Below, piece by piece: positions 1 through 64,000 of a stretch of 64,000 bases of DNA. Each line of letters begins with the position of its first letter. Position 1 is the stretch's first letter. Source of the DNA: an uncultured Thermoguttaceae bacterium (GTDB taxonomy: Bacteria > Planctomycetota > Planctomycetia > Pirellulales > Thermoguttaceae); NCBI GenBank assembly GCA_937951625.1, contig CALFBP010000033.1:1-64000 (forward strand), given 5' to 3'. Under the pieces are notes generated by a model that had not been told where the DNA came from, searched no databases, and saw nothing but the letters and a program-made list of their open reading frames with translations. The position numbers and the translations under genes were made by a program.

Positions 1-234
1 CGGCCTTCTTCTTTTCCTCAGCGGCCTTTTCCTCAGCCGCTTTCTTCTCGGCCTCGGCCTTCTTTGCCGCTTCCTCTTCGGCCTTCTTCTTTTCCTCAGC
101 GGCCTTTTCCTCAGCGGCCTTCTTCTCGGCCTCGGCCTTCATCGCGGCTTCCTCTTCAGCCTTCTTCTTTTCCTCAGCGGCCTTTTCGTCAGCGGCCTTT
201 TCCTCGGCGGCCTCCTTCTCGGCGTCGGCCTCCA
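1..234. repeat. 78-bp tandem repeat inside the lipoprotein gene
   Basis: Near-identical copies start at about 1, 79 and 157, a period of 78 bp or 26 codons; the third copy diverges in its second half. The unit encodes an Ala/Glu/Lys helix. It is in frame, so copy-number change would lengthen or shorten the helix without breaking the gene. The array may continue past the left edge. Confidence 0.75.
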
Positions 235-457
235 TTTCGGCCTTTTCCTCAGGCTTCTTTTCCTCAGCAGCCTCCTTCTCGGCCTCGGCTTTTTTGTCCG
301 CGTCCGGGGTTTTTTCTTCCTTGGGCGCCTCTTTCTTTTCAGCCACAGGAGGAGGCGGGACGGGAGTCAGTTTTTTCTTCTTAGGGGGCTCTTTTTGGCA
401 CCCACCCAAACACACTCCCACTGCCAACAACAGAACCAAGAACGCTAGCCGTTTCAT
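1..457 (-). CDS. Lys/Glu/Ala-repeat lipoprotein, 3' end cut by window edge
   Basis: The ATG at 457 is preceded by a strong Shine-Dalgarno (GGAGGTGA). The product begins MKRLAFLVLLLAVGVCLGGC, a lipoprotein signal peptide with lipobox LGGC, so Cys20 should be lipidated. A short Pro/Lys stretch follows (KKKKLTPVPPPP), then a long run made almost only of Ala, Glu and Lys to the window edge. Such runs form single alpha-helices or coiled coils, as in TolA-like envelope-spanning proteins. From about residue 75 the coding DNA is a 78-bp (26-residue) tandem repeat. No catalytic domain is visible and the C-terminus lies outside the window. The lipoprotein call is solid; an envelope spacer or tether role is inference. 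Confidence 0.8.
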   Translation of the reverse strand, partial: MKRLAFLVLLLAVGVCLGGCQKEPPKKKKLTPVPPPPVAEKKEAPKEEKTPDADKKAEAEKEAAEEKKPEEKAEMEADAEKEAAEEKAADEKAAEEKKKAEEEAAMKAEAEKKAAEEKAAEEKKKAEEEAAKKAEAEKKAAEEKAAEEKKKA

Positions 458-536
458 GCGTCACCTCCGATCGTGCTAAACTGGAAATTGCTGTTTGCGA
501 GCTGTCAACATACTGTCTGACCGATATCCAGTAAAG

Positions 537-597
537 GCTCCCCACGCCCGGGAATCGAACGATCCGTTGGATCGCCGCAACGCACAGATCGGGGAGC
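537..597. other. Intergenic inverted-repeat element
   Basis: GCTCCCC at 537-543 is exactly complementary to GGGGAGC at 591-597. Inside lies a second hairpin, GATCC-GTT-GGATC at 561-573. It sits between the stop of the propeller gene and the start of the lipoprotein gene, both read on the minus strand. There is no U-tract, so it is not a textbook intrinsic terminator. It could be an RNA structure in the lipoprotein leader or a processed end. Function unknown. Confidence 0.3.
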
Positions 598-736
598 GAC
601 TACCGTTCACTTGAGGGGTAGAAGTCCTTTCGCAGGGGCCTCGCCAGAGATTGAAAGACCGAGGGGTCGACGTCCATTGGGCGGCATCGCCGCACTCCAC
701 TTCTATCGTGTGGTCGATCACCGTGAGCGTTGGTTC

Positions 737-2653
737 CTATTTGGCTTTCGGGGGTATGCCATAACTCACCACGTGCGAGCCGCTGGCGAAGTAAATTCGG
801 CCGTCGAGAACATCGCCCCCGGCAGTGATCGCAACCGGCGACTTGGCAAGGAGGTGGATTTGCCGGGTGGAGGGATCGATCCGCGCGATGCCGCCGGTCA
901 TCAACAAGTAAGTCGCTCCGTCGTCGTCTCTCACGAAGGCCCTCGGACCTTGATGCGAAACCGCGCGAGTCAACGGCGGCTTGAGGGCCTGCTGATGCAC
1001 GACCTTGCGTTGGGAAGGATCGAAAACGAAGAACGTGGCGCCGTCGGCAATGCCCCAGACTTGACCGTCGGGCCCGAGGCAAAGGTCCGTGTATTCGCGA
1101 ATGCCCGGTAGGACTGGCTCGCGCCACACGACACGGGTCTGAGCCATGTCGAACAGATAGAGTTCGGCTCGCTCCGCCTTGCGCATTCCTCCAGTGCCGG
1201 GACTGGTCGTAGTCCCGCCGAGCAGGAGCGATCCCTCCAAGGCCACCAGGCTCATGGTGGACTGGTCCGGAATCACCTGGCGATCGGTGAGCACCGTCTT
1301 GCGTTCGCTGCGGCGATCCCAGAACATCAGTCCTCCACCGGTCAGTCCGTAGCCGGGCGTTCCGGCAAGGATGAGCGTCTTGCCATCGGGATGGGCAAGG
1401 AGTTCGTGAGGTCGGTTGATCGTCGGTTCGCATTGGTCGAGGAAACGGGGGTTGCAGCCCGGCCGCCCCGGCACGGTATCGATCCACGGGGCTTTGGGGT
1501 CCCACTCCAACAGGCCCCCTCCTCCGTAGATTCCGGCGAAGAAGCGATCACCCTGACGAGCGACGGTGTTCCATTGGCCATAAGCTGCCCGCTCGGTCCA
1601 CCGATCCTCACGGGGATCGTAGCGAAAGGATCGCATGGGAAAGGCGGTGCCGCCGCAGATCGAGCCGTCGGGCGCCGTGGCCAGACCCATGACGTGGGCG
1701 CCCTCGGACTGGTACTCCAACCGTACACTGGTCTGCCGATTGGTTTTCGGGTCCGCAGTTACCAAACGGCGCTCGATCAGGTCCAACGTCTCGATGCGCC
1801 GTCCATCGGGGAATTGGCGGTGAAACAGGCCCTGGCTGCCGGCGATGATCGCTTTCTGGCGGAACGGGGGCCGCTTGCCGACCTTCTCCGCACGCCCTTG
1901 ATGGAAACAGTACCAATGCTCCTCCGTGCCTCCGGGCCGCCGACCGTAAACCTTCCCATCGTCGCCGGCATAGACCTCCCCATACCCGTGCCCTCGCTCC
2001 GACTCACTCCACAAAGGCACGGCCTTGCCCGCCTTCGGATCGAACATCAAAATCTGGCAGGCTGCGCTGCCCACGCCCAGATACACCCAGCCAGCATCGT
2101 CCGTAGCCACGAACCGCGGATACTGGGCCCAGTCCTGCTGGTACACGTAGCCGAAGTCGGTAAGCTCGCGGCTTTGGGGATCGAAACGGACCAAGCCGCT
2201 ATGCGGATACGTGGCCGACCAAATCCGACCGTGATCGTCCTCGGTCATGCTCATCGCCATTTGCGGAGCAGTCTTGCGCCAGAAGGTGAACTCCCGCCGC
2301 GCTGGATCGAACTCGATGAAATGGCTGCCGAAGTGGCTGTAGAACTTGTTTTTTCGGGAAAGGATGGAAGCGAAGGGACTATCGCCCAAAGGGAACGGTA
2401 CGGGGAATTCGCGGGCGTTACCCGACGTTACGTCGATCCACAAGAGGGCGTACGTTCCGCGGTGGTCCATCAACCAGGCCAGCACGACCGGCTTGCTGTC
2501 GCCGTCGACGGTGGCCACGACGCCGCGGTGGCAACTATTGGGCGTGGCCACCCCATGATCGACGAACCCGTGGCCGAGATCCTTACTCTCCCCATGCACC
2601 TGTCCGCACAGCAGAAGCACAAGTGCTACCAGACCGAATTTCATCCGTTGCAT
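737..2653 (-). CDS. Secreted beta-propeller protein (streptogramin-lyase/NHL-like)
   Basis: About 638 residues. I chose the ATG at 2653 (MQRMKFGLVALVLLLCGQVHG) because a signal peptide follows at once and GAGAG lies about 8 nt upstream; longer in-frame starts add a non-conserved leader. The mature part consists of repeated blade-like segments such as DDHGRIWSATYPHSGLVRFD, DDAGWVYLGVG, APDGSICGGT and GPDGQVWGIADG, typical of propellers related to virginiamycin B lyase or NHL/SMP-30 proteins. No lyase active site can be assigned. It is likely periplasmic or exported and stands alone, with about 230 bp to the araA stop upstream of it in transcription order. The fold is confident; the substrate is unknown. 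Confidence 0.75.
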   Translation of the reverse strand: MQRMKFGLVALVLLLCGQVHGESKDLGHGFVDHGVATPNSCHRGVVATVDGDSKPVVLAWLMDHRGTYALLWIDVTSGNAREFPVPFPLGDSPFASILSRKNKFYSHFGSHFIEFDPARREFTFWRKTAPQMAMSMTEDDHGRIWSATYPHSGLVRFDPQSRELTDFGYVYQQDWAQYPRFVATDDAGWVYLGVGSAACQILMFDPKAGKAVPLWSESERGHGYGEVYAGDDGKVYGRRPGGTEEHWYCFHQGRAEKVGKRPPFRQKAIIAGSQGLFHRQFPDGRRIETLDLIERRLVTADPKTNRQTSVRLEYQSEGAHVMGLATAPDGSICGGTAFPMRSFRYDPREDRWTERAAYGQWNTVARQGDRFFAGIYGGGGLLEWDPKAPWIDTVPGRPGCNPRFLDQCEPTINRPHELLAHPDGKTLILAGTPGYGLTGGGLMFWDRRSERKTVLTDRQVIPDQSTMSLVALEGSLLLGGTTTSPGTGGMRKAERAELYLFDMAQTRVVWREPVLPGIREYTDLCLGPDGQVWGIADGATFFVFDPSQRKVVHQQALKPPLTRAVSHQGPRAFVRDDDGATYLLMTGGIARIDPSTRQIHLLAKSPVAITAGGDVLDGRIYFASGSHVVSYGIPPKAK

Positions 2654-2882
2654 CGTCGCGTCTCTCAAAACAATTTGTAAAAGACGGATCGCTTTTGCCG
2701 GGTGGCTAACGCCTCGCGTGCGACTTGCACTTGTCATCTTTTATGGCTCTTAATTCCAAACGCGCGGGAGAGACGAGGCTTTCAGCAAAGAATCGCGGTG
2801 GCGTCTCGGGGTGTGCGTTATGTTGACCAGATCACGCGGGGTGCAAAAGGAAAACGGAAGGCTCGCCACCGTGACGCCCAAC

Positions 2883-4373
2883 TCAGCGGGCGAAATAGGC
2901 TTCGTTCCATCGCAAGTGGTTCTTGATCTGTTCGACCGTGGTCTCGGCGCCGATGCAAAGATACTCGATTCCGGCCATGTCGGCAAACATCTCCATCTGT
3001 TTGGCGCTGACGGCTTGGGAAAACCCAGTATGATGGGCCCCGCCGGCGTAAATCCACGCGGCCGCCGCCGTCTTAAGGTTGGGGCGCGGGACCCAGAGGG
3101 CCCGGGCGACGGGCAGGCGGGGCAACGGCCTTTCGGGCGGCACCACGTCGACCTCGTTGACGATCAGCCGGAAGCGGTGGCCCAAGTCGATGAGCGAGGC
3201 GTTCACCGCCGGGCCCGGCGCTACGTTGAACACCAGTCGCGCCGGATCGGCCTTGCCGCCAATGCTCAAGGGATGGATTTCCAGCGAAGGCTTATCCTGC
3301 GTCGTCGAGGGGCAAATCTCCAGCATGTGCGCGCCGAGCACCTTCATGCTGCCTGGAACCAGATGATACGTGTAGTCCTCCATGAATGAAGTGCCGCCGG
3401 GACGCCCGGCTGCCATGACCTTCATCGCCCGAACCAAAGCCGCCGTCTTCCAGTCACCCTCGGCGCCGAAGCCGTAGCCGTCGGCCATCAGCCGCTGGAC
3501 GGCCAGGCCGGGAAGCTGCTCCAAACCGTGGAGCTGCTCGAACGAGGTTGTGAAGGCCTTGAACCCGCCGTTGCCCAGGAAGGCCCTCAACCCTAATTCG
3601 ATCCTCGCCGCGGCCAGGAGACTTTGGTGGCCCGACACCCCTTCTGTTCCCGGCCCCAAGGCATAAGCTTCCCGATATTCTTGCACGAGCTTTTCGGCCT
3701 CGCCATCCGAAACCTGCTGGACGCAGGCCACGAGGTCGCCGACGCCGTAGCCGCTGACCGCATAGCCGAAGCGGAGCTGGGCCTCGACCTTGTCTCCCTC
3801 GGTGACAGCCACCTCGCGCATGTTGTCGCCGAAGCGGGCGATGCGGGCGCCTTGGGCGTCGGCCCAGGCCGTGGCGACGCGGGCCCATTGGCCAATCTCC
3901 TCCTGCACGTCGGCGTCCAGCCAATGGCCCACCACCACTGCCCGTTGCTTACCCAAGCGCGAACAAATAAACCCGAACTCGCGGTCGCCATGGGCGGCCT
4001 GGTTCAGGTTCATGAAATCCATGTCGATCGTGTCCCAGGGAATCTCCCGATTGAATTGCGTGTGGAGGTGAAGGAGGGGTTTTTTCAGGCTCGTGAGGCC
4101 GGCGATCCACATCTTGGCCGGCGAGAAGGTATGCATCCAACAAATCAGGCCGATGCAGTTGGCCGCGCCGTTGGCCTCGCGGCAGAGCTGGGCGATAGCG
4201 TCGGGCGAGGTGAGCACCGGCTTGTATACGATTTTGACGGGGATTTCCGCGGCATTGCTCAAGGCGGCGGCGATCTGCTGGGAGTGGGCCGCCACCTGCT
4301 GGAGCGTCGCCTCGCCATAAAGCTCCTGACTCCCCGTCGCTAACCATGCCTCGTAACATCCCCAATCGATCAT
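2883..4373 (-). CDS. araA: L-arabinose isomerase
   Basis: A 496-residue protein, close to the usual 500 for AraA. It begins [20 protein letters not shown], matching the family start with its FVTGSQ-like segment, and contains [48 protein letters not shown] and [25 protein letters not shown], which carry the metal-binding Glu and His positions of the family. It converts L-arabinose to L-ribulose in the cytoplasm. Its ATG overlaps the upstream TGA as ATGA, implying translational coupling to the unknown gene at 4370-5212. No ribulokinase or ribulose-5-phosphate epimerase gene is nearby, so the rest of the pathway is elsewhere or the enzyme serves another sugar. Identity is very likely. Confidence 0.95.
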
Positions 4374-5212
4374 TCCGATCCCCCTTTTTCGCGCCGATCT
4401 GAGGAAGACTTTGAATTGACGTAGAACCGCGCCAAATTGATCCCCCCGCGGACCTCCTCTTCCAGCAATTTCAGCCGTTGCTCCAAGCGCTCGATCCGGC
4501 GCTGGAGGACAAGCAGCATTTGCCCCTCGGATTCCTGAGTTTTGGGCCGGGGAACCGTGGGATAGCCCAAATGTCGGGCCAAGGCGGAAAATAAAAACAG
4601 CGGGTCCTTCTGCCGATTCGCCAGGGCGATCTTGCCTTCTTTCTCGCCGAAAAGGACCGGCTTGCCTGTCTCGCCCTTCAATTGCCGGTAGTGTTCGCTT
4701 CGCACGAAGATCAAGTCGGCAATGTCGATGATGCCCACCTGACGCCGCACCGTATCGATCCATTCGCGCCAGGCATCGTCATAGGCGGGATCGGCCGCGA
4801 CCGCCTCCAGGCCCCGGTCATATCCTAGCCGGTTCCGGCAGAGCGTCTCGAACTGGTAGAGGAAAAAGCCTTGCGGCGAGCCGCCTTTGGCGCGGTAGTC
4901 GGCCTCGCGCTCCAGCACCTCCAAGGCGATCCGCACGTCGAACTTGCCCTCGTCGCGTTCCGCTTCCTGCATGACGAAGGTTTGAAAGGGCGTGAAATAG
5001 TGGCTCAACCGCGCCATGGCTCGATGAAGCCGCCCGGTCAGACGAAGATCGGCGGCAAGATAATCGAGGGCCAAAGGAAGTTTGGTGGTCGAGAGCAATT
5101 CTTCGCGGATGGCGACGATCAGCTCCTGCGTCGACATGCCCTGCTGAATGCGTTCGCGGAGCGTGCGAAAGAAATAGGCCTGTTCGACGTACTCCTCGCG
5201 GTCCAACGCCAT
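4370..5212 (-). CDS. Conserved protein of unknown function ([16 protein letters not shown] family)
   Basis: A 280-residue soluble protein. The start at 5212 ([22 protein letters not shown]) is preferred: GGGAAGTGAAGG lies just upstream and the sequence matches my memory of how planctomycete homologues begin. An alternative ATG at 5248 would overlap the previous gene by 28 nt. It is rich in charged helices ([16 protein letters not shown], a Leu/Glu/Arg coiled-coil segment [19 protein letters not shown] near residues 230-260) with no signal peptide or membrane segment. The central part ([17 protein letters not shown] ... [34 protein letters not shown]) may be a binding domain. It lies 8 bp after the EF-hand gene and overlaps araA by 4 nt. 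I do not know its function. Confidence 0.8.
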
Positions 5213-5220
5213 GGCGGCCT

Positions 5221-6459
5221 TCACTTCCCGCTCGTCGCCTTCAGACATTCTTCCGGCGTGATGATCCCATCGCCGTTGAGGTCGTACTTCATGAACTCCT
5301 CGGCCAGGGCATTGGACCAGCCGCTCCGGGCATACTCAGCCATCGACACCTGTCCGTCCGCGTCGGCGTCTTTGCGAAGGAACCAGTCGGGCAGACCAGC
5401 GGGCAGGCGTTCGTGCGGCAAGAGGAAACGAATGGACCGCCGGGGCGCGGCCGCACCGCCGCTGGGAGCCGCGGCCACCATCGTGGTTGAGGGGCTGCTG
5501 GACGGTCCTGAACGCGAACGGCTGAAATTGGCCATTCTGGCGGCCAGTTCGTCGAGCGTAATCACGCCGTCTCGGTTGGTGTCGGCGTCGTGCCAGGTGC
5601 TCCTCATTTGCGACCACTCGTCCTTTTCGAGGACGTTGTTCTTGTTCTTGTCGTATTGGCGGAGCATGGCCTCCGCGTACTTTCGCACCCGATCGTCCAC
5701 GCGGTTCTCCGACGAGGTCGGTGACGAAACGGGTGCGGAAGACGAAGGGGCCGGAGGTGGCGACGCCGGCGGTGCTGGAACGGAAGCCGTGCTGGTCGAA
5801 TTACTCGCCCCGGCGGGGCTTGGCGTTGTACCCGAACCGGTGCCCGACGAAGTCACGGATTTGGCGGCCGACGGCGGACCGAAACCCGGAACCAGGGTAG
5901 CTGGAGCGCTTGGCCCGAAGCCGGGCACGAGGCTCGCTGCGGGCTTGCTGGCATCGCCGCCAGTTTTGCCCGCTCCCTCGGTCTGCCCAGAATCCCGGGA
6001 ACCACCGGACCGACGCTGCACCAAGGCGTCGCGCAACGCTTGGACGGAGATCGTTGAATTGGGATCCAGGCCTGCGCGACGGACCAGCCCTTCGTAAAAA
6101 GGCCGTCGCGCGCTACTTACTTCGTTTGGGGAGATCATTCCATCCCCGTTCGCGTCAAACTGTCGAATGAATGCGTCGTAGCGCTGCGAGCGATCCTCGG
6201 ACCCGCCATAGGATTGGGGCTCCCCTCCCCATCCCCGACGCATCGAGCGGAATCTTTCCCAGTCAGGGGGAGGACCGCCAGGCCCGCCAGGAAACATCCA
6301 CGGTGGTCCGCCGGGAAACATCCCCGGCCCGCCAGGAAACATTCCCGGTGGCCCCCCTGGGAACATACCCGGTCCACCCTCCGGCCCTTGACCTGCCGCA
6401 GAAGCGATCAGCACAACCAGGATCATCCCCGCAACACAGACTGGTGTCGCTCGAAGCAT
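5221..6459 (-). CDS. Secreted five-EF-hand protein with GMFPGG repeats
   Basis: 412 residues from the ATG at 6459, which has GGAGGG five bases upstream. A signal peptide (MLRATPVCVAGMILVVLIASAAG) is followed at residues 30-62 by imperfect repeats of GGPPGMFPGG. Five calcium-binding loops can be read: DANGDGMISPNE (102-113), DKNKNNVLEKDE (270-281, weak because Asn replaces the conserved Gly), DTNRDGVITLDE (293-304), DADADGQVSMAE (364-375) and DLNGDGIITPEE (393-404). Between them lie Pro/Ser/Thr-rich linkers, including a short tandem LVPGFGP repeat near 178-197. It is probably an exported calcium-binding protein, a class greatly expanded in planctomycetes. It heads the unit running into the unknown gene and araA. 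Partner unknown. Confidence 0.9.
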   Translation of the reverse strand: MLRATPVCVAGMILVVLIASAAGQGPEGGPGMFPGGPPGMFPGGPGMFPGGPPWMFPGGPGGPPPDWERFRSMRRGWGGEPQSYGGSEDRSQRYDAFIRQFDANGDGMISPNEVSSARRPFYEGLVRRAGLDPNSTISVQALRDALVQRRSGGSRDSGQTEGAGKTGGDASKPAASLVPGFGPSAPATLVPGFGPPSAAKSVTSSGTGSGTTPSPAGASNSTSTASVPAPPASPPPAPSSSAPVSSPTSSENRVDDRVRKYAEAMLRQYDKNKNNVLEKDEWSQMRSTWHDADTNRDGVITLDELAARMANFSRSRSGPSSSPSTTMVAAAPSGGAAAPRRSIRFLLPHERLPAGLPDWFLRKDADADGQVSMAEYARSGWSNALAEEFMKYDLNGDGIITPEECLKATSGK

Positions 6460-6737
6460 GGCGACCCTCCCGAAATGGTTTTCGCGGGCAATGGCTGCGC
6501 AACACAATGGAAAACCTTACGTCTATTATGTTAGCATTAAAGCATGGCTGGATGCCAGAGCCCCAAATTGCCGGAGTCGGGGGCAACACCAATTCTGGGG
6601 GGCGGAACTCTTGAAGCTTATCGGGGTTTACAAGTATGGGAACATCGTCTTCACGCCTGTCGTGTGCCCACGGAATTCGCCAGGGATTGAAAACGGAAAA
6701 TCCCCGGCACTGTCGACACGCAGGGAGTGAGAGACGG

Positions 6738-7475
6738 ATGTCTCGTTGTGTGCTGTCGGCCTGGGTTGGGCTGTTGGTATCTGTGGGATGGCTGGTCGGG
6801 GCTGAATCCTCCAAAGAAGGGCCTCCACCGCAGATCGGCACTTTCGCCCTGAAAGGCATGGCGGGGCCAGGGGCCCTCCAGGACGTCTGGGGCGACCTCT
6901 TGCGGTCCGAGGCCGTTCGTAAGGAGTTGAAAATCGATGCCCAACAGTTGGAAGCCTTGACCAGGATTTCGCAGAAGGCCGGCAAGGCCGCAAGACGCAA
7001 TTTCGAACAATTGCAAGAGTTACGAGATGCCCCACCGGAAGAGCGAAGTCGCAAATTTGCCGAAATCTCCAAGCTTGCTGCAACCCAGGCGAAGCAGACG
7101 CGAAAAGAAATTGAAGAGGTACTCCGACCCGAGCAAATGAAGCGACTCAAGCAACTGGCCGTGCAACTTCGGGGCGCGGCGGCGTTGGAGGACAAGGAAA
7201 TCCAGGAGGAACTAAAGCTCACTGAACAACAAAAAAACCAATTAAGTACGCTGCGTAAAAGCGTGACGCAGCAGATGCAGGAGTGGTGGCGGCCGGGAAA
7301 CCCAATCAAACCCGAAACGCGTCGGGAAAAGTTTCGGGCCCTGCTGAAAGACAGCGAAGCCAAGGCATTAGCCGTGCTGACGGATGCCCAAAAAGCGCAG
7401 TTCGAGCAGATGAAAGGCCCCCAATTCGACCTGAGCCACGTGCGGCCGCCACGGGGCGGCCCGCCCAAACCGTAG
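6738..7475 (+). CDS. Secreted Spy/LTxxQ-like helical protein
   Basis: 245 residues from the ATG at 6738, preceded by GGGAGTGAGAG. An N-terminal signal peptide ([23 protein letters not shown]) precedes an all-helical Lys/Glu/Gln-rich body. It holds repeated LxxxQ-type segments: [42 protein letters not shown] and [15 protein letters not shown], the pattern of periplasmic CpxP/Spy-like chaperones. The C-terminus is Pro/Gly-rich. It stands divergent from the EF-hand gene across a 278-bp gap and 52 bp before gspE. A periplasmic protein-binding role is inferred from the motif pattern only. The link to the secretion operon is by position. Confidence 0.7.
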
Positions 7476-7527
7476 AAACCGTACCGGCTGGAACGTTAAT
7501 CATTCCAGGGATCAGGAGGAAAACGCG

Positions 7528-9234
7528 ATGGAGGTTAGCGAAATCCTCCTCAAGAAGGGACTTCTAGACCAACGGCAACTGGACATGGTTCGCGCTGCGC
7601 AAACGGAGGGTGTTCGTTTGGATCAGGTGGCTGTGAATCTGGGACTGGTGACGGAAGAAGCGGCCCTTCGCGCGTTGGGTGAGGAGGTAGGGTTGGAGTT
7701 CGTGGATTTGGCCGAGACGCCGATCGACGTCAACCTTTTGCAGACCTTCCCGCCCAAGTTCATCCACCGCGAGGGCCTCTTCCCCATCCGCCAGCACAAC
7801 GGCACGCTCGTCGTGGCCACTAGCGACCCCTTCAATCTCTATCCGCTCGACGAGCTTGGGGCCGCCACCGGCAAGACCGTCATTCCCGTGCTGGCCAGCC
7901 GCAGTGAGATCGCTCGGCTGATCAAGACCCATTTGGGCGTGGGCAGCGAGACCATCGACGGCTTGATGGCCCAGGCCGCGGACGACCAGGTCCAATTGCT
8001 CGACCAGATCGAGAGCGACGGCTCCGAACTCTCGGAGATGGCCCAGGAGCCGTCGGTCATCAAGCTGGTCAACGAGATCCTTCGCGAGGCCATCGAGCTG
8101 AAGGCCAGCGACGTGCATATCGAGTCGGAGGCCTCGGGCCTGAGGATTCGTTACCGCATCGACGGTGTATTGCACCCGCAGCCTGTCCCGCCCGAAATCA
8201 ATCGCTTCCAAGCGGCGATCATCAGCCGACTGAAGATCATGGCCCGGCTCAACATCGCCGAGCGCCGCCTGCCGCAGGATGGACGCATCCAGTTGAAAGT
8301 CGCTGGACGCGAGGTCGACGTCCGCGTCTCGGTGATCCCCATGATCCACGGCGAGGGGATCGTGATGCGTTTGTTGGACAAAGGCGGCATGGAGTTCACC
8401 TTGGACAAGTTGGGCATGGAGCCTGACCTGTACGCCAAGTTCCGCCAATTGATCGAGTTGCCGCACGGGATCATCTTGGTGACGGGCCCGACGGGCTCTG
8501 GCAAATCGACCACGCTCTACAGCGCGCTGTTGGAAATCCGCAGCCCGGAGTTGAAGATCATCACCACCGAGGACCCGGTCGAATATCAACTCGAAGGCAT
8601 CAACCAGATTCAGGTCCACCCCAAGATCGGGCTGACGTTCGCCAATTCGCTCCGCAGCATCTTGCGGCACGACCCGGACATCATCCTCATCGGCGAAATC
8701 CGCGACTTGGAGACGGCCGAGAACGCGATCCAGGCCTCGCTGACCGGGCATTTGGTGTTCAGCACGCTGCACACCAACGACGCGGCCGGGGCGTACACCC
8801 GGTTGGCCGACATGGGCGTGGAACCATTCCTCGTTTCCAGCACGGTAGAAGGGGTGATGGCCCAGCGGCTGGTCCGCCAGTTGTGTCCGGCCTGCAAGGA
8901 ACCCTATCGCCCCAAACGCGAGGAACTGCCCGACGACTTCCCGATCCACGAACTAAAAGAGGGGGCGGTGATTTACCGGGCGACGGGCTGCCGCGCCTGC
9001 CGCAACGTGGGTTATAAGGGCCGCTTGGGAATCTTTGAACTCCTCGTCACCACCGAGACCATCCGCCAGTTGGCCCACGAACGCAAAAGCACTTGGAACA
9101 TCATGCAAGCGGCCATCCGCGAGGGCATGCGCACGCTCCGCCAAGACGGCTGGGTGAAGGTGCTCAGCGGCCGCACCAGCGTCGAGGAAGTGGTCAAGGC
9201 CACCAAGGGAAACGACCTCAGGCTAGGGAAGTGA
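7528..9234 (+). CDS. gspE: Type II secretion / type IV pilus assembly ATPase (GspE/PilB)
   Basis: 568 residues; ATG at 7528 with AGGAGG upstream. It powers pseudopilus assembly from the cytoplasmic face. N-terminal MshEN-type segment (about 1-150), then ASDVHIESE near 193, Walker [10 protein letters not shown] at 320-328 (Lys326), Asp box TTEDPVEYQ, Walker [10 protein letters not shown] at 385-393, and the His box [15 protein letters not shown] zinc site is formed by CPAC (453-456) and CRAC (488-491), as in canonical GspE. All catalytic motifs are intact. It is the first gene of the pseudopilin operon; gspF follows after about 106 bp. Confidence 0.97.
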
Positions 9235-9340
9235 CGCGCGATGAATCCCCCGGCCCTTGCAGCCCCCACCGCGATGCCGGATTTCTCGCCTGAACGCCGC
9301 GCGTATTCTTGATGGACTCCGCAAGCTGAGTGTCGTGCCT

Positions 9341-10543
9341 ATGGACGAGTTCGCCTACATCGCCCGAGACGCCTCCGGCCAGCGCGTGACCGGCACCATC
9401 GCCGCGGCCAGTCGGCGCGAGGCGCTGGAGATCATTGCCGGCCGGTCCCTGTTCCCGGTCGAGGTCGCCAGCAAGTCGCCCACGCAGCAGTTCAAGCGTC
9501 TGCGAAGGCTGTCGGGACAAGTCTTGGCGGTCCTGTATGGCCAGCTTTCCGACCTGCTGCGGAGCGGGGTGCCGTTGTTGCGGGCGTTGGATGTGTTGCG
9601 GAAGCAGAGCACCCGGCCCGCCTTGACCAACGTCTTGGCCGAGGTCCATCACGACGTGGAGCAGGGGGCTTCGCTGGGCGAGGCCATGGCCCGGTTCCCC
9701 AACATCTTCGGCGAAATGGCCATCAGCATGGTCCGTGCTGGCAGCGAGGGCGGTTTTTTGGAAGACGCCCTCGCCCGCGTCGCCGAGTTCACCGAAACCC
9801 AGGACGACATCCGCAAGCGGACCATGGGCGCGCTGGCCTATCCCGCCTTCCTGGCCGTGGTGGGCACGATCGTGGTCATCGTGCTGATGGTGTTTTTCGT
9901 GCCTAAGTTCGAGGGGCTGTTTCAGAACCTCCGCGAGCGGGGCGAGTTGCCGGTGATGACCGAATTGGTGCTGGGCACGAGCCAGTTTTTTCAACGATGG
10001 ATCGTGCTGGTGCTCGCCGCCTTCGTCGCGGCGGGCATCGCCTTGCGGCAATGGATGCAAACAGAATCAGGCCGGATGTGGCGGGACCGCCTGAAGATTC
10101 GCGTGCCTTTGGCGGGCAAGGTGTTCCTGAATCTGGCCGTGGCCCGGTTCTGCCGCGTGCTGGGAACCCTGCTCCGCAACGGGGTGCCGATCCTCCGCGC
10201 CTTGGAGATCGCCGCGGATGCGACGGGCAACCGCGTCCTTGGCGCCGCCATTGTCACCGCGGCAAAAGATATTTCAGGGGGCCAGCGGCTGGCTGGTCCC
10301 TTGGCGGCCAGCGGACATTTCCCGCCCACCGTCGTCGAAATGATCTCCGTCGCCGAGGAATCCAGCACCCTGGAGAAGGTACTCCTCGAGATCGCCGAGT
10401 CGTTGGAACGCCGCACCTGGCGGCAGCTCGATCTGGTGGTCCGCCTGATCGAGCCGATCATGCTCCTGGTGTTGGCCATGGTGGTCCTAGTGTTGGTCGT
10501 CGCACTCTTGCTGCCGGTGATTAAGATGAGCATGACGGTATAG
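9341..10543 (+). CDS. gspF: Type II secretion inner-membrane platform protein GspF
   Basis: 400 residues from the ATG at 9341; the family start is MDEFAYIARDASGQRVTGTI, so the earlier in-frame codon at 9257 was rejected. Two GspF domains are visible: LYGQLSDLLRSGVPLLRALDVL ... EMAISMVRAGSEGGFLEDAL near residues 65-150, and the repeat FCRVLGTLLRNGVPILRALEIA ... EMISVAEESSTLEKVL near 268-350. Membrane helices follow each domain (FLAVVGTIVVIVLMVFFVP, IVLVLAAFVAAGIAL, IEPIMLLVLAMVVLVLVVALLLPV). It anchors GspE and transmits its motion to the pseudopilus. Length is normal. Confidence 0.96.
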   Translation: MDEFAYIARDASGQRVTGTIAAASRREALEIIAGRSLFPVEVASKSPTQQFKRLRRLSGQVLAVLYGQLSDLLRSGVPLLRALDVLRKQSTRPALTNVLAEVHHDVEQGASLGEAMARFPNIFGEMAISMVRAGSEGGFLEDALARVAEFTETQDDIRKRTMGALAYPAFLAVVGTIVVIVLMVFFVPKFEGLFQNLRERGELPVMTELVLGTSQFFQRWIVLVLAAFVAAGIALRQWMQTESGRMWRDRLKIRVPLAGKVFLNLAVARFCRVLGTLLRNGVPILRALEIAADATGNRVLGAAIVTAAKDISGGQRLAGPLAASGHFPPTVVEMISVAEESSTLEKVLLEIAESLERRTWRQLDLVVRLIEPIMLLVLAMVVLVLVVALLLPVIKMSMTV

Positions 10544-10690
10544 CGATGGATAGATGAACGAAAAAAACTGGAAGGCGTCGTGGCGGAAGACAGTGGAAGG
10601 TCTTGCCTCAGTGTTGTCCGCCGGGAGAGAGAGGCAAGCAGAATCGCTTGCGGCCAGATGGCCGCATGAAACACGAGAGGAACGAATCCG

Positions 10691-11125
10691 ATGAAAACAC
10701 GAAAAACGCAGGGCCGCCGCCAGGGCGGCTTCACGTTGGTGGAAGTGCTTTTGGTGTTGGTGATCCTGGTGATCGTGGCCTCGCTGGCCGTGACCAATCT
10801 GGTGCCCATGCAGCGCAAGGCCAACGTCAACGCGGCCAAGACGCAGATTCGGGCGTTCAAGGGGCCCTTGGCGGCGTACCGGTTGGACGTGGGCGACTAC
10901 CCGCCCTCGCTCGACGCCCTCCGCGCCCCGCCCGCCGACGCAGCCGCCGCCGAACGCTGGAGCGGTCCCTATCTGGATCGCGAGGTCCCGCTGGATCCTT
11001 GGCATCGGCCGTATCAATACCGCTATCCCGGCCAAAACGATCCGGATATGCCCGACATCTGGTCGGCCGGCCCCGACGGGATCGACGGCACCCAGGACGA
11101 CATCACCAGTTGGGACCCGGACTAA
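10691..11125 (+). CDS. gspG: Major pseudopilin GspG
   Basis: 144 residues. The prepilin peptidase site is GG/FTLVEVLLVLVILVIVASLA after a 13-residue basic leader; Glu5 of the mature protein is present. The C-terminal part (DYPPSLDALRAPP, GPYLDREVPLDPWHRPYQYRYPG, DIWSAGPDGIDGTQDDITSW) is the GspG fold with its calcium-binding loop. It would form the shaft of the pseudopilus. The TAA stop shares its last A with the ATG of the next pseudopilin. Upstream, about 147 bp separate it from gspF. These features point to type II secretion rather than a type IV pilus. Confidence 0.96.
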   Translation: MKTRKTQGRRQGGFTLVEVLLVLVILVIVASLAVTNLVPMQRKANVNAAKTQIRAFKGPLAAYRLDVGDYPPSLDALRAPPADAAAAERWSGPYLDREVPLDPWHRPYQYRYPGQNDPDMPDIWSAGPDGIDGTQDDITSWDPD

Positions 11126-11754
11126 TGGCTTCGGACCGCGGCTTGGATCGTGTTGCCGGGCGAAGGCGTGCCTCGCGGGATGGGCGCCGGGCGATGACCT
11201 TGCTCGAGATCGTGCTCACGCTCAGCCTGTTGGTCATCCTCGCCGCCGTGACCTGGCCCGCCTTGGGAAGGCCCATGGCCCGCCAACGGCTGCGGCAATC
11301 GGCCGATCAGGTGCGGGCGGAATGGGTCCGCGCCAGGGTGGATGCCATGTCCACCAACCGCACGTATGTGTTCCGGTTCACGCCCGACAGCGATACTTAC
11401 ACGGTCCAAGCCTATGCCAGCGAAGACGAAGCGGCTTGGGACCTTTCGCTGACCAGCGATGAGACCGAATCGCCGCTGGAAGCAAACTCCCGCCAACGCC
11501 GCTTGGCCGACAAAATCCGCTTTGTCGCTGGCGAAACCGGCACCGCGGCCGCCGCCGGAGGCTTAAGGAACGACGACGCTTTGACTTCGAGCGGTTTCGA
11601 CCAGCGGATCTTTTTCTATTCCGATGGCACGTGCTCCGACGCCCAACTCCAATTGGCCAACGAGTATGGCAGAACGATAATCCTCTCGCTCCGCGGATTG
11701 ACCGGCGTGGTCACGGTGAGCGAGCCTGTTTCCTCGGAGACCGCGGCGCCATGA
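11125..11754 (+). CDS. gspH: Pseudopilin GspH-like
   Basis: 209 residues, starting at the ATG that overlaps the gspG stop (TAATG). A 22-residue basic leader ends in RRA/MTLLEIVLTLSLLVILAAVTW; Ala occupies the -1 position where Gly is usual, and mature Glu5 is kept. The body is beta-rich (NRTYVFRFTPDSDTYTVQAY ... QRIFFYSDGTCSDAQLQL ... GRTIILSLRGLTGVVTVSEP), like minor pseudopilin GspH/FimT. It ends in an ATGA overlap with gspI. Symbol given by fold and place in the operon. Confidence 0.85.
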   Translation: MASDRGLDRVAGRRRASRDGRRAMTLLEIVLTLSLLVILAAVTWPALGRPMARQRLRQSADQVRAEWVRARVDAMSTNRTYVFRFTPDSDTYTVQAYASEDEAAWDLSLTSDETESPLEANSRQRRLADKIRFVAGETGTAAAAGGLRNDDALTSSGFDQRIFFYSDGTCSDAQLQLANEYGRTIILSLRGLTGVVTVSEPVSSETAAP

Positions 11755-12278
11755 TCCACCGATTTGAAGGTCCAGCCCCTGTTCGTGATGGCAGCCGTGC
11801 TCTGTGGCGGCCCAGCCGCTCGTTCGAGTCCCGTCGCTTCGCGGTCGCCGCGAAGAGGGAAGCCCGGCAGATTCCACGCGGCTTTTCACTCTTGGAGGTC
11901 ATTTTGGCGTTGACGATTCTGGCCGGCGTGATGGTGGTCTTAGGCGAGGTCGCGCGTCAAGGCATGGAATCGGCCCGCATCGCCCGCGATCTGACCTACG
12001 CCCAGACCATTTGCGACAGCTTAATGGCGGAGCTGGCCTCCGGCTTGATATACCCCGAGATCGTGGACCAGGCCCCGGTGGACGAAATTTGCGATCCCGC
12101 GCAAACGGGCTGGGTCTACTCGATGGACGTCGAATCGACGGAGATCGAAGGGCTTTTGGCCGTGCGGATCACGGTCTCTCAGGCCCTGCCGCCGGAAAAA
12201 CGGCCGGTCCAATGCTCGCTGGTGCGGTGGATTCAGGATCCCGATATGACGTTCAATGCCACTGCGATGCAGGAGTGA
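11751..12278 (+). CDS. gspI: Minor pseudopilin GspI-like
   Basis: 175 residues from the ATG at 11751, which overlaps the previous stop as ATGA. The leader is unusually long, about 43 residues, before the peptidase site PRG/FSLLEVILALTILAGVMVVLGEVARQGMESAR. This N-terminal helix and the short C-terminal domain (YAQTICDSLMAELASG ... VRITVSQALPPEKRPVQCSLVRWI) match GspI, a tip component of the pseudopilus. A shorter leader from an internal start is possible. About 60 bp separate it from gspJ. Confidence 0.85.
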   Translation: MIHRFEGPAPVRDGSRALWRPSRSFESRRFAVAAKREARQIPRGFSLLEVILALTILAGVMVVLGEVARQGMESARIARDLTYAQTICDSLMAELASGLIYPEIVDQAPVDEICDPAQTGWVYSMDVESTEIEGLLAVRITVSQALPPEKRPVQCSLVRWIQDPDMTFNATAMQE

Positions 12279-12338
12279 GGACCAAAAGTAGCGTTTCCAA
12301 AGCTTGGGCGGGAAAAAGCAAAAGATCTCGAACTGACG

Positions 12339-13385
12339 ATGAATGACCGACCCGCACGGGGATTTACGCTGCTAGAAGTGATTTTGGCGCTCGGGCTGAC
12401 CGGGTTGCTGCTGGTCGCCCTTGGCATGGCGATCGACTTTCATTTTCGCGTGTTGGACACAGGCCGGGCCCACGTCGAGGAGGGCCAGCTCGCCCGAGTC
12501 CTGCTGCGCCGCATTGCCGACGACCTCCGCGCTGCCGTCACTGGCGCGGCAAACGACTTGATCAGCGACGTGGCCAGCGCCGCCGGCAGTTCCCTAATCA
12601 GCGAGGCCTCCGAACTGGCTGTGATCCACTCCCAGCCGGGAATCTACGGCGACAGCTCGATGATCCAAATCGACGTCAGCCGCTTGCCGCGGCCCTATCA
12701 ACTCCAGGAACTGCTCGCCACTACGGCCGAGAGCCTGGGCGCCAACGCCTTGAGCGACGTGAAAACCGTGACCTATTTTGCGGCCAGTTCTCAAAGCGAG
12801 GCGCTCTCGCAACTCCCCGTGAGTTCCACGCCCGAGCAAGGCCTGATGCGGTGCGAGATGGACCGGGCCGTGGCCGTCTACCAGGCCGAGCAAGGCGGCC
12901 TCGCGCCGTTGGACGCCACCGCCGTGCTCTTGGCGCCCGAGGTGGCGGGCGTCGAGTTCCTCTATTTCGACGGCTCCCAGTGGGTCGATTTCTGGGATAC
13001 CAGCCAGAACGGCGGCCTGCCTGTCGCGGTGCGCGTGACGCTGTACATCACGCCGAAGCAAACCAAGCAGCGCCGCGGCCCGCAAACCCAGGACGCTTCG
13101 TTCCCGACGGGCATATCGGCCTCGCGGGGCGACTTGCTCGTCTACAGCCTCTTGGTCCACATCCCGGCTGCCAAGCCAACGTCCACCAGCGGGACGTCCG
13201 ATTGGAGTTCTAGCGCCGCGACCGGCGGCGGCTCGTCGGGCACCGGGAGCCTGGGAGGCGGGAACATGGGATCGGGCAACACCGGAGGCAGCCAAGGCTC
13301 GTCCGGTGGAGGCAGTTCGGGAACAGGCGCCGGGGCTGGCGGCGGTGGCGGCGCCCCGGGCGGCGCTGGAAAGGGGCGATCATGA
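12339..13385 (+). CDS. gspJ: Minor pseudopilin GspJ-like with Gly/Ser-rich tail
   Basis: 348 residues. A very short leader (MNDRPARG) is cut before FTLLEVILALGLTGLLLVALGMAI. The body (EEGQLARVLLRRIADDLRAAV, LMRCEMDRAVAVYQ, LAPEVAGVEFLYFDGSQWVDFWD) matches GspJ: the tip subunit, with a product-scanning segment before a strand reading VEFLYFDG. From about residue 280 to the end the protein becomes a low-complexity Gly/Ser/Thr tail (TGGGSSGTGSLGGGNMGSG and similar), which is not part of the normal GspJ fold. The ATGA at 13382-13385 couples it to gspK. Confidence 0.85.
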   Translation: MNDRPARGFTLLEVILALGLTGLLLVALGMAIDFHFRVLDTGRAHVEEGQLARVLLRRIADDLRAAVTGAANDLISDVASAAGSSLISEASELAVIHSQPGIYGDSSMIQIDVSRLPRPYQLQELLATTAESLGANALSDVKTVTYFAASSQSEALSQLPVSSTPEQGLMRCEMDRAVAVYQAEQGGLAPLDATAVLLAPEVAGVEFLYFDGSQWVDFWDTSQNGGLPVAVRVTLYITPKQTKQRRGPQTQDASFPTGISASRGDLLVYSLLVHIPAAKPTSTSGTSDWSSSAATGGGSSGTGSLGGGNMGSGNTGGSQGSSGGGSSGTGAGAGGGGGAPGGAGKGRS

Positions 13386-15100
13386 GTTCTCCGCAAGCCC
13401 AGGCAATCGCCGCCAGTCATGAACCCGTCCCGGGAACCGTAGCGAATACGCGCGTCTTGCGATCAAGTCCCGGCGCCGCAGGACACCGGGTCGTTAGCCA
13501 TCGCATGTCACCGCGGCGTTCCCGAAAAACCCGAGGCATGGCCCTCGTCGTGGTCCTGGTGGTCGTCACCCTTCTGACCCTCGGGGCACTCACGTTTTCT
13601 GAACTCATGATGGCCGAACGCGAGGGCGCTGAGGTGGCGGTGCTCCAATCGCAGACGCGGGCCTTGGCCGATTCCGGCGTCGAGTTGATTCGCATGTTCC
13701 TCGCACAGGACGCCCAGGTGCAACAACAGTCGGGTGGATGGTACGACAATCCCTCCCAATTCCGCGGCGTGGGCGTGATCTACGAAGGCGGACAACACGG
13801 CGTGGGCCGATTCACCGTGGTCGCCCCCGCCATGGACTCCGACGGCCGCCTCGCCGGCATCCGCTACGGCTTGGAGGACGAGTCGACCAAACTGAATCTG
13901 AACATGGTCCTGGCCGCCGACATGAAGCTGGGCGGCAACGCAGGCCGCCGGATGCTGATGGCCTTGCCCGGCATGACCGAAGACGTCGCCGACGCGATCT
14001 TGGATTGGATCGACCTCGACGACGAGCCACGCGACTACGGCGCCGAGATCGAAAGCTACGCCGCGGCTTCGCCGGCCTACGCCACCAAGAACGGCCCGCT
14101 CGACACCCTCGAAGAACTCCTGCTTGTCCGCGGGGTAACCCCCTCGATGCTCTTCGGCGTGGACACGAATCGCAACCACCTGGTCGACCGGGCCGAATCC
14201 GCCGGCACGATGATCGTCGATGCGGGCAACGCGCAGGGCACCTTGGACTGCGGTTGGGCCGCGTATTTGACCATTTACAGCTACGAATCGACGCGGCAGC
14301 CCGATGGCCAACCCCGGATCGACCTCGCCAGGGACGCCTCCTCCGAGGAAGACCGTAAAAAGTTTTACGAGGAACTCCAGGCAGTTCTTGCCCCGGACTG
14401 GGCGAAGTTCATCGTATTTTGGCGGCAGGGGGCCGATCCGAGCGGGTCGACCGCGAACCTCCGCCCCGTGGCCGAATGCGAACCCGACTTTAGCCAACCG
14501 TTTCAACGCAAACCTCAATCGGTGTTGGACCTGGTCGGTAAGAATGTACGCTGCCGCGTCTTGGGCCAGAACTCGGCGGTCGTAGTGCAGACCCCCTTTC
14601 CCGACGAGCCATTCGTCTCGGGCCTGTTCTTGCCGAAGCTTTTGGACCATTGCACGGTGGGCTCGGCTGTCACGGTCATGGGCCGGGTGAACATCAACAC
14701 GGCCTCCCGGGTCGCGCTGGCGGCGGTGCTTGCCGGGGTGTTGGGCTCCGACGACGAACCCTTCGATCCCACCGAATTGGTCGACGCCATCGTCTCCGAA
14801 CGCCCTGAAAACCCCGACCAGGCCGATGAAAGCTTTCTTTACGAGACCTGGCTATATTCCCGGGCCATCGTGGATTTAGACCAGATGAAAAAGCTGTTTC
14901 CCTACGTCTGTGCCCGGGGCAGCGTATATCGCGCCCAAGTGATAGGCTACTTCGACAATGGAGGCCCCTCGGCCCGACTGGAAGTGGTGGTTGATGCTAC
15001 CAACATTCCCCCCCGCATGGTATTCTGGAGAGATATGACCCATTTGGGCCGCGGCTACCCGCTGGAAACCCTGGGAGTGGAGGCCTTCGATTCGCCGTAA
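13382..15100 (+). CDS. gspK: Minor pseudopilin GspK-like
   Basis: 572 residues from the ATG overlapping the gspJ stop. The hydrophobic helix MALVVVLVVVTLLTLGALTFSELM follows a 52-residue leader, so an internal ATG at 13505 is an alternative. As in GspK, the residue at mature position 5 is not Glu, which is expected for the pseudopilus cap. Helix-hairpin-helix-like segments occur (LMALPGMTEDVADAILDWIDLDDEPRDYG, LEELLLVRGVTPSMLFG, VNINTASRVALAAVLAG), as in the GspK alpha-domain. Longer than the usual 320-380 residues because of insertions in the middle. It would cap the pseudopilus tip with GspI and GspJ. Confidence 0.88.
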   Translation: MSSPQAQAIAASHEPVPGTVANTRVLRSSPGAAGHRVVSHRMSPRRSRKTRGMALVVVLVVVTLLTLGALTFSELMMAEREGAEVAVLQSQTRALADSGVELIRMFLAQDAQVQQQSGGWYDNPSQFRGVGVIYEGGQHGVGRFTVVAPAMDSDGRLAGIRYGLEDESTKLNLNMVLAADMKLGGNAGRRMLMALPGMTEDVADAILDWIDLDDEPRDYGAEIESYAAASPAYATKNGPLDTLEELLLVRGVTPSMLFGVDTNRNHLVDRAESAGTMIVDAGNAQGTLDCGWAAYLTIYSYESTRQPDGQPRIDLARDASSEEDRKKFYEELQAVLAPDWAKFIVFWRQGADPSGSTANLRPVAECEPDFSQPFQRKPQSVLDLVGKNVRCRVLGQNSAVVVQTPFPDEPFVSGLFLPKLLDHCTVGSAVTVMGRVNINTASRVALAAVLAGVLGSDDEPFDPTELVDAIVSERPENPDQADESFLYETWLYSRAIVDLDQMKKLFPYVCARGSVYRAQVIGYFDNGGPSARLEVVVDATNIPPRMVFWRDMTHLGRGYPLETLGVEAFDSP

Positions 15101-15185
15101 GACCGATCGCGGCGGCGATTCGATCTCGCATCGAGGAAACTCGAAGACGTACAGCTCCCCCCAGTTTAAGCACGATCTATCGGCC

Positions 15186-16712
15186 ATGAAAATCGTCCGA
15201 CTTCTAGCCCTGGAATGGAGCGAAACGGAAGCCCGCTTGGCGGTGGCCTCGCGGCGGGGCGACGAAGTGGTCATCGAACATGCCTTCACTGTGGCCTTGC
15301 GGGCCGACGCAGGTGCAGAAGCAGAAATTTCGGATCCGACGCGGCAAGCGGAGCACGACGAGAAGCTTGGCGCCCGGGGCGTCGCAACCGACGGCGCGGT
15401 TGAGGCGGGCCGTCGCATCGCGGCCGCCTTGAAAGCGCGGGGCATTCGCAAGATCGACACGCTGGTGGCGATTGGCCGGGCGAGCATCGAGCTGAGGCAA
15501 CTCACGCTGCCGCCGGCCCCGGACGAGGAACTCCCGGAGATGGTCCGGTTCCAGGCCCTCCGCGAGTTCAACGCCTTGCAGGAAGGCTGGCCGCTCGACT
15601 TCATCCCCATCGACGAAGACCCAAGCCAGCCGCGGAACGTCCTGGCGGCGGCGGTGGCTCCAGAGCTTGTGGAGCAGCTTCAACGGACGTGCCAGGCGGC
15701 GGGCCTGCGCCTGCGGCGGTTGATCTTGCGGCCCTGCGGGGCGGCCTCGCTGTTCTGCCGCCGCCAAGCCGAGGGATTGCCCAAGGCTCGTCTGCTCGTC
15801 GATCTTTTGGCCGACGAGGCCGACCTGACCGTGATCATCGACCGTAAGGTGATCTTCCTCCGCACCGCGCGGTTGCCGGGCGAACCGTTGAGCGACGCGG
15901 AGTCGGGCCAGGCCCTGTTGGGCGAGATCCGCCGCACCATGGCGGCGGTCCACAACCAATTGGGCGGGCGGCGCGTGGAGTCCATTGCCTTATGTGGCCG
16001 GGGCCCGGAGCACACTGCCCTGAGCGAGCGACTCGCCGAGCGGCTGGGCGTGCCGGTCGAGTTGTTCGACCCCTTTGCTGGCTGGACGTTGGATGGCGAC
16101 CTTGCGCAGAATCTGCCCGAGCATCCCGCCCGATTCGCTCCGCTCCTTGGGATGCTGATCGATGAACTCCAGCACGTTCCCCACGCCGTCGATTTCCTCC
16201 ACCCGCGCCGCAAGCCGGAACCGCCCAGCCGGATCAAGCACTACGTGCTGGCCGGAGTTGGCCTGGCAGCGGCCGTGCTCGCGATGGTTATCTACGGGTT
16301 CCTGGAGTACAACAGGCTGAGCGACGAGGCGGTTTCCTTGGCAGCCAAAGTCAAGGAATGGGAGGGCCGGGCCGCGGAGGCCGCCAAGCTCCAAAAGACG
16401 GCCGCCGAAATCCAGACGTGGTTGGGTGGCGACCAGGTCTGGCTCGACGAGTTGCTTTGGCTCTCCCAGCGGCTTCCTCCGGCTCAAGAGGTGATGCTCA
16501 CCCAAATCCAGGCCAGCAGCACGCCGCGGGGCGGCGAAATGAAAATCGAGGGACTCGCCCGCTCCGTCGAAAGCATCAAAGCCATGCAGGAGAGGCTCCG
16601 CGACAACGAGCACCGCCTGGTGGGCAAAGAGGCGGGCGAGGGCGGATCGCAAAAGGAATATCCCTTGCGATTCAGTTCCTCGATCTTCACCGGCGAGGAG
16701 GCCCGCAAATGA
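15186..16712 (+). CDS. gspL: GspL-like assembly protein (PilM-type ATPase fold fused to PilN-type part)
   Basis: 508 residues. The N-terminal 330 residues have the actin-like PilM/GspL cytoplasmic fold (KIVRLLALEWSETEARLAV, KIDTLVAIGRASIELRQLTLP, EMVRFQALREF, LLVDLLADEADLTVII, SIALCGRGPEHTALSERLAERLGVPVELFDPF). One membrane helix lies near 350-375 (YVLAGVGLAAAVLAMVIYGF), followed by a PilN-like coiled coil and a small periplasmic domain (LDELLWLSQRLPPAQEVMLTQIQ). GspL connects GspE to the inner-membrane complex. It starts 85 bp after gspK and ends in an ATGA overlap with the next gene. No clear Shine-Dalgarno is visible. Confidence 0.85.
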   Translation: MKIVRLLALEWSETEARLAVASRRGDEVVIEHAFTVALRADAGAEAEISDPTRQAEHDEKLGARGVATDGAVEAGRRIAAALKARGIRKIDTLVAIGRASIELRQLTLPPAPDEELPEMVRFQALREFNALQEGWPLDFIPIDEDPSQPRNVLAAAVAPELVEQLQRTCQAAGLRLRRLILRPCGAASLFCRRQAEGLPKARLLVDLLADEADLTVIIDRKVIFLRTARLPGEPLSDAESGQALLGEIRRTMAAVHNQLGGRRVESIALCGRGPEHTALSERLAERLGVPVELFDPFAGWTLDGDLAQNLPEHPARFAPLLGMLIDELQHVPHAVDFLHPRRKPEPPSRIKHYVLAGVGLAAAVLAMVIYGFLEYNRLSDEAVSLAAKVKEWEGRAAEAAKLQKTAAEIQTWLGGDQVWLDELLWLSQRLPPAQEVMLTQIQASSTPRGGEMKIEGLARSVESIKAMQERLRDNEHRLVGKEAGEGGSQKEYPLRFSSSIFTGEEARK

Positions 16713-17917
16713 CCCTCTCCCAGCGCGAAAAGCTCCTGGCATCCATCGTCGGCGTGTTGGTGGCCGGCCTCGCCTTGTGGCTGGGGTTCCGCCTGTTCAG
16801 CGGCCCGCTGGTCCTTGTCCGCGCCCAAGTCGCGGCCTATCAGAATAAACTCGACACGCTCCAAGATCAGGTGCTTCGGGCGAAGAAGGCCCAGGACCGA
16901 GTGGCTCAATGGAACCGCCAGGCCTTGCCTTCCGACGCGGCCCGGGCAGGCGCTCTCTACCAGAGTTGGCTTTTGGAACTGGCCGGCAAGGCCAACTTCC
17001 GCCAGAAGAAGGTCGATCCGGGCGAAGTCCGTAACCAATCCAGCGCTTATCGCGTGCTGCCGTTTACCGTGCGGGGCCAGGCCACGCTAGAAGAACTTAT
17101 CCGCTTTCTTTTCGACTTTTACTCGGCCGGTCACTTGCACCAGATTCGGCGGATCACGATCCGCCCGGTCGAAAAATCCAAGGACTTGGACGTGGTGCTT
17201 GCCATTGAAGCCCTGTCGCTGCCCACGGCGGACCGCAAGGACCAGCTCTCGCAAGAGAAGGGGCAACGCCTGAAGCTCAGGGATTTGGCGGAATATCGGA
17301 AGGCCATTGCGGAGCGGAACGTCTTGGCCCCCTACCGTCCGCCTCCGCCTGTCCGACCTCCCGAGCCGCCCATCGTGGCCAACCTGCCCAAGCCCGAACC
17401 GTTCGATCCCAGTCGCTTTGCTTATGTGACGGGGATCGTCGAGGTCAATGGCGAGCCGCAGGTTTGGGTGAAGGCTCGCACCACGGACGAAAACTTCCAG
17501 CTTCGCCAGGGCGACAAGTTCCAACTGGGCCCGTTCAGCGCCGTGGTCGCCCGAATCGACTCCCGAAACGTGGAAATCGAGGTTGACGGCAAGCGCCACA
17601 CGGTGCCCCTGGGAAGCAACATTCGCGGCGTTCCCGTGAATAGCGAGAAGCCTGAATCCCGTGGCGACGGCGGCAACAGCCCCAATCCTGGAATGGATCG
17701 TCGGGAAGGCGGCGAACGCGAGCCAACAAGGCCGGGCGAACGCGAAAATGGAAACAGCGTGGGGATGCGGGTCGTCGATCCGCGAGCCAGTGCGTCTGCC
17801 CTGCTACCACCGCCAGGCAACGGCAACAAGGCACCCAACGGCGAGGGGCCTTTCTCCAAGAGGGGTCGGCGATCGCGGGAGCTGCGGGGCAGCCAAGACC
17901 GGGGTGGTGAACCCTAG
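16709..17917 (+). CDS. PilO/GspM-like protein fused to a PilP/GspC-like domain
   Basis: 402 residues, starting at the ATGA overlap with gspL. One N-terminal membrane helix (LLASIVGVLVAGLALWLGFRLF) is followed by a coiled coil and a ferredoxin-like PilO/GspM domain (YRVLPFTVRGQATLEELIRFLFDFYSAGHLHQIRRITIRPVEKS). After a Pro-rich linker (YRPPPPVRPPEPP), residues about 235-310 (FAYVTGIVEVNGEPQVWVKA ... LRQGDKFQLGPFSAVVARIDSRNVEIEVDG) resemble the PilP or GspC homology region that docks on the secretin. The last 80 residues are Gly/Arg/Pro-rich and low in complexity. If right, it merges the alignment protein and the secretin contact in one chain. Last gene of the operon. Confidence 0.7.
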   Translation: MTLSQREKLLASIVGVLVAGLALWLGFRLFSGPLVLVRAQVAAYQNKLDTLQDQVLRAKKAQDRVAQWNRQALPSDAARAGALYQSWLLELAGKANFRQKKVDPGEVRNQSSAYRVLPFTVRGQATLEELIRFLFDFYSAGHLHQIRRITIRPVEKSKDLDVVLAIEALSLPTADRKDQLSQEKGQRLKLRDLAEYRKAIAERNVLAPYRPPPPVRPPEPPIVANLPKPEPFDPSRFAYVTGIVEVNGEPQVWVKARTTDENFQLRQGDKFQLGPFSAVVARIDSRNVEIEVDGKRHTVPLGSNIRGVPVNSEKPESRGDGGNSPNPGMDRREGGEREPTRPGERENGNSVGMRVVDPRASASALLPPPGNGNKAPNGEGPFSKRGRRSRELRGSQDRGGEP

Positions 17918-17927
17918 AGCAAGCTGA

Positions 17928-17946
17928 CACGGCCTCGAAGGCCGTG
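17928..17946. terminator. Hairpin between convergent genes (candidate terminator)
   Basis: CACGGCCT and AGGCCGTG form a perfect 8-bp stem around a CGA loop, 11 bp after the last gene of the pseudopilin operon and 54 bp before the stop of the opposite-strand thioredoxin gene. There is no T-tract on either side, so it could act weakly or with Rho. Position is the main support. Confidence 0.4.
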
Positions 17947-17999
17947 CCCTCCATCGCTGCCAACCGTACTTCACGCCGAGGACTGCGGCGACTGAAACG

Positions 18000-18434
18000 C
18001 TAATTCCTAGCGGAGTTGCTTCGAGAGGCCGCGGTGGCTTGTGTTGCCTCGTCATCGGCCACGCCGCGGAGGATGAACTGCTCGACGGTGCGGAGATCGT
18101 GGCCGCCGATCAATCGCCGCAAGCGCCAACCGCTGGGGGTTTTGCGATAGACCACGATTTGCGGGATGGGCCCGCCTTCGGTGAGTTTCGCGGCTAGTTC
18201 CGTCTCTTCGTCAACATCGACCTGGGCGAAGGCCACGTTCTGGAGAATGCCTCCGCGCTTAAGTTCGGGAATCACCTTGAGTTTCATCTCCTGGCAAGCC
18301 GGGCACCAAGTCGCCCCCACGACCACCACAAGTGGATAGCCTTTTTCAATTGTTGCCTTATGGGCCTCACCGTAGCTTTCCGAGCCACCCCCCAAAAAAA
18401 CAACCTGCAACACGACGACCAACCCCAGACTCAT
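18000..18434 (-). CDS. Membrane-anchored or exported thioredoxin-like protein
   Basis: 144 residues; ATG at 18434 with AAGGAGCT upstream. A short hydrophobic N-terminus (MSLGLVVVLQVVFLGGG) suggests export or anchoring. The thioredoxin core is clear: LVVVVGATWCPACQEMK with active-site Cys44 and Cys47, AFAQVDVDEETELAAKL, and the cis-Pro loop GGPIPQIVVY. The CPAC motif differs from the CGPC of cytoplasmic thioredoxin and fits a periplasmic disulfide role. It is convergent with the pseudopilin operon and has no operon partner. Confidence 0.85.
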   Translation of the reverse strand: MSLGLVVVLQVVFLGGGSESYGEAHKATIEKGYPLVVVVGATWCPACQEMKLKVIPELKRGGILQNVAFAQVDVDEETELAAKLTEGGPIPQIVVYRKTPSGWRLRRLIGGHDLRTVEQFILRGVADDEATQATAASRSNSARN

Positions 18435-18911
18435 CGCTCGTTAGCTCCTTGAGGCAACCTTGAAAGGAATCGAGTTCGGCTGGTACATGGCGCAATCCCA
18501 AACACCCGTGTTATGCGCGGAATCGAGGGAACCCTGTCCTCATCCATGGAGTTTGGGCGATGTTCGTTGCACATCCTGACCGGGTCGGCTACTGACCCGC
18601 GCGGGACACCGGGGACCACCCCCCCCGGTGCTTCGCCGCCCGGCTAGGATTTCGGCATGACAGCCTTTCCCCTTGGCGGCGCGTGGCGACGGAGATGCCG
18701 CCTCCCATGCCGACCATCGTGTCAAACGACCGCTTAAGGCAGGCAAGCCACGATTCATTGCGGCCAGTACAGTGTATCGGGATGCTTCCGAGGATCAAGT
18801 CAGTGGCGGAAAAATTTTCTGGCTGGGGGCTTCGGGCCCTTTTTTCCGAGTGTATCGTCAGCTCCGCCCGACGATCGCCCAACTCCTGGCGTCACATGAA
18901 GTTGAGGGTCA
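18435..18911. other. Intergenic stretch without a supported gene
   Basis: About 480 bp between divergent genes. It contains a 6-bp hairpin, CGGGTC/GACCCG at 18581-18599, and a minus-strand open frame at 18589-18882 with a fair Shine-Dalgarno but no recognisable protein character. The right end carries the promoter of the gene at 18951. Nothing else is supported. Confidence 0.5.
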
Positions 18912-18941
18912 TTGAGACCTCAGCCCTCGGGGTGTTATAAT
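18912..18941 (+). promoter_or_regulatory. Sigma-70-type promoter of the 18951 gene, near-leaderless
   Basis: TTGAGA (18912-18917), an 18-bp spacer, then a perfect TATAAT (18936-18941). The ATG at 18951 is only 9 bases beyond the -10 box, so transcription should begin about three bases before or at the start codon. No Shine-Dalgarno precedes the gene, which agrees with a leaderless message. Confidence 0.65.
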
Positions 18942-18950
18942 TTCCGCTCC

Positions 18951-19958
18951 ATGAAACTGCGCGTGGGCATTGTCGGCTTGGGAGAATCTTGGGAGCACCG
19001 GCATCGGCCGGCCTTGCGGAGTCTCGCGGACCGGTTCGAGGTCCGCGCGGTTTGCGACCAGGTGAAGCATCGTGCCCAATGGGCGGCGGCCGAGTTTGGG
19101 GCGAAAGCCATCGACGGATTTCGGGCCTTGGCCGAGCGTCGCGACGTGGATGCGGTGCTCATTTTGGGTCCCCAGTGGTATAACCCGTTGCCTATCTTAG
19201 CGGCCTGTAGCGCTGGGAAGGCGGTCTATTTGGGACAGGGGGTGGAGCTGGAAGCGGAATGGAGCGAAATGGTTCGTCGTCGCGTGGAGGAGGCGGGCAT
19301 CGCCTTCATGGTTGAGTTCTTGCGCCGCCAATCGCCCGCCAGCGTTCGCTTGAAGGAATTGGTCGCCACGCATCTGGGGCCGCCACGATTGCTGTTTTGT
19401 CATCACCGCTTGCCCATCGCCGAGGTTCGCCCACATACTCCCACCTGCCGTCTGCCTCCCTCGCTTCGTCAAGAACTAGTGGAACTGGTCGATTGGTGCC
19501 GTTACGTGGTCGGTGCGGAGCCGCACTGGGTGACAGGGATTCGCTACACGGGCTCGGACAGCGGGGGTCCAGAGTATCAGATGATGAGTCTTGACTTCTC
19601 GCCCGGTGGCGAGCCAGGAACAGGCGCCGTCGCGCAGATCAGTTGCGGCCGCTATTTCCCTGCTCGATGGTCCGAGGCCATCCACTACCGTCCCCTGGCC
19701 TCGCTTCAAGTATGTTGCGAGCGGGGCATCGCCTTCGTCGATCTGCCCACAACCTTGATCTGGTTCGACGACGCGGGCCGACATCAAGAGGTGCTCGACA
19801 GCGAACGTCCCACAACCGAGCAACTCTTCACCCAGTTCCACCGCGCCGTGACCAGCCTGGTCCGCAAGAGCCGCGATTTGGACGACGCCTGTCGGGCCAT
19901 GGCGATCGTGGATCGGGCCACTGAAAGTTTCCTTCAAGGCATGCGCCTGCCGGTGTGA
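18951..19958 (+). CDS. Gfo/Idh/MocA-fold protein lacking the EKP motif
   Basis: 335 residues. A Rossmann N-terminus (KLRVGIVGLGESWEHRHRPAL, RFEVRAVCDQVKHRAQWAAAEFGA, RDVDAVLILGPQWYNPLPILAACSAGKAVYLGQGVELE) and an alpha/beta C-domain place it in the Gfo/Idh/MocA dehydrogenase family. The family EKP motif, whose Lys takes part in catalysis, is replaced here by GQG. So either it no longer oxidises sugars or it uses another residue. It is the first gene of the polysaccharide export unit: the permease gene begins 2 bp after its stop or overlaps it. A role in nucleotide-sugar or glycan handling is inference from context. Confidence 0.75.
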   Translation: MKLRVGIVGLGESWEHRHRPALRSLADRFEVRAVCDQVKHRAQWAAAEFGAKAIDGFRALAERRDVDAVLILGPQWYNPLPILAACSAGKAVYLGQGVELEAEWSEMVRRRVEEAGIAFMVEFLRRQSPASVRLKELVATHLGPPRLLFCHHRLPIAEVRPHTPTCRLPPSLRQELVELVDWCRYVVGAEPHWVTGIRYTGSDSGGPEYQMMSLDFSPGGEPGTGAVAQISCGRYFPARWSEAIHYRPLASLQVCCERGIAFVDLPTTLIWFDDAGRHQEVLDSERPTTEQLFTQFHRAVTSLVRKSRDLDDACRAMAIVDRATESFLQGMRLPV

Positions 19959-19960
19959 GA

Positions 19961-20815
19961 ATGGCTGGATCCTCCGCTCCGCTGCCGGGCGTTGAACCGC
20001 CCCTGACGCTCATCCGCCCTGGTCGCGGGTGGCAGGCGTTGAACGTCGGCGAGTTATGGCGCTACCGCGAACTGCTGTTTTTTCTCGCCTGGCGCGACAT
20101 CAAGGTGCGCTACAAGCAGACGGTGCTCGGCGTGGCTTGGGCCGTCCTCCAGCCGGTCCTCGCCACGATCGTGTTCGCCGTGTTCTTTGGAAGGCTTGGC
20201 GGCCTGGACCAGCACACGACCCTCCCGTATCCCGTGTTCGTGTACGCGGGAATGCTGGCCTGGGGCTTTTTTGCCGAAGCGGTCAGTCAAGCCAGCCAGA
20301 GCCTGATCGCCAGCGCCAACCTGCTGACCAAAGTCTATTTCCCGCGACTCCTCGTTCCGGCCGCGGCCGTGGCTGGCTTGTTGGTGGACTTCGCCATTTC
20401 GCTGGCCGTGATGGCGGTCTTGATGGGCTTTTACGGCATCGCTCCGAAGGCGACCGTTTTCATCGTCCCCTTGCTCATGCTAGCGACCGTCGTAGCCGCG
20501 CTGGGGGTCGGAATGCTGCTGGCAGCCCTGACAGTCACCTACCGCGATTTTCGCTACATCGTGCCGTTTCTGCTGCAAATCTGGATGTTCGCCAGCCCGG
20601 TCGCCTATCCCTTGACCCTCGTGCCCGAGCGGTGGAGGATCGCGTACAGCCTGAATCCCCTGGCAGGGATCATCGACGGTTTCCGCAGTTGCCTGTTGGG
20701 CGAGCCAATCCAAACGATGAGCGTGGCGATTTCCACGTGCGTTGCCGTGATCCTGTTGATCGCGGGCGCCGCGTGGTTCCGTCGCTGGGAACGCCGTTTC
20801 GCCGACATCGTATGA
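19961..20815 (+). CDS. ABC-2 type polysaccharide export permease (Wzm/TagG-like)
   Basis: About 284 residues. Start taken at the ATG 19961; a GTG at 19955 overlapping the previous stop (GTGA) is an alternative. The cytoplasmic start ELLFFLAWRDIKVRYKQTVLGVAWAVLQPVLATIVFAVFFGRL is the signature of O-antigen and teichoic-acid exporter permeases. About six membrane helices follow, with FASPVAYPLTLVPERWRIAYSLNPLAGIIDGFRSCLLG near the end, also typical. It pairs with the ATPase that overlaps it by 4 nt. Together they should move a lipid-linked glycan across the inner membrane. Confidence 0.93.
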   Translation: MAGSSAPLPGVEPPLTLIRPGRGWQALNVGELWRYRELLFFLAWRDIKVRYKQTVLGVAWAVLQPVLATIVFAVFFGRLGGLDQHTTLPYPVFVYAGMLAWGFFAEAVSQASQSLIASANLLTKVYFPRLLVPAAAVAGLLVDFAISLAVMAVLMGFYGIAPKATVFIVPLLMLATVVAALGVGMLLAALTVTYRDFRYIVPFLLQIWMFASPVAYPLTLVPERWRIAYSLNPLAGIIDGFRSCLLGEPIQTMSVAISTCVAVILLIAGAAWFRRWERRFADIV

Positions 20816-22086
20816 CGCAGCCTGCTATTCGGATCGACCGACTCGGCAAGCAATATCGGCTCGGCGTGCGCGCCGCCGCCTACCTTACCCTGCGCGACAC
20901 GATCATGGCCGCGCTGACCGCGCCCTGGCGGCGTTGGGCCTACCTGTCGGGAAAGACCAACGAGGCCGAGACCATTTGGGCCCTCAAGGAAGTCTCCCTC
21001 GAAATACCACCCGGGGAAGTCGTGGGCATTATCGGCCGCAATGGGGCGGGCAAGAGCACCCTGCTGAAGATCCTCGCCCGGATCACCGATCCCACCGAAG
21101 GGACCGCGGAGATTCGCGGTCGCGTGGGCAGCTTGCTCGAGGTGGGCACGGGGTTTCATCCCGAATTGACCGGCCGGGAAAACATCTTCCTCAGCGGCGC
21201 GATCCTCGGCATGACCGCCGCCGAGACGCGGCGCAAGTTCGACGAAATCGTCGCCTTCGCCGAGATGGAACCGTTCCTCGACACGCCGGTGAAATACTAT
21301 TCCAGCGGCATGTACACCCGACTGGCCTTCGCCGTGGCTGCCCATCTTGAGCCTGAAATCCTCCTCGTCGACGAGGTGCTTGCCGTGGGCGATGCCGCGT
21401 TTCAAAAAAAGTGTTTGGGCAAGATGGGCGAAGTCGTTCATTCAGGTCGGACCATCCTTTTCGTCAGCCACAACATGGGGGCCGTGCGGCGACTGTGTGC
21501 CCGCACGATCTGGCTCCACGCCGGGCGCCTGCGGGCCTATGGCGACACGGAGGAAGTCGTCACGGATTATCTTCGCGACACCGAGCCTTCGGAATCGCTC
21601 GACGTGGTTCGAGCCAAACTGGCGACCGTGCCCGCCGATCCGGTGTTACGCTTCCTCGACGTCCGCGTGGAACAGCACGGCCGCGAGACGCTCTTCGTCG
21701 GCAACGGCGATCCGATCGAAGTCGAGATCGCCTACGAGGTCCGCGAGTCGGCCCGAGGGCTTCGGGTCTATCTCGATCTTTACGACGAACTGGAAAACCT
21801 GCTGTTTCGCACGTTCCACGACGAGGATTGCGACACCGCGCCGGTCTTGCAGCCGGGTCGGTATTGTTCGCGGGCGACGATCCCCGGCCGGTTGCTTGCC
21901 CCTCGCGATTACCGGCTGGTGGCGAGAGCGACGATCCATAACGTGCGGGAATGCCTGCCGGCCGACGGCATCGCCCTGGCCTTGCGCGTGCAGCCCACCG
22001 GGCCGCTGAATCGCGCCTACCCTCACGAGCCCATCCGCGGCAAGCTCCAACCCGCGATCCCCTGGGAGATCCGCCGTGTCGCTTAA
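20812..22086 (+). CDS. Polysaccharide ABC exporter ATPase with C-terminal glycan-binding domain (Wzt-like)
   Basis: 424 residues; the ATG overlaps the permease stop as ATGA. Residues 1-250 are an ABC ATPase: Walker A GRNGAGKST, the family segment VGSLLEVGTGFHPELTGRENIFLSG, a signature YYSSGMYTRLAFAVA in place of LSGGQ (usual in this subfamily), Walker B EILLVDEVLAVGD and switch His in ILFVSHNMGAV. Residues about 275-420 form a Wzt-type C-terminal domain (VLRFLDVRVEQHGRETLFVGNGDPIEVEIAYEV), which in O-antigen systems recognises the finished chain end. So the exporter probably reads a capped glycan. A GT4 gene follows, overlapping by 11 nt. Confidence 0.93.
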   Translation: MTQPAIRIDRLGKQYRLGVRAAAYLTLRDTIMAALTAPWRRWAYLSGKTNEAETIWALKEVSLEIPPGEVVGIIGRNGAGKSTLLKILARITDPTEGTAEIRGRVGSLLEVGTGFHPELTGRENIFLSGAILGMTAAETRRKFDEIVAFAEMEPFLDTPVKYYSSGMYTRLAFAVAAHLEPEILLVDEVLAVGDAAFQKKCLGKMGEVVHSGRTILFVSHNMGAVRRLCARTIWLHAGRLRAYGDTEEVVTDYLRDTEPSESLDVVRAKLATVPADPVLRFLDVRVEQHGRETLFVGNGDPIEVEIAYEVRESARGLRVYLDLYDELENLLFRTFHDEDCDTAPVLQPGRYCSRATIPGRLLAPRDYRLVARATIHNVRECLPADGIALALRVQPTGPLNRAYPHEPIRGKLQPAIPWEIRRVA

Positions 22087-23329
22087 TCGTGTCGACAACG
22101 GCCGCGCTGACAGTGCGTCACTCCCCAAGGTGCTGTCTGGTCGGCGGGTCCTCATGGTGTTGGGCTGTTTGGACTTGGGCGGGTCGGAACGTCAGGCTCT
22201 GCACGCGGCGGGCGTTCTTCGCCGTTTGGGGGCCGAAGTCCAGGTCTGGGCCTTCCGTCCCACAGGACGCGCCGCCACGCTCTGCGAACAGATGGGCATT
22301 CCTTGGCGCTACGTCCCGGAGCCGTGGGGTTGGGGTCCGCTGCGATGGCCCTTGATGATCGCCCGACTCGCCCAAACTTTCCGCCGCGCCCTGCCCGACC
22401 TCCTCTTGCCCTACACCGCCTTTCCCAACGTCGTCTGCGGTCTTGTCTGGCGTTTCACGGGCGCGCGGACGTGCATTTGGAACCAGCGGGACACAGGCAT
22501 GGGGCTGGACTCGCCCACCGTGCCTTGGGCAGTACGCAATACCCCTTTGTTCCTCAGCAATTCCCAAGTCGGTAAGGATTTCCTGGTCGAGCGCCTGGGC
22601 GTGGCGCCGCGGCGGATCCGCGTGGTGCCCAATGCGGTCGCGCTGCATCGCCCGCAAGCAGACCGCGCCGCATGGCGAGCGCGGCTCGGGGCCGACGCCT
22701 CATGCCTCGTCGCTTGTATGGTCGCCAACATCCATCGCAACAAGGACCACGCCACGTTGGTCCGTGCCTGGAAAACGGTGGTCGAAACGCTTAACGCGCA
22801 ACGCCGATCGGCCGTGTTGGCGTTGGCGGGCAGGCCGGATGAGACTGAGGATTTGCTGCGCTTGATACATGCTTGGCGACTGACGGACGCGATCCGCATC
22901 CTCGGCGAAGTGGAGGACGTCGCCGGTTTGTTGTCGGCCGTCGATCTGGCGGTCTTCAGCTCGCGTTCCGAGGGCTGCCCCAACGCCGTTCTTGAATCGA
23001 TGGCCGCTGGCTTGGCCGTGGTGGCCACCGATTGTCCAGGCGTTCGCGAAGCGGTTGGCGAGACGGGCCTCGCCTGGCTCGCCCCGCCCGGCGATCCCGA
23101 GGCCTTCGCCCACCTGATGCTCCAACTCGCCGACCATCCCGAGCTGCGTGCGGAACTGGGTTTAAACAATCGCCGGCGCGTGGAGAAAGAATTCACCTTG
23201 GAGCGGCTGGAAGCGCGTTTGGCCACCCTCGTGCCGACGGCCTTGGAAAGTCGCCGTTGGCCGGAAGACGTGGAAAGCAGCGCTGCGGAAGCATCGGCCG
23301 GTCCAGCGCGAGATCGAGCACGCTCGTAG
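22076..23329 (+). CDS. GT4-family glycosyltransferase
   Basis: 417 residues from a GTG at 22076, with GGGAGAT six bases upstream and an 11-nt overlap with the exporter ATPase. GT-B fold: N-terminal RVLMVLGCLDLGGSERQALHAAGVLRRLGAEVQVWAF, C-terminal nucleotide-sugar domain VACMVANIHRNKDHATLVRAW, IRILGEVEDVAGLLSAVDLAVFSSRSEGCPNAVLESMAAGLAVVATDCPGVREAV with the EX7E element (SEGCPNAVLE). It likely adds sugars to the glycan exported by the ABC pair. Donor and acceptor are unknown. It ends the four-gene unit; 159 bp follow. Confidence 0.92.
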   Translation: MSLNRVDNGRADSASLPKVLSGRRVLMVLGCLDLGGSERQALHAAGVLRRLGAEVQVWAFRPTGRAATLCEQMGIPWRYVPEPWGWGPLRWPLMIARLAQTFRRALPDLLLPYTAFPNVVCGLVWRFTGARTCIWNQRDTGMGLDSPTVPWAVRNTPLFLSNSQVGKDFLVERLGVAPRRIRVVPNAVALHRPQADRAAWRARLGADASCLVACMVANIHRNKDHATLVRAWKTVVETLNAQRRSAVLALAGRPDETEDLLRLIHAWRLTDAIRILGEVEDVAGLLSAVDLAVFSSRSEGCPNAVLESMAAGLAVVATDCPGVREAVGETGLAWLAPPGDPEAFAHLMLQLADHPELRAELGLNNRRRVEKEFTLERLEARLATLVPTALESRRWPEDVESSAAEASAGPARDRARS

Positions 23330-23411
23330 GCCGTTGGGCCAAATGCCACAACGAACAAATTCGGCCAGCCCAGCCGGGCTCCCCTCCTCGTAATTCTTTT
23401 CGTTGAATCGT

Positions 23412-23417
23412 TATAAT
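23412..23417 (+). promoter_or_regulatory. Candidate -10 box upstream of the lipid cassette
   Basis: A perfect TATAAT lies 71 bases before the ATG at 23489, in the gap after the glycosyltransferase gene. No good -35 hexamer lies 16-18 bp upstream, so support is the -10 box and the position only. It would separate the lipid cassette from the glycan unit. Confidence 0.35.
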
Positions 23418-23488
23418 ACGGGCAGGCATGCCATGCCGCAGTGTGCGTCGTTCGGGGACCCTGAGATAACCGGTCGGAGCGCAAAGCC

Positions 23489-24847
23489 ATGGTTCGCAAC
23501 TCATCAACGGTAGAAGTCGAAACAGATCGCGTTACGGCGCGCCGCGACGTTTGGCGAGGTACGAAGGAAGCGGCGCCTGAAGAAAGTCGAGCGACCCCCT
23601 CGCCGCCCGGGTTAGCGCCTCAGGCAGGATCAGAGACGAGTCGATGGGATCGTTGGGTCGCCCAGCGGATGTTGCGGGCCCTGGGCAGCCCACCCGTTCG
23701 GATCGTGCTGGCCAGCGGAGAGGAGGTGGGGGTATCCGACGCTGCCCCCGTCGCTCGAGTCCTGCTCCGGGACCATGCCACGCTTTGGAAGCTGGCCGCG
23801 CGGCCTCGGCTCGAATTCGGCGAGGCCTACAGCGATGGGCGATTGGAGGTGGAGGGCGACTTGGCGGAACTCTTGACGGCGGCCTACCGCGCCGCGGCTG
23901 CCGCAAGCCCGCTAGGCAAAATCCGCCCCTCCTGGCGTGCGCGTTGGGCCAATGCGTTGCAATCGAACACGCTCTCGGGCTCGAAACGCCACATCCATCA
24001 TCACTACGACATCGGCAACGATTTTTACCAACTTTGGCTCGACAAGGAACTCGTCTACACCTGCGCTTACTTCGCCGAACCGAGCCTCGGCCTGGAACAA
24101 GCGCAGCGAGCCAAGATGGAATACGTCTGCCGCAAGGTGTGGCTGCGGCCGGGCGAGACCGTGTTCGAGGCGGGCTGCGGATGGGGGGCGCTGGCGCTGT
24201 ATATGGCCCGGCATTATGGCGTCGCGGTCCGCGCATTCAACATCTCGCGGGAACAAATCGCCTATGCCCGACGCCGTGCTCAGGCCGAAGGGCTCGCTGC
24301 CCAAGTCGAGTTCATCGAGGACGACTATCGGAACATGTCGGGCCAGTGCGATGCCTTCGTGTCGGTGGGAATGATGGAACACGTGGGGCCGAATCATTAC
24401 CGCGAATTCGCCCAAACGATCCACCGCGTGCTCAAGCCGCGCGGCCGGGGCTTGATTCACACCATCGGCCAGAGCTGCACGGGCGGGGCGGTGAATCCTT
24501 GGATTCGTCGGCGAATTTTTCCCGGCGCTTATCCCCCTTCCCTCAAGCAGATCGCCGCCATGCTCGAACCGTGGCACTTCGTCGTGCTCGACGTGGAAAA
24601 CCTCCGCTACCACTATGCGGAGACGCTGCGGCACTGGCTCGCCCGGTTCGACGCCGCCGAAGAGCGGGTGCGGGCGATGTTCGATGAACGATTCGTGCGG
24701 ATGTGGCGGTTGTATTTGACGGGGTCGATGGCCGCGTTTCGGACCGGGGCCCTGGAATTGTTCCAGGTCGTCTTCGCGCGACCGGAGGCTGACGGCCTTC
24801 CTTGGACTCGGGCCGGGATCTACCGCGATTTCCATGGAGCGCTGTGA
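23489..24847 (+). CDS. cfa: Cyclopropane-fatty-acyl-phospholipid synthase-family methyltransferase
   Basis: 452 residues. After about 60 non-conserved residues come the CFA N-domain (LRDHATLWKLAARPRLEFGEAYSDGRLEVEGDLAELL) and the AdoMet domain: HHHYDIGNDFYQLWLDKELVYTCAYF, EAGCGWGALALYMARHYGV, FNISREQIAYARRRAQ, DAFVSVGMMEHVGPNHY, FPGAYPPSL and RHWLARFDAAEERVRAMFDERFVRMWRLYL. It transfers a methylene from S-adenosylmethionine to a double bond of membrane lipids. The next gene, a reductase-like flavoprotein, overlaps it by 14 nt, so the product may be reduced to a methyl branch rather than kept as a ring; that is inference. Confidence 0.93.
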   Translation: MVRNSSTVEVETDRVTARRDVWRGTKEAAPEESRATPSPPGLAPQAGSETSRWDRWVAQRMLRALGSPPVRIVLASGEEVGVSDAAPVARVLLRDHATLWKLAARPRLEFGEAYSDGRLEVEGDLAELLTAAYRAAAAASPLGKIRPSWRARWANALQSNTLSGSKRHIHHHYDIGNDFYQLWLDKELVYTCAYFAEPSLGLEQAQRAKMEYVCRKVWLRPGETVFEAGCGWGALALYMARHYGVAVRAFNISREQIAYARRRAQAEGLAAQVEFIEDDYRNMSGQCDAFVSVGMMEHVGPNHYREFAQTIHRVLKPRGRGLIHTIGQSCTGGAVNPWIRRRIFPGAYPPSLKQIAAMLEPWHFVVLDVENLRYHYAETLRHWLARFDAAEERVRAMFDERFVRMWRLYLTGSMAAFRTGALELFQVVFARPEADGLPWTRAGIYRDFHGAL

Positions 24848-26003
24848 CGTTCTCATTGTCGGCGGCGGTCCCGCCGGGTCTTCCTGTGCCCGGCGACTGG
24901 CCAGTGCTGGGATGGACGTGCTGGTCCTCGACAAGGCGGTGTTTCCCCGCGACAAGGTCTGCGCCGGTTGGATCAGCCCCGCCGTGATCGACGAACTCGA
25001 ACTCGACGTGGCCGACTACGCCAAAAGCCGGGTCTTTCAGCCCATCTCGGCGTTTCGCATTGGCCTGGAAGCCGGCCCAACCCTGGAAATCGACTATCCT
25101 CGACCGGTCAGCTACGGCATCCGCCGCTGCGAATTCGACCACTATTTGCTTGAGCGCTGCGGCGCCCGACTGAGGTTGGGCGAGGCCGTCAAGTCGCTGG
25201 TCCGCGAGTCGGACGGGTGGGTCATCAACGACCGCTACCGGGCCCCCATGCTAGTCGGCGCTGGCGGACATTTCTGCCCCGTGGCGCAGTGGTTGCAAAA
25301 ACGTTCCGGAAAACCGAAGGAGGAAACGCTCATCGCGGCCCAGGAGGCGGAGTTTCTTCTCGATGAGCGTCAGCGTGTCGAGTGCCGCGTGGAGGGCCAC
25401 CAGCCCGAGTTGTACTTCTGCCGCGACCTGTCGGGCTACGGTTGGTGTTTCCGCAAGGGCGACTACGTGAACGTGGGATTGGGCCGGTTCGACCCCCGCC
25501 GACTTCCCGAGCAGACAGCCGCCTTCCACCAGCGTTTGCAAGACGAAGGCCGTCTTCCCGCCGGCGCGACCGGCAAGTTCCGCGGGCACGCCTATTTGCT
25601 TTTCACTCATGCCAACCGCGAAATGGTAGGCGAAGGCGTGCTCTTGGTGGGCGACGCGGCCGGTCTGGCCTATGCCGAAAGCGGCGAAGGCATCCGCCCG
25701 GCGATCGAGTCCGGCCTACTGGCTGCCAATGTCCTACTGGGTCGCGGTGCGGGACTTCCGAAGGGCCACGCCTCCCACGGCGCCGCCGCGGGCGATGGCC
25801 GCGACCGTTATCGACGCGAATTTTTAGAACGCTATCGGGACCTATTGGAACACAGGTTCGGGCCGCGCCGCGTGGCCCCGCGGCGCGAAGCGTCGCGACT
25901 GCGGCGGACGATCGCGGCCTTGCTCATGAGCCAACGATGGTTCGTTCGCAAGGTGGTCCTCGACCGGTGGTTCCTGCGTTCGAGCATCGCCCCGCTGGAC
26001 TGA
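24834..26003 (+). CDS. Geranylgeranyl-reductase-family FAD oxidoreductase
   Basis: 389 residues. FAD-binding motif CDVLIVGGGPAGSSCARRLASAGMDVLVLDKAVFPRDKVCAGWISP at the start, where PRDKVCAGW stands for the family's PxxKxCGG. A second motif, VLLVGDAAGLAYAESGEGIRPAIESG, lies near residue 270, with a C-terminal Arg-rich helix. Relatives reduce isoprenoid double bonds or hydroxylate aromatic rings. It overlaps the cfa-like gene by 14 nt, so the two are probably made together and act on the same lipid. The substrate cannot be read from sequence; alternatives are carotenoid, quinone or archaeal-type isoprenoid chains. Confidence 0.85.
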   Translation: MERCDVLIVGGGPAGSSCARRLASAGMDVLVLDKAVFPRDKVCAGWISPAVIDELELDVADYAKSRVFQPISAFRIGLEAGPTLEIDYPRPVSYGIRRCEFDHYLLERCGARLRLGEAVKSLVRESDGWVINDRYRAPMLVGAGGHFCPVAQWLQKRSGKPKEETLIAAQEAEFLLDERQRVECRVEGHQPELYFCRDLSGYGWCFRKGDYVNVGLGRFDPRRLPEQTAAFHQRLQDEGRLPAGATGKFRGHAYLLFTHANREMVGEGVLLVGDAAGLAYAESGEGIRPAIESGLLAANVLLGRGAGLPKGHASHGAAAGDGRDRYRREFLERYRDLLEHRFGPRRVAPRREASRLRRTIAALLMSQRWFVRKVVLDRWFLRSSIAPLD

Positions 26004-26037
26004 ACCGGCGTGCCGCCTTTCGGCACGACACCGACCC

Positions 26038-26067
26038 TTGTTGTCCTTGCCCTTGGCGTAGTACGAT
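26038..26067 (+). promoter_or_regulatory. Candidate promoter of the MMPL gene, near-leaderless
   Basis: TTGTTG (26038-26043), an 18-bp spacer and TACGAT (26062-26067) lie so close to the ATG at 26077 that only 9 bases separate the -10 box from the start codon. This is the same geometry as the promoter at 18912-18941. No Shine-Dalgarno is visible. The hexamers are weaker, so confidence is lower. Confidence 0.4.
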
Positions 26068-26076
26068 GACGGCGGC

Positions 26077-28479
26077 ATGTTTGACCGCCTGGGCACGTTC
26101 ATTGCGCGACATTGGCTTTGGGTGCTGCTGGGCTGGGCGACGGCGGCAGCGCTGTGTGTCTGGTTCGCGCCGCGATGGGACGATGTAACCCGCGACGGCG
26201 ACTTCGCTTACCTGCCGGCCGCCATGACCAGCGTCCAGGGCGAGCGTCTGCTCGAGGCCGCCTTTCCCGAGGCCCTCGCGCGAAGCCAAGTCATTCTCGT
26301 AGTCTGCCGCCCCGACGGCCCGCTCCAAGAGGCCGACTACGCGGTGGCCGACCGGCTCGTGGAAATCTTCACTCCCGAAGCAGACCGCGATGGCCCGATC
26401 CTCGGCGTTTTGAGCCACCAGACCGAGGTCGTGGGTAAGAAGCTCACCAGCCCGGTCGGACAAGACGGCCAAGCCCTGCTGATCGTGCTGCCGTTGCGGA
26501 CCGAGTTCATGGCCATTGGCAACATGGAGCTTTTGGCGCGGATCGCTCGGGAATTGGACGCGGCCCGCCAGTGGCCGGACTTTCCCCCAGGGCTGGTGCT
26601 GGGGTTGAGCGGCTCGGCCGCCGTGGGCGCCGACATGCTCTTCTCGGCCGAGGAAAGCATTCGCAGCACCGAGCAAATGACGATCGTGCTCGTGCTGTTG
26701 ATCCTGCTGGCCGTGTATCGGGCTCCCGGTCTGGTTTCGGTGCCGCTGGCCACGATTTTCGCCTCGTTGGCCGTGGCCAGCGGATTGGTGGCCTGGATCG
26801 CCGCGGCCAGCGACGCGGTGGGCTGGATCCCTTACCAGATTTTCAAGACAACCCGAATCTTCATCGTGGTGATTCTGTTCGGGGCAGGAACCGATTTCTG
26901 CCTGTTTCTCATCGCCCGCTACAAGGAAGAACTCCAGGCCGGCTTGCCGCCGGCCGAGGCCATCGCCCGAGCCTTGGGACGCGTGGGCGTGGCTCTGGCT
27001 GCCAGCGCGCTGACGACGATTATCGGCTTGGCGGCCATGGCCTTCGCCGATTTTGGCAAGTTTCGCAACAGCGGGCCGACCATCGCCTTCTGCCTGGCTG
27101 TGGCGTTGGCAGCCAGCCTGACGTTGGCGCCGGCGCTGCTGCGCGGCTCGGGCACTGTCGTTTTCTGGCCCTTCGCCGCCTCGACTTTATCCGACCGTGG
27201 GGAAGGCGCGGAACGGTCGCTCTCTTGGTTGTCGCGCTTCTGGGAGGGGCTGAGCGGATTGGTGGTACGCCGTCCTGGCGTGATCCTGGTGGCAAGCCTA
27301 GCGGTGATGCTTCCCTTGGCCTATCGGGGGTTGCACGTCGAGGTCACGTATGACCTGCTCAGTGAATTGCAGCCGGAGCGACGAAGCGTGCAAGGGACGC
27401 GGTTGCTGCGGCGTTATTTTCCGGCGGGCGAGACGGGGCCGATCACCATCCTGGCCTACCAGGAACAAGGCGGACTGGAGGACACGCCCGCCACGCGAGA
27501 CAAACTCCGCCGACTCGCTCAGCGCCTCTACGACTTCTCTTCTCCCGACGCCGACGGCCACCCGATTCAGCCCATTACCAGCGTGCGGAGCCTCGTGGAG
27601 CCGCTGGGCGACCCGCCCGAGCGGTTCGGCTTTTTCAGCGGCTTGCGTAAAGGGCTGGTCCGCGGCCATCACCGCACCAAGAGCACCTATCTGGCCCAGT
27701 CGCCGGAATACGCCGGCAAGCTCGCGCGGCTCGATGTGGTCGCCCGATTCGATCCCTTTTCCGCCGAAAGCATCCGCCTCCTCGACTACCTGGAGGACGA
27801 CCTCTGGCGCTTGAGCCAAGACCCTGCCTCGGAATGGTACGGCGCCGAGTTTCATTTCGTCGGCACCACGGCCGGCATCCGCGACCTGAAACGCGTCACT
27901 GAAAGCGACTTGCTCTTGATCCAGCAGCTTGTGCCGATCGCGGTCTTGGCGGTGCTGGTCGTGCTGCTGCGACGGACGTGGATCTCGATCTATTTGATCC
28001 TTACCGTGCTGTGGGGATATTTCGTCTCGATCGGTTGCACCGAGCTGTTCTTCACGTGGCTCTACGGCGATACCTTCGTAGGCCTCGACTGGAAGGTGCC
28101 CATGTTTCTGTTCGTGATCCTGATCGCCGTCGGTCAGGACTACAACATTTATCTGGTGACGCGGACCTTCGAGGAGCAGGCGCGGCTCGGGCCGATCGAG
28201 GGGCTACGCGTGGCCTTGATCCGCACGGGCGGGATCATTACCAGTTGCGGCGTGATCATGGCGGGCACGTTCGCCTCGATGACCGCCGGCACCCTCCGCG
28301 CCACTTCGGAACTGGGATTCGCCTTGGCCTTCGGCGTGATGCTCGATACCTGCGTGATCCGCACCATCTTGGTGCCGGCCCTGCTGGCCATCCTCGCCCG
28401 CCGAGCCGAGCATGGCTCCACGACTTCTTCGCTTGGTTCCCCACCGTCAGCGGCCCAAGCATCCTCCGCGACTGGCTGA
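26077..28479 (+). CDS. MMPL/RND-family lipid exporter
   Basis: 800 residues with two halves, each with one leading helix, a large periplasmic loop and a bundle of five helices. The first helix is HWLWVLLGWATAAALCVWFAP. The proton-relay segments appear as FGAGTDFCLFLIARYKEEL near residue 270 and IAVGQDYNIYLVTRTFEEQ near 690, matching the GxxxDY pattern of MmpL proteins. Such proteins export glycolipids, hopanoids or mycolate-type lipids to the outer envelope. It lies 73 bp after the reductase gene, so it probably exports the lipid modified by the two enzymes before it. Family certain, cargo inferred. Confidence 0.92.
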   Translation: MFDRLGTFIARHWLWVLLGWATAAALCVWFAPRWDDVTRDGDFAYLPAAMTSVQGERLLEAAFPEALARSQVILVVCRPDGPLQEADYAVADRLVEIFTPEADRDGPILGVLSHQTEVVGKKLTSPVGQDGQALLIVLPLRTEFMAIGNMELLARIARELDAARQWPDFPPGLVLGLSGSAAVGADMLFSAEESIRSTEQMTIVLVLLILLAVYRAPGLVSVPLATIFASLAVASGLVAWIAAASDAVGWIPYQIFKTTRIFIVVILFGAGTDFCLFLIARYKEELQAGLPPAEAIARALGRVGVALAASALTTIIGLAAMAFADFGKFRNSGPTIAFCLAVALAASLTLAPALLRGSGTVVFWPFAASTLSDRGEGAERSLSWLSRFWEGLSGLVVRRPGVILVASLAVMLPLAYRGLHVEVTYDLLSELQPERRSVQGTRLLRRYFPAGETGPITILAYQEQGGLEDTPATRDKLRRLAQRLYDFSSPDADGHPIQPITSVRSLVEPLGDPPERFGFFSGLRKGLVRGHHRTKSTYLAQSPEYAGKLARLDVVARFDPFSAESIRLLDYLEDDLWRLSQDPASEWYGAEFHFVGTTAGIRDLKRVTESDLLLIQQLVPIAVLAVLVVLLRRTWISIYLILTVLWGYFVSIGCTELFFTWLYGDTFVGLDWKVPMFLFVILIAVGQDYNIYLVTRTFEEQARLGPIEGLRVALIRTGGIITSCGVIMAGTFASMTAGTLRATSELGFALAFGVMLDTCVIRTILVPALLAILARRAEHGSTTSSLGSPPSAAQASSATG

Positions 28480-28627
28480 GCTTCAAACACCGCTCCCGGC
28501 AATCGCCCGCGCTCCCGCCGTTGCAATAAGCGTGCCTTGAAGTCAAAGGAAGATCAAGTCTGCGTTAAAAGGACATGCCACAAGGGCCAGGCCCTCGTCC
28601 CTCGCGCAAACTCCCCGAATTAACTGC

Positions 28628-29599
28628 TTATGCTGCCTCCGGGGGAGTTGCATTTTTGCGGTAAACGACTCCCTCGGCGACCTGTTGGAAGCCGAGCTTA
28701 CGGTAGAACTGAAGCAGGGGCGGATAGCTGAGCCGGGCTTGGGCCTCGAGAAAGGTCACTCCTTGATTGGCGAGGCTTCGGGCCAGTTCGGTGATCAGGT
28801 AGGTGGCAACCCCTTGGCGGCGACATTCCGGCGCGACGAACAGTTCGACCAGGCCTGCCACCCGGCCTGGCCGCCCCGCCCGACCCCATTCCATCGCCCG
28901 AACCAAGGCATACCCCACCTGCGCCCCGCCCCCACGCGGCACCAATTCGAACCGCGTGGCCTCGAACTCGCCAACGGTCAAGGCCTCCCAACGGCTTCGC
29001 GGCGGCACGTCCACCATCACCTGAACGAGCAAGCGGCGGCGGCACTGGACCTGCAAGCGGTCCATGGGCGGGCGGAAGCTGCCCAGGTCCTGACGGAAGA
29101 GGAGTATCTGGTCAACGGGCTGGTAGCCGTGGGCGGTATAAAGTTGGCGGGAGGAGGGGTCCGATTCCAACACACCCGGCGTCTCACAGCCCCCGCACAT
29201 TCCGGAATAAAACGGGCTAAGCGGCCACACCCCGCCTCCGTAAAGGCATTTCGCCCCGCGCTCCCGAAGGTAAGCCTCGCAGCGATCGAGCAGCCCCGCC
29301 GCGACCGCCGCTTGATCGCAATCCGGTCGAACCACGATCAGGCACGTCACGCCCGTCTCGGTCGAAAGCCGCTGCTCGCTAGCGTCGGGCCCGAACGAGG
29401 CGTGGGCGAAGCCCACCGGCCGGTCATCGTCCAACGCCAAGATCAGGCCCGCATAGTCGAAATGAAGCCTCCCGAAAACGAATTGTTCCAAAAGATCGGC
29501 AGACACCGGTTGGACCAAGGCCAAGTCCTCGGCCCGGCTTCGCCAAATCTCGGCGACAATGGGAGGATCTGTGTTGCGAAACCCTCGGTAACGGAGCAT
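28628..29599 (-). CDS. GNAT-family acetyltransferase, two-domain
   Basis: 323 residues, about twice a single GNAT domain. The N-terminal half carries a worn acyl-CoA motif (TCLIVVRPDCDQAAVAAGLLDRCEAYLRERGAKCLYGG). The C-terminal half is better conserved: VAGLVELFVAPECRRQGVATYLITELARSLANQGVTFLEAQA and YRKLGFQQVAEGVVYRK, with the RRQGVA pyrophosphate loop. Mycothiol-synthase-like proteins share the two-domain build, but nothing here fixes the substrate. Its ATG shares one base with the upstream stop (TAATG), so it is co-translated with the DUF1570-like gene. Confidence 0.88.
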   Translation of the reverse strand: MLRYRGFRNTDPPIVAEIWRSRAEDLALVQPVSADLLEQFVFGRLHFDYAGLILALDDDRPVGFAHASFGPDASEQRLSTETGVTCLIVVRPDCDQAAVAAGLLDRCEAYLRERGAKCLYGGGVWPLSPFYSGMCGGCETPGVLESDPSSRQLYTAHGYQPVDQILLFRQDLGSFRPPMDRLQVQCRRRLLVQVMVDVPPRSRWEALTVGEFEATRFELVPRGGGAQVGYALVRAMEWGRAGRPGRVAGLVELFVAPECRRQGVATYLITELARSLANQGVTFLEAQARLSYPPLLQFYRKLGFQQVAEGVVYRKNATPPEAA

Positions 29600-30456
29600 T
29601 ATTGGGAATTATAAAGCCCCACGACGTGCTCCACCAGCGATCGTGCCGGGTCCAGCTCGAGCCTTGCCAGACGGTCCGAGATCGGGTCCGCTGCCCCACG
29701 CTGCCGCAGATCGGTGAGGTATTCCCGCAAAATCGCTGCACGCTCCGGCTGCGTCTCCAGCAGAAAGTGGACCCAGGCCCAGGCCTCCGCGTATTGGGCT
29801 TGCGTCAGATCGGCCGAAGTCGAAAGCCGTTCGAGTTTGCCCAAATCCGGCTGCCAAGCGTTGATGCCGATTTGCTCGCCGAGGAATCGCAAATGGTCCC
29901 GATTCACACCGTGGTGCCCTCGGGGCGCCTCGGCGTACTCGGCCAAGCCTTCATCCAGCCACAACGGGACGTTAGCGATCGCCGAGTGTAAATATCCATG
30001 AGTCACTTCATGCCGCAAATCCTCGGCAATCCGATCGCCCCATTGGGCATACACCAGCAGGCGGGTGTCGGTCTTTAGAAAGAACGCCCGGCGCGAGGGA
30101 AACTCGGGATGCGATCGCCGCATGAATTCGCGGAACAACTCGGCGCCCTCGAACAGGTAGACCTCGATCGGTTCGTCGGTAGGGGGCAACCCCAGTCTTT
30201 CTTCGAGGTCCACCCGCAGCGCTGTCAGCTCCTCCAAAAGTCGATGGTTGGCCGGCAAAGGAAAATCGCTGTGAAACACCAGTTGGCCGCGAACCACCGT
30301 GTTCCGCTGCGGAAGACTTGCCCGCTCGTGCCAATCGGCGACACACCCTACCAACCAGATAAGAGCGACGTACCCGATGCTGGCCGACTTGTCCAACCCA
30401 AACACCCCCCCAACCGAGGAGACGATCGTTTGAGGGATGCATGGTAGCGAATCCAT
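29599..30456 (-). CDS. DUF1570-like lipoprotein with HEVTH metalloprotease motif
   Basis: 285 residues as drawn. The hydrophobic segment IGYVALIWLVGC at residues 27-38 ends in a lipobox (LVGC), so the mature protein probably begins at Cys38. The ATG at 30456 has no good Shine-Dalgarno; a GTG or TTG within the first 21 codons could be the true start. The body has EPIEVYLFEGAELFREFMRR, RRAFFLKTDTRLLVYAQWG and the zinc motif HEVTHGYLH, then PLWLDEGLAEYAE, whose downstream Glu completes a gluzincin-type site. These features match the DUF1570 peptidase-like family common in planctomycetes. A peptidase role is likely; the target is unknown. Confidence 0.8.
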   Translation of the reverse strand: MDSLPCIPQTIVSSVGGVFGLDKSASIGYVALIWLVGCVADWHERASLPQRNTVVRGQLVFHSDFPLPANHRLLEELTALRVDLEERLGLPPTDEPIEVYLFEGAELFREFMRRSHPEFPSRRAFFLKTDTRLLVYAQWGDRIAEDLRHEVTHGYLHSAIANVPLWLDEGLAEYAEAPRGHHGVNRDHLRFLGEQIGINAWQPDLGKLERLSTSADLTQAQYAEAWAWVHFLLETQPERAAILREYLTDLRQRGAADPISDRLARLELDPARSLVEHVVGLYNSQ

Positions 30457-30696
30457 TTGCGGGGGGAAAGATCAACAACGCCCTTGAGTTCGCTTTTCCC
30501 ACCTCCTCACCACCGACCATGCGCGCACGGTTCTCATGCGGGGCGGGATCGGCAGCGGCGAACCCTGTCAGGTCGGAACGAGCCGGGCGGGTTAGCAGCG
30601 ACCAGCGGCCAGCTCCGGCTTCCAAGGCTTGCGGGGATCCTCAATCTCCCCCGCCGTGATAATCGAAACAGTCCACGCGAAGGTCGCTTTCACTCT

Positions 30697-32427
30697 TCAC
30701 GCCGCCGCTCGTTGTGGGGGCTTAGCATCGGAATGGTTTGCGGATAGGACTTCCGGCATCCCGGCAGGCGGCTTCAAGGGAAGGACCGCCGCAGAGGCAT
30801 CACCCTCCACGGCAGTTTCGCGCTCAATCCGCCGCATCAGCCGCTCGATGAAGAGCCAGTAGCGGAAGAAACCGGAATAGGTCGAGGCGATTTCCCACGC
30901 CCGGCGGGCATAGAAAGTCACAGGGTTCTCGAGGGGCAGGCCCGGTCGGCGCGTGGTACGGACCTTGCGGCGGAAAAAGCCGCACTGGAGCGGATGGACT
31001 TTCTCGAAACGGTAGCTGGCGTAATAGCTCAACACGGCGTAGGCCACGTGACGCACGCCCACGCCATCGGCCTTCGCCCGACGCAACAGCGTGGCCACGT
31101 GCTCCGGCGTGTAGTACAGGTGCCATGCCCGGTCGTAAATGGCTTGCCATTGTTCGGCCGTCATCCGTGGGTGGCGGCTGGTGACGTGTTCCAAGTCGTA
31201 GCGGTTCAGGTCCGGTTCCATCCATGCCCCGCTCTGGTACAACGCCCGGTGATCGGCAGAGCCGGGAAGCGGCGTAAGCATCATGAATTCGAGGATGTCA
31301 ACGGGCAGCTCTTGCTGAATGATGCGGATGTCGCGCTCAATCGACTCGGGCGTGTCGCAGGGCAATCCCAGGATATAGCCCGCATAGGTCACCACGCCCT
31401 GCGCCCGCCAGGCCTGGAGCATGGCCCGGTACTGGCCCACGCGATTTTGGAACTTGCCAGCGGCCACGAGGTTTTCCGGATTGATGTTCTCCAAGCCGAG
31501 AAAGACGCGGTTGCAGCCAGCGCGGGCCGCTTTTTCAATGAAACCCGGCACCTTGTGGCTCATGGCGTCGGCCTGCATGGCGAACTTGAATCGCACGCCT
31601 TCCTGCTCGCGAATCGCGATGAGCCGATCCAGGATCGCTTCCCAGTTCTTGTTTCGCGCCAAGTTGTCGTCGGTGATGAAGAAGCGGCGGATGCCCTGGG
31701 CCAAATTGGCGCGGACGATCCGCTCCACGTCGTCGGCGTCGCGATAGCGCGAGCGTCGCCCTTGCACATTGATGATCGTGCAGAAACTGCATTGGAACGG
31801 ACATCCCCGGCCGCAGTCGAAGGGGGCGAAAAACAGATACTTTCGGGCGACCTCTCGGGGCAAGATCGGCGTGGGCTGGCCCTGCAATTCAGGCAACCGG
31901 CCGAGGTAGTTGTAGACCGGCTGCAAGGCCCCAGCGAGCGCGTCGCGCAGCAGGCCCTCCATCCGACCCTCGGCCTCGCCCGCAAAAAGGCTCACCCCCA
32001 GCTCTTGCAGCGTCTTCAATTCCTCCGGCACTTCGGGCAGCATGGCCAGCGAGCCACTGACGTGAAACCCACCGATCGCCACTTGCACCCCGGCCGCGCG
32101 GAACTGCCGGGCGAGGTCGATCGCCCGCGGCATCTGATTGGTCTGAACCCCGGCCAAGAAGACCACGCCCCGACCCTCGTTCGACCGGATGCGGCGAACG
32201 ATTTTTTCCACTGGGATCACGGTGTGGCACTCGTCGTAGGCGTTGACTACGATCTGGACGTCGTCGCCCAACGCCCGGCGATCCGCCACGTCCCGCACTA
32301 GCGCATACAGACAGGCCAGGGAATTCGACGGCACGAACGCCCGAAACCACTGGATCACGTACCCGTCGTCATCGTAGTGCGAGGGCTTGACGATCTCCAC
32401 GAAGAACGGGCGGCGGGGCGATGCCAT
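30697..32427 (-). CDS. B12-binding-domain radical SAM protein
   Basis: 576 residues. The N-terminal 180 residues form a cobalamin-binding-like Rossmann domain (VVFLAGVQTNQMPRAIDLARQFRAAGVQVAIGGFHVSG). The radical SAM core follows, with the cluster motif CPFQCSFC (CxxxCxxC, near residue 215), then RRFFITDDNLARNKNWEAILDRLI, RVFLGLENINPENL, TYAGYILGLPCDTPESIERDI and FMMLTPLPGSADH. The C-terminal 150 residues are helical and basic. Relatives methylate unreactive carbons or cyclise chains, for example in hopanoid or bacteriochlorophyll biosynthesis. The classical DxHxxGxxH B12 motif is absent, so cobalamin may bind base-off without a His ligand, or not at all. No operon partner tells the substrate. 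Confidence 0.88.
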   Translation of the reverse strand: MASPRRPFFVEIVKPSHYDDDGYVIQWFRAFVPSNSLACLYALVRDVADRRALGDDVQIVVNAYDECHTVIPVEKIVRRIRSNEGRGVVFLAGVQTNQMPRAIDLARQFRAAGVQVAIGGFHVSGSLAMLPEVPEELKTLQELGVSLFAGEAEGRMEGLLRDALAGALQPVYNYLGRLPELQGQPTPILPREVARKYLFFAPFDCGRGCPFQCSFCTIINVQGRRSRYRDADDVERIVRANLAQGIRRFFITDDNLARNKNWEAILDRLIAIREQEGVRFKFAMQADAMSHKVPGFIEKAARAGCNRVFLGLENINPENLVAAGKFQNRVGQYRAMLQAWRAQGVVTYAGYILGLPCDTPESIERDIRIIQQELPVDILEFMMLTPLPGSADHRALYQSGAWMEPDLNRYDLEHVTSRHPRMTAEQWQAIYDRAWHLYYTPEHVATLLRRAKADGVGVRHVAYAVLSYYASYRFEKVHPLQCGFFRRKVRTTRRPGLPLENPVTFYARRAWEIASTYSGFFRYWLFIERLMRRIERETAVEGDASAAVLPLKPPAGMPEVLSANHSDAKPPQRAAA

Positions 32428-32783
32428 GACGGGCCTCCTCGGCGCATCGGTAAAAATCGGCGAAGGGAGGAAGATTAGTTTTTGGGGCCGGGGGCGTCAA
32501 GGTCGATGCCCGCGCGATACTAGTCATGCTAGCACTGCTAGCAGGGCAACTCGTGGTACGCGGCGACGAGTAGCCTGGCCATGGTCGTCAGGACCAACAA
32601 CTGGATCCGAGGCTTGGAAAGCAAAGCAGCCATCCGATTTACCTGGCGGGGGAAGCCCAGGGTGCGTCGTCCGACGCGACGCCTTCCGTCGCCGGAATTG
32701 GCGAGCGGGCAGGTTTTGGTGGACATTTTCGGCCCATAATCCCAGCTTCGCTAGCCTACCTTTCTTTATGCCCCGTGACGTCG
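32428..32783. other. Intergenic stretch, no gene seen
   Basis: Divergent gap between the radical SAM gene and the Tat-exported Gfo/Idh gene. It contains GCTAGC twice, three bases apart (about 32533-32547), which are palindromic hexamers. Open frames here lack coding character. The promoter candidate at its right end is listed separately. Confidence 0.5.
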
Positions 32784-32814
32784 TTGCGTAGCCTCCGGGA
32801 AGTCGATAGACTTC
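32784..32814 (+). promoter_or_regulatory. Candidate promoter overlapped by a palindrome
   Basis: TTGCGT (32784-32789), a 17-bp spacer and TAGACT (32807-32812) lie 43 bp before the ATG at 32855. The perfect palindrome GAAGTC-GATA-GACTTC (32799-32814) covers the -10 box, as an operator for a dimeric repressor would. Both hexamers are only moderate matches. Confidence 0.35.
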
Positions 32815-32854
32815 GACGATATAGGGACCGGTTTTCCAGGCAGAGGACAAAACC

Positions 32855-34132
32855 ATGAGACAAAAGTTCCCGCGTCGAGGCTTTTTGCGCCGGGCGGTAG
32901 CGACGGGCGCGGTGTTCGCCGCACCGTCCATCGTGCCTTCTTCGGTCTTGGGTGAGGAAGCCCCCAGCAATCAGATTGCGGTGGGCTGCATCGGCGTGGG
33001 CGGACGGGGGACCGGCCTGATGCACGAGGCCGCGGGATGCCCGAACACCAAGATCGTCGCCGTCTGCGACGTGTTCGAGGACCGCCGCGAGAACCACGCC
33101 CGGCACTGGAACCAGCACTACGGCGGCAACGTTTGCAAAGCCTATCGCGACCTGCGCGAACTGATCGCCCGCGATGACATCGACGCCGTGACCATCGGCA
33201 CGCCCGACCACTGGCACGTGCCCGCCGCCCTCTTGGCCGTTCGATCGGGCAAGGACGTTTATGTGGAAAAGCCGCTGGGGCTGAGCATCGAGCAGAACCT
33301 GGCGATCCGCCGGGAGGTGGAACGCTATGGCCGGATCTTCCAATACGGGACGCAGCAACGGTCCATGGCCCATATCCGTTTCGGCTGCGAGTTGGTCCGC
33401 AACGGACGCTTGGGCAAGATTCAAGCGGTAGAGGTCACGGCCCCAAGTTACGGCTTCGAGGCCGGGTCGCTGGAACCCATCCCCGTACCCAAGGGACTGG
33501 ATTACGATCTGTGGCTGGGGCCCGCCCCTTGGAGGCCCTACACCAAGGACCGCTGCACGTGCTGGGGTGCGTATTGGGTGCTGGACAATGCCCACGGCTT
33601 CATCGGCGGCTGGGGCGCTCACCCCCTGACCGACATGGTGTGGGCCTTGGGAGACGACGCCGCGGCGGTGCCTGTCGAGTACGAAGGCACGGGCAAGTTC
33701 GGCACCGGCCTGTTCGACGCCCCCTACGATTGGGACATCCGCGGCAAGTTCGCCAACGGCGTGCCCTTCCACTTCACCCCCGGCGGCGATTGCGCCCACT
33801 TCATCGGCGAGCAAGGGCAGATCTGGATCTCGCGCGGCGGCTTGCGGGCGGAACCGCCCTCGCTGCTCCAAGAGAAGATCGGGCCGAATGAAATCCGCCT
33901 GTACGAAAGCCGCAGCCACATGGGCAATTTCATCGACTGCGTGCGATCCCGCCAGCGGACCGTCGCCCCCGTGGACGTGGCGGTCCTCTCCGACAACATT
34001 ACCCAATTGAGCATGATCGCCATCCTCACCGGGCGCAAAATCCGTTGGGACCCCAACAAGGAGGAAATCCTCGACGATCCCGGCGCCACTCAATTGGTCA
34101 GCCGGGCCATGCGTACCCCATGGCATTTGTAA
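32855..34132 (+). CDS. Tat-exported Gfo/Idh/MocA-family oxidoreductase
   Basis: 425 residues; AGAGGA upstream of the ATG. The twin-arginine signal RRGFLRRAVATGAVFAAPSIVPSS directs folded export. A Rossmann domain follows (AVGCIGVGGRGTGLMHEAA, KIVAVCDVFEDRRENHARHW), the catalytic EKP motif is present (GKDVYVEKPLGLSIEQN), and the C-terminal domain has GFIGGWGAHPLTDMVWALG with the usual His. It is a complete member of the large planctomycete set of exported Gfo/Idh enzymes, which act on sugars or other polyols with NAD(P) bound tightly. The HEAT-repeat gene follows 111 bp later on the same strand. Confidence 0.93.
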   Translation: MRQKFPRRGFLRRAVATGAVFAAPSIVPSSVLGEEAPSNQIAVGCIGVGGRGTGLMHEAAGCPNTKIVAVCDVFEDRRENHARHWNQHYGGNVCKAYRDLRELIARDDIDAVTIGTPDHWHVPAALLAVRSGKDVYVEKPLGLSIEQNLAIRREVERYGRIFQYGTQQRSMAHIRFGCELVRNGRLGKIQAVEVTAPSYGFEAGSLEPIPVPKGLDYDLWLGPAPWRPYTKDRCTCWGAYWVLDNAHGFIGGWGAHPLTDMVWALGDDAAAVPVEYEGTGKFGTGLFDAPYDWDIRGKFANGVPFHFTPGGDCAHFIGEQGQIWISRGGLRAEPPSLLQEKIGPNEIRLYESRSHMGNFIDCVRSRQRTVAPVDVAVLSDNITQLSMIAILTGRKIRWDPNKEEILDDPGATQLVSRAMRTPWHL

Positions 34133-34243
34133 GCGGCGTTGTCAGCGGTGATCCACGAAACTCCGCTTGCGGCAGAACGCCCGGATTGGCAGAACGAAAC
34201 CGCCAGCCTTCGCGACGCGCGAAACCCTTCGGAGAAAAAAACG

Positions 34244-36664
34244 ATGATTCGCAGTTTTCCCTTGGTGGCGTGGATGGTCGTCGTAACGCTGTTTCTAGCA
34301 TCAATCGCGGCTAGCCAACAGCCCGTCGATCTCTATGAGCAAGCCCTCCGCTATACCTTCGACAAGCCCCGCACGGCGGTGATGGCCATCGAGGCGGAAA
34401 TCCGTGCGGCCAAGCCCGAACAACTTCGTGCGATCGAGGCCAAGTTGGCTCGGATTCTGACCTCGCCGGAGGCTACGAAAGACGCCAAGGCCTGGGCCTG
34501 CCGGCAATTGCGCCAAGCGGGATCTGAACAGTCGGTCGATGCGTTGGCGCCTCTGCTGGCCGATCCGGACCTCGCCACCGTGGCCCGCTTGGCCCTGCAA
34601 AGTATCCCCGGAGCGAAGGTCGATGCGGCGCTCCGCGAAGCCGCGGGGAAACTACAAGGCGACTTGCTTGCCGGCGTGCTTCAAACCATCGGCGTGCGGG
34701 GCGACCGCCAGGCCGTCTCGCTGCTCGTCCCGCTGGCCAGCGATAAAGATCCCGTGGTGGCCGAGGCAGCCCTGTTTGCCCTAGGGCACATCGGCGGTCC
34801 GGAGGCCTTCGCGGCCCTCCGCGACGCCAAAGTACCCGACCCGCTTCAGCGCTACCGTCATCACGCCATGCTGCTTTGCGGGGAACGCTTGAAGGAAGCC
34901 TCGCCTTATCGCACGGTCTTCGAACAGTCGAAGGACCCGGTGATTCGGGCGGGCGCGTTGCGAGGCATCGTGCTTTATGACAAGGCGAATGCTGCAAAAG
35001 ATCTAGCCGACTGCCTGAGAAGCGACCATCGAGAACTTCGCGCCGCTGCCGCGAAGTTCCTCTGCGAACTGGGAGATAGCGAAGTTCTTGGTAAGCTGTT
35101 GGCTGAACTGACAACGTTTCCCGCCGACTCCCAGACGATGATTCTTGGACTGCTGGCGGATCGGGCGGCCCTACCCGCCATCGTTGCCGCAACCAAAAGC
35201 CCGGATTCGAACGTGCAACTTGCGGCGGTCAAGGCGCTGGGTCGTTTGGGCGACGCCGCCTGCGTGCCCCTGCTGCTGGCGCTGGCCAGCACGGATCAAG
35301 GCCCGCCCGAACTTGCGCGCGAGGCGCAAGCGAGCCTGCGGGCCTTGCGCGGGCCTGGGATCGCCGAGGCATTAGTCGCCGCTGCCCAAGACGCCAAGCT
35401 CGAGCAACGACGGGTGGCCGTGCAAGCTTTGGCCGCGCGCGGACAAGTCGAGGCCGTCCCCGTGTTGCTGAAACTCGTGGCGGCGCCGGAAGCCCAACTC
35501 CGCGGCGACGCGTTCCAAGCCTTGGGCGTCTTGGCCGAAGCGAAAGACTTGCCGTCGCTCGTCCAGCTCCTCGCCGGCGCGCAGACCCCTGAAATCGTGG
35601 GCCAGGCCCAGCGCGCCTTGTCGGCGGTGTGCGCCCGTGTGTCGGACAAGAACGCCGCGGCCCAAGCCGTGGCCGTTGCCTTGAACTCGCCGTCGATCGA
35701 GGTCCGTCGCGCAGCGCTGAGCATCTTGGCGGGCGTGCCCAGCCCGCAAGCTTTGGAAATCCTGCGCCCAGCGCTCCACGATGCCGACGAGGCGATCCGC
35801 GACACGGCGTTGCGCGGCTTGGCGGCCTGGCCCGACGCCTCGCCCGCCGCCGACCTCTTGGACATCGCCCGAAATGAAACCGCCACGAAGCGCAAAATCT
35901 TGGCGCTTCAGGGGGCAATCCGTCTGGCGGGGCCAGCCGGCAAGCTCCCGGCCGAGGCGTCGCTCAAGCTGCTGGCCCAGGCGATGAAGCTTGCCGAGCG
36001 GACCGAGGAAAAAAAACTTGCCTTGGCCGCGTTGGCCGACATTTCGCATCCCGAGGCGATCGATTCAGCCGCGGCGTGGCTTGCTGACCCCGCCTTAGAA
36101 GTCGAAGCGGCCACTGCGGTGGTCAAGATCGCCAAGGCTCTGCACAAAACCCATCCGGAAGCATCCGCCGCGGCCCTCCAGAAGGTGCTTCAGGTGTGCA
36201 AAGCACCCGCCGCCCGGCAGCTTGCCGAAAGCGCGATGATCGTATTCGGCGACCTGCTCAACATCGCCCCCCTCGGCACTGCCTCCAGCCCGGATGGGCT
36301 TGACAAAGACGGCGCGGCCGGCGACGACCAGGCCGCGATCGACGGCGATCCGGCCACCTACTGGGACGAAAAGGATGGCCAGCCGCTGTATCGCCTCGTG
36401 GTGACTTTCAAGCAGCCCGAGCGGATCGCGGCGCTGAGCATCCTCGGCTACCAACATCACAGTTACGCGCCCAAGGATTTCGAGATCCTGTGCGATGGGA
36501 AACTGGTCAAAAAGGTGGAAAATGCCCAGTATGACAACAACTTCCTGCTGCTCCGACTGGAGGAAATCGCTTGCACGAGCGTCGAACTGAAAATCACCGG
36601 CTACTACGGCCAATCGCCTGCGATCCGGGAGCTGGGGATTTATCGAGCGAAAGCGGCGCAGTGA
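34244..36664 (+). CDS. Secreted HEAT-repeat protein with C-terminal discoidin-like domain
   Basis: 806 residues from the ATG at 34244, with GGAG nine bases upstream and a signal peptide (MIRSFPLVAWMVVVTLFLASIAAS). Residues about 70-660 are consecutive HEAT/PBS-lyase-like repeats such as DKDPVVAEAALFALGHIGGPEAFAAL, SPDSNVQLAAVKALGRLGDAACVPLLLAL and EAQLRGDAFQALGVLAEAKDLPSLVQLL. The last 130 residues (GDDQAAIDGDPATYWDEKDGQPLYRLVVTF ... YAPKDFEILCDGKLVKKVENAQ ... VELKITGYYGQSPAIRELGIY) match an F5/8 type C (discoidin) carbohydrate-binding fold. So it is probably an extracytoplasmic scaffold that binds glycans. No catalytic site is visible. Confidence 0.88.
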   Translation: MIRSFPLVAWMVVVTLFLASIAASQQPVDLYEQALRYTFDKPRTAVMAIEAEIRAAKPEQLRAIEAKLARILTSPEATKDAKAWACRQLRQAGSEQSVDALAPLLADPDLATVARLALQSIPGAKVDAALREAAGKLQGDLLAGVLQTIGVRGDRQAVSLLVPLASDKDPVVAEAALFALGHIGGPEAFAALRDAKVPDPLQRYRHHAMLLCGERLKEASPYRTVFEQSKDPVIRAGALRGIVLYDKANAAKDLADCLRSDHRELRAAAAKFLCELGDSEVLGKLLAELTTFPADSQTMILGLLADRAALPAIVAATKSPDSNVQLAAVKALGRLGDAACVPLLLALASTDQGPPELAREAQASLRALRGPGIAEALVAAAQDAKLEQRRVAVQALAARGQVEAVPVLLKLVAAPEAQLRGDAFQALGVLAEAKDLPSLVQLLAGAQTPEIVGQAQRALSAVCARVSDKNAAAQAVAVALNSPSIEVRRAALSILAGVPSPQALEILRPALHDADEAIRDTALRGLAAWPDASPAADLLDIARNETATKRKILALQGAIRLAGPAGKLPAEASLKLLAQAMKLAERTEEKKLALAALADISHPEAIDSAAAWLADPALEVEAATAVVKIAKALHKTHPEASAAALQKVLQVCKAPAARQLAESAMIVFGDLLNIAPLGTASSPDGLDKDGAAGDDQAAIDGDPATYWDEKDGQPLYRLVVTFKQPERIAALSILGYQHHSYAPKDFEILCDGKLVKKVENAQYDNNFLLLRLEEIACTSVELKITGYYGQSPAIRELGIYRAKAAQ

Positions 36665-36708
36665 GCCGGGCGCGGCAAGCCGGGGCAACGCCCTGATCGG
36701 AGTTCGAG

Positions 36709-37737
36709 ATGACCCCGCGCGAACGGACGTTGGCGGCCCTGGACCATCGGCGGCCGGACCGCACGCCGCGCGACTTTTGGGCCGAGGAATGCACGTGGAA
36801 CCGGCTTTTCGCGCACGTTGGCCACCGCGATAAGGATCGCCTCCTCGACCAGTTGGGGATCGACGTGCGGCATGTAAACGTGCCTGCTCCGCCGGAGCGG
36901 GCCATGGGCGGGGGCGTCTACCAGAACTTTTGGGGTGAACGCTACCTTTACAAGCAAACCGAATGGGGACCGATGCGGGAGGACCTGCCCGGGGCCCTCG
37001 CCGACGCGCAGTGCCTTGCCGACCTCCAACAGTTTGAATGGCCCTCGGTTGACCTATTCGACTACTCCGGTCTGGCGGAGCAGTGCCGCCGCCTGGATGC
37101 CTACGCGCTGTGTTACGGATTCGCCGACGTCTGGCAGCGGCCCGCACTAGTCCGCGGCTGGGAAGGCATGTTTCTCGACATGGCCGAACGGCCCGACTGG
37201 GCCCATTTCCTTTGCCGCAAGTTCACCGATTTCTACAAGGAAGACTACGCTCGGGCCGCCGAGGCCACACGGGGCCGCATCGACCTGTATCTGCTTATCA
37301 GCGATCTGGGAAGCCAAGCCGGTCCCCTGATCTCCGCGGCCATGTTCCGCGAGTTCGTTGCTCCATATTTGAAGGAAATGATCGACTGCATCCACGGGCT
37401 GGGCGGCAAGGTGCTGTACCATAGTTGCGGAGCGATCCGAGCGTTCATCCCCGACTTGATCGCCTTGGGGATCGACGTGCTCGATCCTATCCAGCCCACC
37501 GGGCCCGACATGGCTCCCGAGCGGCTTCAGGCCGAATTTGGCGGGAAGATCACGTTTCACGGCGGGATCGATATGCAGAGGCTCTTGCCGCAGGGATCGC
37601 CTGAAGAGGTGCGGGCGGAGGTCCGCCGCTATTGCCAGACGCTAGGCCGCGAAGGCGGTTACATCCTCGCTCCCGCCCATCTCTTTCAGCCGGACGTCCC
37701 GCCCGAGAACATCCTCGCCGTCTACGATGCGCCCTAA
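36709..37737 (+). CDS. Uroporphyrinogen-decarboxylase-fold protein (MtaA/URO-D family, non-heme)
   Basis: 342 residues; CGGAG ten bases upstream of the ATG. It starts MTPRERTLAALDHRRPDRTPRDFW and contains YHSCGAIRAFIPDLIALGIDVLDPIQPTGPDM, FHGGIDMQRLLPQGSPEEVRAEVRRY and GREGGYILAPAHLFQPDVPPENILA, the hallmarks of the URO-D-fold group found in planctomycete and Firmicutes sugar clusters. The H-S-C-G and G-G-I-D elements resemble the zinc site of corrinoid methyltransferases rather than HemE. It follows the HEAT-repeat gene by 44 bp. The substrate is unknown. A broken relative lies at 53620-53802. Confidence 0.85.
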   Translation: MTPRERTLAALDHRRPDRTPRDFWAEECTWNRLFAHVGHRDKDRLLDQLGIDVRHVNVPAPPERAMGGGVYQNFWGERYLYKQTEWGPMREDLPGALADAQCLADLQQFEWPSVDLFDYSGLAEQCRRLDAYALCYGFADVWQRPALVRGWEGMFLDMAERPDWAHFLCRKFTDFYKEDYARAAEATRGRIDLYLLISDLGSQAGPLISAAMFREFVAPYLKEMIDCIHGLGGKVLYHSCGAIRAFIPDLIALGIDVLDPIQPTGPDMAPERLQAEFGGKITFHGGIDMQRLLPQGSPEEVRAEVRRYCQTLGREGGYILAPAHLFQPDVPPENILAVYDAP

Positions 37738-37830
37738 AAGCCAACGGCGCTGACGTTTCGTGTTGCATCACTGGCGGACCGGGAAGCAGCGTGGTTTCAG
37801 TGCCCGGAGGTCGGATTCTAGTTACTCTGC

Positions 37831-40437
<2,607 letters not shown>

Positions 40438-40458
40438 CTACCCGGGCTGCCGACGCGG

Positions 40459-40761
40459 CTAAACGATCGGTCCTACGCGGAGGTGAAGGTCGTGAATCGC
40501 TTCTTGCGGCAAGGACTCTCGCAAGGCAGTGAGCACAGTGTTCTTGCGGAACGTCAACTCTTGGACGATGGTGGAATGGGCGACCGTGACTTCGAGCTTG
40601 CCGCGGCGGACGCTTCCCACGCGGGTGTGGCGTGCGATGTCCTCGCCCACCGCGTCGCGCCAGGCGGCCTCTAACCCCTCCGCGCGACGCACCCCGGCAA
40701 ACCCCTTGTGCACCATCAATTCGTTAAGGACCGAGCCAATGAGTTTGGGGCCTCGCTGCAT
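40459..40761 (-). CDS. DUF721 / DciA-like protein
   Basis: 100 residues from the ATG at 40761, with a strong AAGGAGGT seven bases upstream. The sequence (PKLIGSVLNELMVHKGFAGVRRAEGLEAAWRDAVGEDIARHTRVGSVRRGKLEVTVAHSTIVQELTFRKNTVLTALRESL) is a typical DUF721 domain. In bacteria lacking DnaC, the DUF721 protein DciA loads or assists the replicative helicase DnaB. Its place between dnaN and gyrB supports that role here. Gaps are 70 bp to dnaN and about 115 bp to gyrB. Confidence 0.88.
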   Translation of the reverse strand: MQRGPKLIGSVLNELMVHKGFAGVRRAEGLEAAWRDAVGEDIARHTRVGSVRRGKLEVTVAHSTIVQELTFRKNTVLTALRESLPQEAIHDLHLRVGPIV

Positions 40762-40831
40762 GGGAAACCTCCTTGTGGTCGTCCTGTTGAAGCGTTCGCG
40801 ATGGCATTTCAGACCGCCGCTCGCTGGCAGG

Positions 40832-41941
40832 TTACTCGCGCGAAAGCGGCATGATGACGTAGGTGTATCCATCGGGAGCGTTGGCGATCACGGGACTTTC
40901 GGCGTCTCGGATACACAACGTGAAGGTGGAATCCAAATCTAGGACTTTGAGGAAATCGCTGACGAAGCGGGGGTCCAGCATCACGGCGATATCTGGCCCG
41001 TCGTAAACCACTGGTAGTTCCACATGCGATTCGCCGGTCTCGGCGTTCCGCGAAATAAGGAGCAGTTTGCCGTCGCTGAAGCGAAAATCCACGCCGCGAT
41101 GTTTTTCGTCGGTCACGATGGCCGCCTGGCGTACGGCGGAATAAAACGGTCCCACGGTGATCTCGATGCGATTCTCCGGATCGACCTTCGGAATCACGTC
41201 CCTCCATTTGGGGAAGCGTCCCTCCAAAAGTCGCGTGTAGACCACCACACCCTGAACTTTGACCAGCAGGTCATTTTCCCTTGCCGAAATCTGAACGTCC
41301 TCCTCGGCGTTGGCCAAGGCCCGCTCCAAGACCTGCATCGATCGGGCAGGAACAATGGTGCGGTCGCGGGTCTCGTGGCCACCCACGGCCTCGGCGGGGC
41401 CGATTTGGCGTGCCAGACGCCGCCCGTCCGTGGCCACGCCGATGATCTCCTTGGCGGTCATCTCCAGCAACACCCCACCCAAGGCGAACCGCGTGCTTTC
41501 GAGGTCCGTGGCGAAAACCGTCCGACGAATCAACTCCCGCAAGAACCGTGCCGAAACCTTGTGATAGCGTGACTCTTCGAATGCCGTTACCTCAGGAAAC
41601 TCATCAGGATTCTCGCTGGGCAGAAAGAACTCGCTCCGCGCGCCGGCGACCCGAGTTCGCACGCCGTCGCTCTCCAGCGTCAGTTTCTCGTCCGTCGACT
41701 CCCGGAGGATCAAGCCAAAGCGGTCGACGGGCAACAGCACCACGCCCGGTGAATCCACCTCGATGCCCGGCACCTCAGCGCGAATCGCCACCTCCAGGTC
41801 CGTAGCCAGCATCGTGGGACGATCCGTAGTCGTGTCCAACTTCACGTTGCGGAGGATCGCCTTAGGGCTCCGCGCCGGCGCCACGCTGGCCGCCAACTGG
41901 AAGGTCTGCAAAAGTTCATCGCGTTCGCAAGTGATTTTCAT
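40832..41941 (-). CDS. dnaN: DNA polymerase III beta subunit (sliding clamp)
   Basis: 369 residues, the normal clamp length. It begins MKITCERDELLQTFQLAASVAPARSPKAILRNVKL and shows the three repeated clamp domains: EVAIRAEVPGIEVDSPG in domain 1, STRFALGGVLLEMTAKEIIGVATDGRRLA in domain 2, and DIAVMLDPRFVSDFLKVLD with the C-terminal APDGYTYVIMPLSRE in domain 3. It forms the processivity ring for DNA polymerase III. It sits between dnaA and the DUF721 gene, as in many planctomycetes. Confidence 0.97.
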   Translation of the reverse strand: MKITCERDELLQTFQLAASVAPARSPKAILRNVKLDTTTDRPTMLATDLEVAIRAEVPGIEVDSPGVVLLPVDRFGLILRESTDEKLTLESDGVRTRVAGARSEFFLPSENPDEFPEVTAFEESRYHKVSARFLRELIRRTVFATDLESTRFALGGVLLEMTAKEIIGVATDGRRLARQIGPAEAVGGHETRDRTIVPARSMQVLERALANAEEDVQISARENDLLVKVQGVVVYTRLLEGRFPKWRDVIPKVDPENRIEITVGPFYSAVRQAAIVTDEKHRGVDFRFSDGKLLLISRNAETGESHVELPVVYDGPDIAVMLDPRFVSDFLKVLDLDSTFTLCIRDAESPVIANAPDGYTYVIMPLSRE

Positions 41942-42267
41942 TGTTTGCTTGGACTCCCTGGCGAAGTGTGACGGATACCGGTGCCGTTGTGAATTTAGCT
42001 ATCTTTTTCTATCAGTTGTCTTCTTATTCCAAACCACGTTCATTGTTTCGTGGATGCAAGCGGATTGACGCAAATTCTTTGGTCACTGGAAGCTTGGTAA
42101 GGTCATTGAGCTTTTTGAGGGCGTGAAAAAAGCGTTGATGGCGCGTCGGGAAGACGTTGGCCGGCTGTTGCTGGGCGCGGTGTTGCCGGACGCCGGCGAG
42201 TAGCTGTCGGTACAGCGGGTTATGTCGACTTGCGATCGACGGGCGGTAGACATTTTTTCCACGAGCG
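41942..42267. other. dnaA-dnaN gap, candidate replication origin region
   Basis: 326 bp without a gene. The part next to dnaN (about 41985-42050) is clearly richer in A and T than the surroundings. One DnaA-box-like nonamer, TTTTCCACG, lies at 42255-42263 (TTWTNCACA with one mismatch), and weaker ones occur at 42049-42057 (CGTGGATGC) and around 42025. The location beside dnaA is classic for oriC, but the boxes are few and the gap upstream of dnaA is an equal candidate. Confidence 0.3.
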
Positions 42268-43458
42268 TTAAAACTCCGATCCGGTTGCCGACCGGGAAGC
42301 GACCGGTTGGGTTGGCGATGGATGAGGCCGCTCGGCCAATTGCCCGGCCGAGGTTGTCGGGAGCGGATCGACGGCCCGGCCGTCTAACTGACGCCAGAGT
42401 TGATCGAACGCGCGTCGCAGGATGGCGTCGGCCTTCAGAAGTTGGGCGGTTTTTGTACAGCCGTGGGACACGGTGCTGTGGTCGCGGCCGCCAAAATAGG
42501 CGCCGATCTGCTCAAAGCTCTTGCCGGTCAGCGTGCGCGCAAGATACATAGCTACATCCCGGGCCGTGACCACGGCGCGACGCCGGCAGCCGCTGCGAAG
42601 GTCCGTCAAGCGGACGGAAAAATGCCGCGCCACGGCCCGCGCGATCTCGCGGAGCGAGGGCTCATTCCTCTTGCGTTCGGCGAGCAATTCCGCCACGCGC
42701 CGGTCCAATGATTTGCTGGGTTCGATCGATCCCGACATCCTTAAGTAGCCAATGGCCGCCCAAATTGCCGACAGCGGCTCAGGCAGTCCGTCAACGAGGG
42801 CTTGGGCCGCTTCTTGCGAAAGATCAAGTCCGCCCAGGACGGCGAACTTGCGAGCGGCCGCTAAGCGGACCTCCCGGCCCGGCGGCGCTACCCGCACCAC
42901 CAAGCCGCTGATAAGCCGCGCCTTCAGCGCCGGCAACAAGCCAGCAATCTCGCCCGGTGCCTCGCGGGCAGTGACAACCACTTGGCTTCCCGCGCTTAAC
43001 AGGGCGTCGATCGTGTGTAAAAGCTCGTCCTGAGCCGCAGGTCGGTCAGCCAGGGCGTCTAGGTCGTCAATGGCCAGCAATTCCGGTCGTCGATATCGGG
43101 CCCGGAACTCGTCCGTGGTTCGGGTCTCCGATGCCTCGGTCCACTGCCGGGCGAAATCCAAGGCCATCGCGTGGATCGCACTGCGAGGCCCGCGGATCCT
43201 CCGCCAAGTATCAGCCATACCAGCCGCAAGGTGGGTTTTCCCTACACCGGGGGGACCGTGAAGAACCAGCGGGTTATAGAACGGCGGAAACTGACCGTTG
43301 AATACGGACTTCACAGCCTCCACGATTAGGAAGTTCTCTGGTCCGGCGAGGAATGTTTCGGACCATCCTGCCCTAAATGGATGCGGTGAACTACCAGCAG
43401 GGCTGCTTTGGCCAAACGCATGGCCCGAGATGGGGATTTCAACCACCGTGTCGGTCAC
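42268..43458 (-). CDS. dnaA: Replication initiator DnaA lacking domain I
   Basis: 396 residues from a GTG at 43458; an in-frame stop lies directly upstream, so the reading frame cannot be longer. Domain III: Walker A GPPGVGKTHL (68-77), Walker B LLAIDDLDAL near 127-136, and the ADP/ATP sensor segment LKARLISGLVVRVAPPGREVRLA. Domain IV carries ARDVAMYLARTLTGKSFEQIGAYFGGRDHSTVSHGCTKT, the DNA-binding signature. The first 35 residues do not resemble domain I, which normally binds DnaB and DiaA and adds about 80-100 residues. A 45-residue Pro/Ser-rich tail follows domain IV. It heads the replication block. Confidence 0.94.
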   Translation of the reverse strand: MTDTVVEIPISGHAFGQSSPAGSSPHPFRAGWSETFLAGPENFLIVEAVKSVFNGQFPPFYNPLVLHGPPGVGKTHLAAGMADTWRRIRGPRSAIHAMALDFARQWTEASETRTTDEFRARYRRPELLAIDDLDALADRPAAQDELLHTIDALLSAGSQVVVTAREAPGEIAGLLPALKARLISGLVVRVAPPGREVRLAAARKFAVLGGLDLSQEAAQALVDGLPEPLSAIWAAIGYLRMSGSIEPSKSLDRRVAELLAERKRNEPSLREIARAVARHFSVRLTDLRSGCRRRAVVTARDVAMYLARTLTGKSFEQIGAYFGGRDHSTVSHGCTKTAQLLKADAILRRAFDQLWRQLDGRAVDPLPTTSAGQLAERPHPSPTQPVASRSATGSEF

Positions 43459-43688
43459 TTATTCGGCATCCTATAAACACCGAGCCCGAGGTTGTTTGCC
43501 AATCCTTGAAAAACATTTTAGCGAATATTCAGGCGATTTACGAGGTGAACCGGCTAGGCCCAACATCGTTGTTGGCTCGAAAGGGGAAATTCTTTTCAGG
43601 TGGTATCGATCCAGTCAATAGTGTTATTATTCTGCGCAGGGTTGGAAATTTTCCCAACTGCCCACAGAAGCCGCCGAGCCCGAAAGCC
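43459..43688. other. A/T-rich gap upstream of dnaA
   Basis: This gap holds the dnaA promoter region and possibly the origin. It includes an A/T-rich tract around 43500-43540 and a near-palindrome GTTGG-AAATTTTC-CCAAC at about 43641-43658. I see no clear cluster of DnaA boxes and no gene. Confidence 0.4.
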
Positions 43689-43754
43689 TCACCGACCGAC
43701 GAGTTCGCGTTCGATCTGTTCCAACGTCTTGCCTTTGGTTTCCGGCAAACGGCA
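43689..43754 (-). pseudogene. C-terminal remnant of an MFS sugar porter
   Basis: The minus strand reads RLPETKGKTLEQIERELVGR followed by TGA. PETKGKTLEQIE is the sequence that ends the sixth-helix-bundle tail of sugar/H+ symporters. An in-frame TAA lies just upstream and no membrane helices can be read before it, so only the tail survives. It lies between the SDR gene and dnaA. Confidence 0.65.
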
Positions 43755-43844
43755 TTACCTGTAGAACCGGCCCGCCCCGCGCGCAAGAGGGATGGGTTCT
43801 GTCGCATCTGCTTGCGTCTTTGCCTGCCGCGGCCCGATGCCACG

Positions 43845-45341
43845 CTACAAGTTGCGTGCGGGCGGCTCGCGACGGGGCGCGATCAAGGTCTGAGCATGAC
43901 CTGCGGTCGCCGCCCGAGCCAAGGCCGTGAGCATTCCCGAGAACACCCATCGGTGCATGGGATAGAGGGCATACCAATAAGCCAAGCCGAGCAAACCCAG
44001 AGGATCGAAGATGGCGGTTTGCCGGATCGTCGAACCTTGGGGGGCTGGCGTAACCTCGAACTCGAGCCAGGCGCGGCCGGGAAGTTTCATTTCGGCTTGA
44101 AGTCGCAGCAAGCGGCCTGGCTCGAAGGCCTCGACGCGCCAGAAGTCGAGGGCCTCGCCCACGCGGAGATCGACCGGGTCGCGGCGTCCGCGACGCAGTC
44201 CCACCCCGCCCAATAGGCGATCTACGGCGCCGCGGATTTGCCACAGCATGTTGCCGGAGTACCAACCGGTCTGGCCGCCGATCCGTTGGATGGGGCCGAA
44301 GGCCACCTCGGGCGGGACCGGGACCGTGGCCGTCCGCGAGTCGACGATTCGTGTGCCGAAACGCACGCCTCCCCAACGCGGCTTGAAACCAGTCGACGAC
44401 AAGGCGTCCGACCAACGCGTCGCCGCGCACTCCTGATCTTCATACATCAAGGCCCGCCGGATCGCTTCCTCTAGGCCCCGCGGCCGAACCGGAAAAATCT
44501 GCAAGGCGTCGGGCGATTCGACGACCGTCGGATACCGCAGTCCCTCGACCAATTTCCGACCGATCCTCGCGTAAACCGGTGTCACCAGGCCCAACCAGAG
44601 GCTGGAAAGGTAGGGGGTGAGCACGGGCACGGGGATCATCCAGCGCCTCAGTCCGCGTTGCCGGGCGTATTCCCGCATGATGTCACCATAACAAACGCGG
44701 TCAGGCCCGCCGATCTCGAAGATGCGGCTCTCGCCTGGCGGCAAATCCAAGGCGAGCAACAAATACTCGAGCACGTCCTCCACGGCGATGGGTTGGGCCG
44801 GGGTCGCTACCCATCGCGGGCAGATCATGATGGGCAGCCGTTCCACCAAGGCCCGCACCAGCTCGAATGACAAACTGCCCGAACCGATGATGATCGACGC
44901 GCGAAATTCGATGACTTGCGCGCCCGAAGTGCGGAGTAACTGACCTGTCTCGTGCCGGGTGCGGAGGTGGTCGGAAAGCCCGTACTTCGGATTGCCCAGC
45001 CCGCCCAAGTAGATGATCCGGCCGACGCCCGCTTCTTTGGCCGCGGTGGCGAAATGCATTGCCGCTTGCTGTTCTTCGCGTTGCCAATGGCCCGGGCTGG
45101 CCATGGAATGGATCAGGAAATAGGCGGTATCCACGCCCGCAAAGGCCGGAGCCAACGTCTCCGGCGCCAAGGCGTCGCCTAGCACTACCTCCGTGTTCGG
45201 CCCTACGCGGTTTCGCAGGGTTTCCGGCCGCCGGGCCAGACACCGCAGCCTCACTCCGCGGCGCTCCAACAGGGGCAACAACCGTCCGCCGATGTAGCCC
45301 GTAGCCCCCGTCAGCAGCACCAAAGGCGGCTGGTTTGACAT
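43845..45341 (-). CDS. SDR-family NAD(P)-binding protein fused to DUF2867
   Basis: 498 residues from the ATG at 45341. The N-terminal 300 residues are an extended SDR with the dinucleotide motif VLLTGATGYIGGRLLPLLERRG and AYFLIHSMAS ... IIYLGGLGNPKYGLSDHLRTRHETGQLLRTSGAQVIEFRASIIIGSGSLS; no YxxxK is obvious, as in atypical SDRs. The last 160 residues (GWYSGNMLWQIRGAVDRLLGGVGLRRGRRDPVDLRVGEALDFWRVEAFEPGRLLRLQAEMKLPGRAWLEFEV ... PMHRWVFSGML) are a DUF2867 lipid-binding-like domain. It is the last gene of the unit that begins with folE, 51 bp after the photolyase. Substrate unknown; the DUF2867 part suggests a hydrophobic ligand. Confidence 0.88.
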   Translation of the reverse strand: MSNQPPLVLLTGATGYIGGRLLPLLERRGVRLRCLARRPETLRNRVGPNTEVVLGDALAPETLAPAFAGVDTAYFLIHSMASPGHWQREEQQAAMHFATAAKEAGVGRIIYLGGLGNPKYGLSDHLRTRHETGQLLRTSGAQVIEFRASIIIGSGSLSFELVRALVERLPIMICPRWVATPAQPIAVEDVLEYLLLALDLPPGESRIFEIGGPDRVCYGDIMREYARQRGLRRWMIPVPVLTPYLSSLWLGLVTPVYARIGRKLVEGLRYPTVVESPDALQIFPVRPRGLEEAIRRALMYEDQECAATRWSDALSSTGFKPRWGGVRFGTRIVDSRTATVPVPPEVAFGPIQRIGGQTGWYSGNMLWQIRGAVDRLLGGVGLRRGRRDPVDLRVGEALDFWRVEAFEPGRLLRLQAEMKLPGRAWLEFEVTPAPQGSTIRQTAIFDPLGLLGLAYWYALYPMHRWVFSGMLTALARAATAGHAQTLIAPRREPPARNL

Positions 45342-45392
45342 TTGCAAGGACGCTCCCTGGATGTTCCAGCAAGGCAATTTTTTGTAAAAGCG

Positions 45393-46913
45393 TCAGCCGA
45401 ACAAGGTCTTTTCGGCCCGGCCGCAGCGCCAGCCCAACGCCTCTTCCGAATAGCGTCGCAAGTATTGCGTAACCCTCACCTTTCGGGCCGTGTTTTCGGA
45501 ACTCATGTAACGGATCGTACCAAAGATCGGTCGCTCCGGCCCCCACGGACGGTCGTAGCGTCCGAGAATCCAGAAGATGCCGGAGTAAGAATTCGGGTCC
45601 TGCCCGTCCAACGCGTAACGATTGTTCAATTCGACCATGATCTCCAAGGCTTCTTCTGGCCGCGACGTCCACTCCAAAATCTTTTTGCCCCAGAGCATTC
45701 GCAAATAGTTATGAAGGCGGCCTTCGGAAACCAATTGCCGCTGGGCCGCGTTCCATAACGGATCGTGCGTCTGAGCCGAAGCGAACTGTTCGAGGCTGTA
45801 AACGTAAGACCGCGGGTCTTTGGCGTGTTTTGCTAACGTCGCCTTGGCCCAAGGGGGCAGCGAGTCGTACTCGGCATAGTCTGGCCGATGCGAGCAGGTG
45901 TTGAATCCCAGTTCCCGCCACGTCAGCAGTTGATCCAAAAAGGCCTCGGCCGCTTCGCTCATGCCCCACCAGCCCTGTCGGACCCCTGAGGCCTTCTGCC
46001 CGAGTCGTGCGGGAGTCCATGATTGCTGAGCAACAATGTCGAAAAAGACCTGATGCGTGGAAATATGACCGAAGTGCAAATAGGGCGAAAGCCCACTGGT
46101 GGCGTCGGACTCGGGCTGGTTCCGCAGCTCGGGATACGAGGCCAAGGCGTCGGTCAAAAACGCTTGCCATCGCGTTTCGGCCGCCGAGGAGCCGCCTTGC
46201 ATCGAAACGGCTGGCACACGGTGGTCGATCGCCAGTTTCGCCAACGACCCGGGTTCGCCCGACAACAGCTCGACCGAGGCCCGCGGCCAGCGCCGCGCGA
46301 TCGCTGTCGGCAGCGAATCGGCTGGGGGCAACTCCACGTGAGCGAAGGGGTCCGCTTGCGGCGTGTCGAAAAGGTGATCGCGGAGCACGGCTTGCAGAAA
46401 CCTTCGGAAAGCGAAGGCCGTGGGAAACGCCTCATTGGCCGCCCGCATGGGAACCAATCCTACACCGTCGACCGCCTCCAACCGGACTGCGCAGCGATCG
46501 CCATTCGCGACGATGCCGGGCGCTGTGGGGTGCTCATCCGTCACCACCACACATGCTTGTTGGCAGATAGCCGCGAAAAACGCCTCATTTTCACCGGGCT
46601 GGCTTTCGACGTAGGGATAATAGAGCACCGGCCGACCGTTCAACCGCCTCGCCGTGTCCGCCATTCCTTCTAAAACAAAGCGGTGAGTCCGCTCTGTGTC
46701 CCAGCGTCCGCCGCAGGTGAGCACTTCGATGATCCAAAGCGGCTTTTTCAACTCCTGCGCCCAGTCGATCGCCCGATCCAGGGCGAAGTTCCACCGCACG
46801 CGGCGTGCGGCGGTCATCCAATAAACGACTGCCCGGCCGGCTCCGTGAATTGGCTCGTCGCGAACGACACGAACCCGCAAGGCTGGCACGCTGCCTAGGC
46901 TTTCGACAACCAT
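45393..46913 (-). CDS. phr: Class II CPD photolyase
   Basis: 506 residues. N-terminal antenna domain starts VVYWMTAARRVRWNFALDRAIDWAQELKKPLWIIEV. The FAD domain has SGLSPYLHFGHISTHQVFFDIV, WWGMSEAAEAFLDQLLTWRELGFN, YSLEQFASAQTHDPLWNAAQRQLVSEGRLHNYLRMLWGKKILEWT, NNRYALDGQDPNSYSGIFWILGRYDRPWGPERPIFGTIRYMSSEN, all typical of class II enzymes. It repairs cyclobutane pyrimidine dimers using light and FADH-. It follows the flavin reductase gene by 82 bp and precedes the SDR by 51 bp. The reductase and pterin genes upstream could supply its cofactors; this is inferred. Confidence 0.95.
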   Translation of the reverse strand: MVVESLGSVPALRVRVVRDEPIHGAGRAVVYWMTAARRVRWNFALDRAIDWAQELKKPLWIIEVLTCGGRWDTERTHRFVLEGMADTARRLNGRPVLYYPYVESQPGENEAFFAAICQQACVVVTDEHPTAPGIVANGDRCAVRLEAVDGVGLVPMRAANEAFPTAFAFRRFLQAVLRDHLFDTPQADPFAHVELPPADSLPTAIARRWPRASVELLSGEPGSLAKLAIDHRVPAVSMQGGSSAAETRWQAFLTDALASYPELRNQPESDATSGLSPYLHFGHISTHQVFFDIVAQQSWTPARLGQKASGVRQGWWGMSEAAEAFLDQLLTWRELGFNTCSHRPDYAEYDSLPPWAKATLAKHAKDPRSYVYSLEQFASAQTHDPLWNAAQRQLVSEGRLHNYLRMLWGKKILEWTSRPEEALEIMVELNNRYALDGQDPNSYSGIFWILGRYDRPWGPERPIFGTIRYMSSENTARKVRVTQYLRRYSEEALGWRCGRAEKTLFG

Positions 46914-46995
46914 GATGAAAACCGCCTTGACTTCGATTCCACGGGCAGTGGCTTAATCGGCGAGGCGAGAGCCTGGGGAACCAGGTCTCACCGCC

Positions 46996-47601
46996 TCACA
47001 TGCCGTAAGGAAAGTTTTTCAAATCCACCACGCCGCTCGCCCGCACCGCACCCAGCGCCTTGGCATATTCCACCAAAAGCCGCAGGGAGTACTCGATCCG
47101 CTGCCGCAAGCCCGCATCATGCTCGTCCGCGGGCAAATCGCCCTGGAGCATGCGGCCCACGTTGCGGATGATCACGTGGTCGGGGATGTAGCAAATGCGA
47201 GTATTCTTGTAGCTGCTGGTCCGCAATTCCGCCACGGGATAGGCCCCGCCAAGCGATGCCGAGACCGTCACGATCAAACCTGGCTTATGGGCGAGGATCT
47301 CCCCGCCACACAGCAAAAAGAAGTTCTTCAAACCGGCCGGGACCATGCCTGACCACTCCGGCGAGACGATCACGAACCCGTCCGAAGTCTTCAGTTCCGC
47401 GGCGATGGGAGACCATCGCGATTTCCAACCGGGGTCGTTCTCCCAAACGCCTTCATCCCAAAGCGGCAAGGGATTGTTGGCAAGCGAGAGTACGTAGATT
47501 TCCTCCACGCCAATCTGCCGAAGCGTTTTTTCCAAGTACCGCGCGACCCGAGCCGACTCGGACTGCCGACGATGACTGCCTGCGATGATCGAGATTTTCA
47601 T
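46996..47601 (-). CDS. NADPH-dependent FMN reductase-family flavoprotein
   Basis: 201 residues from the ATG at 47601, which has GAAGAG upstream. The flavodoxin-like fold begins KISIIAGSHRRQSESARVARYLEKTL, with the phosphate loop GSHRRQSESAR, and continues with GFVIVSPEWSGMVPAGLKNFFLLCGGEILAHKPGLIVTVSASLGGAYPVAELR, where SPEWSG replaces the usual PEYNG. Such enzymes reduce FMN or act on quinones with NAD(P)H. It lies 35 bp after queD and 82 bp before the photolyase, in the same direction. Confidence 0.9.
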   Translation of the reverse strand: MKISIIAGSHRRQSESARVARYLEKTLRQIGVEEIYVLSLANNPLPLWDEGVWENDPGWKSRWSPIAAELKTSDGFVIVSPEWSGMVPAGLKNFFLLCGGEILAHKPGLIVTVSASLGGAYPVAELRTSSYKNTRICYIPDHVIIRNVGRMLQGDLPADEHDAGLRQRIEYSLRLLVEYAKALGAVRASGVVDLKNFPYGM

Positions 47602-47636
47602 GTTGCTTCTCTTCAGTGGCCCTCGACAATTGAGCA

Positions 47637-48158
47637 TCAAACCGAGGTCGGGGAGCGACGGCCCCGCCTAGAACGAGTCCAGTCCCCGGCCGCACCACTC
47701 TCCGTTCGCCCGTTGTGACGCCGATTGTACGCCATCCAATCTCGACGGGTGTAGATCACGGTGCTGCTGTCGGTCTCCTGAACCTCCAGGCGATCCAACT
47801 TGAAGCCCATGTCCGTGATTTCGCCAAAGAGCTGATGGGCCAAGTTTTCCACGGAAGTCGGCGCGTCGAACCGTTTCAATTTCAAGTCATCGCCGGTCCG
47901 CTGTATGTATTCGCTGAGGGCGGCGTACAAAGGATCGCCCACGTGGATCAGCAAGCTGTGATCGTACTCGCGTTTCAAGAACGGTTCGATCTTGGCATCG
48001 AAATCGCCGAACAACGTAGAAATCGATTGCCTCGGCTTCCGCGTCACTCGGAAAAAGCATCGCAATTCATACCGGTGTCCGTGGAGATTGCGACACTTGT
48101 CCTGAAGCTCCTCATTGCGATGCGCTGCATAAAACTTGTAACGTTTCTGAATGAGCAT
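47637..48158 (-). CDS. queD: 6-carboxytetrahydropterin synthase / PTPS-family protein
   Basis: 173 residues; GAGAGG six bases before the ATG. The zinc ligands are AAH near residue 13 and HGH near 28, and the catalytic Cys lies in CRNLHGHRY, a CxxxHGH motif that points to QueD rather than to the tetrahydrobiopterin-type enzyme (CxxxxxHGH). The catalytic Asp/His side reads YDHSLLIHVGDPL, and SVENLAHQLFGEI and LEVQETDSSTVIY close the fold. QueD makes 6-carboxytetrahydropterin for queuosine or preQ0. The last 25 residues are a basic tail outside the fold. folE lies 30 bp upstream, supplying its substrate; queE and queC are not in the window. Confidence 0.9.
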   Translation of the reverse strand: MLIQKRYKFYAAHRNEELQDKCRNLHGHRYELRCFFRVTRKPRQSISTLFGDFDAKIEPFLKREYDHSLLIHVGDPLYAALSEYIQRTGDDLKLKRFDAPTSVENLAHQLFGEITDMGFKLDRLEVQETDSSTVIYTRRDWMAYNRRHNGRTESGAAGDWTRSRRGRRSPTSV

Positions 48159-48188
48159 GAGCGAACCTCTCGGGCAAATTCTTAGAAC

Positions 48189-48848
48189 TCAGCCTTGCGA
48201 TTTGCTGAAAATCAAAGCCATCACCTCGGCTCGACTAGCAGGATTGGTTCGGAAGGTGCCGCGTAGCGCACTGGTCACGGTGCGGCTGCCCGGCTTGCGA
48301 ATCCCACGAATCGACATGCACGAATGCTCGGCCTCGATGACCACGGCCACGCCGGAGGTGTCCAATTCGCGCTCGATCAGATCAGCGATCATTTGAGTCA
48401 TCCGCTCTTGCACCTGCGGTCGCAGGGCCATTTCTTCCACAACGCGGGCGATTTTGCTTAAACCGGTCACGCGGCCCCGCGGCAAATAGGCGACATGCGC
48501 CACGCCACTGAACGGCAGCAAGTGATGCTCGCACATGCTCGTGAACGGAATGTCCCGCACCAGCACCAGCTCGTCGTAATCCTCGGGAAAAGTCACTTTC
48601 AGGTGCCGCGCCGGGTCCAGACGCAGGCCAGCGAACATCTCCTTGTACATTCGCGCCACGCGGCGCGGGGTATCGCGGAGGCCGGGACGATCCGGATCCT
48701 CGCCGACCGCACGCAGAATGGTCCGTACCGCGCCCTCGATCGCCTCGAGATCGACCTTTTCATGATCGATCTCGCTCTTGCCGCACGCCTCCTTCAAGCT
48801 CTGGCCATTGATTCGGTTGATAGCAAGGCTTTTCGTCCCGTTGATCAT
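48189..48848 (-). CDS. folE: GTP cyclohydrolase I
   Basis: 219 residues from the ATG at 48848, with TAGGA nine bases upstream; a GTG at 48899 would add a leader without known counterpart. It contains [61 protein letters not shown], and [33 protein letters not shown], carrying the zinc ligands Cys, His and Cys and the substrate pocket. It converts GTP to dihydroneopterin triphosphate, the entry to folate, queuosine and other pterins. First gene of the folE-queD-flavin reductase-photolyase-SDR run. Confidence 0.97.
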
Positions 48849-49287
48849 CGCGAAGTTTCCTAGTCCAGTGGTTGTCGTTTTGGTGGTTTCGTAATCCACG
48901 TCGAATGCCGAGTCGTTCGATGTAGATCGCCGAACAGGGCCCGTCGATTGGGGAGTTTGGAATCAAACGTACCGCCCTTAGTTCGCGTTCTCGGCCGCTT
49001 TGGATTCAGCCCCGGCTCCTGCCAGGTGTTCAACAGATGATCTGAAGTTAAACTTTAGGAGTGACGACAACGACAACGCACGCTTTTTTCCGTCGTTTCC
49101 GGGCATCGAGGGCCCTCACCCTAACCCTCTCCCAGAGGGAGAGGGAACTTTGGGGATAGGCGCTAAGTTTTGCTTCGGCGCTCGGGCTGAATCGGTCGCT
49201 AATCAGGAACCATCCAACCCTCGGGACGCCGAGAAAGGCAGCGACGAGGTAAGACGTAAACTTGTAAGAACATAGGGAGAACGCCGC
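48849..49287. other. Divergent gap with a hairpin repeat, no gene
   Basis: About 440 bp between folE and the gene at 49288. Apart from the repeat at 49113-49145 it contains no open frame with coding character. Promoters for both flanking genes must lie here, but I see no convincing hexamer pair. Confidence 0.5.
49113..49145. repeat. CCCTCACCC-type intergenic palindromic repeat
   Basis: CCCTCACCCTAA is followed by CCCTCTCCC, an AGA loop and the exact complement GGGAGAGGG (stem 49125-49133 with 49137-49145). I recognise this as a dispersed intergenic element seen in many GC-rich bacterial genomes, often in several copies. It may act as a hairpin in transcripts. Only one copy is in this window. 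Confidence 0.7.
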
Positions 49288-50163
49288 ATGACAACCGACC
49301 TTCGGTTCATTTCCGCTCTGGCCGTCATTTGCTCGCTGAGCTTGGTTTGTTCCCTCCCCGACGTTCAGGCCGACGAGGGTTTGTTCGCGCAGGAAAACCT
49401 CGTGGCCTGGTGCATCGTGCCCTTCGATGCCAAAAAGCGCGATCCCGAGGAACGGGCCCAGATGCTCGTCCGCCTGGGAATCCGAAAACTGGCCTATGAT
49501 TGGCGGGACGAGCACGTGCCGAGTTTCGACGCGGAATGCGAGGCCATGAAGCGGCACGGGATCACGATCGAGGCCTGGTGGTTTCCCGCCGCCTTGAATC
49601 CCACGGCGCAGAAAATCCTCGACGTGCTTCAACGGCATAAGATTCCGGCCCAACTTTGGGTGAGCATCGGCGATCCTGCGCCGAACGCTTCCCAAGAGGA
49701 AAAGGTGGCGGCTGCGGCGGCCATCATTCGTCCGATCGCCGAAGCGGCCGCAAGGATCGGCTCCAAGGTCGCCCTTTACAACCATGGCGGATGGTTCGGC
49801 GAGCCTGATAACCAATTGGCCATCATCCAGCGCCTCGGACTAAAGAACGTGGGAATCGTTTACAACTTCCACCATGGGCACGCCCACATCGACCAGTTTC
49901 CCGAGGTATTCAGGCGGATGCAGCCCCATTTGCTGGCCGTAAACTTGAACGGCATGGTCCGCCACGGGGACACGATCGGCAAGAAGATTTTGCCCCTGGG
50001 CCAGGGCGATCAGGAACTCGCCATGATGAAGGTCATCGCCCAAAGCGGCTGGCGCGGACCGATCGGAATCCTGGATCACCGCCCGGAAACGGACTCCGAA
50101 ATCACCCTGCGAGAGAATCTCGAAGGGCTCTCGCGGCTGCGAAAACAAATCGAATCGCGGTAG
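49288..50163 (+). CDS. Secreted sugar phosphate isomerase/epimerase-like TIM-barrel protein
   Basis: 291 residues; GGGAG lies upstream of the ATG. A signal peptide (MTTDLRFISALAVICSLSLVCSLPDVQA) precedes an AP-endonuclease-2-type barrel: QMLVRLGIRKLAYDWRDEHVPSFDAECEAMKRHGI, AEAAARIGSKVALYNHGGWFGEPDNQLAIIQRL, VGIVYNFHHGHAHIDQF, HLLAVNLNGM and IGILDHRPETDSEITLRENLEGLSRL. The His, Glu and Asp positions usually binding metal are largely present. Relatives are inositol or ketose epimerases and are often exported in planctomycetes. The substrate is unknown; the gene stands alone. Confidence 0.85.
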   Translation: MTTDLRFISALAVICSLSLVCSLPDVQADEGLFAQENLVAWCIVPFDAKKRDPEERAQMLVRLGIRKLAYDWRDEHVPSFDAECEAMKRHGITIEAWWFPAALNPTAQKILDVLQRHKIPAQLWVSIGDPAPNASQEEKVAAAAAIIRPIAEAAARIGSKVALYNHGGWFGEPDNQLAIIQRLGLKNVGIVYNFHHGHAHIDQFPEVFRRMQPHLLAVNLNGMVRHGDTIGKKILPLGQGDQELAMMKVIAQSGWRGPIGILDHRPETDSEITLRENLEGLSRLRKQIESR

Positions 50164-50195
50164 GCCGCGGGCTCTTTGCCCTTCGCACGATGCTA

Positions 50196-52295
50196 TCAAG
50201 CCTGATGCCGCAGCGTAAGGGACGACGTCGGGGCATCGGCGGCGATTTGGATCGGGACGATCCAAACCGCGCTGGCGGCTTTGCACACGCCGTCGGCCCC
50301 CTCGCGGCAGTAATGGTAGTTGACCAACACGCGAAGCGTCTCACGGCCCTCTTGGGCGTCGAGCGGCAGAGCGATTTCGAAGGAAGCCCCGGGCGGCTCG
50401 ACGGCGACCGGCTTTCCCAAGGCGGCGGCTTGCACCGGGCCGGAGCGCTGAGCAGCACGATCGGGGGCTTGCACCTCTTGGCCATCAGCCGCCACGCGGT
50501 CCACTTGGTAAACGAGCGGCGCTAAGGGATTGATCTTGTAAGGCGGGGTCAATTCCAACCGCACGGCCAGACGAATCGTGCCGTCGTGAGGTTTCAGTTT
50601 TGTAAGCGTCAGCCGTTGCTCGACCGTGCCCGGAAGCGCCGTCACCGGCTCTGGCTGCGTAGTTTTCTCAGGCGGCTGAAGCCCGGCGATGTTCAGCGTG
50701 GCGACCTTGCCGCTGGACAAATCGAGCACGCGAATGCGGTGGTTATTCGTGTCGGCGATGAACAACTTGCCCGCCGCGGCCGAGATCCCGCCCGGCTCGT
50801 TGAACTGTGGCGGATCGTCGGCGTTGCCCGGTTTGCCCGTGCCGGCCAGGGTCTTCGTGGTGCCGCTTGAGGGGTCCACCACCTTGATTTTGCTGTTGTA
50901 CGTGTCGGCCACGTAGAGCTGCCCGCCGTAAAACACCACGCCCAGCGGGTGCTGGAGCAAGGCCTGTTTCGCCGGCCCGTCCACGTCGCCAAACGTGAAC
51001 AGGCGGGCCTCGTTCAAGTGAGACGTACCCACCACGGTTTTCACTTCCTTGCGCGGATCGAACGGCACCGCGCGGATGGAACTGCCTTCGCTATCGGCCA
51101 CGTATAGCCAGGTGCCGTCCGAGGCCAATCCACTGGGCTGGGCGAATGAGGCGTAGCCCAACTGGTAAGCCCGCTGGGGTAGCAGCGGTCCGTCTACAAT
51201 ATCCTCGCGGCCGTTGCCCGCGTAGGGCCCGATCAATTCCCGTTCTACCTCCATGCGCCAAATCTGGTGCGGCCCCGCCATGGCGATGTACAACCCGCCG
51301 TGCGCGACCAAGACATCCCAAGGACTATTCAGCGCGGTTTTCAAGGCGGGAAGCATCTGGCCGACGGGAGGGCGGTCGCGGTTCTGCTGGCCCGTGCCCG
51401 CAATCGTGCTCACGCGCTCCGAAGCCAGATCCACCTTACGGAGCAAGTGATTCTCCGTGTCGGCCACGAACAGGGTCTGGCCCTCCAGCGCCAGGCCCTG
51501 CGGCTGGTTGAATTCGGCTTCCGAGAAATCGCCGTCGCGCGCGCCGCTGCGGCCCGAGCCGATCACTTTCAGCAACTTCCCCTCGAAGTCCGCCACGACG
51601 ATCCGATTGTGGTTGCTATCGGCGATGAACAGCCGCCCGGTGGCCTCGTCGGCCAGGATCTTGCCCGGAAACCGCAGCGGCGTGGCGGCGGCCTTGCGGA
51701 CCTCGAGGTCGAACCGCAGCGGCGTTTCGTCCAGCAGTTTTTGCTGGCGGTAGAAGGGAATCGCTGCCTTGAGGATGGCGTCGACTTGCTCGAAGGTGAT
51801 CTCGCCGCTGTGGCCCCAGACGGCATATCCCTCTGGGTCGATGAGCACCACGGTCGGCCAGGCGTTCACCCCAAAGCGACGCCACAATAGCAAATGGGCG
51901 TCGTTGACCACCGGGTGTTCGATCTGGTAGCGCTGCACGGCCTCAACGATGTTCTTCGTCTCGCGTTCCGCCGCGAACTTCGCCGAATGGACGCCGATGA
52001 CCACTAAATTGTTGGGGTAGGCCCGCTCCAGTTTTTTCAGCTCGGGCAGGATATGGATGCAGTTGATGCAGCAATAGGTCCAAAAGTCTAAAAGGACGAA
52101 CTTTCCTCGGAGTTCGCTGAGCTGAATGGGACCAGAGGCGTTGATCCAGGCGAGACCCTCGGGGAACTCGGGCACCTTGACCCGCTCGGCAAACGGTGGT
52201 TCGGACAAGACTCGCCCCTCCGCGCGGAACCAATACCAAGTTAGCGCGGCGATCAACATTCCGCCCAGGATCAAACCGTTTCGGAAAGACCGCAT
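50196..52295 (-). CDS. Thioredoxin-like/NHL-repeat fusion (NHLRC2-like), membrane anchored
   Basis: 699 residues. One N-terminal helix (GLILGGMLIAALTWYWF) anchors it. Residues about 45-190 are a thioredoxin domain, LRGKFVLLDFWTYCCINCIHILPELKKLERAY, whose CCINC replaces the usual CxxC, as in human NHLRC2. Residues about 195-555 form a six-bladed NHL propeller (LFIADSNHNRIVVADFEGKLLKVIGSG, LFVADTENHLLRKVDLAS, LYVADTYNSKIKVVDPSSG, LFIADTNNHRIRVLDLSSG). The last 130 residues are a beta domain with a Cys pair (HYCREGADGVC), resembling a DsbD alpha-like domain. Likely periplasmic redox work with protein-binding propeller; partner unknown. Confidence 0.9.
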   Translation of the reverse strand: MRSFRNGLILGGMLIAALTWYWFRAEGRVLSEPPFAERVKVPEFPEGLAWINASGPIQLSELRGKFVLLDFWTYCCINCIHILPELKKLERAYPNNLVVIGVHSAKFAAERETKNIVEAVQRYQIEHPVVNDAHLLLWRRFGVNAWPTVVLIDPEGYAVWGHSGEITFEQVDAILKAAIPFYRQQKLLDETPLRFDLEVRKAAATPLRFPGKILADEATGRLFIADSNHNRIVVADFEGKLLKVIGSGRSGARDGDFSEAEFNQPQGLALEGQTLFVADTENHLLRKVDLASERVSTIAGTGQQNRDRPPVGQMLPALKTALNSPWDVLVAHGGLYIAMAGPHQIWRMEVERELIGPYAGNGREDIVDGPLLPQRAYQLGYASFAQPSGLASDGTWLYVADSEGSSIRAVPFDPRKEVKTVVGTSHLNEARLFTFGDVDGPAKQALLQHPLGVVFYGGQLYVADTYNSKIKVVDPSSGTTKTLAGTGKPGNADDPPQFNEPGGISAAAGKLFIADTNNHRIRVLDLSSGKVATLNIAGLQPPEKTTQPEPVTALPGTVEQRLTLTKLKPHDGTIRLAVRLELTPPYKINPLAPLVYQVDRVAADGQEVQAPDRAAQRSGPVQAAALGKPVAVEPPGASFEIALPLDAQEGRETLRVLVNYHYCREGADGVCKAASAVWIVPIQIAADAPTSSLTLRHQA

Positions 52296-52417
52296 GGTGT
52301 GGATTCAAAAAGGCGGAGCGGTACGGAGCAGGCTGCGCGGAGGGTGCGGCCACGGCCGTTTGGGCCGCGGCCACGCCACCGTCCGCGATACGTGCGTCCC
52401 GCCCCTCCACTTTTTTG

Positions 52418-53440
52418 CTAAACGTGATATGTGTATTGGAGCGACGCGCCCCCGGCCAGCGGGCCGAAGTGCGTGCCCCACTCGCGCGACAACTCCTTGC
52501 CCAAGGAAGCCAATTGAGCGCTCTCTTCCTGGGAGAGCGGCCGGAACCGCTTGACCATTTCCACGTCTTTGCGAACCTGATCCGCGTTGTGGGCCCCGAT
52601 GTTCAACGTGGCCACGCCTTCGGTCGACAAAGCGTACCGCACGGCGGACTCCAGATACTGGGCGTCCAGTTGGGCTGGGCAATTCGGATCGGCGTAGCGG
52701 CTCTTCCTCGCCCCGCCGAAGACCTTCATGGCCACAATGCCGGTGTTATGCTTCCGCGCGATGGGCAGGATGTTGTCCTCGAAATGATAGGTGTGCCGGT
52801 CGACGAAGTTGACCACGGTCAGTAGCGCGTCCACCTCACCGGACTCGAGCAGGCCGATCGCCTTCTCCGGCCGATTGTGGATCGAGATGCCGACGAATCG
52901 GACTTTGCCTGCCTTCTTCTGCTTCAAAAGCCAGGTGTACACGCCGTTGGGCAGCAGGGCCCGCTCCACGTCGCGGTCGCCCACCTGATGGAAATACACC
53001 AGATCGAGATAATCCGTCTTGAGCAAACGGAGGCTGTTGGCCAGGATTTTCTCGGCCTTGGGCACGTCGTCTGCCAGGACTTTGGACGAGAGGAAGACAT
53101 CTTTACGGCGGTTGCCTAGGGCCAGCCCGATACCCTCCTCGGCGATGTCGTAGGCGGGGGCCGTGTCGATGGCGTTCACGCCCAGTTCGAGGGCCGCATT
53201 GACGCAGTTGGCGACATTTTTGACGTCGTGGGGCTTGGTGAATCCCGAGGGGGCGGTCCCCAGCGTGAACGTCGTCAACGAGACCCCGGTGCGCCCCAGG
53301 ACGCGTCGGGGCAGCTCATCGGCTTGGTCACCCGCTGCCGCTGGCCCGCCAAGCCCACTCAACACTGCCCCGCCAGCAACCACCCCTGATTGAACCAGAA
53401 ATGCCCGTCGCGATACGCCGTGGCCTGTTTGTTCGGACAT
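52418..53440 (-). CDS. Tat-exported aldo/keto reductase
   Basis: 340 residues; TAGGAG six bases before the ATG. The twin-arginine signal SRRAFLVQSGVVAGGAVLSGLGG precedes an aldo/keto reductase barrel (LPRRVLGRTGVSLTTFTLG). The catalytic tetrad is intact: Asp and Tyr in NAIDTAPAYDIAEEGIG, Lys in FLSSKVLAD and His in LDLVYFHQVGD. NADPH-dependent reduction of a carbonyl is expected, outside the cytoplasm, with the cofactor carried by Tat export. It is followed by 122 bp and then the NHL protein gene on the same strand. Confidence 0.92.
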   Translation of the reverse strand: MSEQTGHGVSRRAFLVQSGVVAGGAVLSGLGGPAAAGDQADELPRRVLGRTGVSLTTFTLGTAPSGFTKPHDVKNVANCVNAALELGVNAIDTAPAYDIAEEGIGLALGNRRKDVFLSSKVLADDVPKAEKILANSLRLLKTDYLDLVYFHQVGDRDVERALLPNGVYTWLLKQKKAGKVRFVGISIHNRPEKAIGLLESGEVDALLTVVNFVDRHTYHFEDNILPIARKHNTGIVAMKVFGGARKSRYADPNCPAQLDAQYLESAVRYALSTEGVATLNIGAHNADQVRKDVEMVKRFRPLSQEESAQLASLGKELSREWGTHFGPLAGGASLQYTYHV

Positions 53441-53619
53441 GATCCACTCCTAAGTGAAAAAGTTTGTCAGGTCGCGAAAGCAGACGTGCGTCAGCGAACC
53501 GATCCAAGCGGTTCGATTCCCCCTCCCGCGACTCTTTCAGTATTTCCTAACCGAGCCTGATCATTCTTGCAGCCAGACCATGAAAAGTCAAAGAAGCGCG
53601 GCAGCTCAAAAGGGGGGGC

Positions 53620-53802
53620 CTAAACCCGGGTTGTCTTGTATCCCGGTTGCTGGTGGAGCAGCTCCACAAAGGCGAGGATGTTCTCCAACGGTACATCCCC
53701 GTCCACATCGTGGGCAGGGGCAAAAATGTACCCCCCCTCGCGGCCCAGTTCGAGCAAACGACGGGTCTCGGCACGGACCTCCGCCACCGAACCAAAAGGC
53801 AA
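53620..53802 (-). pseudogene. C-terminal remnant of a uroporphyrinogen-decarboxylase-fold protein
   Basis: About 60 codons read LPFGSVAEVRAETRRLLEL, then GREGGYIFAPAHDVDGDVPLENILAFVE. This aligns with the end of the intact protein at 36709-37737 (LPQGSPEEVRAEVRRY, GREGGYILAPAHLFQPDVPPENILA). An in-frame TAG lies three codons upstream, and no other part of the fold can be read beyond it. The rest of the 53441-53908 gap shows no gene. Confidence 0.8.
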
Positions 53803-53908
53803 GGTCCGCTAGGTGGACAATCCGCCGTGAAGGGCGAGGCGACCGCGAAAACATGACCTCGCGCGAAGTAGAGGAACAGCCAACGTTCGCGTCGGCCGAC
53901 TTGGCCCG

Positions 53909-55282
53909 TTAGTTTCCGAGCGATTGCAAAGGCGCCGGGATGCGGCCGCCGAAGTGGACGAAGGCGTCGCTGGCCCCGGCGTTGCGGATTTCCATCACGG
54001 GCGTGGCCCCGAACAAGCCGCCGAAATCCACGCGATCGCCAGCCTTCGCGCCGGGAACGGGAATCAGCCGCACGGCCGTGGTCTTGTCGTTGATCACGCC
54101 GATGGCCATTTCGTCGGCGATGATGGCTGCGATGGTCTCGGCGGGGGTGTCGCCAGGAATGGCGATCATATCCAGCCCGACTGAGCACACGGAGGTCATC
54201 GCTTCGAGCTTTTCCAAGACGAGGTGGCCCTGTCCGACGGCGTCGGCCAGGGCGGCGTCTTCGCTCACCGGAATGAAGGCCCCGCTCAACCCGCCCACCG
54301 AACTCGAGGCAAACAATCCGCCCTTCTTCACCGCGTCGTTGAGCATGGCCACGGCGGCCGTGGAGCCTGGGGCCCCGATCCGGGCGATACCCAGCGTTTT
54401 GAGGATCTCGCCCACGCTGTCGCCGACCATTGGGGTGGGGGCAAGCGAGAGATCGACGATCCCGAAGGCCACGCCCAACTCGGCGGCCACTTCCCGACCG
54501 ATCAACTCCCCCACCCGCGTCACCCGGAAGCTCGTGATCTTGATCTCCTCAGCCAAGTCGCCTAGGGTGAGGTTTTTTTCTCGGGCCAGGCGGCGTTTCA
54601 GGGCGCTGCACACGACCCCCGGCCCGGAAACGCCTATGTTGATCGTGGCTTCCGGTTCACCAGCGCCCATGTAGGCCCCGGCCATGAAGGGGTTATCCTC
54701 CGGGATGTTGGCGAAGATCACCAGTTTGGCGCAACCGAAGCCTTGCTGATCGGCCGTGGCCTCGGCGATCTTCAACAGCACGTGGCCCATGCGGTGGATC
54801 GCATCCATATTGATTCCCGCCTTGCGCGAGGCCACGTTGACCGAGGCGCAGACCTGCTTGGTCTGCGATAAGACCTCGGGCAGGGAGTCCATGACCACGG
54901 CATCCGCCGAAGAAATCCCTTTATGGACCAGGGCCGTGAACCCGCCCACGAAATCCACGCCGCACTCGGCCGCTGCCGCGTCGAGCGTTCGGGCGACCTG
55001 GACTGCCGCCGCGTGCCCGTGTCCGGCTAAAATGGTCGAGGCCGGGGAAATCGCCAGACGCTTGTTGACCACGGGAATGCCGTACTTCGCGCCCACGCGA
55101 TTGCAGGTCTCGACCAACCGCCGGGCGCGACTGACGATCTTGTTCCTGAGCTTCCGGCAAACGTGATCCACGCTGGGCGCTGCGCAGTCTTCGACATTCA
55201 GGGCCAACGTCACCGCCCGCACGTCCAAATGCTCGGCGTGCAGCATTTCGATGGTCGAAAGGATTTCATCCGTGCGCAGCAT
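53909..55282 (-). CDS. UPF0210 (PFL) family protein
   Basis: 457 residues, the family's usual length. It starts with RTDEILSTIEMLHAEHLDVRAVTLALNVEDCA and holds GIPVVNKRLAISPAS, GVDFVGGFTALVHKGIS, MGHVLLKIAEATADQQGFGCAKLVIFANIPEDNPFMAGAYMGAGEPEATINIGVSGPGVV and GGLSGAFIPVSEDA, all family blocks. The function of UPF0210 is not established; a glycyl-radical-like fold has been noted. The preceding gene encodes an ACT-domain protein and its stop lies one base before this ATG; this pair occurs together in many bacteria and archaea, suggesting that the ACT protein senses an amino acid or related ligand for it. Confidence 0.9.
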   Translation of the reverse strand: MLRTDEILSTIEMLHAEHLDVRAVTLALNVEDCAAPSVDHVCRKLRNKIVSRARRLVETCNRVGAKYGIPVVNKRLAISPASTILAGHGHAAAVQVARTLDAAAAECGVDFVGGFTALVHKGISSADAVVMDSLPEVLSQTKQVCASVNVASRKAGINMDAIHRMGHVLLKIAEATADQQGFGCAKLVIFANIPEDNPFMAGAYMGAGEPEATINIGVSGPGVVCSALKRRLAREKNLTLGDLAEEIKITSFRVTRVGELIGREVAAELGVAFGIVDLSLAPTPMVGDSVGEILKTLGIARIGAPGSTAAVAMLNDAVKKGGLFASSSVGGLSGAFIPVSEDAALADAVGQGHLVLEKLEAMTSVCSVGLDMIAIPGDTPAETIAAIIADEMAIGVINDKTTAVRLIPVPGAKAGDRVDFGGLFGATPVMEIRNAGASDAFVHFGGRIPAPLQSLGN

Positions 55283-55283
55283 G

Positions 55284-55862
55284 TCAATGTGAATAGCTTA
55301 AGCGCAACTGGTTGGTGGCGACAAACACGTTTTCGTGCTGGAGCTTCACGGTAAAGCCCAGTTCCTCGCCCATTTGTTCCAAATCGGTTTGCAACATGCC
55401 GATGTCCCATCGCGTCGGCACTTCGAGTTGGCCGATCAGCACGAACTCATCACCGGACCGGTCCCCGTAAAGATCGACAATGTTGATGTCCCGGCCGGCC
55501 AGGTATTGGCTGAACCGCCGCACGATTCCCGGTTGGTCCTTGCCAAAGGCGGTGATCACGAACCGATCGCAGGGATCTGTTGGCGTTGCTCTTGGCGTGG
55601 CATTGGCGTGACGAGCCATTACCTGAAACGGGGAATTGGAGGCCCCCGCCTGACGTACCTGCTCGGCGAGTACCGCCGGATCGACCGGTTCTGGGGTGCT
55701 CACGATCATAATGAGGGTGAAATACCCCCCCAAAACAGTTTGGCTGCACGCATCAATGTTCCCGCCCAACGACTCCACCGCCGTGGTAACGGCGGCCACG
55801 ATCCCGGGATGGTCGTCGGACATTACATCCAAGACATAAACGTTGTCAAAGCGTGCTTTCAT
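55284..55862 (-). CDS. Double ACT-domain protein (UPF0237 / GcvR-like)
   Basis: 192 residues from the ATG at 55862; a longer frame upstream lacks family resemblance. Two ACT domains: VYVLDVMSDDHPGIVAAVTTAVESLGGNIDACSQTVLGGYFTLIMIV and FVITAFGKDQPGIVRRFSQYLAGRDINIVDLYGDRSGDEFVLIGQLEVP. Both have the GI turn after the first strand where ligands bind. ACT domains sense amino acids and control enzymes or transcription. The UPF0210 gene starts one base after its stop, so the two are almost certainly co-translated. Ligand unknown. Confidence 0.9.
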   Translation of the reverse strand: MKARFDNVYVLDVMSDDHPGIVAAVTTAVESLGGNIDACSQTVLGGYFTLIMIVSTPEPVDPAVLAEQVRQAGASNSPFQVMARHANATPRATPTDPCDRFVITAFGKDQPGIVRRFSQYLAGRDINIVDLYGDRSGDEFVLIGQLEVPTRWDIGMLQTDLEQMGEELGFTVKLQHENVFVATNQLRLSYSH

Positions 55863-56308
55863 GAACCGAAGCGGCCGGTTTGGAGATAAGGCGTTTTTCT
55901 GCGAATTCCCCCAGATCGCTTTGAGGCTCGACCCCCGCTTTCCTACAAATCGGCAAGCGGCAGGCCCGCAGAAAACGCCACGTCGCGTCCAGAGATTCTC
56001 CCGCACAAATCGTTGGGATCAGTGTATCACGGGCAGGCGAAATGCGAAACGGTCCCCTCCGCCAGAAGACCTGTACCCCGGTTGTGGCATCCTGGCCGTT
56101 ACAATCGCTGCGACCAACAAAACCGTTAAAGTCTGCCCATTGCAACGACGAAGTTTTCTGAAGCGTCCCGGCGCGCAAGGGAAGCCACCGTTTCGTCGTA
56201 CCCCGTCGGACGCGACCGACGACGGGTGGAAGCTGCGCTGTCTTGATGGCCCGGCGAACTCAACGGGAGAACGACGGGTTCGAGCCTGGGCGAGAAATGA
56301 GGGGATGC
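55863..56308. other. Divergent gap, no gene
   Basis: About 446 bp between divergent genes. A possible minus-strand -10 (TACACT, 56021-56026) with TTTCGC 17 bp upstream, and a plus-strand TACAAT at 56100-56105 without a matching -35, are the only promoter hints. Nothing else is supported. Confidence 0.4.
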
Positions 56309-59143
56309 ATGGTTGCCATCGCGATTTGCCAGGGGCATCGCGGGTTCGTCGCCGGGGGATTGGCCGTTTGCATGGCTCTCTGTTGGGGATGCAGCCGAGA
56401 GCGCTACTTCCGCAAAGCCGACGAGGACGTCCGCTGCCTGATCGCGGAGAAATCCGACGATCCCCGTTGGGCCGCCCCGACGGATTTCAACGTGGTCATG
56501 GACCCCCGCAGCCGTTATTACGACCCCTGCGACCAGGTCCGGCCGCCCATGCCCGAGGACGATCCTGCCTCCCATGAATTCATGCACTGCGTCGATGGCA
56601 TGAAGGGCTGGCGCTACTGGCACAAGAATGGCGACCGAGCGTTGCTCGAAAATCCCGACTGGCGAGCACGCCTGGCAGAATACGTGCCCGTTACCGCCGA
56701 CGGCAAGGTTCAGCTTTCGCTCGAATCCGCCATGACACTGGCCCGGATGCATTCGCCCGACTACCAGTCGCAGCTCGAGACCCTCTATTTGTCGGCGCTC
56801 GACGTGAGCACGGAGCGGTTCCGATTCCAGACGCAATTCTATGGCGGCGACACCGTAACGATGACCCACCAGGGCCCGCTTCTGCCGGGCGGGGCGCCGA
56901 GGGCCGGCGGCGACCGCAGCACGCTCGACAACCAAATCGACATGCGAATCCGCCGCCGTTTTGCGACGGCGGGGGAACTGCTCGTCGGTTTTGCCAACTC
57001 CATGGTCTGGCAGTTCGCCGGTCCCGACAACTACGCCACGGTATCGCTGCTCAATTTCAATCTCGTGCAACCTCTGCTCCGCGGCGGCGGACGCGACATC
57101 GCGCTGGAGCAATTGACCATCGCGGAGCGGGCCCTGTTGGCCAACCTGCGGGCCTTCCAGCGCTATCGCCAGGGATTCTACACCCGCGTCGCCATCGGTG
57201 AGTCGGGCGTCACCGGGCCCCAACGCCGCGGCGGGTTTTTCGGCGGGACCGGCTTGACGGGATTTACAGGGCAAGGGGCCGGCGGGTTTGGCGGCGTCGG
57301 CGGGGCCACAGGGTTTGGTCGCGCAGGGTTCTCCGGCGCAGGTGGTGGAGGCGCCGCCGGCGGTGGAGCGGGCTTCGCCGGCGGCGGCGCTGGTCAGGTC
57401 GGGGGCTTCCTCGGCCTCCTCCAACAGCTCCAGCAAATCCAAAATAACGAAGAAACCCTCGCCCTTCAGTTGCGTACCCTGGGGCTCCTCGAAGCCCACC
57501 TCGAGGCCGGCACCATCGATCTGGTCCAGGTCGATCAGTTCCGGCAGAACATCGAAACCGCTCGGGCCTCGCTGCTCCAGGCCCGAAACGCCTTGGAAGA
57601 TAGCCTGGACAGCTACCGCACCGGCACGCTGGGACTCCCGCCGGATTTGCCCCTGACCCTCGACCAGGGATTGATCCGCCAATTCCAATTCATCGACCCA
57701 GCCATCAGCCGTCTGCAAAACCGGCTCGCTGACTTCCGCTCCGCATTCGGCGATCTTCCGCCCAATCCGCCCCTGGCCACGCTCCAAAAGGCCCTCGAGG
57801 AGCTCAACCAATTGCGTAAGGAAATCGCGGGTGAGTTCGGGCGAGTGGCGCGGGACTTGGAGAACGCCAACCAACGGGTGCCGCTCCGCGAAACGCTCAT
57901 GACCCCCGTGGAACGCAAACAGTTGGCGGCCGACCTGGCCAAGCTGCGGGCCGATCATGCCGCACTCGCCGCGCGCCTGGAGCAAGCAGCCAAATCCATG
58001 ACCACCCTTCGCAGCGAAGCGACGGAAAACAACCGAGGCAGCATTGCGGACCGGATCGTGCAATGCGTGAGCGAAGTGACCTCGATCCTGGATGAATTAT
58101 CGTTGGTCCAGGCCCGGGCAAGAGTCGAGCAGATCGCCATCGAGCATGAATCGCTCGATCCCGAGGACGCCCTCGACATCGCCCGGGCCAACCGTCTGGA
58201 TTGGATGAACAACCGCGCCGCCCTGGTCGATACTTGGCGCCTGATCCAGTTCAACGCCGACGCCCTCCAATCCGTGCTCGACGTGACGCTCAGCGGGGAC
58301 CTCGGCACGACGGGCGACAATCCCTTGCGGTTCCGCGGGGCCACGGGCAGTCTTCGCGCGGGCCTGCGCTTCGATGGGCCCTTCACGCGACTGTTGGAAC
58401 GGAACAACTTTCGCCAAGTAATCATCGACTACCAGCGGGACCGCCGGCAACTGATTCAGTACGAAGACTCGGTCCACCAGACGCTCCGCTCGCTGCTTCG
58501 GGACTTGGAGCAGCTCCGCATCAACTTGGAGATCCAGCGACGAGCCGTGGTGATTGCCATTCGCCGCGTGGATCAGACCCGGGAGACGCTCAACACGCCG
58601 CCCCAGCCGCCCCAGCCCGGCGAACCCACCACCTCGCTGGGACCGACGGCGGCCTTGAATCTCTTGACCGCGCTGAACGACCTGCTCAGCTCGCAGAACA
58701 ATTTCATGAGCGTTTGGCTCAATTACTATGCCACGCGGATGCGACTGGCGCGGGAACTGGGCACGATGCAGCTCGACGAGCAAGGGCTTTGGGTCGACGT
58801 GCCGTTGGCCGAGGCGGCGCGCGTGTCGTCGGCGGAGGTCGAGCTGCCGCCTGACGTGCCCGACGCCCTGCTCAAGGCCCTTGATAAGGCCCCGCCAGAG
58901 CGATCCTCGTCGTCTGCGGTCGAATCCGCCCCATTCCCGCCCAGCAAGGACGCTCCACTTCCGCCGCAGGCAACGCCCGAGTCAGCGACTAAACCGAAGC
59001 CCTTGCCGCCCAGCCAAAACGATCCCAAGCCCAGTGGCGTCTGGCAGAAGAAAGGCGCTGCGAGGGATGGCCGGGAAACAGGGCCTCCTCTGCCCAGTTC
59101 CCCAGCAAAGGTAGCGGAGTCGCCCCTCGCCGGGCGACGATAG
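56309..59143 (+). CDS. TolC-family outer-membrane protein, lipoprotein with Gly-rich insert
   Basis: 944 residues from the ATG at 56309, preceded five bases upstream by GAGGGG; an ATG at 56297 is an alternative. A signal sequence ends in ALCWGC, an imperfect lipobox. Residues about 130-220 and 380-880 carry long amphipathic helices with TolC-type features (VQLSLESAMTLARMHSPDYQSQLETLYLSALDVSTERFRFQ, LLNFNLVQPLLRGGGRDIALEQLTIAERALLANLRAFQRYRQGFYTRV, RLARELGTMQLDEQGLWVDVP). Between the halves lies a 60-residue Gly-rich segment (57225-57410), and the C-terminus is Pro/Ser-rich. At over 900 residues it is about twice a normal TolC, as often in planctomycetes. It should form an efflux or secretion channel; no partner transporter is adjacent. 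Confidence 0.85.
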   Translation: MVAIAICQGHRGFVAGGLAVCMALCWGCSRERYFRKADEDVRCLIAEKSDDPRWAAPTDFNVVMDPRSRYYDPCDQVRPPMPEDDPASHEFMHCVDGMKGWRYWHKNGDRALLENPDWRARLAEYVPVTADGKVQLSLESAMTLARMHSPDYQSQLETLYLSALDVSTERFRFQTQFYGGDTVTMTHQGPLLPGGAPRAGGDRSTLDNQIDMRIRRRFATAGELLVGFANSMVWQFAGPDNYATVSLLNFNLVQPLLRGGGRDIALEQLTIAERALLANLRAFQRYRQGFYTRVAIGESGVTGPQRRGGFFGGTGLTGFTGQGAGGFGGVGGATGFGRAGFSGAGGGGAAGGGAGFAGGGAGQVGGFLGLLQQLQQIQNNEETLALQLRTLGLLEAHLEAGTIDLVQVDQFRQNIETARASLLQARNALEDSLDSYRTGTLGLPPDLPLTLDQGLIRQFQFIDPAISRLQNRLADFRSAFGDLPPNPPLATLQKALEELNQLRKEIAGEFGRVARDLENANQRVPLRETLMTPVERKQLAADLAKLRADHAALAARLEQAAKSMTTLRSEATENNRGSIADRIVQCVSEVTSILDELSLVQARARVEQIAIEHESLDPEDALDIARANRLDWMNNRAALVDTWRLIQFNADALQSVLDVTLSGDLGTTGDNPLRFRGATGSLRAGLRFDGPFTRLLERNNFRQVIIDYQRDRRQLIQYEDSVHQTLRSLLRDLEQLRINLEIQRRAVVIAIRRVDQTRETLNTPPQPPQPGEPTTSLGPTAALNLLTALNDLLSSQNNFMSVWLNYYATRMRLARELGTMQLDEQGLWVDVPLAEAARVSSAEVELPPDVPDALLKALDKAPPERSSSSAVESAPFPPSKDAPLPPQATPESATKPKPLPPSQNDPKPSGVWQKKGAARDGRETGPPLPSSPAKVAESPLAGRR

Positions 59144-59183
59144 GGCCGTCGGGGCAATACGGGCTCCGTCACGCCGAAAAAGA

Positions 59184-59212
59184 GTGATCGCTCAAGGCAA
59201 ACCGCGTATAAT
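59184..59212 (+). promoter_or_regulatory. Candidate promoter of the methyltransferase gene
   Basis: A perfect TATAAT (59207-59212) lies 42 bases before the GTG at 59255. The hexamer 17 bp upstream, GTGATC (59184-59189), is only a partial -35. The intergenic position after the TolC-like gene supports use. Confidence 0.45.
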
Positions 59213-59254
59213 CCCCTGGGTTTGCAAGTCTGCTTGGCTGCCCGGAGGGTCCTT

Positions 59255-59803
59255 GTGCGAGCACACGTTTGCCCCTGGTGGGGCGGGTATTTCATCGACA
59301 ACCGGCTCCGCCGCTGGATCCACAACCCGGAGAGGATTCTCGGGCCTTATGTCCGGTCGGGCGCCACGGTGCTGGACTTCGGCTGCGGGATGGGGCTGTT
59401 TTCCATCGCCATGGCGAACATGGTTGGGCCCCAGGGAAAGGTGCTCGCCGTCGATCTGCAACAGAAAATGCTCGATGTGCTCATGAAACGGGCAGCCAAG
59501 GCCGGCGTGTCGCAGTGGATCCATCCACGCCGATCTGAAAAAGATTCGTTGGGGTTCATCGAGCCGGTCGATTTCGCCCTGGCGTTCTACTCCGCACACG
59601 AAGTGCCTGATCTCCGACCCATCTTGGTCGAGATCCACCAATGTCTACGCGGCGATGGCCGGTTTTTGGTCGTGGAACCGAAGGGCCACGTCGGGCCGAA
59701 AGATTTCGCCGCGATGCTGAAACTGGCCGAATCGGTCGGTTTTCGCATCCAAGAGCGGCCCCGCGTGGCGTTGAGCAGGACCGCATTGCTGGAGAAGTGC
59801 TGA
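59255..59803 (+). CDS. Small class I SAM methyltransferase (HVCPWWGGYFIDN type)
   Basis: 182 residues from a GTG at 59255, preceded by GGAGGG five bases upstream. It begins VRAHVCPWWGGYFIDNRLRRWIHNPERIL, the typical start of a group of short methyltransferases, then motif I TVLDFGCGMGLFSIAMANMVGPQGKVLAVDLQQKMLDVL, motif II VDFALAFYSAHEVPDL and motif III LRGDGRFLVVEPKGHV. It uses S-adenosylmethionine; the acceptor is unknown. A TTG at 59222 in the same frame was rejected for lack of a ribosome site. Confidence 0.88.
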   Translation: MRAHVCPWWGGYFIDNRLRRWIHNPERILGPYVRSGATVLDFGCGMGLFSIAMANMVGPQGKVLAVDLQQKMLDVLMKRAAKAGVSQWIHPRRSEKDSLGFIEPVDFALAFYSAHEVPDLRPILVEIHQCLRGDGRFLVVEPKGHVGPKDFAAMLKLAESVGFRIQERPRVALSRTALLEKC

Positions 59804-59843
59804 CCGAAGAGCTCGAAGGGAGATCAGTCGGCCGGCAGGTAAA

Positions 59844-60584
59844 TCAATCGACAGACTGCGCCGCCTTGCCCAAGCCTTTCCCCATGCCGCGCCCCTTGCC
59901 CAAACCCATGCCGGGCTGGTGATCTTGCATGTCCGGGCCGAGGCCTAACCGCTTGCCCAAGGGGGCGTAAGCGGCTTGTGGGAATCGTCGTCGGATCGCC
60001 GCGTGGATCGCTTGCGGCGTGGTCTGATTGGTCTGGGCAATTTGGCTTACCGAGGCCTTGGTGTCCGCGACCACGAGGCCCTCGTCTTGCAGCGCTTTGG
60101 TAACCTCCTCGGCTGCAAGACCCAGATTCGCAGCGAGGCGTTCCAGCGTAAACTCCTCGGCGTGAATTGCTGGAGCGTCCGCTGCTTTCGGTTCCCAATA
60201 GTCTTTGATCCACAGGTTCCACGCCATGACCTCGCTGAATGGCGGCCAGTCGCGCACCGAACCCACGCTCACCACGGCCATGAGGGTCGCGGCGGCGAGA
60301 ATCTCCCACTTCAAGTTCAGGCCCCAACCGACCTTGCTCTTGATGTAGCCCCAGAACATAGACCAGTTGAAAATCAGGTGGACGGCCGCTGCAATGATCA
60401 CGAGGATCGACAGGTTCATGTGCAGTGCGGCCCATTGGGTTTTGGTCAGGCCCATCATCGTCCAACCAGTCCAATTGGCTACCCGACCACGTGGCGAGAG
60501 GTAAAGTAGCACCCCGCTCCAGGCCAAGCCCACAAAGGAAATGGAAAGCAGTAGGGAGGTAAAGCCCTTGAAGTAAAATCGCAT
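59844..60584 (-). CDS. DUF4405-like membrane protein with Gly/Lys-rich tail
   Basis: 246 residues from the ATG at 60584, with GGAG eight bases upstream. Four membrane helices: TSLLLSISFVGLAWSGVLLYL, LHMNLSILVIIAAAVHLIFN, and a further segment LKWEILAAATLMAVVSVGSV, with His residues (ALHMNLS, VHLIFNW) that in this cytochrome-b561-like family can bind heme. A cytoplasmic part (EFTLERLAANLGLAAEEVTKALQDEGLVV, SVSQIAQTNQTTPQAIHAAIRR) has two small helical repeats. The C-terminus ends in Gly/Lys repeats, GLGKGRGMGKGLGKA. It may take part in membrane electron transfer; partners unknown. Confidence 0.8.
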   Translation of the reverse strand: MRFYFKGFTSLLLSISFVGLAWSGVLLYLSPRGRVANWTGWTMMGLTKTQWAALHMNLSILVIIAAAVHLIFNWSMFWGYIKSKVGWGLNLKWEILAAATLMAVVSVGSVRDWPPFSEVMAWNLWIKDYWEPKAADAPAIHAEEFTLERLAANLGLAAEEVTKALQDEGLVVADTKASVSQIAQTNQTTPQAIHAAIRRRFPQAAYAPLGKRLGLGPDMQDHQPGMGLGKGRGMGKGLGKAAQSVD

Positions 60585-60898
60585 CAGATCAACTCCGTAC
60601 TGTCGTGGCACTGGCGTCAGCACACGCCGCACACTCTTGCTGGGGAGCAACTCTCATGCCACTACGCCCGATCCCGATAGCCTTTTACGATTGTCAGGGA
60701 AAATCAAGGAGAGACAGCGGATGTTCGGGGACTGGGAAATGGAACGAAAGGAATTAGATGTTAAGGATTGGCACCATTTTTCACGGCCCCCCTCACTCGG
60801 GTGTGAACGCTGGTGGCGTCTGGAAGGCCGAAGCGGGCGAGAGCTGGTTGCTTCCCATTTTACCTCCGTTGAGCCGCTTTGCCGTCTTCACCTTTTTT
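60585..60898. other. Intergenic stretch, no gene seen
   Basis: About 314 bp between the DUF4405-like gene start and the zwf stop, both on the minus strand. A plus-strand open frame here runs antisense into zwf and has no protein character. No terminator-like hairpin with a T-tract is visible. Confidence 0.5.
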
Positions 60899-62353
60899 TC
60901 AATGGAGCACGGGACAAGTGTCGAACCAGGACCGCCCCTGACGTTCCATCCAAAGGGTGGTCTCGGCCGGGCCCCACATGCCGGGTTCGTAAGTCAACAG
61001 CGGTGGCCGCGCGGCCACGTCCCACGTGGACTGGATAGGATCGATGATGCTCCACGCCAACTCCACTTCATCCGAGCGGGCGAAGAGGCTGGCGTCGCCC
61101 TGGATGACGTCGAGGAGGAGCCGCTGGTAGGCCTCGGGCATGGGGCTGCTGAACTTCTCGCGGAAGAGGAAGTTCAAGTCGGTCATGCGTAGCCGCATCC
61201 CTCCGTCCGGCACCTTGGTGTAGAAATGCACCTGGATGCCCTCGGCTGGTTGGATCTGAATCAGCAGGCGATTGGAATCGCGCGGACTCCGCGGCCCACC
61301 CTCGAACATCATCGAAGGCGGTTCGCGGAACTGGATCACCACCCGCGTGGTGGCGCACTCCATGGCCTTGCCGCTGCGGAGGTAAAATGGAACGCCTTGC
61401 CATCGCCAGTTGTCCACGTACAGCCGGACCGCGGCGAAGGTGGCTGTGTGACTATCGGGCCGGACGTTCGGTTCTTCCCGATAGCCGCGGTACTGGCCGC
61501 GGACGGTCGCTTCGGCCACGTCTTCCGGCCGCAGCGGACGCACGGCCCGGAGCACCTTCGCCTTCTCATCGCGGACTGGTTCAGCTTCGTAGCGGACGGG
61601 CGGTTCCATGGCGGCCAAGGCGAGCAATTGGAGCAAGTGGCCTTGGAACATGTCGCGCAACACCCCGGCTTCGTCATAGTAGCCCCCCCGATGTCCCACG
61701 GCCAACTCTTCGGCGGCCGTGATCTCCACATGATCCACATAGTTGCGGTTCCAGACCGGCTCGAAGATCGTGTTGGCGAACCGCAGCACAAGCAAGTTTT
61801 GCACCGTCTCCTTTCCGAGGTAGTGGTCGATGCGGTAAATCTGCCTTTCGGCGAAGACTTCATGAAGCTTGCGGTTAAGTTGGCGGGCGCTGGACAAATC
61901 GACCCCGAAGGGCTTTTCCACGACGATCCGCCTTGGGCCGTGCGTCTCGACGGCCATGCCCGCGGCGCCCAAGTGGGCCACGGCGGTCTCGTAGAACCGC
62001 GGCGCCGTGGCGAGGTAATAGATGCGGGTCGACGAGGGAGTCGATTCGGTTTGTTTCAGGAAGTCGTTTAGCGACAGGAAGTCGTCGCGTCGTTCGATAT
62101 CGCCGGAAAAATAGAAGATTCGCGAAGCGAGTTCCTTCCACGTCTCGCGATCGAAATCGGCCCCGATGAATCGGGCGGTGCTCTCGGCCAGTCGCTCGCG
62201 CCACGCCTCGTGCGAGAACGCGGTCCGCGAGAACCCCACGATCGTCGTCTCCGCGGGGAGCCGCTTCTTACGAAGGAGGACGTAAAGCGCTGGAATCAGC
62301 TTCCTGCTGGTCAGGTCGCCGGAGGCGCCAAAAATAACAAGCGTTGCAGCCAT
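60899..62353 (-). CDS. zwf: Glucose-6-phosphate 1-dehydrogenase
   Basis: 484 residues; AGGAAAG upstream of the ATG. NADP-binding segment LVIFGASGDLTSRKLIPALYVLLRKKRLP, active-site RIDHYLGKE with its catalytic His near residue 175, EKPFG, and substrate segments AVRLYVDNWRWQGVPFYLRSGKAM and MPEAYQRLLLDVIQGDASLFARSDEVELAW. It oxidises glucose 6-phosphate to 6-phosphogluconolactone, the first step of the oxidative pentose phosphate or Entner-Doudoroff route. The lactonase-like gene lies 41 bp upstream on the same strand, a metabolically sensible pair. Confidence 0.96.
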   Translation of the reverse strand: MAATLVIFGASGDLTSRKLIPALYVLLRKKRLPAETTIVGFSRTAFSHEAWRERLAESTARFIGADFDRETWKELASRIFYFSGDIERRDDFLSLNDFLKQTESTPSSTRIYYLATAPRFYETAVAHLGAAGMAVETHGPRRIVVEKPFGVDLSSARQLNRKLHEVFAERQIYRIDHYLGKETVQNLLVLRFANTIFEPVWNRNYVDHVEITAAEELAVGHRGGYYDEAGVLRDMFQGHLLQLLALAAMEPPVRYEAEPVRDEKAKVLRAVRPLRPEDVAEATVRGQYRGYREEPNVRPDSHTATFAAVRLYVDNWRWQGVPFYLRSGKAMECATTRVVIQFREPPSMMFEGGPRSPRDSNRLLIQIQPAEGIQVHFYTKVPDGGMRLRMTDLNFLFREKFSSPMPEAYQRLLLDVIQGDASLFARSDEVELAWSIIDPIQSTWDVAARPPLLTYEPGMWGPAETTLWMERQGRSWFDTCPVLH

Positions 62354-62394
62354 GCTGGAATCTTTCCTGCTTGAAAAACTAACCTGCCGGTCGT

Positions 62395-63261
62395 CTAACC
62401 AAGAAACTCGAAGGCGGGAACCCCGCGCACTGCCGGCCTGACGCGAAACACCCCGCCCGCCCCAGGCTGCTCCGCCAACTCCTGTTCCGAGAGGCCGACC
62501 CGGGCCGTGGTGATGTACAAATCGCCCAAGTCTTCGCCGCCAAACGCGCAGGAGGTGACGCGCCGCGCCGGGACCTCAAGCCGTTCCAACAAACGGCCAG
62601 TTCGCGGGTCCCAGCGGCTTACGCAACCGCCATCCCACAGGGCAATCCAAAGCATCCCCTCTGCGTCGATGGTCATGCCGTCGGGCTTGCCCAACTCGGG
62701 CGGGACGGTGACGACAGCGCGGGGATGGGTGATCTCGCCCGTGTCCGGGGCGTAATCGAACGCGGTGACTTGGCGCGTCGGCGTGTCGATGTAATACATC
62801 GTATCCTGACTCAAGCTCCAGGCGATGCCGTTCGAATTGGTCACGCCACGCAGCATCGTCCTTACCGTTCCGTCAGGCTCCAGGCAGTATAGGCTGGCAG
62901 CGCCCGGCTGACGATCTAAACTGATCGTGCCGGCCCAAAACCGGCCGCGGGGATCGCACTTGCCGTCGTTGAAGCGATTGCCCGGCAGGTGGGCCTCGGG
63001 ATCAGCCCAAAACGTCAGCGTTCCGCTCACCAGGTCCAGTGCCGCGAACCCATGCTGCGTGGCGAGCATCACGCCGCCGCGGGCCCGAGGCACGACCGTC
63101 CCCAGCCGTTGGCCCAAGTCGAACGTGCGGTCACTGCCATTCGCCGGGTCGAATTGGTGCAGGCGTCCGGCCTCGATGTCCACCCAATAAAGCACCCCGC
63201 GCCGGGCGTCCCAGATGGCGCCCTCTCCAAGCGTCGCCTTGGCATCCAAGATAAGTTCCAC
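62395..63261 (-). CDS. SMP-30/gluconolactonase-family protein
   Basis: 288 residues. Six-bladed propeller with the metal ligands of the family: Glu in LGEGAIWDARRGVLYWVDI (residue 13), Asn in GNRFNDGKCDPRGRFWAGT, Asn in SNGIAWSLSQDTMYYIDT and Asp in GKPDGMTIDAEGMLWIALWDGG. These sites bind calcium or zinc and hydrolyse sugar lactones. It lies 41 bp upstream of zwf, which suggests it hydrolyses 6-phosphogluconolactone or gluconolactone in the same pathway. No signal peptide, so cytoplasmic. Confidence 0.92.
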   Translation of the reverse strand: MELILDAKATLGEGAIWDARRGVLYWVDIEAGRLHQFDPANGSDRTFDLGQRLGTVVPRARGGVMLATQHGFAALDLVSGTLTFWADPEAHLPGNRFNDGKCDPRGRFWAGTISLDRQPGAASLYCLEPDGTVRTMLRGVTNSNGIAWSLSQDTMYYIDTPTRQVTAFDYAPDTGEITHPRAVVTVPPELGKPDGMTIDAEGMLWIALWDGGCVSRWDPRTGRLLERLEVPARRVTSCAFGGEDLGDLYITTARVGLSEQELAEQPGAGGVFRVRPAVRGVPAFEFLG

Positions 63262-63460
63262 GTCGGAGGAATCCCCCCACGGTTTTCAAAAGCGGCGACA
63301 AGGCGAAGTCATCGCCGATCCGCAAGGACAAAAAGCGTCTCATCAAGATTTGCCCAATTCTAGCAGGGCGATCGATCGATACAATCTGCCACCCAAAAGC
63401 CCACGTTGCATGATGTTCGGGGAGAGCCGCGCTCCGTCGCACTCGCGAGTAAGCCAGGTG

Positions 63461-63733
63461 AGCGAACTCAGCGTAGCAGAGGCCGGTCAAAGCACAGGCC
63501 AGTCCGGTGAGGGTGAAGGAGAGCATCAAGGCGGGCCCGGCTCCTGGTCGGGTCGCATCGCCCGCCGCGGCCGTGCCCACCAGGGCGAAAATCCCTGCCC
63601 CCACGATTGCGCCGATTCCCAAAAGAACCAGGTCCACCGGCCCCAAGACCCGCCGCAAACCCCGCCCGCCCTCGCCCGTCTCGGAGGTAAGCGAGTCGAT
63701 ACTTTTGCGTTGGAGGATGGAACCCAGCGGCAT
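63461..63733 (-). pseudogene. N-terminal remnant of an APC-family amino-acid permease
   Basis: From the ATG at 63733 about 91 codons read as the start of a cationic amino-acid transporter: ILQRKSIDSL, LRRVLGPVDLVLLGIGAIVGAGIFALVGTAAA, and FTLTGLACALTGLCYAEFA. After that the frame stays open but the sequence (HLAYSRVRRSAALPEHH) no longer resembles the family, which would continue with SGSAYTYAY and ten more helices. So the gene is truncated by a deletion. The remaining 200 bp to the lactonase gene show nothing. Confidence 0.75.
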
Positions 63734-63815
63734 CAAGGAAATTTCCACGTCAAGGCGTCGTGGACCGCTCCGCGCGGCCTGAGCAAATACTGGCCACTCT
63801 CGCAACCTGTGCTGG

Positions 63816-64000
63816 TCACGTTCCCAGCACGGGCCGTGCCAGGTCGTAGCCGATGGCGAAGATCGCGGCGTCGATCAGCAGGTGGCTCACCCAGGGACCC
63901 AGCAGCGAACCGCTCCGATGATAAAGCCAAGCCCAGTAGGCCCCGCCCAACGCCACGGCAAGCGAAAAAACAAACGTCCACGGCGAAAACCGTCCGAAAA
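63816..64000 (-). CDS. C-terminal end of a CPBP-family membrane protease, cut by window edge
   Basis: The minus strand reads GGAYWAWLYHRSGSLLGPWVSHLLIDAAIFAIGYDLARPVLGT and a TGA at 63816-63818. GPWVSHLLIDAAIF is the last conserved helix of CPBP (Abi/CAAX-protease-like) membrane proteins, with its metal-binding His. The start and the EExxxR motif lie beyond the right edge. These proteins are glutamic-type proteases or related membrane factors. Confidence 0.7.
   Translation of the reverse strand, partial: FGRFSPWTFVFSLAVALGGAYWAWLYHRSGSLLGPWVSHLLIDAAIFAIGYDLARPVLGT

Follow-up and report, generated by a model that had tools for sequence, protein, structure and literature searches.

The window (the whole 64,000-nucleotide stretch of planctomycete DNA analyzed here; its source genome is termed G000) carries a second copy of folE paired with the gene for a PTPS of its own type (PTPS-L herein, for window-type PTPS). 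The pair is separate from the queuosine genes, and in part of the relatives it recurs in the neighborhood of photolyase and light-stress genes. The five genes that include the pair are most likely a light/UV (photo-oxidative) defense operon with a pterin branch of its own, a reading that we consider probable, and they may be cotranscribed and induced by light.

The sequence-only reading had placed five genes on one strand with gaps of 30 to 82 bp, and both the coordinates and the Pfam/NCBIfam profiles bear this out (Table 1). In the order folE, PTPS-L, fmnR, phr, and SDR-DUF2867, the gaps are 30, 35, 82, and 51 bp; a TTG at position 45377 is a possible alternative start for the last gene. The GC content at third codon positions is 0.70 to 0.77 in the five genes versus 0.69 to 0.80 in the four neighbors measured. 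On the same strand, 386 bp beyond the block, lie a dnaA-like gene, dnaN, dciA, and a gyrB-like gene (the last named by eye). The short frame ahead of them, whose product we take to resemble the C-terminal end of an MFS protein of the sugar-porter type, is a possible gene remnant. A consensus scan found no excess of promoter-like sites (2, versus a shuffled mean of 1.5) or of terminator-like sites (6, versus 7.4), and no promoter-like site in the region upstream of folE.

Table 1. Features of the five-gene block and its borders (positions in the window)
Feature	Position	Strand	Basis or remark
folE	48189..48848	-	PF01227, 254 bits; TIGR00063, 230.3 bits
PTPS-like gene (PTPS-L)	47637..48158	-	PF01242, 72 bits
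FMN-reductase-like gene, NADPH-dependent type (fmnR)	46996..47601	-	PF03358, 88.8 bits
Class II phr (CPD photolyase)	45393..46913	-	TIGR00591, 365.8 bits; 2xry alignment
SDR-DUF2867	43845..45341	-	PF13460 NAD-binding domain; PF11066 DUF2867, 129 bits
Intergenic region upstream of folE	48849..49287	none	Divergent; candidate promoter region
Next gene beyond that intergenic region	49288-50163	+	
Short reading frame CRLPETKGKTLEQIERELVGR*	43689..43754	-	Between SDR-DUF2867 and dnaA

The sequence-only reading had regarded queuosine synthesis as the conservative interpretation of the folE-PTPS pair and had pointed to a CxxxHGH motif. The motif is present (CRNLHGH, residues 22 to 28), with C22, H26, G27, and H28 invariant across 45 sequences, as are H13, D66-H67, and E128; H13, C22, H26, H28, D66-H67, and E128 presumably have catalytic roles. 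The PTPS-L orthologues share 48 to 70% identity. The best PDB matches of the AF2 model of PTPS-L (pLDDT 87.9) belong to the PTPS/QueD fold, with E. coli QueD and Acinetobacter QueD2 among the highest ranked. Two other PTPS types were rejected on their motifs: PTPS-II (biopterin) requires CxxxxxHGH, with PTPS-L having a spacing of three residues, and PTPS-III (folate) requires ExxHGH, with R, F, S, or A following the cysteine in seven aligned PTPS-L sequences. In the available part of the literature, CxxxHGH is defined as the PTPS-I/QueD motif, and FolE is described to cluster with PTPS-I in other bacteria (PMC5041015). Together with the structural matches, these points speak for the view that the pair are queuosine genes (FolE-QueD) that stand beside a photolyase by chance.

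We nevertheless consider that view very improbable. The window PTPS scored 49.6 bits on the QueD profile TIGR03367, under the cut-off of 89.25, as did the two orthologues tested (44.7 and 49.2 bits), whereas a second PTPS homologue of the same genome, on contig C90, passed (89.8 bits) and adjoins a QueC-family gene. A queC match was found at 15/20 QueD loci, two of them the source of the queries, versus 0/87 PTPS-L loci, 72 of which are at least 8 kb long (loci by name and by genome handle overlap, as in L103/G073 and L143/G249, so that this set and the light-marker sets below are not fully independent). PTPS-L thus shares with QueD/PTPS-I of COG0720 the fold, the motif, and the invariant residues and differs from it in failing the profile, in having no QueC found alongside, in having a FolE partner of its own, and in coexisting with an above-cut-off QueD; the stretch from D66-H67 to PTSVENLA is also longer than in the C90 QueD. 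By profile score and gene context, PTPS-L is predicted to be a COG0720-type pterin synthase, not QueD, which corrects the expected “QueD” annotation, and the pair seems not to be the tRNA modification pair. A queuosine role of PTPS-L is possible in G050, G071, and G079, three of the seven genomes of the relatives set that carry PTPS-L, because no separate QueD was detected there; no PTPS match whatsoever was found in 5 of the 73 other genomes of that set. Local alignments shorter than 131 residues were left out of the PTPS trees.

The separation extends to FolE, which likewise argues against the queuosine interpretation. The window FolE passes the GTP cyclohydrolase I profile TIGR00063 (cut-off, 181.6 bits) and is the second copy of the genome, the other lying at G000:C2:22473-23003. 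In the FolE tree, from which local alignments of under 150 residues were left out, 59 PTPS-paired FolE rows and one G022 copy form a clade with support of 100/100, and the other FolE of the genome falls outside it; locus L167 was placed inside this clade and was for that reason excluded from the folE controls. Of 135 confirmed relatives, 80 were kept as loci, and folE lies just upstream of PTPS-L at 56 of these 80, contig-truncated loci counted.

It is this pairing that is conserved, unlike the five-gene order, whose conservation in planctomycetes had been named as a check: the order was found in 0/35 photolyase neighborhoods, drawn from the 38 other relatives in which a photolyase was matched (several cut by contig ends, and with the low-identity or partial matches of G048, G067, and G068 left out). 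The lack of a conserved order would fit an accidental grouping of the five genes near replication-origin genes, with no shared function, as would the position of the block against dnaA-dnaN-dciA-gyrB and the folE-PTPS pair of G289, likewise a few kilobases from dnaA. We consider such an accident improbable, since parts of the block recur in other orders: folE-PTPS lies near phr2 in G071 and G073, a shortened folE-PTPS-fmnR precedes phr2 in G006, fmnR-phr2 occurs in G031 and folE-fmnR-SDR in G022, and phr2 and SDR are neighbors in G253 and G297. At locus L223 (G235), fasciclin, phr2, DPRP, AhpC, folE, and PTPS genes follow one another on one strand, with sigma factor and CarH genes next.

A photolyase gene lies within 5 kb of PTPS-L at 8/48 loci with flanks of at least 8 kb versus 0/26 equally flanked controls, a modestly significant difference (Fisher test, P = 0.04; here and below, P values overstate independence, as the genomes are related) for which 32 of the 80 loci were left out because of short flanks and the controls represent closer relatives than the test loci do. 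The counts are 11/53 versus 0/36 (P = 0.002) at flanks of 7 kb and 13/80 for all loci whatever their flank. Photolyase, UvdE, or Fpg genes were found near PTPS-L at 16/48 loci versus 0/26 controls (P = 0.0006). By genome, at least 11 of the 39 PTPS-L genomes, from seven genera, carry a photolyase gene no more than about 5 kb from PTPS-L, and 28 have none there among the matches listed; at least 8 of the 39 have a class II phr at that distance (one through a 36%-identical paralogue), and at least 8 have a DPRP (PF04244, photolyase related). Presence anywhere in the genome is also associated with PTPS-L, for DPRP in 31/39 versus 70/209 other genomes (P = 2e-7; by genus, 15/20 versus 48/114, P = 0.008) and for class II phr in 31/39 versus 123/209 (P = 0.02; by genus, 17/20 versus 64/114, P = 0.02). 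No photolyase was found among the matches listed in three of the 39 (G154, G266, and G287), class I photolyases having been searched for in nine genomes. PTPS-L genes without folE are mostly without light markers as well, with markers at 1/10 well-flanked loci versus 20/38 for folE-paired ones and at 2/17 versus 29/56 of all loci, broad marker counts being partly circular because several marker families were picked for occurring near PTPS-L.

The window phr falls under the cut-off of TIGR00591 (phr2; 550 bits) and matches the solved class II enzyme of Methanosarcina mazei, 2xry, over residues 23 to 489 (phmmer, 2.9e-75). Its near full-length homology to characterized enzymes identifies it as a predicted class II CPD photolyase, with the C-terminal (FAD) part strongly conserved relative to 2xry and the N-terminal (antenna) part weakly so. 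The FMN-reductase-like protein has a phmmer match to YieF/chromate reductase; a search of 79 other relatives recovered close homologues in five, one of which is partial. In several other genomes, SDR-DUF2867 lies next to a photolyase gene of the class II or Fe-S type; DUF2867 together with a photolyase was not found in the open-licence PMC literature.

CofH, needed for the F0 synthesis on which an 8-HDF antenna depends, scored above the cut-off in 2 of the 248 genomes of the class, neither among the 39 with PTPS-L, and the best match in the source genome reached 333 of the required 374 bits, which sets the window phr further apart from the M. mazei case. CofH matches occur in all 248 genomes, nearly all under the cut-off; these are probably menaquinone (futalosine) enzymes, so that only the cut-off is informative for the supply of 8-HDF. 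A pterin antenna of the window photolyase is therefore possible, and the folE-PTPS pterin might replace 8-HDF as antenna of the class II enzyme, perhaps also of DPRP. The proximity of PTPS-L to both gene types and the folE-less PTPS-L directly beside DPRP in G050 favor this explanation. Nonetheless, we hold it to be rather unlikely, since class II phr is present in so many genomes that have no PTPS-L, since G287 has a PTPS-L with CarH 1.4 kb away and, among the matches listed, no photolyase, and since a chromophore could be taken up. DPRP is presumably kin to the Fe-S photolyases, and the synthesis of dimethyl-ribityllumazine, to our knowledge, needs no FolE. This lumazine is the chromophore of Fe-S photolyases according to a title cited in PMC8305020, a further point against a pterin antenna. 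Somewhat less likely still is the stronger form, in which a dedicated planctomycete pathway (the FolE paralogue with an unassigned COG0720 subfamily) would make a non-folate pterin that photolyases bind as antenna and that substitutes for 8-HDF in the class II enzymes. The combination of 6-carboxytetrahydropterin synthase with a photolyase was not found in the open-licence PMC literature. A search of the same literature for a pterin/6-pyruvoyl operon with a photolyase returned only work on Arthrospira radiation resistance.

Control of the five genes by CarH was considered and rejected, as one planctomycete CarH-like query gave no match in G000 at E ≤ 1e-25. CarH-like matches occur in 153 of the 248 genomes and are not associated with PTPS-L (24/39 versus 129/209).

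Under the favored reading, that of a defense operon, FolE would convert GTP to dihydroneopterin triphosphate, and PTPS-L would convert this to a 6-substituted tetrahydropterin, as judged from their families, in a branch separate from the other FolE of the genome and from QueD. The photolyase would repair UV dimers, with the FMN-reductase-like protein and SDR-DUF2867 as putative redox partners. Because some relatives keep folE-PTPS among sunlight defense genes, the product of the pair is probably a pterin that helps the cell to cope with light. The reduced pterin would most likely have a general photodefense role (reductant, quencher, or cofactor), and part of it may become a photolyase chromophore; supply of a cofactor or antenna to the photolyase by folE-PTPS is possible. 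This bears on the antenna of class II photolyases in bacteria that are probably unable to make F0.

Two bacterial gene sets, from Pseudomonas and Rhodobacter, resemble that of the window, with the provisos that FolE2 of Rhodobacter belongs to a cyclohydrolase family other than FolE and that Rhodobacter phrA presumably represents a photolyase class other than that of the window phr. According to the available part of the Pseudomonas report (PMC9758184), folM-folE-folX is induced by light as part of the response that includes phrB, and the regulon of the class II LitR proteins (PplR/PmlR) comprises phrB, an SDR gene, ufaM, cryB, and folM-folE-folX, so that a photolyase, an SDR, a fatty acid synthase, and a FolE-containing pterin operon respond to light together. 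There, however, the pterin is tailored by FolX/FolM instead of a COG0720 enzyme, the pterin genes are a separate and more weakly induced transcription unit, and a LitR/CarH regulator is known. In Rhodobacter, the available part of the report (PMC7074977) describes a singlet-oxygen regulon under RpoE-ChrR that unites phrA, folE2, the SDR gene RSP_1087, the fasciclin gene RSP_1409, and cfaS; folE, photolyase, SDR, fasciclin, and CFA-like genes likewise recur near PTPS-L. That part mentions no PTPS, unlike the window, and the available parts of the two reports do not give the use of the pterin. The likeness to light-induced operons proposed in the sequence-only reading therefore has parallels in both gene sets. 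The window adds a third case of FolE with photolyase, which differs in its tailoring enzyme and in having a duplicated FolE that is separate from both the queuosine genes and the other FolE, and it makes directly testable which pterin is made and for what.

The five genes of the run, folE, a PTPS homologue, an FMN reductase gene (fmnR), a class II photolyase gene (phr), and an SDR-DUF2867 gene, were confirmed on the minus strand of the window (contig C33 of a 4.59-Mb assembly, genome G000), with the coordinates and the gaps (30, 35, 82, and 51 bp) of the sequence-only reading. Four of its family names also held; the fifth, queD, did not, as the protein scored 49.6 bits against the QueD model (cut-off of 89.25) and 72 bits against the broad PTPS family in a profile search. 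We refer to this homologue and its orthologues as PTPS-L. The five-gene order, for which a test of conservation in planctomycetes had been suggested, was absent as a complete set from all 35 photolyase neighborhoods examined in other genomes. Three of these contained folE-PTPS (G006, G071, and G073), two the FMN reductase (G006 and G031), and two SDR-DUF2867 (G059 and G069), within the stretch fetched. Class II photolyase was detected in 39 and PTPS-L in 7 of the 80 relatives, G000 included. The conserved unit is the folE-PTPS pair: folE lies immediately upstream of PTPS-L in 56 of 80 named loci (the closest 80 of 135 confirmed), all with planctomycete titles except "bacterium isolate Co_bin.157," which names no phylum.

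Features noted in the window and at PTPS-L or photolyase loci (L) of related genomes (G; C, contig)
Locus	Position	Strand	Feature	Remark
Window	42268-43458	-	dnaA-like gene, 396 aa, ATPase domain from about residue 34	Usual N-terminal domains seem absent; 222 versus DnaA cut-off of 344; upstream of dnaN, dciA, and gyrB
Window	43689-43754	-	Short frame CRLPETKGKTLEQIERELVGR* between SDR-DUF2867 and dnaA	Possibly a gene remnant; by its motif, presumably resembles the C-terminal end of a sugar-porter MFS protein
Window	~49113-49145		Palindromic repeat, CCCTCTCCC/GGGAGAGGG type	folE upstream region
L051 (G006:C501)	1766-4130		folE, PTPS, fmnR in window order; partial matches, shortened frames	Intact photolyase frame follows; decaying operon or assembly fault
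L212 (G028:C35)	5595-7717		SDR-DUF2867 with two diverged pieces of class II photolyase immediately upstream	Suggests a decayed phr-SDR pair
L234 (G289:C1)	1-5428		folE-PTPS-L pair from 4.4 kb into chromosome record starting at dnaA	Near dnaA like the window pair; genome from a different family
L048 (G050:C40)	8144-10291		folE-less PTPS-L directly upstream of PF04244 gene, same strand	Diverging FAD-dependent oxidoreductase gene on the other side

The PTPS-I motif CxxxHGH is retained in PTPS-L, with H13, C22, H26, H28, D66-H67, and E128 invariant in 45 sequences, and the PDB structures that best match the AlphaFold2 model of the window protein (mean pLDDT of 87.9) belong to the PTPS/QueD fold, among them Escherichia coli QueD, Acinetobacter QueD2, and human PTPS; because of the motif, the invariant residues, and these matches, an enzyme of this fold is plausible. 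G000 encodes a second PTPS homologue on contig C90 (26% identity to the window protein), which scored 89.8 against the QueD cut-off and adjoins a gene whose match to QueC falls short of the model's cut-off (70.5 versus 150 bits). Across the relatives, queC matches accompany 15 of 20 QueD loci (2 of the 20 being query sources) and none of 87 PTPS-L loci, of which 72 span 8 kb or more. As far as these data go, we therefore set aside the queuosine reading of the window gene, given its low QueD score, the QueD on C90 beside a QueC-family gene, and the lack of queC at PTPS-L loci. As a caution, a separate QueD was not detected in three of the seven PTPS-L genomes among the 80 relatives; five of the 73 others lacked any PTPS match. 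Judged by profile scores and gene context, PTPS-L is a subfamily apart from QueD. COG0720 subfamilies are numbered up to PTPS-VI, and one (V) is described as without clear function (PMC5041015).

A second folE accompanies PTPS-L. G000 has two FolE loci, on C33 and C2, and two separate loci occur in four of seven PTPS-L genomes (one copy, in G006, partial) versus 2 of 73 others (G022 and G047); the two matches in G043 are abutting pieces and were not counted. When 79 FolE rows were placed in a tree, in which bootstrap values were not fully settled and one row had a very long branch, 59 PTPS-paired copies and one G022 copy formed a clade (100/100), with the C2 copy outside. The G022 clade member adjoins the same FMN reductase and SDR-DUF2867 genes, with no PTPS-L or photolyase match in its 11.4-kb stretch.

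Genes within 5 kb of PTPS-L were counted at 48 loci with flanks of 8 kb or longer. Class II photolyase and DPRP (PF04244 photolyase-related protein) were each found at 5 loci; because the other families were chosen from these same neighborhoods, their counts are descriptive (fasciclin, 16; CarH-like B12 regulator, 10; Fpg, 7; Dps and sigma factor, 6 each; UvdE, 5). Apart from one sigma factor, 39 control loci (19 other folE and 20 QueD) had none of these families. With the same flank required of PTPS-L and control loci, any photolyase was present at 8 of 48 PTPS-L loci versus 0 of 26 controls (P = 0.04), with 7-kb flanks at 11 of 53 versus 0 of 36 (P = 0.002), and irrespective of flank at 13 of 80. 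The light/UV genes associate with the folE-paired form: among well-flanked loci, any of nine markers was found at 20 of 38 paired versus 1 of 10 unpaired loci (29 of 56 versus 2 of 17 without the flank rule), and a photolyase at 8 of 38 versus 0 of 10. The clearest example is L223 (G235), with fasciclin, class II phr, DPRP, AhpC, folE, and PTPS on one strand, followed by genes for a sigma factor and CarH. A mirror image of this set occurs at L224 in G249, which is apparently Botrimarina hoheduenensis Pla111 (compare L143). At five other loci (L132, L138, L157, L158, and L159), folE-less PTPS-L follows conserved glycosyltransferase-like and HD-hydrolase-like frames, named by eye, and perhaps represents a pterin-glycoside branch.

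Across 248 genomes of the class (≥85% complete), 39 of them with PTPS-L, DPRP occurred in 31/39 versus 70/209 others, class II phr in 31/39 versus 123/209, either in 34/39 versus 142/209 (P = 0.02), and both in 28/39 versus 51/209. The difference held at the genus level for DPRP (15/20 versus 48/114; P = 0.008) and class II phr (17/20 versus 64/114; P = 0.02). At least 11 of the 39 genomes (7 genera) carry a photolyase gene no more than about 5 kb from PTPS-L; by a rough estimate, chance alone, with two photolyase genes per ∼6.5 Mb, would yield far fewer than one genome of this kind. Five of the PTPS-L genomes have neither class II phr nor DPRP. Two of these have a class I photolyase, and searches for all three types found none in G154, G266, and G287; PTPS-L is of the folE-less form in G154 and G266.

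The pterin might serve as the photolyase antenna, which we rank second. CofH is required for F0 and hence for 8-HDF, the usual class II antenna. Of 248 genomes, 2 have a CofH match that exceeds the cut-off, and both are without PTPS-L; since the best match in G000 falls short (333 versus 374 bits), 8-HDF probably cannot be made there, which leaves room for a pterin, but 123 genomes have class II phr without PTPS-L, and a folate could fill the role. General photodefense is our first choice for the use of the pterin, and the run is a real and probably functional light/UV-defense cluster that includes a separate pterin branch.

The suggested likeness to light-induced operons stood in part of the relatives, several having CarH-like genes near the pair. 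In G000, no CarH-like match was found at an E value of ≤1e−25. CarH presence is unlinked to PTPS-L (24/39 versus 129/209 genomes), and G000 may use a different regulator, possibly a sigma factor of the type seen at 6 of the 48 loci. The individual families are already known; what is new is their combination with the PTPS-L subfamily. In Pseudomonas, folM-folE-folX and phrB belong to one light response, with induction of about two- to threefold for the former and about thirtyfold for the latter (PMC9758184), and the Rhodobacter singlet-oxygen regulon includes folE2, phrA, an SDR, a fasciclin protein, and cfaS (PMC7074977). The planctomycete set resembles both systems in gene content and differs from each in having a COG0720 enzyme.
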